A stretch of DNA of 28,386 bases, from positions 1-28,386 of the IMG/VR virus record IMGVR_UViG_3300048586_000552, one strand, 5' to 3'. The stretch is from a virus. Both the position numbers and the translations under genes were made by a program. The notes below the pieces were generated by a model. That model made no database searches. It was not told the origin of the DNA and saw nothing but the letters and a program-made list of their open reading frames with translations. Positions 1 through 28,386 of the stretch are shown one piece after another (positions within the stretch are counted from its first letter, which is position 1; each line of letters opens with the position of its first letter).

Positions 1-112
1 CAAAGGTGTAGCTCTTTGTCAGCACAGGCCGCAATTGGCAAAGCACACCCACAAGGCAGGGGACGCGTTCATTGCGCCGCCGAAGCGGTGAGTCTTTTCT
101 ATGTAGGGGAAA

Positions 113-133
113 TGGCGGACCCGGAGAGATTCG
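113..133 (-). other. Probable phage attachment core (3' end of a tRNA gene)
   Basis: Read on the minus strand, this 21-nt stretch ends in CCA and matches the last part of a tRNA: half of the T loop (CGAAT), the 3' T stem (CTCTC), an acceptor strand (CGGGTCC), discriminator G and CCA. The other half of the T arm (a GAGAG strand before TTC) is absent, so this is a fragment and not a gene. Discriminator G with this acceptor suggests tRNA-Ser, less likely Asp. Tyrosine integrases commonly use tRNA 3' ends as attachment sites, and the integrase starts 57 bp away. I infer an att core, with host DNA at about 1-112; the intact tRNA would lie at the far prophage end. A small CCGC-TTCG-GCGG hairpin (77-88, minus strand) lies downstream of the tRNA end. 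Confidence 0.6.
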
Positions 134-189
134 GAGCCAGCGGGCAGCGCGGGTGTTAGCGTTGATTTCGTTGCACTTTTTCCGCCTGG

Positions 190-1563
190 ATGGGACACGC
201 GGCCCCTTGCGTGCCCCAGCGTGTGTCCCATAATGTGCCCCAAACGATGGCGGAGGGTTTGGCCGTGGGACACATACAGAAGAGGGGCGACACGTGGCAT
301 TTCCGCATGCGGGTGCCCGAGCGATTCCGCAGCGTGGAGCCCCGGGCGGTGGTCAAAGCCACGTTGCGCACCGACAGCCAGACCGAAGCGGAGTTTGCCG
401 CCGAACGTCTGCGCCGGGAGCTGGTAGCCGGTTGGACGGCGCGCCTGGCCGGTGTAGCCAAGCCCGAGGCACCCGCCGTGCCGTTCGAGCAGATCGAGGC
501 CATCGCCAAGGAACGCTACGCCGCGTATCGCCCGCAAGAGCAGATCCCCATCGACCAACTGATTCTGCGCGTCTTGGCGTTGAAGGCGGAAGACCCGCTG
601 GCAAAGCGGCCAGAGCTGGCGGCCGCCGTCCTGGGCGCCGCGCCCACGCCGGACATGCGCATGTCCGACCTTCCCGCGTTTTACGAGCGCGAGCGCCGCA
701 CGGAGAACGCGGGCAAGAGCGAAGATGCGATGCGGAAGTGGCGCAACCCCATCAAGCTTGCCGTGTCTGGGTTCGTGGACGTCGCGGGCGATCTGAAGGT
801 GTCGCACATCTCCCACGAAGAGGCCATCGCATACGCCGACTGGTGGAAAGACCGAGTCGCGGATGGCGAGGTGACGGCCGCGACGGCGAACAAGAGCATT
901 GGTTTTCTGCGCATCATGACGAAGGCCCACGACCGAAGATTCCGTCTGGCGCGCCTGAATCCGTTCGATGGTCTTTCCATCAGCGGCGGCCTCAAAACGC
1001 CGGTCAAACGGTTGGAGTTTTCGGAGTCGTGGATCCGGGACAACCTGATGTGCCCCGACCCCCTCCCAGGCTTGAACGAGGAGGCCCGCGACCTGGTGAT
1101 CTTGTGCGCTTGGACCGGGGCGAGGCCGTCCGAGCTTTCGGGCGTCTTGCCTCACCACATGCGCACGCAGGACCCCATCCCGCACATCCAGATTCGGGAG
1201 GAGGGACGGAAGCTGAAGACGCCACACAGCGTGCGCGACCTTCCCCTGATTGGCCTTGGCCTGGAAGCCGCAAAGCGCCACCCCCAGGGCTTCCCACGCT
1301 ACGCAGGGAAGGCCGGTCTTTCCGATACGGTGAACAAATACCTGCGGGACAACGGCCTGTTGCCGTCGAGCGCGCACACCATGTACAGCCTGCGCCACGC
1401 GTTCGAGGGGCGCATGACGCGGGCGGGCGTGGACAACCGGCACGCGGCGCAGCTCATGGGGCACAGCATCGAAGCGGCAATCGGGCGCCAGGTCTATGGG
1501 GACGTGCTCACGCTTGAAAAGCGCCTGGAAATCGCTATGATGGTCACACTCGACGCCCGGTGA
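190..1563 (+). CDS. int: Tyrosine recombinase / phage integrase
   Basis: Site-specific recombinase that would insert and excise the phage DNA at the att core. At 457 aa it is within the usual range for Rhodobacteraceae phage integrases. The N-terminal part (about residues 27-60, HIQKRGDTWHFRMRVP) resembles the arm-binding region; a core-binding helical region follows (about 160-270). Catalytic residues visible: Arg312 (WTGARPSEL), Arg402 and His403 in YSLRH, His425 (LMGHS) and nucleophile Tyr436 (QVYGD). Tyr399 takes the place of the His of the usual HxxR box, common in this subfamily. The start is uncertain: ATG at 190 or ATG at 247, neither with a good ribosome-binding site. The gene stands alone on the plus strand and converges on the methyltransferase gene. 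Confidence 0.95.
   Translation: MGHAAPCVPQRVSHNVPQTMAEGLAVGHIQKRGDTWHFRMRVPERFRSVEPRAVVKATLRTDSQTEAEFAAERLRRELVAGWTARLAGVAKPEAPAVPFEQIEAIAKERYAAYRPQEQIPIDQLILRVLALKAEDPLAKRPELAAAVLGAAPTPDMRMSDLPAFYERERRTENAGKSEDAMRKWRNPIKLAVSGFVDVAGDLKVSHISHEEAIAYADWWKDRVADGEVTAATANKSIGFLRIMTKAHDRRFRLARLNPFDGLSISGGLKTPVKRLEFSESWIRDNLMCPDPLPGLNEEARDLVILCAWTGARPSELSGVLPHHMRTQDPIPHIQIREEGRKLKTPHSVRDLPLIGLGLEAAKRHPQGFPRYAGKAGLSDTVNKYLRDNGLLPSSAHTMYSLRHAFEGRMTRAGVDNRHAAQLMGHSIEAAIGRQVYGDVLTLEKRLEIAMMVTLDAR
191..273. repeat. Three copies of TGGGACAC around the integrase start
   Basis: TGGGACAC occurs at 191-198 and 266-273, and inverted (GTGTCCCA) at 223-230. The copies are spaced 32 to 43 bp apart and overlap the two possible integrase start codons. 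They could be arm-type integrase sites or operator sites. They lie in sequence that may be coding, so chance or codon constraint is not excluded. Confidence 0.3.
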
Positions 1564-1578
1564 TTTGCGTGCATATGC

Positions 1579-1684
1579 AATGGTTTAAATCCAAACCATT
1601 TGCCCAAAAAGTGCTTCACCCTTAAACAACCCAGAGTGGAAAATGGTTTAACGCTAAACCATTTATGGTTGAACATTAAACCAC
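1579..1684. repeat. Array of AT-rich palindromes between convergent genes
   Basis: Two clean inverted repeats are present: 1579-1600 (arms AATGGTTT / AAACCATT, 6-nt spacer) and 1641-1664 (arms AAATGGTTTA / TAAACCATTT, 4-nt spacer). A third imperfect copy lies at 1665-1684 (TGGTT / AACCA) and a degenerate one at about 1610-1631. Centres are about 31, 31 and 22 bp apart. The region is strikingly AT-rich against its surroundings. It sits between the 3' ends of the integrase and methyltransferase genes, so it could be a bidirectional terminator, a set of protein-binding sites (excisionase or partition-like), or both. The stems lack the GC core and long U tract of a classical intrinsic terminator. 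Confidence 0.6.
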
Positions 1685-1693
1685 TTTTGGGGG

Positions 1694-2683
1694 TCAGTCG
1701 GAATTTGGCACCTTGCTGGGGTTCTTCATCGCAAACTGGATTCGCTGGTGCATAATGTCGAAGCTTGAAAACTCCATTTCGGCACCAATGAAGTTTACCC
1801 CTTCAGCCATGCACGCCACCCCGGTCGAGCCCGAGCCCGCGAAAGGATCCATAACCACGTCGCCGGGCTTGGCGACGTAGCGCACCAGGCGCCTCATCAG
1901 CCCCAGCGGCTTCACTGTTCTGTGGTTGTTGGCCTGTTCCTTTACCAGGTCCCCGCCCTCGCGCAGCACGTCGGGATTCACCCCCAAACCGCGCTCCACG
2001 GAGTCGGGCTTCCGCTCCGAGAAAACGAAGTTGGACGCCCATTTCTGGCCACCTTGTCCGTTGTTTGAGACGCGCAGCCCGCCGGTGCCGTGCAGCTGGA
2101 AATTCGCGGTGTTGCCAAGTTGCTTTGTCTTGGTCTTCCCGGGGCGCTTGCCAGGAATTTCGACGGTCGCCATCGGAGCGCGCGCGACCGCCCACGGCTC
2201 ATGGTTCCGCTTCAAAAGCGTGCGCCAATCATCCTTCAGCTTCGCGCCCGCAGGCAGCGACTGGGTGTAGTGCCAGTAGATCATGTCAATGATCTCGAAG
2301 CCCGCCAGTTCCAGGATGGTGCCCAGGCGGTGGTAGGTCTTCGCGTGGCACGCCGCGAGCATGATCGCGCCCGGCTTCATCAGCCGCAGGACCTCACGCC
2401 ACACCAAGACGCCGGGGATGTCTTTGTCCCACTCTTTGCCGTCGATGTTCATACCGTAGGGAGGGTCAGTCACCACGGCGTCGAGGATTCCCGACGGCAG
2501 GTTCTCCATCATGTTCATGCAGTCGCCGTAGTGCAGTTCCATGTATTCCGGCGGCTTGGCGCCTTCCTCATACGGCGTTTCGTCCTGGTAGGTATCGAAA
2601 GGCCAAATGGGATCTTCGCCCGGATCTTCGGCCATAATTGCGGCCCATTCCAAAAAATCTTTACTATACTTTTCGTCGGTCAT
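1694..2683 (-). CDS. Orphan DNA methyltransferase, beta class (N6-adenine or N4-cytosine)
   Basis: Transfers a methyl group from S-adenosylmethionine to an exocyclic amino group in DNA. The catalytic motif IV is TDPPY at residues 72-76 and the SAM-binding motif I is DPFAGSGSTG at 279-288. Catalytic motif before SAM motif is the beta-class order. HRTVKP at 254-259 is the usual motif X neighbour. The length of 329 aa suits a solitary enzyme. No restriction endonuclease lies beside it, so a role in protecting phage DNA from host restriction or in epigenetic control is likely; the target sequence cannot be read. The start overlaps the stop of the upstream small gene (ATGA). It is the last gene of the late minus-strand block. 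Confidence 0.92.
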   Translation of the reverse strand: MTDEKYSKDFLEWAAIMAEDPGEDPIWPFDTYQDETPYEEGAKPPEYMELHYGDCMNMMENLPSGILDAVVTDPPYGMNIDGKEWDKDIPGVLVWREVLRLMKPGAIMLAACHAKTYHRLGTILELAGFEIIDMIYWHYTQSLPAGAKLKDDWRTLLKRNHEPWAVARAPMATVEIPGKRPGKTKTKQLGNTANFQLHGTGGLRVSNNGQGGQKWASNFVFSERKPDSVERGLGVNPDVLREGGDLVKEQANNHRTVKPLGLMRRLVRYVAKPGDVVMDPFAGSGSTGVACMAEGVNFIGAEMEFSSFDIMHQRIQFAMKNPSKVPNSD

Positions 2684-2958
2684 TTATCGCGTTTCTTTCT
2701 CTTCGTCTTATCGACTTTATAGCCGTTCATTTCGAGGTGATTCATGGTCATATCCATGACAAAGCCGAACGACGCCGCCACTTGCCGTTGATCGTCAATC
2801 TCTTCCAGGCGCCGGTGTTCGACCCGCAGCCGTTCCGCGATGTCTGCGAAAGCGGGGAAGTCCTGGCCGTGCTTGTAGGTCAGCAGCATGGCATAGGCCT
2901 GCGCTTCTGCGACAGCGCGGGGGTCCTGTTCGGGGCGAAGGTTTGGCCTCTTGTTCAT
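2680..2958 (-). CDS. Small hypothetical protein (92 aa)
   Basis: Family not recognised. The likely start is the ATG at 2958 (MNKRPNLRPEQ), with GAGG close upstream; a longer form reaching 3069 would run into the Rz1 gene and has an unlikely composition. The protein is charged and mostly helical in appearance, with a central segment (about residues 40-60) rich in Arg and Glu and a very basic tail (KTKRKKRDK). No membrane segment is seen. It lies between the spanin genes and the methyltransferase gene and overlaps the latter by ATGA, so the two are probably translated together. Confidence 0.65.
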   Translation of the reverse strand: MNKRPNLRPEQDPRAVAEAQAYAMLLTYKHGQDFPAFADIAERLRVEHRRLEEIDDQRQVAASFGFVMDMTMNHLEMNGYKVDKTKRKKRDK

Positions 2959-3013
2959 CCTCGAATTGATAAGGGGCCCTGCGTGGCCACGGCAAGACGG
3001 AATCTTGGCAGAC

Positions 3014-3259
3014 TCAGGGCGCGGCAGACACGGCCGCAGCCAGCCCCGCGTGGCGTGTGCGGCATTCACGCAGCGCCAAACGGTCTTGGAGCCAGTAGCG
3101 CTCCACGTCGCCCTGCGTCAGGTCGCGTTGGGGCAGCAGCACGGCTTGGGCGCACGGCGCCAAGAGCGACGGGGGCACCTCAACGGATGGCGTTGAGACG
3201 GTCGATGGACCGCACGCCGAGAGAATAGGCAGCAGCAGAAGGATCGGCCAGGGCTTCAT
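3014..3259 (-). CDS. Rz1-like outer-membrane spanin lipoprotein (o-spanin)
   Basis: Predicted outer-membrane partner of the spanin pair that disrupts the outer membrane in the last step of lysis. The 81-aa product begins MKPWPILLLLPILSAC: a short signal peptide with a lipobox (LSAC), so Cys16 should be lipidated. The mature part is Pro- and Ser-rich at first (PSTVSTPSVEVPPS), as in Rz1 proteins. The start is the ATG at 3259, preceded by GGGAGG. The first 80 bases lie inside the end of the Rz gene in another frame, the overlapped arrangement typical of Rz/Rz1. The assignment rests on architecture and position, since spanins share little sequence. Confidence 0.8.
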   Translation of the reverse strand: MKPWPILLLLPILSACGPSTVSTPSVEVPPSLLAPCAQAVLLPQRDLTQGDVERYWLQDRLALRECRTRHAGLAAAVSAAP

Positions 3260-3506
3260 CGGAAAGCCTCCCAAATGTGAGTCTGTCTTCTTGTTCAGCG
3301 GCCAGGCGGGCGGCTTCGGCGTCGTTGATGGCTTTGCGGATGCGGTCGCGCGCGATGGCCTCTTCCAGCTGGGCTTCCAGTTGCTCCACCTGGATGGCCA
3401 GGGCAGCAGCGCGGCGCAGTTCGAGCACCACCCAGCCAACGGCCAGAGCCACCAAGAGGGCGGCGCCGAGTTTCAGCCAGGTGCGAAGGGGTAGAAGAGA
3501 CATCAT
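3180..3506 (-). CDS. Rz-like inner-membrane spanin (i-spanin)
   Basis: A 108-aa protein with one N-terminal membrane segment (about residues 10-30, LKLGAALLVALAVGWVVLEL) followed by a long charged coiled coil (about 31-75, with alternating Gln, Glu, Leu, Ala and Arg). This is the i-spanin layout: anchored in the inner membrane, with a periplasmic coil meeting the Rz1 lipoprotein. The start ATG overlaps the stop of the holin-like gene (ATGA), so it is coupled to the lysis cassette; a second ATG follows directly. Its 3' end overlaps the Rz1 reading frame by 80 bp. Confidence 0.8.
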   Translation of the reverse strand: MMSLLPLRTWLKLGAALLVALAVGWVVLELRRAAALAIQVEQLEAQLEEAIARDRIRKAINDAEAARLAAEQEDRLTFGRLSDEALADPSAAAYSLGVRSIDRLNAIR

Positions 3507-3931
3507 GCCGGGGGCTCCTCATCGTTGGAGGGCGGCCGGGGCGTGGATGGGAAGACGCGATCCACGATTCCGTCGGCGATACGGTCGCCCCGTTTTTCCA
3601 GCAGCCCCAGGACGCGCAGGGCGGTGCGGGTGGCGTAGCGCGACGCAAAGCCCGCTACGCCCATCACGACTTGCGGGGACCATTCGGGGCGCCAGGAGTT
3701 TGCGGCGATGGCCGCAAGATGGCTCACAAAGAAGGCCACGAGCATAACCGCCCAAAAAGCGCGGCGGTCCGTTTCCTTGTCGAAGTGCGACGCAATGCTG
3801 GCACCGGCGAGTGCGAGGAACAGGCCGCCGATGTATTCGTGTGCGAGGAAGGAGATGCCCAGACCCGTCAGGAGCAGAGTCAGCCAATCGCGGGCGATGG
3901 ATTCGGTGTGCGACACGACGACCTCTTTCAT
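3503..3931 (-). CDS. Holin-like membrane protein
   Basis: A 142-aa protein with a hydrophobic N-terminal half. One long or two short membrane segments lie at about residues 16-50 (from WLTLLLTGLGISF), and another at about 58-78 (AFWAVMLVAFFVSHLAAIAA). A hydrophilic tail ends in Pro, Ser and Glu residues. It lies between the amidase endolysin and the Rz/Rz1 pair, with ATGA overlaps on both sides. This is the position of a holin, which would permeabilise the inner membrane to time lysis. No specific holin family was recognised, so the call rests on context and topology. The start is the ATG at 3931, in the stop of the amidase gene. Confidence 0.7.
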   Translation of the reverse strand: MKEVVVSHTESIARDWLTLLLTGLGISFLAHEYIGGLFLALAGASIASHFDKETDRRAFWAVMLVAFFVSHLAAIAANSWRPEWSPQVVMGVAGFASRYATRTALRVLGLLEKRGDRIADGIVDRVFPSTPRPPSNDEEPPA

Positions 3932-4428
3932 TTCTGGGCACCCAGGGCAGCGGTCACGAGGGCCCGGATCCGGTCGCCAACCTGGATGGCGTCGCCCACG
4001 GTCTTGTCGCCGGGCAGCCAGCGGATGTCCCACTTGCCCGCCTGCGGCACTTTCAGCGTGGGTTGCACCTCTGCGTGCGTCAGCACCGTGGTGCGCGAAA
4101 CGGGGATCCGGTATTGGCGACACAGGCGCGCCACGAGCGCGGCGAGAGCCTGGACCTGCGCGGGAGTGATCGGGTGCTTCCCGGCGTTGAAGGGGCGTTC
4201 GACGGCCCCAGCCATCGCCGCCACGGACACACCGATGGACCCTGTGTTCAGGCGCCGCGTGTGCGCGCCGTAGATCTGATCCGTGGTCACGATGTTGTCT
4301 TCGGGGGTGTGGTCCCCTTTCACCACCGAGCCATCGCCCTGCACAATGAAATGGTAGTGTTCTTTGTCCAATTCGGACGCGGTATGTGCCCCGCCGGTCC
4401 AGTGGATTATGATCCGTTTCAGGGTCAT
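3928..4428 (-). CDS. Endolysin: N-acetylmuramoyl-L-alanine amidase (amidase_2 type)
   Basis: Cuts the amide bond between N-acetylmuramic acid and L-alanine in peptidoglycan. Zinc ligand candidates are His9 (IIIHWTGG), His118 (LTHAEV) and Asp134 (KWDIRW), the last in the position where related lysozyme-like amidases carry Cys or Asp. YHFIVQGDGSV (25-35) is the typical conserved strand region. The protein is a single catalytic domain of 166 aa without a signal peptide, so it needs a holin. The start is the ATG at 4428, behind GGGCGG; a GTG at 4458 would add ten residues. The upstream hairpin covers the ribosome-binding site (see 4435-4472). The gene is coupled to the holin-like gene. Confidence 0.92.
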   Translation of the reverse strand: MTLKRIIIHWTGGAHTASELDKEHYHFIVQGDGSVVKGDHTPEDNIVTTDQIYGAHTRRLNTGSIGVSVAAMAGAVERPFNAGKHPITPAQVQALAALVARLCRQYRIPVSRTTVLTHAEVQPTLKVPQAGKWDIRWLPGDKTVGDAIQVGDRIRALVTAALGAQK

Positions 4429-4434
4429 TTGCGC

Positions 4435-4472
4435 CGCCCGTTTCCAAGGTGTGTCCACTTGGAAATGGGGCG
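4435..4472 (-). promoter_or_regulatory. Hairpin sequestering the endolysin ribosome-binding site
   Basis: In the minus-strand transcript, CGCCC-CA-TTTCCAAG (4472-4458) can pair with CTTGGAAA-C-GGGCG (4448-4435), an 8-bp and a 5-bp helix separated by a small bulge, with a 9-nt loop. The probable Shine-Dalgarno GGGCGG lies in and next to the 3' arm, five bases before the ATG at 4428. The 5' arm is part of the 31-nt repeat A. The pairing is visible in the sequence; translational control is inference. A transcription pause site or RNA processing site is an alternative. Confidence 0.5.
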
Positions 4473-4491
4473 TTTTCGGTCTTTTCGCTTA
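4461..4491 (-). repeat. 31-nt late-operon repeat, copy A
   Basis: On the plus strand it begins GGAAATGGGGCG and ends TTTTCGCTTA. On the coding strand it begins with the TAA stop of the phosphoesterase gene. It is one of six copies with identical spacing (others at 9183, 15177, 19072, 20349 and 22755), all in the same orientation relative to transcription. Confidence 0.75.
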
Positions 4492-5343
4492 CTCGAAGGG
4501 CCGTTCAAATGGCCCGTCGTAAGACGCGATCAGGCGGTCGGTCGAGATCATCGAGAAGGTGAAATTTCCGCGCCAAACATCGTCGAGCAGCACCACGCCA
4601 GACGCTTCCCCAATGTCGAGAAAGTCCGGGTCTTTGAACGTGGGCAGGCACAGGAATTTGTCCCATCCGCCGCCGGTCGAAGCGGGCACCGCGCGTTCAA
4701 GATAAGCCATCGTGTGGCTATGGCCCCAGACCGAGGAACGGCCGATTTTGGCGACGGCTTGTGTGATGGGCACCGCTTTGCCCATCAGCCCAGATTTGTG
4801 GTAGTGGGTGAAAAAGACGCCGCCCAGGTCGATGGTTTCCAGAAAGGGGACGACTTCGAAACCGCGCGCGGCGAGCCAGTCGGTGATCCAGTGCTTGGTG
4901 TTGATCAGGTCCACGTATTCTTCGATGGTGCCGCCGCTTTCGTCGATGCGCATTTCGTGGTTGCCGAGGCAGAAAACCATGCGGGGCGTGTAGCGCGCCC
5001 ATTTCCGGCAGTCGCGCGAGGCCCGGCGGTTGTAGCGGTTGATTTCGTCCAGGAAGTCCAAGATGGCGTCGCGGCCAGCCTGGATGTCCTGCAGGAACGT
5101 GGTCTTTCGGACGTTAGCTTTGCGCCCGGGCCCGCCCCGGCTTTTGGCGTCCTTCGGCAGGCACGGCATGTCCCAATGGTCGCCGATCCACAGGATCACA
5201 TCGGGCCGATTCCTGATGGCGAAACGAGCCAGGGCCCGCCACCGTTTGCGCGCTTTGGGGCTATCACTTGGCCGCACGTGCGGATCGCCGATCACGAGGA
5301 CCCGAAGCGGCCCCACCTGTTCCAGGGCCGGTGTCTTCTTCAT
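4489..5343 (-). CDS. Calcineurin-like metallophosphoesterase
   Basis: Two-metal phosphoesterase fold (284 aa). All metal-binding motifs are present in order: GDPHV (Asp20, His22), GDHWD (Asp55), GNHE (Asn128, His129), THYH (His180, His182) and GHSH (His208, His210), so it should be active. The substrate cannot be told from sequence; relatives act on nucleotides, nucleic acids or phosphoproteins. There is no signal peptide or membrane segment. The start overlaps the end of the tail tip gene by ATGA and the stop codon lies within repeat A, 61 bp before the endolysin. Its place between tail tip and lysis genes is unusual for an enzyme of nucleic acid metabolism. Confidence 0.9.
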   Translation of the reverse strand: MKKTPALEQVGPLRVLVIGDPHVRPSDSPKARKRWRALARFAIRNRPDVILWIGDHWDMPCLPKDAKSRGGPGRKANVRKTTFLQDIQAGRDAILDFLDEINRYNRRASRDCRKWARYTPRMVFCLGNHEMRIDESGGTIEEYVDLINTKHWITDWLAARGFEVVPFLETIDLGGVFFTHYHKSGLMGKAVPITQAVAKIGRSSVWGHSHTMAYLERAVPASTGGGWDKFLCLPTFKDPDFLDIGEASGVVLLDDVWRGNFTFSMISTDRLIASYDGPFERPFE

Positions 5344-8300
5344 CGCACTTCCTGCAGGTCGAACGCGGTCTGCGAGAACGGCGGCGAGAGCGTCCAGGCG
5401 GCCGCCCCCTCATCGAGATTGAACAGGTCACGCGTTGCCCTACGCCACCCCACCACGCGCCCTTCATCGGTGGGCACGACGGCGTAGCCCGCCAGGGAGC
5501 CCGTGGGCATGGCGGGCGCAGACGTCCACGAAGCCAAGCCGCCCTGTTGCAGCACACCGCCCGTTTCAGAGGCCGCCAGCCAGTCGTTGCGGGAACGGCG
5601 CCGTGCGAGGAAGTGCGGAGCACCCAGCGAGCTTTGCAGCGTCAAGCCGCCCACGGCCACGGTGTAAACCCGGCCGTCTTCCAGGACGCAGGAAGCAGGG
5701 CGCGCGAACACCTGAGAAACAGGGGCCGCAGCGATGTGTTGCGTCCAGGTGGCGCCGCCGTCCGTGGAGATGGCGATCGCGTCTTCGGTGGCGCACAGGA
5801 TGGTGTCCGCGTCGCCCGCCAGCAGCGAGGGCGCGAACGGGACCGGGCCCAGGGATGTCAGCGTGCCGGTGGGCGCGGCGACGGCGTAGAGCGTGGTGGC
5901 CGTGGCCGCGAGGTGGCGGCGGTTTGTGCCGCCGTTGCCGCCGAGGTCGCGGGCAATAGCGCGGGCTTCGGCACCCCCGATAGCCCCGGCGTTCAGCTTC
6001 AGATCATCCGCCCAGACGCGGCCGCCGCCCAGGGATTCCACAAACACGACGGCTGTGGCCGCGTTTGCGACCGGCAGCACCACACGCACAGGCTTCCAGC
6101 CTGGCGTGGAGGTCAGTGTCACCGAACGCGTCGTTGTGGCATCCGCAGCAGGGCGTGGCTGCACGGAAAACGCAGCAAAGATTGTCGTTGTGTATCTGAA
6201 TTCAAACGCGCCAGACGCGCGCACACAAGCCGCGCTTGCATCGTCCCCAAACCCCACGGTTGATGTGCCGGAAAGCTTAAAACCAGTCGCGGTTTGTTCA
6301 GCAGATACGGCAGATCCGGTTGGCAGCGTGTAGCCAAGCGCCCCAAAACACTCTATCGACTCACCCTCACCAAGCCCTGAAAATGCGATCGCATAATCAG
6401 TTCCTCCACCCCCCAAGACCTCCGCACGATACCGCGCAAAGGCGCCGGGGTTCAAAGCAAGCCCGATGCCCGAGGCACTGTAGTTTACAGAGCCGTTTGT
6501 GGACAGCAGAGTGATGCGAAGCGTAAGCCCATCGCCAAAGGGTGAGTCTATGACGGTTCCCGCCGCAATCGAGCCACTCGATGGTCCAACCGGCAAATAC
6601 TCACCGTTGCCGTCGAGTCCGGGCATGCGCACACCGACCCGCGCCGTCGCCCCCTCCTGGACCCATGCCGAGCCCTCCAGGCGCAGTTCAGCGCCCAGGC
6701 CAGCCGTGGAAATCGGCTGTTCAAGCAGGAAAGCGGCCGAGCCATAGAGTATGGACCGCCCCCCACCGACGGGCGAGGGGTTGGAGGATTCGATGGCCAC
6801 TGGCGATCCAGAAACCACCGTCCAGCCCGTCAGTCCGTTTTCAAACGACCCGTTGGCCAGGACATTGGACTCCGTGGTGTCCTTGAGATCCAGCAGCGTC
6901 CATCCGTTCGTCGTCAGTCGGTTGGCATACCAGGCCCCGCCATCCGCCGTGCGCACCAGGAATCCTTCGTTGCGCAGGGCCGAAATCGCTTGGCCGCCCG
7001 AGAAACCCGCGTCCGTGCGCAGCCAGGTGTGGCCGCCGTCTGTGGACCGGGACACGCTTTGGGCATGGACCGCCACAAGATCGGCCGACACGGCCGTGGG
7101 GCGGACGACGGGCATGCCGCCGTAGGACCCGCCATCGGGCGGTGTGCCGCCGGTGGCAGGCGCGCCATCGACGGGATTCCACGGCCCGTTGATCACGTCG
7201 ATCGGCGTCGTTTCCTCATACGAAAATTCGTAATCGCCCAGCGTCCGCTCACGCAGTTGAAGGGTCACGTTCAGCGTTTCGGGGTCGATCGTTTTGGCGG
7301 TGATCTCGAACAGTTTGGAGGTGTAGGAGTTGCGCGCCGACGTCCACGAAACCGTGTCCAAAGGCAGCAGCCCGAGCGCCGTTGGCCGCAGAGTCAGCGT
7401 GTGCGAGATCATGCGGCGGTTGTCGCCGACCATCTCCCTCATAAGCCTTTGCGCCTGGTAGCCCGACGTCACCGCGTTCAGCTGCAGCGAGGCGGTCAGG
7501 CGTCGGTTGTCGTCCTCCGCCTCCCATTCTGGCACGTAGAGCGGCGGGGCGTCCTTTGGCTTCCACAAAGCGTGCGGCGCGGGATATGTCGCGTGCGCGC
7601 CGTTGTAGGTGCCAGCCAGGCCCCGGAAGGGCTGGAAATCGCGGTCGTTCGACACGATAATGTCGTCGTCGGTGAAAAGGGCGCGCGGCAGAGGTGCCGG
7701 GCCCACAGAGATGTTCCAAGAGCCGCCGCATTCGGCGATCTGGCCAGAGCAGGCCGCCAAAAGCGTGGAAATAACGTCCAGCGGTTCTTGGTCCAGGCCG
7801 AATTCCAGGCCAGCACGGTAGCGCGGTTCTGTGGTCCCGCCCCACACCTCCACCTCTTCGTCGCACGCGTTCATGGCCGCGACCCATCGGTCGAGCGGCA
7901 GGCCCGAGGTGGGCACGCGCAGGCCGTAGAAAGAGCCATCGGCGAGGGGAATACCGCGCAGCAGGTTGTAGATCATAACCACCGGGTTTTCAGTGAATTC
8001 CCAGGTGGACGAATTGCCCGTGCGATGGCCTCCAACGCCGCCGACCGTCGAGTCCTTGCGCGGGTCATAGAGCCGCGCGCCCCGCAGTTCGAACAGGCAT
8101 TCCGGCATGCCCTGGAATTCGTCCGCGTCGTATTTGAACGTCAGGACGGCATACGCCACCCGGTGCAAAATGTGATTCGCGCTCCACGGCCGATCGGGGT
8201 AGTTGGAGTAGACCTCCACCAGCATGTCATCGGCCGTGCCTTGGCGTCCGTCGTGCCAACGCAGCCAGGCTTTGTTGGCAAATCGGGTCCCCGTGGCGGT

Positions 8301-8753
8301 CTTTCCGTAGAGATTCCCCGGCGTGGTGAAGGTCTGTTTTTCGGCGTTCACAAACACCGCGTCCAGGGACTCGATCGGGTAATCCGCGAGATCGATCACG
8401 TAGGTGAGATAGTCCACTGTTTTGCCGTTCGTGCCGTGTGTCATCGGCGGGCACACCGCATTACCGCCTGTGGCATACCGTCCGAAGATCATAGTTTGGG
8501 GGAGCGAGCCCCCGGCGGTGGTGGAGTCCGTGCGGATCCCAGGGTTGCTTTGTTTGGGCTTACCGATCAGGGCATTGGCCAGGGCGTTCAGCGCGTAAGA
8601 CGCGACGGTGCGCAGCAGGAACGACCCGATGGCAGATCCCGAAAGCGCGGTAAAAACCCCCGAGACCGCAGACACAAGACCGGCCAAGGGAGCGGCATGG
8701 GCGGGAGCAGCGGCAAAGACGAAGGCAAGAGCAAGCCAGAGAAAGCGCATCAT
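5340..8753 (-). CDS. Large tail tip / host specificity protein (J-like) with carbohydrate-binding modules
   Basis: The largest protein in the window (1137 aa) and the probable receptor-contacting tail tip. The N-terminus looks like a signal or membrane segment (residues 2-20), followed by an Ala/Gly-rich hydrophobic stretch to about 65. Residues of about 65-530 resemble the central tail hub of J-type proteins. From about 560 there are sugar-binding features: an Asp-box (STDGGHTW, about 570), a module opening NGSFENGLTGW (about 630) that resembles CBM4/9 folds, a second similar module (about 720-900), and another Asp-box (STDGGATW, about 994). The start ATG overlaps the peptidase stop. Codon use between about 6160 and 6560 looks less GC-rich than the rest, which suggests domain exchange. 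Confidence 0.85.
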   Translation of the reverse strand: MMRFLWLALAFVFAAAPAHAAPLAGLVSAVSGVFTALSGSAIGSFLLRTVASYALNALANALIGKPKQSNPGIRTDSTTAGGSLPQTMIFGRYATGGNAVCPPMTHGTNGKTVDYLTYVIDLADYPIESLDAVFVNAEKQTFTTPGNLYGKTATGTRFANKAWLRWHDGRQGTADDMLVEVYSNYPDRPWSANHILHRVAYAVLTFKYDADEFQGMPECLFELRGARLYDPRKDSTVGGVGGHRTGNSSTWEFTENPVVMIYNLLRGIPLADGSFYGLRVPTSGLPLDRWVAAMNACDEEVEVWGGTTEPRYRAGLEFGLDQEPLDVISTLLAACSGQIAECGGSWNISVGPAPLPRALFTDDDIIVSNDRDFQPFRGLAGTYNGAHATYPAPHALWKPKDAPPLYVPEWEAEDDNRRLTASLQLNAVTSGYQAQRLMREMVGDNRRMISHTLTLRPTALGLLPLDTVSWTSARNSYTSKLFEITAKTIDPETLNVTLQLRERTLGDYEFSYEETTPIDVINGPWNPVDGAPATGGTPPDGGSYGGMPVVRPTAVSADLVAVHAQSVSRSTDGGHTWLRTDAGFSGGQAISALRNEGFLVRTADGGAWYANRLTTNGWTLLDLKDTTESNVLANGSFENGLTGWTVVSGSPVAIESSNPSPVGGGRSILYGSAAFLLEQPISTAGLGAELRLEGSAWVQEGATARVGVRMPGLDGNGEYLPVGPSSGSIAAGTVIDSPFGDGLTLRITLLSTNGSVNYSASGIGLALNPGAFARYRAEVLGGGGTDYAIAFSGLGEGESIECFGALGYTLPTGSAVSAEQTATGFKLSGTSTVGFGDDASAACVRASGAFEFRYTTTIFAAFSVQPRPAADATTTRSVTLTSTPGWKPVRVVLPVANAATAVVFVESLGGGRVWADDLKLNAGAIGGAEARAIARDLGGNGGTNRRHLAATATTLYAVAAPTGTLTSLGPVPFAPSLLAGDADTILCATEDAIAISTDGGATWTQHIAAAPVSQVFARPASCVLEDGRVYTVAVGGLTLQSSLGAPHFLARRRSRNDWLAASETGGVLQQGGLASWTSAPAMPTGSLAGYAVVPTDEGRVVGWRRATRDLFNLDEGAAAWTLSPPFSQTAFDLQEVR

Positions 8754-9157
8754 TGCACCTCGAAAACGCGCTGTGCGCTGGACAAAGGGACATGGCCCAG
8801 GCCGCGCAGGGTCACGACCGCGACGCTGGGACCGATCACGATTCCCACTCCTATTTCGCCGTTCTGGACGACCGTGGCGATGTCGCCCACCTGTGCTTCG
8901 AGCACGGGTTTTTCGGGGAAATTGGCCGTTATGAAATGGACCTGATCGGTGTATCCGTCATCAGCCAGGAGCTCCAAACCGCCCGCAACCGTGGTGTAGT
9001 TTCCACGGTATGGTGCAGCCGGATCGTCGCCCCGGATGGCCTCCACGGCGCCCGCTGTGAACAGGCTGCAGTCGTGCGTTCCAGGTTGAAACGGGGTCTG
9101 CGCGAGGCCTGCAAGGTAGCTGTGCAGGCGGGAACGCCAGTTGATAAGCCGGGCCAT
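8750..9157 (-). CDS. NlpC/P60-like phage peptidase of the tail tip (DUF6950-like)
   Basis: A 135-aa protein whose HDCSLF motif (Cys30) fits the nucleophile of NlpC/P60-type cysteine peptidases, with a candidate catalytic His at about residue 121 (GLGHVPL). Small proteins of this type precede the J-like gene in many tail modules and are thought to cut peptidoglycan locally during DNA injection, or to act in tip assembly. The start is the ATG at 9157, with GGAG 6 nt upstream. That GGAG lies inside the hairpin at 9162-9194. Its stop overlaps the start of the tail tip gene (ATGA). Confidence 0.8.
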   Translation of the reverse strand: MARLINWRSRLHSYLAGLAQTPFQPGTHDCSLFTAGAVEAIRGDDPAAPYRGNYTTVAGGLELLADDGYTDQVHFITANFPEKPVLEAQVGDIATVVQNGEIGVGIVIGPSVAVVTLRGLGHVPLSSAQRVFEVQ

Positions 9158-9161
9158 TTAT

Positions 9162-9194
9162 CGCTCCATTTCCGCTTACAGTGGAAATGGGGCG
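9162..9194 (-). promoter_or_regulatory. Hairpin sequestering the ribosome-binding site of the tail peptidase
   Basis: On the transcript, CGCCCCATTTCC (9194-9183) pairs with GGAAATGGAGCG (9173-9162): 12-bp arms, one C-A mismatch, and a 9-nt loop. The GGAG of the ribosome-binding site is buried in the 3' arm. The 5' arm is part of repeat B. The same mismatch, opposite the A of GGAG, occurs in the hairpin before the tail tube gene. Confidence 0.6.
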
Positions 9195-9213
9195 CTTTGG
9201 CTTTTTCCGCTTA
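9183..9213 (-). repeat. 31-nt late-operon repeat, copy B
   Basis: Plus strand begins GGAAATGGGGCG and ends TTTTTCCGCTTA; on the coding strand it starts at the TAA stop of the 77-aa gene. Ten bases of it (TTTCCGCTTA) occur again at 9169-9178. Confidence 0.75.
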
Positions 9214-9444
9214 TTCTGCGGGGGATTCCTCTGGCGTTTCCGGGAAAGAGAAGGTGCAGGATTCCGAGTCATAACGCAGGCCGACACCCGCCACCGTGAA
9301 TCCGTCGATCACCCAAATCCCGTCCCAACCCAGGACCTCCGTTGCGTATTCCGGCCCCACCCCCGGCGGAGCCTCAATCACGTTCAGCACCACGCCGCCA
9401 GCGTCGATCTGCGCAAGACGCGTTACGCCGTTCTGTTCGCTCAT
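9211..9444 (-). CDS. Small tail-fibre-associated protein (77 aa)
   Basis: No firm family. The pattern RLAQIDAGGVVLNVIEAPP, then W-V-I, then GVGLRYD with a final Phe-rich strand, is what small proteins encoded after phage tail fibres often show; they are suspected fibre chaperones or accessory tip subunits. It overlaps the end of the glycine-rich adhesin gene by ATGA, which supports a joint function. Its TAA stop lies in repeat B. A chaperone role is inference from position. Confidence 0.75.
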   Translation of the reverse strand: MSEQNGVTRLAQIDAGGVVLNVIEAPPGVGPEYATEVLGWDGIWVIDGFTVAGVGLRYDSESCTFSFPETPEESPAE

Positions 9445-10577
9445 GCCGTCACCCTCCCCCAGACAATCATGCGGCCAGATCCGCTCAACCCACCGGTTAA
9501 GACGGCGGTTCCACTCGCCCTGTTCCCTGCGCCGCCGCCGCCGCTACCGGTATTGGCCTGCGCGCTTGTGCCCGACGCGCCGAGGAGTCCTCCGTTGCCG
9601 CCGCCGTTTCGCCCGAGTCCGTTCACAGAAGTGCTTGTGCCGCCGCCGCCGCCGCCGCAGAAGTCAAGCCAAGCCCAAAGCTTTTTGCGCACTCCGCCGC
9701 CGCCGTTTCCAGCAGAGGTTCCGTTGGACGCAGCACCAGGAGCGCCAAAGCCGCCGCCGCCACCCGCGACGCGGCTGCCGGAAGTGCCGTTTCCCGCGCC
9801 GCCGTTTTGGCCGGTGTTTTGCGAAGTTGCAGCACCGGCGGGTTGCGAGATGTTCGAGCCGGATCCGCCGCCGCCCGAAGCACCAGCGCCGCCGTTTCCA
9901 TACGCAGCAGCACCAACGCCACCCCCGAGCAGCGTTATGGAGAAGCCACCGGGGCCCGTGATCGTGGTGTTGTTGCCGGGCGTGCCAGGCGCGGCAGCGG
10001 CGCCGATGGACACGGTGTAGGTTCCAACGGGGAGCCACACCCTCCCATCCAGGAATTGCCCTGCGCCGCCACCGCCGCATGCGGATCCGTTGTTGTTGTT
10101 GATGTTTCCGCCCGCGCCGCCGGAAGCACAGCCAGTGAGATTGCCCCAACCAGCCCTGGACACGGTGAACGACCCCGACGTCAGCAGGTCCGCAGCAACC
10201 ATGGAGACGCCGAAATCGTCGGTCCAGTTCCGCGTCACACCGCCCGAAAACACCGCCTCTTGGTCCGCCGACACCGACGTGGGCGTGATCGAAAAGGCCA
10301 CCGCCTGGACGGCCACGCCAGAGCCACCCGCGTCAGCCTGGACCATGGCGACAAACGCGCCACCCGTGCCGCCGATGGTCCCCGACACCACGCCAGCCGT
10401 CGAGAGCGAGATCCCGGGCGGCAGGGCGCCACCAACAACAGACCAGGAGACCGACGGCGCGTCAGCCGTCAGGAACGACACGAGGCTGAAGGAAACGACA
10501 TCGCCAACCAGCCCTGTTTGGAGCGGGATGGGTTCGATGTCAAACCGGCCAGAGCGTGCTACGGGGTAGTAAAGCAT
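9441..10577 (-). CDS. Glycine-rich tail adhesin with Ig-like N-terminal domain
   Basis: A 378-aa structural protein, probably a receptor-binding fibre or tip adhesin. Residues of about 20-90 carry an Ig-like signature of the He_PIG kind (ALPPGISLSTAGVVSGT). A beta-rich linker follows (about 110-205), then from about 150 to the end many glycine tracts (GGGG, GGAG, GGGGGG) separated by Asn/Ser/Thr-rich loops. Such tracts in known phage adhesins pack as polyglycine II helices with variable loops that contact the receptor. The start is the ATG at 10577, with GAGGAA upstream. The DNA repeats of GCC/GCCGCC on the plus strand reflect the glycine codons. It sits between the distal tail proteins and the peptidase, where related modules have no such gene. 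Confidence 0.8.
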   Translation of the reverse strand: MLYYPVARSGRFDIEPIPLQTGLVGDVVSFSLVSFLTADAPSVSWSVVGGALPPGISLSTAGVVSGTIGGTGGAFVAMVQADAGGSGVAVQAVAFSITPTSVSADQEAVFSGGVTRNWTDDFGVSMVAADLLTSGSFTVSRAGWGNLTGCASGGAGGNINNNNGSACGGGGAGQFLDGRVWLPVGTYTVSIGAAAAPGTPGNNTTITGPGGFSITLLGGGVGAAAYGNGGAGASGGGGSGSNISQPAGAATSQNTGQNGGAGNGTSGSRVAGGGGGFGAPGAASNGTSAGNGGGGVRKKLWAWLDFCGGGGGGTSTSVNGLGRNGGGNGGLLGASGTSAQANTGSGGGGAGNRASGTAVLTGGLSGSGRMIVWGRVTA

Positions 10578-10586
10578 GTCAGTTCC

Positions 10587-11189
10587 TCACACGAAAAATC
10601 CGCGTTTGTCTTCGCCGCCCCAGGACACAGGGACGTCGCCCGCGATGTCTGCGTAGCGGCGCCCTTCGTCCGTCGAGAGCCGCTTTTTCAGCGATTCCGG
10701 GGACTTCTTCGACGCCAGGGTGCGGGTGCCCGCGCGTGCGCTGGACGCAACGGAAAGCGTCAGTTTTGCGGTGGCACCTTCCTGCACTTTCGGTTCTTCG
10801 ACCCACCCCACAAACGCAGGCGCGACGCCGATCAGGGCGCCCGTTTCGGGGTCGAAAAGTGCCAGGTGGACCTCGACCGGGGCCAGGCGTGTGTCGTATT
10901 GAAACACGGCCGCTTGGATCTCCGCCGACACCATCGAAAACGTCATCGACTGCATCTGGATCGACGTGCCCGATTCATAGGTCAGGTCGCCCATTTCAAT
11001 CAGGGCGCCCGCGCCGGTGTATGTGCGCGCCGCACCGTCCACGGTGAACGTGCGATCGTCTTCGCCGGTCCAAAAACCGGCGGCCTCCACGAGCCCGGTG
11101 GTCAGGTTGCGGGCCGAGATCCACACCAACCAGCGGGGCACAACCACGCCGGACGACACGGCCGCTTGCATCTCTTCGGTCAGTATCAT
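10587..11189 (-). CDS. Distal tail / baseplate hub-like protein
   Basis: 200 aa from the ATG at 11189, which overlaps the previous stop (ATGA) and has GGAGG about 12 nt upstream; an ATG at 11207 lacks a ribosome-binding site. The C-terminal region (SLKKRLSTDEGRRYADIAGD followed by W) resembles the ends of baseplate hub-type tail proteins found after the tape measure gene in alphaproteobacterial phages and gene transfer agents. The N-terminal region is beta-rich. It likely forms part of the tail tip complex. The family call is tentative; the position in the tail operon is clear. Confidence 0.75.
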   Translation of the reverse strand: MILTEEMQAAVSSGVVVPRWLVWISARNLTTGLVEAAGFWTGEDDRTFTVDGAARTYTGAGALIEMGDLTYESGTSIQMQSMTFSMVSAEIQAAVFQYDTRLAPVEVHLALFDPETGALIGVAPAFVGWVEEPKVQEGATAKLTLSVASSARAGTRTLASKKSPESLKKRLSTDEGRRYADIAGDVPVSWGGEDKRGFFV

Positions 11190-11833
11190 CGCAGGACTTG
11201 CCTCCATTCAAACGAGAAGCCGCCAGCGGCGCCGGGCGTCGATGTCCCGGCACGGAACGAGCCAGGCACGAGCATGGCGCGGCACGACGGGTTCACGAGC
11301 GCCACGGGCGCGGCGTGCGCGGCACCCGGGCGGATGGACGGAACGACGGTCACCGTCGCCCGGCCGGTGCCAGCAGCCGTGGCGCCCACCACAACCTGGT
11401 GGAGTGCTTGGCGAGCAGGCGAGCCGTAGGAGAAGGCGAGGTAATCGCCGGGCGTCAGCACGTAGCCAACCGGCAGGCCCGCCAGCGTCACATCGGGGGA
11501 GTCCGCCACGGGGTTGTGGAGCGTCACGGTGGCCGCGCCGAGGAGCGCGCCGGTGGGGTCAGCAGAGGGAAAACGCGCCTTGCGGTCGCAGACCATAAAC
11601 GTCGCCGCACCTTGGCGCAAAGCCTGCGCCAGGGCCTGTGCACGGCGTTGCCCGGCGTGCGTCGCGGGCGCCACTTCGATGGACCCGCGCCACAGGCGCG
11701 GGCCCAGGTCGGACACCAGCAATTCGCCGCCGCCGGTTTCGGTCACGCGCCGGTTTTCGGACAAGTCGAATTCGGACGACACGACCCGCAGGCCATCGTT
11801 GAAGGCAGCAAGGGAGAGTGGAAACGTCAACAT
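11186..11833 (-). CDS. Distal tail protein (minor tail protein)
   Basis: 215 aa, beta-rich, with no membrane segment. It is the first gene after the tape measure, the place of the distal tail protein that joins the tube to the tip. An NDGLRVVSSEFDLSENRR start, WRGSIEVAP (about 49-57) and a long central strand region are visible. The final FSFEWRQVLR resembles the ends of DUF2460-like tail proteins, but I am not sure of the family. It has a strong ribosome-binding site (GGAGGGG) before the ATG at 11833. It is translationally coupled to the next gene. Confidence 0.75.
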   Translation of the reverse strand: MLTFPLSLAAFNDGLRVVSSEFDLSENRRVTETGGGELLVSDLGPRLWRGSIEVAPATHAGQRRAQALAQALRQGAATFMVCDRKARFPSADPTGALLGAATVTLHNPVADSPDVTLAGLPVGYVLTPGDYLAFSYGSPARQALHQVVVGATAAGTGRATVTVVPSIRPGAAHAAPVALVNPSCRAMLVPGSFRAGTSTPGAAGGFSFEWRQVLR

Positions 11834-11836
11834 GGC

Positions 11837-14062
11837 TTACCCCCTCCGCCGTGGGTCTTGGGCCACGGCCATCTGTCGGCGCGGCAGGATCTCGCTGGAA
11901 AATTGCTCCAGGCCAGCGCGCGTCACTTGGATCGCGCCCTGGTTGGCCTCTTCGAGCACGCGGCCCACGAGGTCGGGCGAGAGTTCAACCATCACGCGGC
12001 CACCGCGCCCTGCGCCCTCGAGAAGGCGGCCGGTCTTTTGGGCGGTGATCACGCCCGAGCCACGCGGCAGGTTCACGAGCTCCGGCCCGCGCTCACCCAC
12101 CAGGGACAAGCCGCCGCGCCAGTTGGGCGTGCCGTTGGCGTTTGCCCCAATTCCCAGGAACGTCAGGAAATTGCCGAAACCCCCGCCGTTGCCGATCACG
12201 CTATCGAACAAGCTGGTGAAGGCCTTGTTGGCGATCATCTGTGCCATTTTCTTCAAGAGCTCACCGATCCCCTCGCGCGCCGATTTTGCGCCCGTCACCA
12301 CGGCGGCGAAGACGTCAGCGAGCGAGTCCCGCAGGAACTCCATGGGGTTCACGGCCTCTTTGGCCTCTTCGCCCAGCTCCTTGATGGCCTCTTTGGCAGC
12401 AGCAGGACCGCCAGCGGCGCCCGCGCCGCTTCCATCTGCGCCCGCGCCTTCCGGGGGGATCAGGCCAAACAGTTCGTCGTGGAGGTTTGACACCGGCGGC
12501 GTCGCTTCTTCGGCGGCGTCGCCCACGCCGTTCAGCGCTTCCCTGATCTTGCCAAATTCGGTGGACACGTCGCCGACGTCGAACACCTTTCCGAACTCGA
12601 TCCGGGTCTTGCCGTAGCCGTCGCCGAACGCGGCGGCGATGTCTTTTCCGGCGGCGGAAAGGGCCGCTTTTGCGTCGTTTTCGTATTCCGTGGTGTCGAA
12701 TTCGAACGCGTCGGACACCATCGCCTTGGGCAGCCGCGAGAGGGCCAGGCGGGGGTCGATTTCGCCCAGCTTTTCGTTCACCCAGGCGATCGTGCCGTCC
12801 ACGGCTTTGGGCAGGCCGTTCACCAGGCCGTTGCCCAGGGCCTGGATCAGCTTCGCAGCCGCCAGGCGGCCGATAGCGCCCAGGATGTCGGGCAGCGCCT
12901 GGAACGCAGCCACGGAGCCCTGGAACGCGCCCACAAACCCAGCCAGCACGCGGTCGGCGGCGTAGCCCATGGCGTAGACCGTGGCGTTGGCCACGGCCGC
13001 AGCAACGCGGCCAAACAGACGCGCAGCCTCACCGGCCGAGCCGGTGGCTTCTGTCACGCGCGAGAACTGGTAGGCCAATTCCCCCATGCCCACGATAAAG
13101 AGCCCGATGCCCGTGCGAAGCAGAGCGGCGCGCAGGAAGATCAGCGCAGACGAAAGACCCGCCGTGTAGAGAGCGGCCACACCCATCGCGGCGGTGTAGA
13201 CGCCGAACGAAACGGCAGCAGAGCCGAGGTAGTAGCCGATCCGTGTGATGTTTTCGCCCAGCGTCACCAGGACGGTGTTTACGATTCCGCCCTGTTTGAA
13301 AGCATCCGAAAGGGCGTTGGAAATAGCGGTTATGGCGGGCGCAGCGGCGCCCCCGATTTCCGAGATCATCCCGCCAAACGACTCCTTCAGTCGGTCGATG
13401 GAACGGCCAGCCTCTTCCAGTTTCAGCAGGGCTTCGGTCGAGATCACGGCTCCGGCCGACTCCGCAGCCGCGCCCAGACGTTCGAGCTCCGCGCCGTTGT
13501 TGCGCAGCAGTGGGAGGAGCCTGGTGGATTCCGACGCAGCCGACTCCATAAAGAAGGTCAGCTGTTTGTGTCCCACGCCAGCCTCTTCCAGCATCTGCAC
13601 CATGAGAGCCATGCCGTCAGGGCCGGACAGTTTAGCGAACTGTTGTGCCAGTTGGTCCGCTGTCGTCCCCATTCTTGGCGCGATCAGGTTGAAAAAGTCG
13701 GCCATCCCGCCGCCGCCGGTCGAGACGAATTCACCCACTTTTTCGTTGAAGTCTTTGAAAATGTCGCCAAGGGCGTCCTGTTCCAGTCCGACCGTGCGCG
13801 CGGCAGCGGCCCAACGCTGGAACTCTTCTGGGACAACCTTGGTCATGCGCGAGAGACGCAGGATCTCTTGTGCGTTTTCAGCGGCGGCCGTGCCGATTGC
13901 GCCGAGCGCGGCACCGAGCGCGGCCGCAGCCGCGCCCACCGCACGGATGGTGGAACGCAGGTTGTTCATCGAGCCTTGCGCCTGGCGCACGCCCTGCGAG
14001 AACTGCGCCACGTTCAGCGTCAGGTTGGCACGAAGGGCCCCGATTACTGCGCTTCCAGCCAT
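11837..14062 (-). CDS. Tail tape measure protein
   Basis: 741 aa from the ATG at 14062 (a TTG at 14071 would add three residues). The N-terminal part (residues 1-60) is the usual helical start seen in tape measure proteins. It is followed by long helical regions, two hydrophobic clusters (about 265-340) that could enter the host membrane, and a C-terminal region with GLSLVGERGPELVNLP (about 670), a well-known motif of tape measure C-termini. The length would set a tail of roughly 110 nm by the usual 1.5 angstrom per residue rule (inference). Its start overlaps the chaperone gene end by 19 bp, typical for these gene pairs. Confidence 0.93.
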   Translation of the reverse strand: MAGSAVIGALRANLTLNVAQFSQGVRQAQGSMNNLRSTIRAVGAAAAALGAALGAIGTAAAENAQEILRLSRMTKVVPEEFQRWAAAARTVGLEQDALGDIFKDFNEKVGEFVSTGGGGMADFFNLIAPRMGTTADQLAQQFAKLSGPDGMALMVQMLEEAGVGHKQLTFFMESAASESTRLLPLLRNNGAELERLGAAAESAGAVISTEALLKLEEAGRSIDRLKESFGGMISEIGGAAAPAITAISNALSDAFKQGGIVNTVLVTLGENITRIGYYLGSAAVSFGVYTAAMGVAALYTAGLSSALIFLRAALLRTGIGLFIVGMGELAYQFSRVTEATGSAGEAARLFGRVAAAVANATVYAMGYAADRVLAGFVGAFQGSVAAFQALPDILGAIGRLAAAKLIQALGNGLVNGLPKAVDGTIAWVNEKLGEIDPRLALSRLPKAMVSDAFEFDTTEYENDAKAALSAAGKDIAAAFGDGYGKTRIEFGKVFDVGDVSTEFGKIREALNGVGDAAEEATPPVSNLHDELFGLIPPEGAGADGSGAGAAGGPAAAKEAIKELGEEAKEAVNPMEFLRDSLADVFAAVVTGAKSAREGIGELLKKMAQMIANKAFTSLFDSVIGNGGGFGNFLTFLGIGANANGTPNWRGGLSLVGERGPELVNLPRGSGVITAQKTGRLLEGAGRGGRVMVELSPDLVGRVLEEANQGAIQVTRAGLEQFSSEILPRRQMAVAQDPRRRG

Positions 14063-14340
14063 TCCTTCCAACTCCGCTTCGGCATTTCCGCCGTCATCGC
14101 CCGAAGGCTTGCCATCACTTCTTCGCCGGTCATCGGCGGTGGTTTCTCACGACGAAGCAGCACGGCGAGCTTCGGGATCTTGGCGGCGCGAGAGAGCGTA
14201 GCGATCTCCCAGGCCAGTTCCGTGCGGTCGTCTTGAAGCCGTTTCAGCCGCTCCCCTTCCGCTTGCATCCGCCGCCAATAGGTGCGCGGCGTCATCGTCC
14301 AGAATTCGTCTTCACGGCCGCCGATGGCCTCAAAGGCCAT
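14044..14340 (-). CDS. Tail assembly chaperone, downstream part (T-like), made by frameshift
   Basis: A 98-aa reading frame from the ATG at 14340 (MAFEAIGGREDEFW), but its frame is open further upstream to 14394 and beyond, and it is the -1 frame relative to the gene before it. The sequence is helical and charged; MTPRTYWRRMQAEGERL is characteristic of the second tail chaperone in alphaproteobacterial siphophages. In lambda, gpG and gpGT bind the tape measure protein and recruit tail tube subunits. I expect it mainly as the C-terminal half of a 220-aa fusion (106 residues from the first gene plus 114 from this frame). No convincing ribosome-binding site precedes 14340. Confidence 0.8.
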   Translation of the reverse strand: MAFEAIGGREDEFWTMTPRTYWRRMQAEGERLKRLQDDRTELAWEIATLSRAAKIPKLAVLLRREKPPPMTGEEVMASLRAMTAEMPKRSWKEWLEAQ

Positions 14341-14357
14341 CAGCAGTTCTTCGATGT

Positions 14358-14705
14358 TCAGGCCCGGCCCGTCCTCCGGGCCTTCACGTTTCCCGCAGCA
14401 CTCGACTTGGCAGCGTCGGGCATGGCGGCGGCCACCAGGCGGGCGATCACGCCCGGGTCTTCCGAGAGGATGTCCCCGGCCTCTTCGGCGGTCGCGTCGG
14501 GCTGGTGCGTCAACAAGCAGACATGCACCAAGGCACGCATGTCCCGCGCCGAGCCCTTGCCCTGTTCCATGGCTTGGAGGACGTCCAAGGCGTTCTTGCC
14601 GTTGTTGCGGTCTTCAAATTCGGCCATGCTGTTGAAGTCCAACACCAGCGTGTATTCCTGGCCCTCAACAGATGTCGTCACCTTGCCTTTGAAGCGGTTG
14701 GCCAT
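14358..14705 (-). CDS. Tail assembly chaperone (G-like)
   Basis: 115-aa first tail chaperone, encoded between tail tube and tape measure genes as in lambda (gpG). The N-terminal strand region (FKGKVTTSVEGQEYTLVLDFNSMAEFED) and the helical remainder match the tail assembly chaperone type common in alphaproteobacterial siphophages. It ends shortly after a slippery heptamer (14394-14388), so part of the ribosomes would make the longer GT form ending at 14044. It does not occur in mature virions in the known systems. Confidence 0.85.
   Translation of the reverse strand: MANRFKGKVTTSVEGQEYTLVLDFNSMAEFEDRNNGKNALDVLQAMEQGKGSARDMRALVHVCLLTHQPDATAEEAGDILSEDPGVIARLVAAAMPDAAKSSAAGNVKARRTGRA
14366..14394 (-). 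promoter_or_regulatory. Programmed -1 ribosomal frameshift site (G GGA AAC plus hairpin)
   Basis: On the coding strand the heptamer GGGAAAC (14394-14388) is in the right phase, read in the zero frame as G GGA AAC. After a 5-nt spacer (GTGAA) comes a hairpin GGCCCG-GAGGA-CGGGCC (14382-14366), 6 bp of G-C pairs. The -1 frame is open without a stop through to the downstream chaperone gene. Lambda uses GGGAAAG in the same genes. All three expected parts (phase, heptamer, stimulatory structure) are present. Confidence 0.88.
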
Positions 14706-14711
14706 GGTGGA

Positions 14712-15143
14712 TTACTCCACGAGACCCGAGAGACGGAAGGTGACTTCCGCCATCATCTTGTCGTTCACCGGCGCGGTGCGGTTGTAGGCCTTCACGAAGC
14801 CCGCGTAGACCTCGATTTCGCGCGCGGCAGGGTCGAGCGTGGTGGGCGCAGGGACCGAGAATTCGATCTGGACCGTTTCGCCAGAGGCCTGGCAGGCCTT
14901 GAGGAGGACGTCCGTAGCCGAGCCCGGGACCCAGTGCAGTTCGACGGCAACTTCGCCGCTATCGGTCATGCCGGAAATGAATTCCTTTCTATCGGAGTCC
15001 ATGTGGGTCACTTCGATTTCGTCGGCGACCGCCTGCGGCATGTTGACATCGCCAATGCCAGCCAGTTTCGTCCATGTGGGGGTAGCCCCACGGCCGACGC
15101 GGATCGTTGTTCCCTTGCCGGTATTCACACCAGTTGAAGACAT
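14712..15143 (-). CDS. Major tail tube protein
   Basis: 143 aa. The NTGKGTTIRVG start, the DEIEVTHMDSDRKEFISGMTDSGEVAVEL centre (residues of about 42-70) and the predominance of beta strands are typical of tail tube proteins of long non-contractile tails. It is encoded just before the chaperone pair. The subunits stack in rings around the tape measure. The start is the ATG at 15143, with GGAG 7 nt upstream; that GGAG lies in a hairpin with repeat C (see 15149-15187). It must be made in many copies, so its upstream control is of interest. Confidence 0.9.
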   Translation of the reverse strand: MSSTGVNTGKGTTIRVGRGATPTWTKLAGIGDVNMPQAVADEIEVTHMDSDRKEFISGMTDSGEVAVELHWVPGSATDVLLKACQASGETVQIEFSVPAPTTLDPAAREIEVYAGFVKAYNRTAPVNDKMMAEVTFRLSGLVE

Positions 15144-15148
15144 GTTGG

Positions 15149-15187
15149 GGCTCCATTTGCCTTGCCTGTTCAGGTAGGAAATGGGGC
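15149..15187 (-). promoter_or_regulatory. Hairpin sequestering the tail tube ribosome-binding site
   Basis: On the transcript, GCCCCATTT (15187-15179) pairs with AAATGGAGC (15158-15150) with one C-A mismatch, and an inner CCT-GAAC-AGG helix (15174-15165) may cap it. The GGAG used for the ATG at 15143 is in the 3' arm. Same design and same mismatch as at 9162-9194. Confidence 0.5.
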
Positions 15188-15207
15188 GTTTTCGGCGTTT
15201 CCGCTTA
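15177..15207 (-). repeat. 31-nt late-operon repeat, copy C
   Basis: Plus strand begins GGAAATGGGGCG and ends TTTCCGCTTA. On the coding strand it begins with the TAA stop of the tail terminator gene. Confidence 0.75.
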
Positions 15208-15582
15208 CACGTCGAGCCGGTAAATGATTCCGAAATCCTGCATCACGCGATAGGCGCGTTCGTCGGGCGTTTCGCCCTCTTCGGACGAGTCCCGAGCCAT
15301 CTGCAAAAAGGCGCCCAGGATGGTACCGCCCTTGTAGCCATCAAGCACCTTTCGGATGGCGCGGGCCGCCAGCTTCGCTTCGCCATATGTCGCGGCGTAG
15401 ACGTCCACTTGGACGCGCGCTTCGGACACATCCGTGGGCCCCTCCTGGTGGTGCGTGCCAAGGTCCGAAATCACGTTCAGGACGACGCCAGGCAGCGGCG
15501 TGCCGCGCGGCATTGCGCCCCAGTTGATGGAGGCAGGGACCCCAGGTATGCCCTGGATCAGTGCGCGGATCTCTTCTTCCAT
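15205..15582 (-). CDS. Tail terminator / completion protein (DUF3168-like)
   Basis: 125 aa. It begins MEEEIRALIQGIPGVPASINWG and has a central RVQVDVYAATYGEAKLAARAIRKVLDG, typical of DUF3168 proteins, which cap the tail tube and join it to the head. The chosen start is the ATG at 15582, overlapping the previous stop (TGATG) and preceded by GGAGGG; a reading frame reaching further upstream has a Trp/Arg-rich, unlikely composition. The TAA stop is part of repeat C. Confidence 0.85.
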   Translation of the reverse strand: MEEEIRALIQGIPGVPASINWGAMPRGTPLPGVVLNVISDLGTHHQEGPTDVSEARVQVDVYAATYGEAKLAARAIRKVLDGYKGGTILGAFLQMARDSSEEGETPDERAYRVMQDFGIIYRLDV

Positions 15583-16091
15583 CACGGGGTCCCTCCTGTG
15601 CCGCCCGTTCCACCGCCACCAGCCGCAGCACGGCGCGCCTGGCGCGCGGCGCGGGCCGCAACGGCCTTGCGGATGTTCTCCCAGAGGGCGCGTTTCAGCT
15701 CCGACAACACCTTGTCGCGCGCGCCATCCCACGCCTGTCGCAGGTAGGGTTGCGGGTCATGGTGCCGCGTCCCGAATTCCTGGAAATGGGCGTGCATGGC
15801 GCCCGCACCAATGAACATGTCCACGTCGCCGTCCTGGATCTGGCGCCGGTGCAGGGCGGCCTGGCGCCGGTTCAGCTTGTCGCTCACCTTGAGGGACTTT
15901 TTCAGTTTGCCGGTCAGCACGGGCGCGGGTCCTTTCGCAGGGGACACGACGGGTTTGGCCGCAGCGCGCAGGGCTTTTTTGATAGCCGCGCGGTTTTGGG
16001 CTTTTGTCAGCTTGTTCATCTCCGTTTCCAGCTCCTGCAGGCCCTGGACGTCAAACATGACAATACCTGTGCGGGATCCCTGCGCCATCAT
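15582..16091 (-). CDS. HK97 gp10-like head-tail protein
   Basis: 169 aa from the ATG at 16091, which overlaps the stop of the head closure gene (ATGATG, two possible starts). The sequence around FDVQGLQELETEMNKL (about 14-29) and AHFQEFGTRHHDPQPYLRQAWD (about 104-125) is the hallmark of the HK97 gp10 family, involved in head-tail joining or tail completion. The C-terminus is an Ala/Arg-rich helix ending in a glycine/threonine repeat (GGGGTGGTGGTP), which looks flexible. Confidence 0.88.
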   Translation of the reverse strand: MMAQGSRTGIVMFDVQGLQELETEMNKLTKAQNRAAIKKALRAAAKPVVSPAKGPAPVLTGKLKKSLKVSDKLNRRQAALHRRQIQDGDVDMFIGAGAMHAHFQEFGTRHHDPQPYLRQAWDGARDKVLSELKRALWENIRKAVAARAARQARRAAAGGGGTGGTGGTP

Positions 16092-16414
16092 ACTTTCTCC
16101 GTCGCGTTGATCTCGAGGAATTCGCGCCGTCCAACTTCTTTCACAGAGCCGATTTGGAGGGTCCGGCCCTCGAAAATGGCACGATCGGATGGCTTCAAAT
16201 CGGCCAGAACAGACGAAAAGCGGACCCGAATCCGGTGCGAAATGGTGGCCCCAAGGGCCCCCGCACGCCATTTTTCGCCGTCGGAAACGGCCAGAACGGA
16301 CGCCCAAACCGTCGCAATAGGGGTCCAAACGGCCGGAACATCGGACGAAAAGCCATCATCCGTGCGCGTCGCACGTTCAAAACGCACCCGACGATCCAGG
16401 GTCCCAGCACTCAC
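16088..16414 (-). CDS. Head closure / head-tail adaptor protein
   Basis: 108 aa, the usual length of this family. It begins with MSAGTLDRRVRFERATRTDDGFSS-like sequence followed by VWASV, the standard signature of the phage head-tail joining family (SPP1 gp16-like), which closes the portal channel after packaging. An RFSSVLADLKPSDRAIFEG segment, predicted all-beta, follows. The start overlaps the stop of the connector gene (ATGA). Confidence 0.9.
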   Translation of the reverse strand: MSAGTLDRRVRFERATRTDDGFSSDVPAVWTPIATVWASVLAVSDGEKWRAGALGATISHRIRVRFSSVLADLKPSDRAIFEGRTLQIGSVKEVGRREFLEINATEKV

Positions 16415-16716
16415 AGGAAGGCCCCCGCTGGTTTGTTGAAATCCAGGAGCATGCGCACGGCCATCGGCGCTTCCGACAAGGCCTTTTCGCTGGCCGCTTC
16501 ACGGTTGGCATACCAATGCCCGACGAGCAGACGCGCCGCCTGGCGTTGCGTCTCCGTCACTGGAGGCGGCACAGGCGCGGGCGTCACATCGGTGGGCGCG
16601 GGCGTCAGGACGCCCTGGATGTATTCCTGCGCCACCGCGATCAGCGCGGTGATGTAGGGATCATCGTCCGTGTGGTCCACGCGCAGGTGGGTCTTGGCTT
16701 GTTCAAGCGTCAGCAT
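16411..16716 (-). CDS. Head-tail connector protein (HK97 gp6-like)
   Basis: 101 aa from the ATG at 16716 (MLTLEQAKTHLRVDHTDDDPYI), the classic start of gp6-like adaptor proteins that bind below the portal. It is helical, with ITALIAVAQEYIQ (about 22-34) and QRQAARLLVGHWYANREA (about 57-74). A proline-rich loop (PAPTDVTPAPVPPPVT) lies in the middle. A TTG at 16731 could extend it by five residues. It overlaps the end of the preceding small gene by 14 bp. Confidence 0.9.
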   Translation of the reverse strand: MLTLEQAKTHLRVDHTDDDPYITALIAVAQEYIQGVLTPAPTDVTPAPVPPPVTETQRQAARLLVGHWYANREAASEKALSEAPMAVRMLLDFNKPAGAFL

Positions 16717-16885
16717 GTTGGACGGGCCCAAAGGAAAGGCAACCAGCGAGGAGCGCAGCGGTGATCGCGGCCTTGCGGCGAGCGCCCAGGCGTTTGGCCT
16801 GGCGCTTCGTCAGCGCGGCTTGGAGCACGGCAACGCGGGCGGCGACTTCCTGCGTGTTCACCTTGAGGGGGACAATCATTCGCAT
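16703..16885 (-). CDS. Small hypothetical protein in the head-tail region (60 aa)
   Basis: Family not recognised. The sequence is helical and basic (LQAALTKRQAKRLGARRKAA, about 21-40), with a short hydrophobic stretch near the end (AAITAALLAGCLSFG). It follows the 63-aa gene by four bases and overlaps the start of the connector gene. GAAGG lies before the ATG at 16885; the ATG at 16879 is an alternative. Its tight fit in the operon supports it, but it is short. Confidence 0.55.
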   Translation of the reverse strand: MRMIVPLKVNTQEVAARVAVLQAALTKRQAKRLGARRKAAITAALLAGCLSFGPVQHADA

Positions 16886-16889
16886 GGGA

Positions 16890-17081
16890 TCAGGCCTTCA
16901 CTTCGGGCGCACGCTTGGCGGCGCGGGTTGCTTTCACGGGGGTGGTTTCGGCGCCTTCCAGCGCGTCGAGCGCGGCGGCGATTTCAGCCAGACGGCCGGT
17001 CACCTCTTCGCCCACGGCGATGGTTTCTGGGTAGACATTACCAGGACGCACGGCCTGGAATTCGCGGGCGACTTTGGCCAT
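16890..17081 (-). CDS. Small packaging-region protein (63 aa)
   Basis: Small acidic-to-mixed helical protein (REFQAVRPGNVYPETIAVGEEV, then an Ala/Glu helix, and a basic KATRAAKRAPEVKA end). Proteins with this opening are often found right after the capsid gene in HK97-like phages; the role is unknown. The start is the ATG at 17081, with AAGGAA upstream. It follows the terminator at 17101-17129, so its expression depends on read-through or another promoter. Confidence 0.75.
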   Translation of the reverse strand: MAKVAREFQAVRPGNVYPETIAVGEEVTGRLAEIAAALDALEGAETTPVKATRAAKRAPEVKA

Positions 17082-17100
17082 GGCGGTGTTCCTTACCTAT

Positions 17101-17129
17101 GAAGAAGAACGGGGCCCCGAAGGGCCCCG
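17101..17129 (-). terminator. Intrinsic terminator after the major capsid gene
   Basis: On the transcript, CGGGGCCC-UUCG-GGGCCCCG (17129-17110), an 8-bp stem with a UUCG loop, is followed by UUCUUCUUC (17109-17101). It lies just past the stop of the capsid gene at 17142. The tail is broken by C residues, so termination is probably partial, letting downstream genes be read at a lower level. Confidence 0.8.
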
Positions 17130-17141
17130 CCGTTGGGCCGG

Positions 17142-18395
17142 TTAGGCCGAGATCTTCACCAGCTTGATGGCCTGGCTGTCGAGCAGCCCACCACCAACGC
17201 GACGCGAAGCCTTGAACTTCACGTAGCCCGACTTGGTGTAGGGGTCGCGCAGGAGGAACAGACCGGCGATGTCGCCGATCAGGTAACCCTCCTGGAAGTT
17301 GCCGAAGGCGATCGGGGTCGCGTCGGCGGCGACGTTGGGCATGTCCTCCGCCACGGTCGTGCCGTAGCCCAGGAGCCGGTCACCGGTCGCGGCCGAGATG
17401 GCAGGCTGCAGCAGGTATTGTCCGTTGTCGTCCTTCACGCGAGCCAGCGAAGCCAGCGTCGCCGAGTTCAGGACCCAGCCAGCGCCCGCACGATACCCCG
17501 CCTTGAGGGCGTAGATGGTGTTGTGCAGGACGTCGTAGGGGTTGGCGCCGAGGTTGGCAGCCGCACCCGAGGCGACGAACTGGAGGGTGCCGAAAGCGCG
17601 GTCCGCGTCAGCCTGTGCGGTGGCAGCAGGGCCAGCCAGGAAGCCACGCGGCTTGTTCACGCCGTCGCCGGACACGAACGCCAGGCCTTCGGCCCGAGCG
17701 AAGCGCTCCGAGATGGACATGGTCAGCCAGGCGTCCACGTCAATGATCAGGTCGTTGATCGCCTTCGTGGTGGCTTCGGGTTCAGCCGACATCTCACCGA
17801 AGGCCAGCGTCACTTCACCGAAGTTGGGCGCGTCGGTCTTGGTGCGGGCGTCGGTTTCGCCGACCCAGTTGGCAGTGGCACCGCCGAGGTCCACGACCTG
17901 GCGCCAGTTTTCGTTCCGCAACGCGATCTTGCGCGAGATGGAACGAAGCGGCGAGAGGTCCTGCAGCGGGCGCAGGATTTCCGCAGCCAGCACTTCGGGA
18001 ACGGCAACGCCGCCCGAGGCAGGGGTGGACACGCGGGTGTCAGCGGCCTTGGCCTCCATGGCTTCCAGCTTGGCCAGAGCCTCCGGCGAGCCCGATTTCA
18101 CGAACTCGATCATCAGGCTTTTGCGCTCCGCGTCAGCGGCCGAGCCCTTGCCAGCGCCGGGGCGGTTGGCGGCGGTCTCGAGTTCGTCGATGCGGGCCTT
18201 CATCTCCGCCAAGGCCTTTTCCTGCGCTTCGGCCGCAGCCTTGGCGGAAATGGTCGAGGCCAGATCGGCTTCCATCTTCGCCAGCTTTTCTTTGGCGAGA
18301 GCGTCCGACGCTTTCACGGCGTCGAGGTCGCCACGGATTGCGGCGATGGTCTTGTTGCCCTGTTCGATCAGGGACTTGAGTTCTGTGTCGGACAT
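17142..18395 (-). CDS. Major capsid protein, HK97 fold
   Basis: 417 aa. Residues 1-100 form an Ala/Lys/Glu-rich coiled coil, the delta (scaffolding) domain that the protease removes. The HK97-fold shell domain begins at about 125 (STPASGGVAVPEVLAAEIL) and shows GGATANWVGETDARTKTDAP, SISERFARAEGLAFVSGDG and a GDIAGLFLLRDPYTKSG C-terminus. The start is the ATG at 18395, behind GAGGGAG; a GTG at 18404 is possible. It comes after the protease gene and is followed by a strong terminator, which would raise capsid output relative to the genes after it. Confidence 0.96.
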   Translation of the reverse strand: MSDTELKSLIEQGNKTIAAIRGDLDAVKASDALAKEKLAKMEADLASTISAKAAAEAQEKALAEMKARIDELETAANRPGAGKGSAADAERKSLMIEFVKSGSPEALAKLEAMEAKAADTRVSTPASGGVAVPEVLAAEILRPLQDLSPLRSISRKIALRNENWRQVVDLGGATANWVGETDARTKTDAPNFGEVTLAFGEMSAEPEATTKAINDLIIDVDAWLTMSISERFARAEGLAFVSGDGVNKPRGFLAGPAATAQADADRAFGTLQFVASGAAANLGANPYDVLHNTIYALKAGYRAGAGWVLNSATLASLARVKDDNGQYLLQPAISAATGDRLLGYGTTVAEDMPNVAADATPIAFGNFQEGYLIGDIAGLFLLRDPYTKSGYVKFKASRRVGGGLLDSQAIKLVKISA

Positions 18396-18408
18396 GCTGT
18401 CCACTCCC

Positions 18409-19023
18409 TCAAAGGTTGGCGCGTGCAGCCAGCAGCGCGCGGATTTCGTTTTCTTCGGTGGTGGCAGCGTCCTGCATGCCCTTGATCGCCTTCACGCCGC
18501 CGGACATGAGAGCCCGTGCGACTGTCCGAGAAAACCCAGCGTCCTGCGTGAGTCGCTTCTCGATTTCCCGTTCCGTCATTTCGGCCGCCTTCACGGCGTC
18601 AATGCGGGCGGATTCGTTCATCGGGAACGTCACGATAGACACTTCCCAAAGCTCCGCTTTCTCAATGATGCGGATGTCCTCTTGCCACTTCCATTCCACG
18701 GTGCGGTAGCCGATCGAAAGACCGTCCAACGCGCCCATTTTCAGGAGGGCGTAAACCTCATTCCCGCGCGGTGTGTCCGCCAGGGTTCCTTCGACAACCA
18801 GGCCGCCAGCTTCTTCACGAAGGCCGGTCCAAACGCCGATCACTTCCGTGGCGTCGTGTTGCCAAAGCATGGCAACCTTGCGCCCAGACGCCAGCGACTC
18901 CGCGAAGGCGCCAGCCTGGACAACATCCCCGCCGCGATCGACGTTGCCGAACACGGATCCCAGGCCAGTGACACGGCGTTCACCTTCGGCCTTCACTTGG
19001 AAATGGGCGTATTTGCGATCCAT
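18409..19023 (-). CDS. Prohead maturation protease (HK97 gp4 / S78 type)
   Basis: 204 aa. A serine protease that cuts the scaffold domain from the capsid protein inside the prohead. The candidate nucleophile is Ser103 in GLSIGY and the catalytic His is His56 in MLWQHD; WEVSIVTFPMN (126-136) is the conserved third block. The start is the ATG at 19023 in the portal stop (TGATG), not the TTG just before it. The first codons lie in a weak copy of the late-operon repeat (about 18995-19020). Confidence 0.93.
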   Translation of the reverse strand: MDRKYAHFQVKAEGERRVTGLGSVFGNVDRGGDVVQAGAFAESLASGRKVAMLWQHDATEVIGVWTGLREEAGGLVVEGTLADTPRGNEVYALLKMGALDGLSIGYRTVEWKWQEDIRIIEKAELWEVSIVTFPMNESARIDAVKAAEMTEREIEKRLTQDAGFSRTVARALMSGGVKAIKGMQDAATTEENEIRALLAARANL

Positions 19024-20312
19024 CAAGCTGCATCCTCTTCCGGCGCGGGCGGCGTCGGTGTCTCTCCAGAAGGAGATGGGGCGGTTTGCAGATTTTCGCT
19101 TTGCGAGCCGCGTGGAATTTCATCGGCCCAGTCGTCTTCCACAGGCGGCAGGCCGAGGCGATCGCGCACTTCGTTCACAGACATGAAGCCAGGAACACCA
19201 CCAGCGCCAAGGGCTTTTTGGAAAAACTCCGCTTGGTCTTTGTGATCGCCGCGCAGCAGCTGGGATTCGTCGAAGTCGAAGAACAGGGCGGCGTCGGAAG
19301 CCAATACGTCGCGCACCAGGACTTCTTCCCAACGCTTCACCCATGGGTTCAACGTGTGCGTTACATGCATGCGGGCCATCTGTTCGACGCTGGCAAACGT
19401 GCTGGCTTTGTCAGCCTGCATGATCATCAATGGCAACACGCGATAAGCACGGGCCACCTCTTCGATCTGGAAGCGGCGGCTTTCGAGCACCTGGCCGTCC
19501 ACCGACGTCATAGCCATGGTCTGGAATTTCCATCCACCATCCAGGATGGCCACCCCGCCCGAGCCACCGCGGCCGAATTTCTCTTCCCACATCTTGCGCA
19601 GGTCAGCACGGGTGGCGTCTTTCAGCTCCGTTTCCTTGGTCAAGACGCCCGACGGTTGCCCCCCGTTGCCAGCAATGCGGGCCTGTTGGGTTTGCAGCGA
19701 CGTCGCCAGACCTATTGCTTCGGCCGCCAAGCGCACCGCAGGCAGGGCCTCATAGCCGTTCAGCGACGGCCCGCGCAGCAGCAACACTTGGGATTGGTCG
19801 AAGTAGCCGTGGGTTTTGTCCGAGTAGTCCACGCGGACGCGGATCCGGTAGTCCTTGCCTTGCTCAATGGACCAAGATCCGGGGGGGATGGGCAGCAACT
19901 CCCGCACTTCCCCGCGCACCACGTTCTTCACCGCGAGCGCAGAGCCGGTCAGCGCCGCGCAGAGCGTCATACCCTCGACGAATTCGCCTGGCGTTTGCCA
20001 GGCATTGGGCTTTACAGAAAGAAGCCGGGAGGCCCAGTGGTTGCGCACTACGCGGGTCTTCCAACGGCCCTTGCCGTCCAGGTTGCGTTCCTTCAATTCG
20101 ATCGGCATGGCGGCGACGCCTTCCGCGATCACCCGCACAGCGCAGAAAACGGCAGGCACTTGGAGGGCGGCGGCGTTTGTCACGCTCACACCCGAGGCCG
20201 AGGTGTAGCCAAGCCACCCAAAAAGGACGTCCGCGAGCGCGTCGAAACCATACACGGTGGACTTCGTTTCGGGCGCCGGAGCGGTCTTTTTCGAGAGGAA
20301 GGGAACGCGCAT
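19023..20312 (-). CDS. Portal protein (HK97 type)
   Basis: 429 aa from the ATG at 20312 (MRVPFLSKK), which overlaps the terminase stop (TAATG). Forms the dodecameric DNA channel at the capsid vertex. Typical family segments are seen: VTNAAALQVPAVFCAVRVIAEGVAAMP (about 45-70), LLPIPPGSW, GYEALPAVRLAAEAIGLA, GNGGQPSGVLT, RFQIEEVARAYRVLP and ADKASTFASVEQM. The C-terminal tail is Pro/Ser/Glu-rich and part of it (SENLQTAPSPSG) is encoded by repeat E. A reading frame extending further upstream is a shadow of the terminase gene. Confidence 0.95.
   Translation of the reverse strand: MRVPFLSKKTAPAPETKSTVYGFDALADVLFGWLGYTSASGVSVTNAAALQVPAVFCAVRVIAEGVAAMPIELKERNLDGKGRWKTRVVRNHWASRLLSVKPNAWQTPGEFVEGMTLCAALTGSALAVKNVVRGEVRELLPIPPGSWSIEQGKDYRIRVRVDYSDKTHGYFDQSQVLLLRGPSLNGYEALPAVRLAAEAIGLATSLQTQQARIAGNGGQPSGVLTKETELKDATRADLRKMWEEKFGRGGSGGVAILDGGWKFQTMAMTSVDGQVLESRRFQIEEVARAYRVLPLMIMQADKASTFASVEQMARMHVTHTLNPWVKRWEEVLVRDVLASDAALFFDFDESQLLRGDHKDQAEFFQKALGAGGVPGFMSVNEVRDRLGLPPVEDDWADEIPRGSQSENLQTAPSPSGETPTPPAPEEDAA
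19072..19102 (-). repeat. 31-nt late-operon repeat, copy E (inside portal gene end)
   Basis: Plus strand begins GGAGATGGGGCG and contains GATTTTCGCTTT. It lies in the last codons of the portal gene, about 50 bp before the protease start. On the transcript, TCTCC-TTCT-GGAGA forms a small hairpin beside it. Confidence 0.55.
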
Positions 20313-21895
20313 TAGAGCACCATGAGGGATGTGGTTTCCAGGTAGGATTGAGATGGGGCGTTTTGCCGATATTCGCCCGAAACGCCCGCCGCCATTGCGA
20401 GCGACACCGCACCGTCGATCCGTCCGCTGGATTTTGCCTTGTCCAGTTTTCTGTTCCCGGCTGGGTCCTTCGTCACCACCGCGTTGGCCATACACATCGT
20501 CAAGACCGGGTGGCCGCCGTGCGCGATCTCGCCGTTCAGCAGACGCGATTCCAGCGTGCGCAGCGCGGGGGACATCGAGACGCCGCCCTGTCCGAAACGC
20601 GCAAACAGGGCGTCGTCCTCTTCGGACAACCACGACGCAGGGGCCCCAGCGCGTTCCAGGCAGGGCTGGAAATGGCGCCAGTTCCACCGGTCAAACGCCA
20701 TCCGCTGGACGTTCAGCGGGCGGAGGATGTCCACAACGCGCGCCGCCACCCAATCATACGAAACCGAGCGACCGGGGCACGTCTCGATGTAGCCCTGCGA
20801 GGCCCAGACATCGTATGGCACACGGTCCTTGCGCGAGCGCTCCGCCAGCCCTTCGGCAGGCAGCCAGAAGTAGGGGCGCACGTGCCATACGCCATCGACC
20901 GGAAACGTCAGGACCATGGCGGTCAAGTCGTTGACTTCGGAGAGGTCGAGCCCGCCGAACACGGTGGCGTCCTCGATGTCCGCCACGGGCGCGTTGCACG
21001 CGGTCCACACGCCCTTGGAAATGAACGGCGTGGAAGCATCCACGCGCTGGTTCAAGATCAGGTTCCTGAATTCGTTTTCCCGGGCGGGCATGCGGCGGGC
21101 GTCCTCCGCCATGGCCATCGTCTCAACCGGGTTTTGGAAATCTCCAAACGCCGGGTTGGCCGCGCGGGCGGCTTCCTCACTGAACGGATCCAGGTCTTCG
21201 GGGGCGGTGTAGAGCGACACCACCACGCGCGGATCCGACCCCTTCAATGCGTCATCGATCAGGATGGAAAGCAGGTCGCCATCCGTGGGCGCCTGCGTCG
21301 AGATCACCAGGGACAGCGGCGCTTCCTGGGCGCCCGTTGCGGTTTCCAGCGCCTCATACAGTTCATCGCGCGGGCCCTTCACCTGGCCAAGTTCGTCGTG
21401 CACAACAAAGACCGGCGAGAAGCCGTAGGCCGTAGTCGCCTCTTTGGACAGGGCGCGGTAAAGCGTCCCGAGCGCGGCGACGCGCATTTCCTTTTTCGAT
21501 TCAATGATGGAAACTTCGACCGCGATCGCGGGGCTCATACGCACCATGGCGGCGGCCAGGCGAAACAGCACGGCGGCCTGTTCCCTGGACCGCGCGGCCG
21601 AATACAGCTGGCCGTTGCGCCGCGCTTCGGGGCCAACAAGGTGGACCAAAAGGAGCATGGCGGCGATCGCGGTCTTGCCGTTCTTGCGGCCAAAGCTCAG
21701 GATCGCCCGGCGGGTCCCGTGTCGGTTGCCGTAGATCTTGTCGATCTCCCGGATTTGCCAGTCGCGCAGGACCACGGGTTTGCCCGCGTCCTTGCCTTCC
21801 GGCACGCGCAGGTGCTTTTCAATGAACTGGACGACCCGCAGCGCGCGCGGCGCCAGGCTTGCCAGGAGCTTCATGCGCTTGTGCGCGGTGCCCAT
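20312..21895 (-). CDS. terL: Terminase large subunit
   Basis: 527 aa. ATP-driven DNA packaging motor and nuclease that cuts concatemers into genome lengths. Walker A is FGRKNGKT (68-75), Walker B is VFVVHDE (162-168), and LVISTQAPT (197-205) is the coupling motif. The RNase H-like nuclease domain starts GGLDLSEVNDL (Asp317, Asp323), with a late Asp in RIDGAVSLAMA. It belongs to the HK97-like terminase_1 type. The start ATG at 21895 has GGGAGGAG upstream, and the gene follows the small subunit by two bases. The last codons (EYRQNAPSQS) are encoded by repeat D. Confidence 0.96.
   Translation of the reverse strand: MGTAHKRMKLLASLAPRALRVVQFIEKHLRVPEGKDAGKPVVLRDWQIREIDKIYGNRHGTRRAILSFGRKNGKTAIAAMLLLVHLVGPEARRNGQLYSAARSREQAAVLFRLAAAMVRMSPAIAVEVSIIESKKEMRVAALGTLYRALSKEATTAYGFSPVFVVHDELGQVKGPRDELYEALETATGAQEAPLSLVISTQAPTDGDLLSILIDDALKGSDPRVVVSLYTAPEDLDPFSEEAARAANPAFGDFQNPVETMAMAEDARRMPARENEFRNLILNQRVDASTPFISKGVWTACNAPVADIEDATVFGGLDLSEVNDLTAMVLTFPVDGVWHVRPYFWLPAEGLAERSRKDRVPYDVWASQGYIETCPGRSVSYDWVAARVVDILRPLNVQRMAFDRWNWRHFQPCLERAGAPASWLSEEDDALFARFGQGGVSMSPALRTLESRLLNGEIAHGGHPVLTMCMANAVVTKDPAGNRKLDKAKSSGRIDGAVSLAMAAGVSGEYRQNAPSQSYLETTSLMVL
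20349..20379 (-). repeat. 31-nt late-operon repeat, copy D (inside terminase gene end)
   Basis: Plus strand contains AGATGGGGCGTTTTGCCGAT and then ATTCGCCC. It lies in the last codons of the large terminase gene, about 37 bp before the portal start. It is the most diverged of the six clear copies, but spacing is kept. Confidence 0.5.
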
Positions 21896-21897
21896 GG

Positions 21898-22326
21898 TCA
21901 CTCCTCCCATGGCCGCTTGTCGGCGCCGACGTCGATGGGCTTCTGCACTTTGGCGTTCACCGTCGCCTGTTGGGTCAAGCGCATGCGCGTCATCAGCGAA
22001 GATATCGCCCGGCCCTCGCCCTCTTGGAGCTTCAACAGGTCTTTGTAGACGTCGATGTTGATGGGGCTTGTCGCCTCCGTCGCAGCGATCAGCTGGGCCA
22101 CGCGACGCGAGGTCACGATGTGCCTGCAGAGCTGGACCAACAGCGGGTGGGTTTCCCTTGGGAAGTAGCCGCCGGGCATGCGATCCACGATTGCGCGCCA
22201 CTCCACGGCTTGTTCATCGCTCAAATCGCCCGGCGGATCGGGCCGATCCAAGCGCAAAACGGCGCCCGCAATGGTCTGCGCCGCCACCAGATCGCCCGCC
22301 GATTTCCGCCCCCTTTTGGCCGCCAT
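21898..22326 (-). CDS. terS: Terminase small subunit (P27-like)
   Basis: 142 aa. DNA-recognition partner of the large terminase. AAKRGRKSAGDL is the usual start of P27-type small terminases, followed by PDPPGDLSDEQAVEWRAIVDRMP (about 29-51) and a long helical region. The start is the ATG at 22326, with GAGGCGGG upstream; the stop lies two bases before the large subunit. Confidence 0.92.
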   Translation of the reverse strand: MAAKRGRKSAGDLVAAQTIAGAVLRLDRPDPPGDLSDEQAVEWRAIVDRMPGGYFPRETHPLLVQLCRHIVTSRRVAQLIAATEATSPINIDVYKDLLKLQEGEGRAISSLMTRMRLTQQATVNAKVQKPIDVGADKRPWEE

Positions 22327-22335
22327 TTGCCCGCC

Positions 22336-22776
22336 TCAAACCTTTTTTTCTTCCCGTTTTAAAAATGAAAACTCCCCCCCGCCGGTCCCTAATATATGCG
22401 GTGGAGATGGACCCACCCCCGGGGTGCCGGGCGCGGGTTCGATGGGCCATCCGTCCGGCCCAATGGCGGGCGGCGCCTTGCGTCCGCGCGCCTCTTCCAG
22501 CGTCTTTTCCAAGTGGCACTCCACACAAATGCTTTGCAGATTGTCGGTGTGATCTGTGCCGCCGCGCGCCTTGTTCAGGATGTGGTCAACAGCAACGGCC
22601 GGTGTTGTTCTTCCGCGCTGCAGGCAGGGCTGGCACAGGCCCATGTCTCTCACCAGCACAGCAGCCCGGAGCTTGCGCCAGGCGTGCCCGTATCCGCGCG
22701 AGTGCGCGGAGCCACGGTCTTTCCAGGGTGTGCGTTGTGTGTGTTCCATACGCAGGAAATGGGGCGCTTTCTCCAT
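22336..22776 (-). CDS. HNH endonuclease next to the terminase
   Basis: 146 aa. Zinc-binding HNH nuclease: CQPC (about 53-56), AVDHILNKARGGTDHTDNLQSICVECHLEKT (about 72-102) with the central DHI, Asn and the second Cys-x-x-Cys-His. In HK97-like phages an HNH protein beside the terminase genes helps DNA cleavage at packaging, and its position here fits. The start is the ATG at 22776 with AGGG and GCGGGA upstream; the ATG at 22749 lacks a ribosome-binding site. The first codons lie in repeat F. The tail (SFLKREEKKV) is encoded by an AT-rich stretch. Confidence 0.92.
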   Translation of the reverse strand: MEKAPHFLRMEHTQRTPWKDRGSAHSRGYGHAWRKLRAAVLVRDMGLCQPCLQRGRTTPAVAVDHILNKARGGTDHTDNLQSICVECHLEKTLEEARGRKAPPAIGPDGWPIEPAPGTPGVGPSPPHILGTGGGEFSFLKREEKKV

Positions 22777-22785
22777 TCCCGCTTG
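22755..22785 (-). repeat. 31-nt late-operon repeat, copy F (at HNH gene start)
   Basis: Plus strand begins GGAAATGGGGCG and ends ATTCCCGCTTG. It overlaps the HNH start codon (22776) instead of lying ahead of it. A TGCGT / ACGCA hairpin can form just downstream. Confidence 0.65.
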
Positions 22786-22787
22786 CC

Positions 22788-22940
22788 CTACGAGCCGCTA
22801 CGTTCCAGTTGCCATTCGACAACGGCCACACCCACCAGGAACGCCAGCCACTGGGTAGCAGAGAAGCGGCCCAGCAGTTCAGCCATGGCATAGCCATACA
22901 GCAGGAACGACACGCGGGATGTCAGCGGATTACGCAGCAT
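22788..22940 (-). CDS. Small membrane protein (50 aa)
   Basis: Found by reading the minus strand directly: an ATG at 22940 overlaps the stop of the previous gene (TGATG) and the frame runs to a TAG at 22790-22788. The protein begins MLRNPLTSRVSFLLYGYAMA and has a hydrophobic segment at about residues 31-43 (WLAFLVGVAVV); the first half is also moderately hydrophobic. The C-terminus is WQLERSGS. Function unknown. A longer frame in the same area on the same strand is a shadow. Coupling to the preceding membrane protein suggests that the two work together. Confidence 0.6.
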   Translation of the reverse strand: MLRNPLTSRVSFLLYGYAMAELLGRFSATQWLAFLVGVAVVEWQLERSGS

Positions 22941-23104
22941 CAGCGCACACCATACCGAGAGCCACCATGTCGGGCATTGCGCATCTCACGGCGGTAGTCC
23001 TGTTCATCCCACCGACGGCGAACAACCGCGACGATTGCGAGGGAGATCATCACACCAACACCCACGGTCAGTGCGAGGAGAGCGAGGAAGGTTGTCAGTG
23101 TCAT
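22940..23104 (-). CDS. Small membrane protein (54 aa), first gene of the late block
   Basis: One N-terminal membrane helix (MTLTTFLALLALTVGVGV, then to about residue 28), followed by a basic cytoplasmic part (RRRWDEQDYRREMRNARHGG). It has AGGA 8 nt before the ATG at 23104. Not recognised; small phage membrane proteins at such positions can alter host envelope processes or superinfection, but nothing in the sequence shows it. It is the first gene left of the control region, so probably the first read from the leftward promoter. Confidence 0.7.
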   Translation of the reverse strand: MTLTTFLALLALTVGVGVMISLAIVAVVRRRWDEQDYRREMRNARHGGSRYGVR

Positions 23105-23622
23105 GGCGTGTCCTTTCTTGTGCCTACCCTGCACATAGGACTCCCGAGAAACCGACCCCAAACGGATCGCAAAACTTTCTGCACAACACCTCACATTCCC
23201 GCGTCCCAAGCGGGGGTGGGACGGCCGGGAAACGGCTTCGTTCCCAGCCCCCTTTAGGGGGGAACGACGGGAACGAGTAAGGCACTGATAAATAAAGGGT
23301 TTTCGTTCCCGGGAACCAAAGTTTTCTGGGAACGAAACATCCAACAAAAACAAACACTTAGGCCTGTTTTTCATTCCCGGGAACGTCTCGTTCCCGGCGG
23401 GAACGTCGATTCCTGGGAACGAAACCCACGTTTCCGGGAACCAAACGGGCCCGTTTCCGCACCCGACCGCCGCGAATATCGGGAAAATTGCGGCGCACAA
23501 ACGGGGGGTTGCGCGATACCCGAAAAAAAGATCGCGCGTGCATTTGGGATCAGGGGGGATGGGGACGCATTTGCACAGTCCGAGGCGGGAACAAACCCGC
23601 CCGAACAACCGGCGAGGTCCCT
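23105..23622. promoter_or_regulatory. Divergent control region, 518 bp without a gene
   Basis: Separates the leftward late block from the rightward early block, so it should hold both promoters. It contains the repeat array at 23239-23442, a strong inverted repeat at 23239-23266 (CGTTCCC-AG-CCCC / GGGG-GGGAACG), AT-rich tracts at 23287-23304 and 23342-23373, and a C/G-rich part next to the helicase start. No clear consensus -35/-10 pair was found. A reading frame crossing the region on the minus strand has no ribosome-binding site and unlikely composition. Confidence 0.7.
23239..23442. repeat. Array of TTCCCGGGAA-type repeats (iteron or operator array)
   Basis: Sites seen: a perfect 12-bp palindrome GTTCCCGGGAAC at 23305-23316; a half-site at 23322-23334 (TCTGGGAACG); TTCCCGGGAACG at 23374-23385; CGTTCCC-GGC-GGGAACG at 23389-23405; TTCCTGGGAACG at 23410-23421; GTTTCCGGGAACC at 23430-23442; plus GGGAACG half-sites at 23260 and 23269 and CGTTCCC at 23239. 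Four copies continue into GAAA or CAAA on the same side, so the array is directional, not only palindromic. Neighbouring centres are mostly 17 to 21 bp apart, about two helix turns. It lies 180 bp before the replication-type ATPase gene, which suits an origin; a repressor operator array is the alternative. Confidence 0.75.
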
Positions 23623-25077
23623 ATGAGCAACCAGAAACCAGTGCGGCGTTCCCTTCTTGACATGGGTATCGCACGCTTCGCAGGCCCGGCGCCTGTGCAG
23701 CATTGGGCAGTGAAGAGCCCGGCAGAAGAAGGCGGCCTTTTGCCCGCTGCAGCCCCCATCCTTCTGGTCGGACGTGGTGGCGTGGGCAAGACATCGGCGG
23801 CCGTCGAATTGGCCCTGAAAATCGCTTCATGGGATGGCGCCTATAACGCCCCCACCTGGATGGGCCAGCCCATCGCCATTTCGGGCGTGTCCGTCATCCT
23901 CACATACGAAGAGAGCACCGACCGAATGCACCGCATGATCCAAAAGATGTGCGCAGCCGCAGGTGTGGACCCCATCCTGGTTGGCAACCGCATGATCGTG
24001 AAGAGCTACCAAGACACCGACGTCGTGCCCATGCCGCTGGTTGGGAACGACCCGCAAACCCGCATGCCTGTGCCCACGGCCGAGTATAAGGCCTTGACCG
24101 AGGAGCTACGCCAGATCCGCGCACAGGTCGGAGAAATCGCCTGCATAGTGGTGGACAACGCAGGCACGGCGATGGCCGTGGAGGGCAACGACTACCAGAG
24201 CGCCAACCAATCTATGAAGTGGCTGCAGCGGTGGTCTGCGGAGTTCAACGCCCTTGTGCCCCTCATCGCGCACACCAACAAAGGGGCCTTGCAGTTTGAG
24301 AGCGACGACCCCAGCGACGACGAATTGGAAGCGGCCGCGATGGGCTCCACGGGTTGGGTGTCTGCGGTGCGTCTGGCGATGGTTATGTGGTCCATTTCCG
24401 AGGAGGGCGAAGCCGAGATCGCCAAGTCCCTTGGAGACGCCGAGTTCCAAGCAGGTGTCACACGCCGCCGCTACATCAAGGCCCGCGTGGTGAAGTCCAA
24501 CGTGGACGGCGCCTATACGGGGTCGCTGACATTGAGGCGCGCAGGTGGCACGCTGGAAGACACCACCAAGGCTGTGCGCAAGGGCAAGGCCACCGAAATC
24601 AACAAGACCATCGCCGAATTCGCTGCCGCGGTTGGCCGCCTGTGGGCGCGCCAAACCCCGGTCCAAAAGACCGGCGCTAACGGGGTGTTCGAAAACAAGG
24701 GCGCCTTGGGTGGCGGCTTCGCAAAGAGCTCCAAGAGCGCATTGGAGACCCTGACCAACCAGGCCCTGGCAGCCGGTGCCCTGCGCCTGGAAGCCACTTG
24801 CCCAGGTGTCGAGAAGAGCCGCGGGGCCTGGTTGTTCGACACCACCGGCCGGGGCCGTCGTGAAGCCCACCTGGACGCATTCCGTAAGGCCCGCCGGGCG
24901 GCCGACAAAGCGCGTGTGGCGTTCAAGACGTCGAACGTCGCGGAGTGGCGCCGGTTCCTGGACACCTGGATGGCCGGTCTTTCCGACGATCAGATCCTCG
25001 AGGCCATCGCCGAGCTTTCGGACGCCCGCCACCTGACCATTTCGGACGCCTACATCCTGATAGGCTCCAACGCATAA
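23623..25077 (+). CDS. RepA-like AAA+ ATPase / replicative helicase
   Basis: 484 aa from the ATG at 23623, with GAGG upstream. The RecA-type ATPase core has Walker A LVGRGGVGKTS (48-58), Walker B EIACIVVD (171-178), a following sensor HTN (217-219), and SVILTYEES (90-98). This is the AAA_25 / RSF1010 RepA type: a ring helicase that unwinds DNA at an origin. Residues of about 330-484 are a helical domain with a winged-helix-like region that could bind DNA or the initiator. It is the only replication gene in the window, and it is preceded by a repeat array, so it probably acts on that array directly or through a partner. A strong terminator follows. Confidence 0.85.
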   Translation: MSNQKPVRRSLLDMGIARFAGPAPVQHWAVKSPAEEGGLLPAAAPILLVGRGGVGKTSAAVELALKIASWDGAYNAPTWMGQPIAISGVSVILTYEESTDRMHRMIQKMCAAAGVDPILVGNRMIVKSYQDTDVVPMPLVGNDPQTRMPVPTAEYKALTEELRQIRAQVGEIACIVVDNAGTAMAVEGNDYQSANQSMKWLQRWSAEFNALVPLIAHTNKGALQFESDDPSDDELEAAAMGSTGWVSAVRLAMVMWSISEEGEAEIAKSLGDAEFQAGVTRRRYIKARVVKSNVDGAYTGSLTLRRAGGTLEDTTKAVRKGKATEINKTIAEFAAAVGRLWARQTPVQKTGANGVFENKGALGGGFAKSSKSALETLTNQALAAGALRLEATCPGVEKSRGAWLFDTTGRGRREAHLDAFRKARRAADKARVAFKTSNVAEWRRFLDTWMAGLSDDQILEAIAELSDARHLTISDAYILIGSNA

Positions 25078-25110
25078 CCCACCGCCGGACTCGCCGCCGT
25101 CGGTCTTCCT

Positions 25111-25136
25111 GGCCCCTCTTCGGAGGGGCCTTTTTT
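25111..25136 (+). terminator. Intrinsic terminator after the helicase gene
   Basis: GGCCCCTC-TTCG-GAGGGGCC (25111-25130), an 8-bp stem with a TTCG loop, followed directly by six T residues. Located 33 bp after the stop codon. It separates the helicase gene from the next cassette. Confidence 0.93.
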
Positions 25137-25241
25137 CTTCTTGCCACTGAAAAAACTGCAGAAATGTGGGTCCAAAATTTGGAGCCGTGGCGATCCTTTT
25201 CTACCTGATTTGTAGGACACAAAAACAGGGAGGAACCCACA

Positions 25242-25598
25242 ATGTCCCCATCGAAAAGAGCCTACTTCGACGGCATGCGCGAGGCCAAGAAAATGGGCCG
25301 ATCGGCCCAGGCAATTCAGGCTATGCACACGCAAGGCCTTGCCCAAGAAATCGTGGACAATTTGTCCCTTGCCCCTGAAGATTACATCCCCCAGCCGTTT
25401 GAGGGCGGTGTAACCCAGGAGCTGGCGAAAGACGTGGCCGATCTGATGGTCGAAGACGCCAAAGCCCGGCACCAAGCGCTTGTCGATTTGCGGGCCGCCA
25501 TCATGTCCCTCCCGGGCCACGATTACGACGGCGTCATCGCCAACCTCTCGCGGCGCATCCTCGCCGTTTCCCGCATCATGCCATCCAAGGAGATCTGA
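25242..25598 (+). CDS. Hypothetical early protein (118 aa)
   Basis: Not recognised. Soluble and helical, with a basic start (MSPSKRAYFDGMREAKKMG) and a middle acidic part (PEDYIPQPFEGGVTQELAKDVADLMVEDAKARH, about 45-77). The ribosome-binding site is strong (GGGAGG, 8 nt before the ATG). It starts a new cassette about 105 bp after the helicase terminator, so a promoter should lie in 25137-25241; a clear one was not found. It is followed at once by the small membrane protein. Confidence 0.75.
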   Translation: MSPSKRAYFDGMREAKKMGRSAQAIQAMHTQGLAQEIVDNLSLAPEDYIPQPFEGGVTQELAKDVADLMVEDAKARHQALVDLRAAIMSLPGHDYDGVIANLSRRILAVSRIMPSKEI

Positions 25599-25599
25599 C

Positions 25600-25884
25600 A
25601 TGTCCCGCACCCGCACCCCCCGCTTCCGCGTCTTCCCCTGGGCCCTGTTCCGGCAGGTCTTTGCCCGCTTCTTCGTCCTTGCCATGCTGGTGTCCGCCTT
25701 TGCCCTGGTATTGATGTGCGCCCTCCACTCCTTCGTCACGTGGAGCTTGGACGGGTGGGCCATCCTGGACGCCACCGCCCTGCGCTTCTGCGTCATGGTG
25801 TCCGCCATCACCGCCCTCTTCGTCGCCAGCGCGGCCGCGGACGCCAAGGCCCGCAACATGTGGCCGAAGGGGTCGGACGAATGA
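25600..25884 (+). CDS. Small membrane protein (94 aa), two membrane helices
   Basis: From the ATG at 25600 (one base after the previous stop). The start is basic (SRTRTPRFRVFPWALFRQ), with a first helix at about 23-46 (FFVLAMLVSAFALVLMCAL), a short loop with WSLDGW, a second helix at about 64-83 (LRFCVMVSAITALFVASAAA) and a charged end. Function unknown. The extended reading frame further upstream is a shadow of the preceding gene. AAGGAG precedes the ATG. Confidence 0.75.
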   Translation: MSRTRTPRFRVFPWALFRQVFARFFVLAMLVSAFALVLMCALHSFVTWSLDGWAILDATALRFCVMVSAITALFVASAAADAKARNMWPKGSDE

Positions 25885-26084
25885 CCCTCCACATCCTCAT
25901 CCACATCATCGACCCAAACCCAGACTCCTTTGACTGGGAGATCCAGGGCGTGTTTTCGTCGGTCGAGAAGGCCAAGGCCGTTGGCAAGCCCGGCGATCAG
26001 ATCCTCCCCATGGACCTGGACGTCGACTACACCGACGTGTTCGAATTCGACATCACCCATATCATGGCGCCGGTGGCGCCATGA
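25881..26084 (+). CDS. Small hypothetical protein (67 aa), acidic
   Basis: Not recognised. ATGA overlap with the previous gene fixes the start at 25881. The sequence is strongly acidic toward the end (MDLDVDYTDVFEFDITH) and begins TLHILIHIIDPNP. Small acidic proteins in phage early regions can be DNA mimics that block host enzymes, but this one is short and nothing else supports that idea. Confidence 0.7.
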   Translation: MTLHILIHIIDPNPDSFDWEIQGVFSSVEKAKAVGKPGDQILPMDLDVDYTDVFEFDITHIMAPVAP

Positions 26085-26293
26085 CCCTCACCCCCGAACA
26101 GCGCAGAGAGCAAGAGGTGGATCGCCTTACCAAGGAGCATGGCTACCACCGCCAGTCCTGGGGGTTTCGTTCTGGGGTAAGGGATGGACTTGCGGGAGAT
26201 TTCCACAGCCTCTTTGATCCGAACTGGCCCGGCTACAAACAGGGCTTCAAGGCAGGGCAAGAAGCGGCACAGCGGGAAGGCGGCAAACCATGA
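26081..26293 (+). CDS. Small hypothetical protein (70 aa), Gly/Tyr/Phe pattern
   Basis: Starts in the previous stop codon (ATGA). Charged N-terminal helix (TPEQRREQEVDRLTKEHGYH), then a pattern GFRSGVRDGLAGDF ... WPGYKQGFKAGQEAAQ. The repeated G-x3-G and GF-x-x-G spacing resembles small phage or bacterial proteins related to ribosome modulation factor, but the match is only suggestive. Confidence 0.7.
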   Translation: MTLTPEQRREQEVDRLTKEHGYHRQSWGFRSGVRDGLAGDFHSLFDPNWPGYKQGFKAGQEAAQREGGKP

Positions 26294-26622
26294 ACATACC
26301 AAACATCCCAACCGACCGCCTGCAGGCTTGGCTGGAAGACATCGCGGCCGTGTGCGTAAGCCACGGTCTGGTCCCCGACGAGATCGAGCAGGATTGCCCG
26401 CCAACGGTTGTTGAGATCGGGACGGAGACAAGATGGCTTGTCGTCGATTGGAAAGGGCTATTTTACCCAGACACCCAGGATCCAAACCTTTTCCATGGGA
26501 GAGACGGCGCGAAGCCCTTGGACCCTTTGTTTGTTCCCCGCGCAGTTGTCCGCCTCCCAGAAACCGCCCACGAACGCCTCACCGCGGCCGCACGGCGTGC
26601 GGCACTGAAGGCCAAGCCATGA
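26290..26622 (+). CDS. Hypothetical early protein (110 aa)
   Basis: Not recognised. The start overlaps the previous stop (ATGA). Mixed alpha/beta appearance, with an N-terminal helical part (IPTDRLQAWLEDIAAVCVSHG) and a strand-rich middle (TVVEIGTETRWLVVDWKGLFYP). Ala/Arg-rich helical end. Base composition is less GC-rich than the late genes. No membrane segment. Confidence 0.75.
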   Translation: MNIPNIPTDRLQAWLEDIAAVCVSHGLVPDEIEQDCPPTVVEIGTETRWLVVDWKGLFYPDTQDPNLFHGRDGAKPLDPLFVPRAVVRLPETAHERLTAAARRAALKAKP

Positions 26623-26933
26623 CCACCCCCCAAGCCCCCGGCTGGCACACCCTTTGGGCCACTTGGAAAGGCGGCCGGGTGGGCGTGCGTTTCCTGATCG
26701 TCGCCCAGAAGGGCGGCCGGTTTTTCACCAGTCCAGTGGGTGTGGTTGCGGGGCCAGAAGAGACCCTGTTTCCGTTCGAAGAGCAGTGCGAAAGCGATTG
26801 GATGGACCTGTCCGCGCACTTCACCGAGGACGCCATGGAAGAGCTGATGGAGATCGCCGGATTCAGTGCCCATACGCTCCTGAAAATCGCCACTTTGGCG
26901 CAGCAAAAGAAGCCCCCAACCATGCGCAATTGA
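26619..26933 (+). CDS. Hypothetical early protein (104 aa)
   Basis: Not recognised. Starts in the previous stop (ATGA at 26619-26622). It begins with TTPQAPGWHTLWATWKGGRVGVRFLIVAQKGG, strand-rich, and has an acidic middle (CESDWMDLSAHFTEDAMEELMEIAG). It ends just before a strong terminator, so it is the last gene of this cassette. Confidence 0.75.
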   Translation: MTTPQAPGWHTLWATWKGGRVGVRFLIVAQKGGRFFTSPVGVVAGPEETLFPFEEQCESDWMDLSAHFTEDAMEELMEIAGFSAHTLLKIATLAQQKKPPTMRN

Positions 26934-26940
26934 CCCCACG

Positions 26941-26966
26941 AAGACCCGCCCTTTGGCGGGTCTTTT
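26941..26966 (+). terminator. Intrinsic terminator closing the first early cassette
   Basis: AAGACCCGCC-CTTT-GGCGGGTCTT (26941-26964), a 10-bp stem with a 4-nt loop, followed by further T residues. It lies 8 bp after the stop codon at 26931-26933. Confidence 0.92.
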
Positions 26967-26996
26967 GCATCTTTATTTTGTGTTTTTTCAAGCACT

Positions 26997-27002
26997 TATA
27001 AT
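26997..27002 (+). promoter_or_regulatory. Possible -10 box for the second early cassette
   Basis: A perfect TATAAT lies in an AT-rich stretch (26965-27007) between a terminator and the next gene, 103 bp before its start. No convincing -35 element was found at the usual distance, so the promoter is only suggested. Confidence 0.35.
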
Positions 27003-27104
27003 AAAAACCGCCGACCGCCGCGATTTTATTTGTGTGGTGCCTCTACGTTCCTATTTCTCTTGTATGGGAAGGCGAAAACGCCCCCACCAACAAGGAGAAA
27101 CGCC

Positions 27105-27356
27105 ATGACGACACTCGCCCAAGTCAAAGCCCAATACGCCGCCGCAATGCCGACGTTCGACGACGCGCGCCTGGTGTCGCTGGCAGCCAGCCAGGAATTC
27201 CACATCGCCGCGTCGGAAGGCCGCTTGGTCGAATACGCCGCATGCCCCCCGATCGTGAAGAAGGAGCAGGCCGCCATCCGCTTCAACCAGTCCATCCTTC
27301 GCATGATCTGCGCCGAGCAGAAGGCGCGCCGCCAGGCCGCGAAGGTGGCAGCATGA
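27105..27356 (+). CDS. Small hypothetical protein (83 aa)
   Basis: Not recognised. The ATG at 27105 has AAGGAGAAA upstream, a strong ribosome-binding site. Helical and Ala-rich (VKAQYAAAMPTFDDARLVSLAASQEF), with a basic end (EQKARRQAAKVAA). It is the first gene of a new cassette behind the terminator and the TATAAT at 26997. Confidence 0.75.
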   Translation: MTTLAQVKAQYAAAMPTFDDARLVSLAASQEFHIAASEGRLVEYAACPPIVKKEQAAIRFNQSILRMICAEQKARRQAAKVAA

Positions 27357-27598
27357 ACCCCGCCCCTCCCCTTTCCGCGCACCAGAAGATGACCTTTGCC
27401 GCCCTGGCCGCCCGCTACGAGGCGGGCGAGATGCCCGCCAAGCACCGGCCCCGGGTCGCGAAGAACAACCGCAAATTCGGCGCCCACCGCGCGCGCCTGA
27501 TCCGCACCCTCATTAGCGTCCCGGCCGCGGCACTGACCCAAGGCGCGGTGGACTTCCTCGCCGAGGAACTGAACGACTGGAACGAGGTGGCAGCATGA
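27353..27598 (+). CDS. Small hypothetical protein (81 aa), basic
   Basis: Not recognised. Start in the previous stop (ATGA). The centre is very basic (KHRPRVAKNNRKFGAHRARLIRTL), which would suit nucleic acid binding, and the end is acidic (FLAEELNDWNEVAA). Coupled on both sides. Confidence 0.75.
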   Translation: MNPAPPLSAHQKMTFAALAARYEAGEMPAKHRPRVAKNNRKFGAHRARLIRTLISVPAAALTQGAVDFLAEELNDWNEVAA

Positions 27599-27939
27599 GC
27601 GCGATTCCATTCACCGAAGGCGACCTGAAAAAGGCCCTTATTGCGCAAGGTGCGCAAGGAACGGGCATATGGACCGTTTGGAACTTCGCAGAAGGTAGAG
27701 ACGACGTGGATGGGTTTGGAGTCATTGACGGGAAACTTACGTTTGAAATTGCGCAGGCAGTCGCGGCGGGGCTTTCCGCTATGCCAGGATCAGCGTGGGT
27801 ATCAGTCGAGCGCGACATAAGGGTCCGCCCGCGACCCAAGGGCTACGATGACTGCAGGTTCCTGTTCTTCTTCCACACCGGCCCCGCCCACGCCAAACTG
27901 GCAGCCATCGCCGCCATGCAGGCAGAGGTGCCAACATGA
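27595..27939 (+). CDS. Hypothetical protein (114 aa)
   Basis: Not recognised. ATGA overlap with the previous gene. Alternating strands and helices (IPFTEGDLKKALIAQ, then GTGIWTVWNFAEGRDDVDGFGVIDGKL, then RFLFFFHTGPAHAKLAAIAAMQ). The DNA of its first two thirds is less GC-rich than its neighbours, which hints at a different origin. Confidence 0.75.
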   Translation: MSAIPFTEGDLKKALIAQGAQGTGIWTVWNFAEGRDDVDGFGVIDGKLTFEIAQAVAAGLSAMPGSAWVSVERDIRVRPRPKGYDDCRFLFFFHTGPAHAKLAAIAAMQAEVPT

Positions 27940-28386
27940 ACCCCACCCTGGCAATCCTGCGCGACGCCCAACGCCGCGCCCCGCGCAACCTCTTCTACAC
28001 CAACGGCGCAGGCCCGGGCGAACGTGCCTTGGCCATGCGCACCAGGATCGCCACCGTTTTGGCCATCCTCGAAGCCTGCGAAGCGTCGCCCCACCTGGAC
28101 GACCGAGCCCGTGCCAATGCCGCAGCCCTGCGCGCCCGTATCGCGCACCTTCCCATCGCCTGGGAAGGGGCGTTCGGGGTTGGCTGGGAGGACGGCCGCC
28201 GGTTGAAGTGGATCGAGCGCCAGCGCGGGCCAGCAGCGCGTGCCCTCCTTGCAGACGTCTACCCCTGCAACGTCCTGGACCCCAGAGACCGCCTGGACCG
28301 CTACCCGCCATGGCAAGCAGCGCGCGGCGTGTGCGTGCGGATCCGCATAGAAGGGGAGAAGGCAGCCCGTGCCGAGCTGGAACGCC
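27936..28386 (+). CDS. Hypothetical protein, cut by the window edge (at least 150 aa)
   Basis: The ATG at 27936 lies in the previous stop (ATGA), and the frame is open to the end of the window with no stop. It begins MNPTLAILRDAQRRAPRNLF. Arg/Ala-rich and helical. Not recognised; the C-terminal part is missing, so no function is suggested. Confidence 0.75.
   Translation, partial: MNPTLAILRDAQRRAPRNLFYTNGAGPGERALAMRTRIATVLAILEACEASPHLDDRARANAAALRARIAHLPIAWEGAFGVGWEDGRRLKWIERQRGPAARALLADVYPCNVLDPRDRLDRYPPWQAARGVCVRIRIEGEKAARAELER

Follow-up and report, generated by a model that had tools for sequence, protein, structure and literature searches.

A 30-nt unit located shortly upstream of six genes is read here as a phage late promoter (rough probability 0.75), probably recognized by a phage sigma factor and doubling as a mask of the ribosome-binding site (RBS) at some genes. 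This reading was drawn from the sequence, i.e., from the copies and their spacing, a common +1 purine, leaderless starts, orthologous placement, an excess of pairing with the following leaders and a sigma gene in the related phage G397. From these features, we infer promoter activity, recognition by a phage sigma factor and an effect on translation.

Copies of the unit in the window and in related phages

A PSSM scan of both strands of the window, i.e., the whole stretch of 28,386 nucleotides analyzed, yielded six copies of identical length scoring 38.6–51.0 bits, the runner-up site scoring 5.9 bits. All of them lie on the late-gene (minus) strand, ahead of the HNH, portal, protease, tail tube, tail peptidase and endolysin genes. 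The copies, their boxes and the associated genes are the following.

4461..4490 (-), unit copy A, before the endolysin gene, aligned with the endolysin copy of G397; -35-like AAGCGAA at 4490-4484, -10-like CCCCATTT at 4470-4463, predicted +1 G at 4455
4428..4455 (-), putative endolysin leader (27 nt), predicted to pair with the unit in read-through RNA, hiding the RBS
3928..4428 (-), endolysin (N-acetylmuramoyl-L-alanine amidase; Pfam Amidase_2, 5e-16)
9183..9212 (-), unit copy B, before the tail peptidase gene; -10-like CCCCATTT at 9192-9185, predicted +1 A at 9177
9157..9177 (-), putative peptidase leader (20 nt) containing GGAG, predicted to be hidden in read-through RNA
8750..9157 (-), tail peptidase (DUF6950 match, NlpC/P60-like)
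15177..15206 (-), unit copy C, before the tail tube gene; -10-like CCCCATTT at 15186-15179, predicted +1 G at 15171
14712..15143 (-), tail tube protein (Pfam Phage_TTP_12)
19072..19101 (-), unit copy D, in the 3' end of the portal gene, upstream of the protease gene, at the same place in G398; -10-like CCCCATCT at 19081-19074, predicted +1 G at 19066
18409..19023 (-), prohead protease (Pfam Peptidase_S78)
20349..20378 (-), unit copy E, in the 3' end of terL, upstream of the portal gene, at the same place in G397; -10-like CCCCATCT at 20358-20351, predicted +1 A at 20343
19023..20312 (-), portal protein (Pfam Phage_portal)
22755..22784 (-), unit copy F, before the HNH gene, at the same place and spacing in G397; -10-like CCCCATTT at 22764-22757, predicted +1 at the A of ATG (22749), leaderless
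22336..22749 (-), HNH endonuclease, whose gene opens the packaging block (Pfam HNH; blastp 51%), with a start codon chosen by alignment with G397

An earlier note had described three copies of this repeat, beginning at stop codons ahead of the endolysin, tail peptidase and tail tube genes. The repeat is real, the positions of A, B and C (4461, 9183 and 15177, minus strand) are exact and the three gene names hold, but the number of copies is six, as D, E and F are also present. Likewise, the start at a stop codon applies to A, B and C, each standing directly behind the TAA of the preceding gene, and not to D and E, which have no stop codon at their start. The possibility that the repeat is a random mobile element, raised in the same note, does not apply, given the single orientation, the location before gene starts and the orthologous places kept. 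No Rfam family matched the window or G397 above the gathering score, and an internal GCG-N13-CGC stem noticed by eye was dropped, having only three pairs, mostly not extended. Palindromic GTTCCCGGGAAC repeats are also present at 23180-23450 of the window, in which no repressor gene was identified.

The divergent phage G397 (40,977 bp) carries eight copies, with none on the opposite strand and no match to a reversed-pattern control, and the 5-kb fragment G398 carries two. Most of these copies precede the same genes as in the window, orthologous positions being found before HNH, portal, tail tube, peptidase and endolysin in G397, and before protease and tail tube in G398. A strict unit pattern had no match in the viral-contig collection, and relaxed patterns recovered G397, G398 and identical partial contigs; the independent phages with the unit are only three, the remaining records being identical to G397. 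The unit was absent or matched at chance level in relatives found through the endolysin, TerL, MCP and hub proteins, as well as in four Paracoccus/Mesorhizobium phages and INPHARED records. The 385 alphaproteobacterial genomes searched either lacked the unit or had single matches at chance level. One single match (L077) turned out to be an intrinsic terminator containing the core by chance. A tRNA reading of the RNA following the G397 copy at 26158 found no support from ARAGORN or Rfam.

Promoter-like layout and a candidate sigma factor

In each of the 14 copies (six in the window, eight in G397), AAGCGRA is followed by CCCCATYT without any indel between the two boxes. The base located 8 nt past CCCCATYT is a purine in 14/14 of these copies and in both copies of G398 (2/2). 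Numbered from this purine as +1, AAGCGRA extends from -35 to -29 and CCCCATYT from -15 to -8. In four of the 14 copies, i.e., those of the window HNH and of the G397 HNH, helicase and peptidase genes, the A of the ATG is the predicted +1 itself. Across copies, CCCCATYT lies 7–65 nt from the start codon, and the unit contains no Shine-Dalgarno (SD) sequence. Repeated promoter-like sites with a common predicted +1 are found ahead of late genes in three phages.

The -10 consensus of Escherichia coli sigma-32 promoters is CCCCATWT/CCCCATNT (PMC6687850), and this type of element is matched by CCCCATYT in 14/14 copies. The distance between boxes and the purine start are similar as well. In contrast, the -35 of the unit is AAGCGRA instead of CTTGAA/TTG, the conserved block is longer (ACGCCCCATYTCCT), several genes of the set are leaderless and the sites precede phage late genes. 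Because the -10 equals the E. coli sigma-32 element and the -35 does not, the likely reader would be a phage-encoded RpoH-like sigma. Such a candidate is encoded by G397: P0002 is a sigma-70 family protein (Sigma70_r4 over the Pfam cut-off; PHROG 351, sigma factor), whose top NCBIfam match is “RNA polymerase factor sigma-32” (E=2e-13, nearly full length), at a score well under the NCBIfam RpoH cut-offs. It is divergent in region 2.3/2.4, and structure prediction returned a poor fold. P0002 is a candidate reader of the AAGCG unit. No sigma gene was found by tblastn in the window, which belongs to a contig with an open right end, where about 10 kb appears to be lacking. Plasmid relatives of P0002 (Bosea, Pseudorhodobacter) had no phage genes nearby and no unit in their regions.

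The set resembles the late promoters of T4 read by gp55 in comprising many near-identical sites before late genes and, in G397, a phage-encoded protein of the sigma family. It can also be likened to the SPO1 system, in which gp28 and gp33/34 are phage sigma factors for phage promoters. However, T4 late promoters consist of TATAAATA only and depend on gp33 plus the sliding clamp, whereas the G397 sigma is RpoH-like and the unit has separate -35 and -10 boxes.

The exact sigma-32 type of the -10 and the lack of a sigma gene in the window would also suit host heat-shock promoters, through which late genes would answer host stress with no phage sigma. This is unlikely, since both RpoH proteins of R. 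sphaeroides require TTG at -35 (PMC3441632), and this element (CTTGAA) is absent from the copies, AAGCGRA standing in its place. Moreover, the alphaproteobacterial -10 can deviate from CCCCAT, as in Ehrlichia (PMC6687850), the matches in the sampled alphaproteobacterial genomes stay at chance level and G397 encodes its own sigma. The site of a phage DNA-binding activator beside an ordinary sigma-70 promoter is quite unlikely: AAGCG could be a half-site and the constant spacing would also fit a contact between activator and polymerase, but a TATAAT-like -10 is missing, its position being taken by the C-rich CCCCAT. Matches to sigma-70-type promoters within the late region do not exceed chance (2 versus 2.0 expected), and none coincides with a unit.

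Predicted pairing of the unit with ribosome-binding sites

The pairings with the next RBS described in the earlier note are present, with 11 of 12 pairs and one C-A mismatch at B, 5+8 pairs at A, and 8 pairs with the same C-A mismatch at C. When the core alone was compared with its own leader, pairing looked weak except at B: the pairing score alone gave p of about 0.002 for B, 0.11 for A and 0.12 for C against dinucleotide shuffles, so that only B clearly exceeded them on this basis. Fold z-scores were -2.7, -3.3 and -0.05 for A, B and C, respectively, and no SD-sequestering fold was seen at D, E and F. Some pairing is expected because the C-rich -10 faces a G-rich RBS. A clearer test was obtained when the arm was extended to +1 and swapped leaders and control genes served for comparison. 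Own arm-leader pairs then exceeded swapped pairs (p=0.006). The predicted cost of opening the RBS was 19.0 kcal/mol in read-through RNA against 4.2 kcal/mol in promoter-started RNA for the endolysin (window A), and 19.3 against 6.7 kcal/mol for the peptidase (window B). The extra costs of read-through at these two genes (+14.8 and +12.6 kcal/mol) and at the G397 endolysin (+14.4 kcal/mol) were above 201/201 controls. Controls and swaps argue against the facing of C-rich and G-rich stretches as the sole source of pairing. Masking was weaker at the tail-tube copies (+6.7, +9.9 and +5.7 kcal/mol) and absent by prediction at the portal of both phages, the window protease and the G397 MCP, and the four copies with ATG at +1 can have neither SD nor hairpin. 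The AAGCGRA half is conserved, yet it is not part of the hairpin. These predictions suggest that the promoter strand would mask the RBS in read-through RNA at the endolysin of both phages, at the peptidase and, more weakly, at the tail tube, to an extent that nearly all controls did not reach.

A comparable arrangement is known in T4, where long upstream RNA hides the RBS of genes e, soc, 49 and I-TevI, the promoter lies within the hairpin and the promoter-started RNA is free (PMC3014915). The same contrast between a paired RBS in read-through RNA and an open one in promoter-started RNA is predicted for the endolysin and peptidase of the window (A and B) and for the endolysin of G397, and here too a lysis gene is the clearest case. 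Unlike in T4, the promoter box CCCCATYT would itself be the pairing arm and recurs at several genes, some copies are leaderless, and the masking is a prediction. Since the T4 gene e arrangement was already described, the proposal of an undescribed riboregulatory system was too strong. From the same proposal, the common unit recognizable by a protein can be retained as a DNA promoter with fixed -35, -10 and +1, rather than as an RNA element hiding the RBS. As to RBS hiding, opening costs and swaps keep it as a second layer at A, B and, more weakly, C, and it does not extend to the leaderless copies, portal and MCP.

A unit acting mainly as an RNA riboregulator, whose constant 5' part would be bound by a protein or small RNA to release a sequestered RBS, is very unlikely. 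It would fit the strong hairpins of copies A and B in the window and of the endolysin copy in G397, the pairing beyond shuffles and swaps and the retention of the unit at orthologous genes. However, the leaderless copies, including the G397 ortholog of B, have no RBS to hide, the genes listed above are unmasked, and the +1 purine and -35/-10 spacing are left unexplained. The unit also recalls stoperators, which in cluster A mycobacteriophages are asymmetric sites scattered along the genome where the immunity repressor stops elongation (PMC9283540). A repressor site blocking elongation at gene borders would account for an asymmetric, phage-specific unit in a single orientation relative to transcription, present several times per genome at such borders. 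It is the least probable of the alternatives, as it predicts neither the promoter geometry with its constant +1 purine, nor the 7-nt distance to ATG, nor a -10 identical to CCCCATNT, and the palindromic GTTCCCGGGAAC repeats are better operator candidates. Finally, the SAS/ESAS of cluster K mycobacteriophages are likewise short, phage-specific, asymmetric and in one orientation upstream of gene starts. They contain AGGAG and stand 3–7 bp from the starts of non-structural genes (PMC3203893), whereas the unit has no SD, stands at more variable distances and precedes mainly structural and lysis genes.

Proposed control of late genes

In the promoter reading, the units would split the co-oriented late operon into separate transcription blocks, i.e., HNH-TerS-TerL; portal; protease-capsid-connectors; tail tube onward; peptidase-hub-phosphoesterase; and lysis. 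A phage RpoH-like sigma of the G397 kind would recognize them. At the endolysin and peptidase, and less strongly at the tail tube, the strand upstream of +1 would cover the RBS in the leader behind it by base pairing. RNA reading through from upstream would then fold and be poorly translated, whereas promoter-started RNA, devoid of the 5' arm, would leave the RBS open. We see about even chances that these phages represent a lineage with its own RpoH-derived sigma and a private AAGCGRA/CCCCATYT promoter before each late block, in which the -10 strand locks the RBSs of lysis and tail genes. Their hosts are probably alphaproteobacteria.

If true, transcription and translation would both silence lysis and tail genes until the phage sigma appears. 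This would add a case outside T4 in which the same bases at a lysis gene serve both as late promoter and in a hairpin that hides the RBS. The control of late genes is unknown for most environmental phages, and a concrete promoter code with predicted starts is proposed here for three of them, together with a candidate sigma factor as its reader. Besides, intergenic repeats of a single phage contig may be decoded through comparison with a distant relative.

Copies of the unit in the window and in related phages

Repeat, pattern and position-weight searches placed six copies of the unit in the window, all on the minus strand and scoring 38.6-51.0 bits in the position-weight scan, where the next site on either strand reached 5.9.

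Copies of the unit in the window
A: 4461-4490, minus strand, starts at the TAA that ends the preceding gene
B: 9183-9212, minus strand, starts at the TAA that ends the preceding gene
C: 15177-15206, minus strand, starts at the TAA that ends the preceding gene
D: 19072-19101, minus strand, within the portal 3' end (non-conserved C-terminus), just upstream of the next start
E: 20349-20378, minus strand, within the terL 3' end (non-conserved C-terminus), just upstream of the next start
F: 22755-22784, minus strand, begins 4 nt past a TAG

Copies A, B and C, described in the earlier note, were all present and accurately described. The claim that the repeat begins at stop codons holds for these three and fails for D and E, which lie inside genes, and for F; hence, the unit is not defined by a stop codon. 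D and E share a frame through the unit, which differs from that in F, where the unit falls within a longer HNH reading frame, and therefore the nucleotides are what is kept.

The window, which comprises an entire IMG/VR virus record, carries an integrase at its left and is open at its right end, with minus-strand late genes from ~23.1 kb to 1.7 kb, whose starts were located and whose key genes were verified against Pfam. Palindromic GTTCCCGGGAAC / TTCCC(C/A)GGAACGAAA repeats, likely operators of a phage repressor, cluster at 23180-23450 between leftward late and rightward early genes, and three copies of AATGGTTTAAATCCAAACCATTT, possible arm-type or excisionase sites, lie just past the integrase gene (1579-1686). 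A strong intrinsic-terminator-like hairpin (17108-17131) lies in the 60 nt that follow the major capsid gene; this late-operon gap is long and contains no copy of the unit. A glycine-rich protein encoded by GC-rich simple repeats (9441-10577), between DUF2163 and the gene preceding the peptidase, may be a tail fibre or a glycine-rich protein of the tail tip, and an N6/N4 DNA methylase gene (1694-2683) follows the lysis genes at the operon end.

No close relative of the window phage was found via endolysin, TerL, MCP, hub or tail tube, and a first motif scan with a strict pattern gave zero matches. A relaxed pattern retrieved the unit in G397 (IMGVR_UViG_3300026262_000001, 40,977 bp), whose proteins share 25-60% identity with the late proteins of the window, and in G398 (IMGVR_UViG_3300037296_000037, 5,184 bp), whose portal and protease share ~60%; the other matching records were partial and identical to G397. 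The eight G397 copies lie on a single strand.

Copies of the unit in G397 and G398
G397: before HNH
G397: before portal, again inside the terL end
G397: before MCP
G397: before tail tube
G397: before peptidase
G397: before an endolysin-like gene, after the hub stop codon
G397: before an early-region helicase
G397 (copy 26158): before a short structured stretch, itself before HNH
G398: before protease (window D position)
G398, weaker: before tail tube (window C position)

The structured, tRNA-like stretch directly downstream of copy 26158 (G397 26190-26320; L094:6190-6320) contains a perfect T-arm-like GCGGGTTCAAGTCCCGC and received no call by ARAGORN or Rfam; it is perhaps a small RNA made from the predicted promoter of that copy. 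G397 (pieces L093/L094) also encodes an RPA-type plasmid replication initiator, a ParA-like ATPase and a weak Mob_Pre match adjoining a full late operon, and its hub gene runs across the contig ends. It looks like a circular phage-plasmid.

Promoter-like anatomy and a candidate sigma factor

Aligned, the 14 copies found in the window and G397 show no gaps. AAGCGRA and AAACGCCCCATYTCCT are conserved, separated by a variable stretch, and so is one more column. This last column, 8 nt downstream of CCCCATYT, holds A in 9/14 and G in 5/14 copies, and A in 2/2 copies of G398. Purines in 16/16 copies (14 plus the two of G398) would occur by chance with a probability of ~1.5e-5 for one column, and 12/12 with 2.4e-4 when the four copies in which this position begins an ATG are set aside; all p-values, here and below, are exploratory and based on three independent phages. 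If this purine is the transcription start (+1), AAGCGRA falls at -35 to -29 and CCCCATYT at -15 to -8, a spacing which, judged from sequence, is promoter geometry. CCCCATYT matches the -10 element of E. coli sigma-32 promoters, whose consensus is CCCCATNT/WT (PMC6687850). Since an ATG starts at the predicted +1 in four copies (window HNH; G397 HNH, helicase and peptidase), transcripts from these would have no leader; for HNH, alignment gives matching starts in the two phages.

A candidate reader, P0002, is encoded in G397 (L093 17843-18670, minus strand; 275 aa). Sigma70_r4 is above the Pfam cut-off and Sigma70_r2 sub-threshold, among NCBIfam models RNA polymerase factor sigma-32 matches best (2e-13, residues 6-265), and PHROG sigma-factor family 351 is also matched. 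The protein scores far below RpoH equivalog cut-offs, and its region 2 diverges, which is compatible with an altered specificity. The host RpoH is a less likely reader, because RpoH proteins of Rhodobacter require TTG in the -35 (PMC3441632) and the -35 box of the unit is without it. A search of the window (28,386 bases, right end open) revealed no sigma gene.

Predicted pairing of the unit with ribosome-binding sites

The earlier note also proposed that the repeat hides the next ribosome-binding site (RBS). In core-versus-leader scoring, only window B (p 0.002) and the G397 endolysin copy (p 0.007) stood out, the ten tested copies combined giving p 0.002; own arm-leader pairs exceeded swapped pairs in strength (p=0.006) with the arm extended as far as +1. 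Energies needed to free the RBS and start codon were compared between unit-containing RNA and RNA starting at +1.

Opening cost, unit-containing RNA vs RNA starting at +1 (kcal/mol)
Window A: 19.0 vs 4.2
Window B: 19.3 vs 6.7
G397 endolysin: 21.4 vs 7.0
Window tail tube: 13.0 vs 6.3
G397 tail tube: 17.2 vs 7.3
G398 tail tube: 10.1 vs 4.4
G398 protease: 12.5 vs 3.7

The cost was unchanged at both portal copies, the window protease and the G397 MCP. In 201 control comparisons on genes without the unit, the difference averaged 0.9 (95th percentile 6.4, largest 11.2), and window A, window B and the G397 endolysin exceeded all of them. The window and G397 use different sequences for the endolysin pairing, with the effect kept. 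The predicted arrangement is that documented for T4 gene e, where the RBS is hidden in long early RNA and the 5' strand is encoded by the late promoter (PMC3014915). Masking is predicted at the endolysin and the window peptidase, and to a smaller extent at the tail tube. As the G397 peptidase copy is leaderless and has lost it, the predicted masking is a gene-by-gene addition rather than the core function of the unit. On the plus strand, the B hairpin followed by CTTTGGCTTTTT (window 9162-9194) scores as a terminator-like site, which could stop antisense RNA.

The sequences show the anatomy and conservation of the unit, the surplus of pairing and a sigma gene in G397; promoter activity, the match of sigma factor to promoter and an effect on translation are inferred. 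Most likely, the unit serves as a family of late promoters in the window phage, G397 and G398, and its probable reader is an RpoH-like sigma factor encoded by the phage. Masking of the RBS in read-through RNA would add a further level of control at the lysis genes and part of the tail genes.
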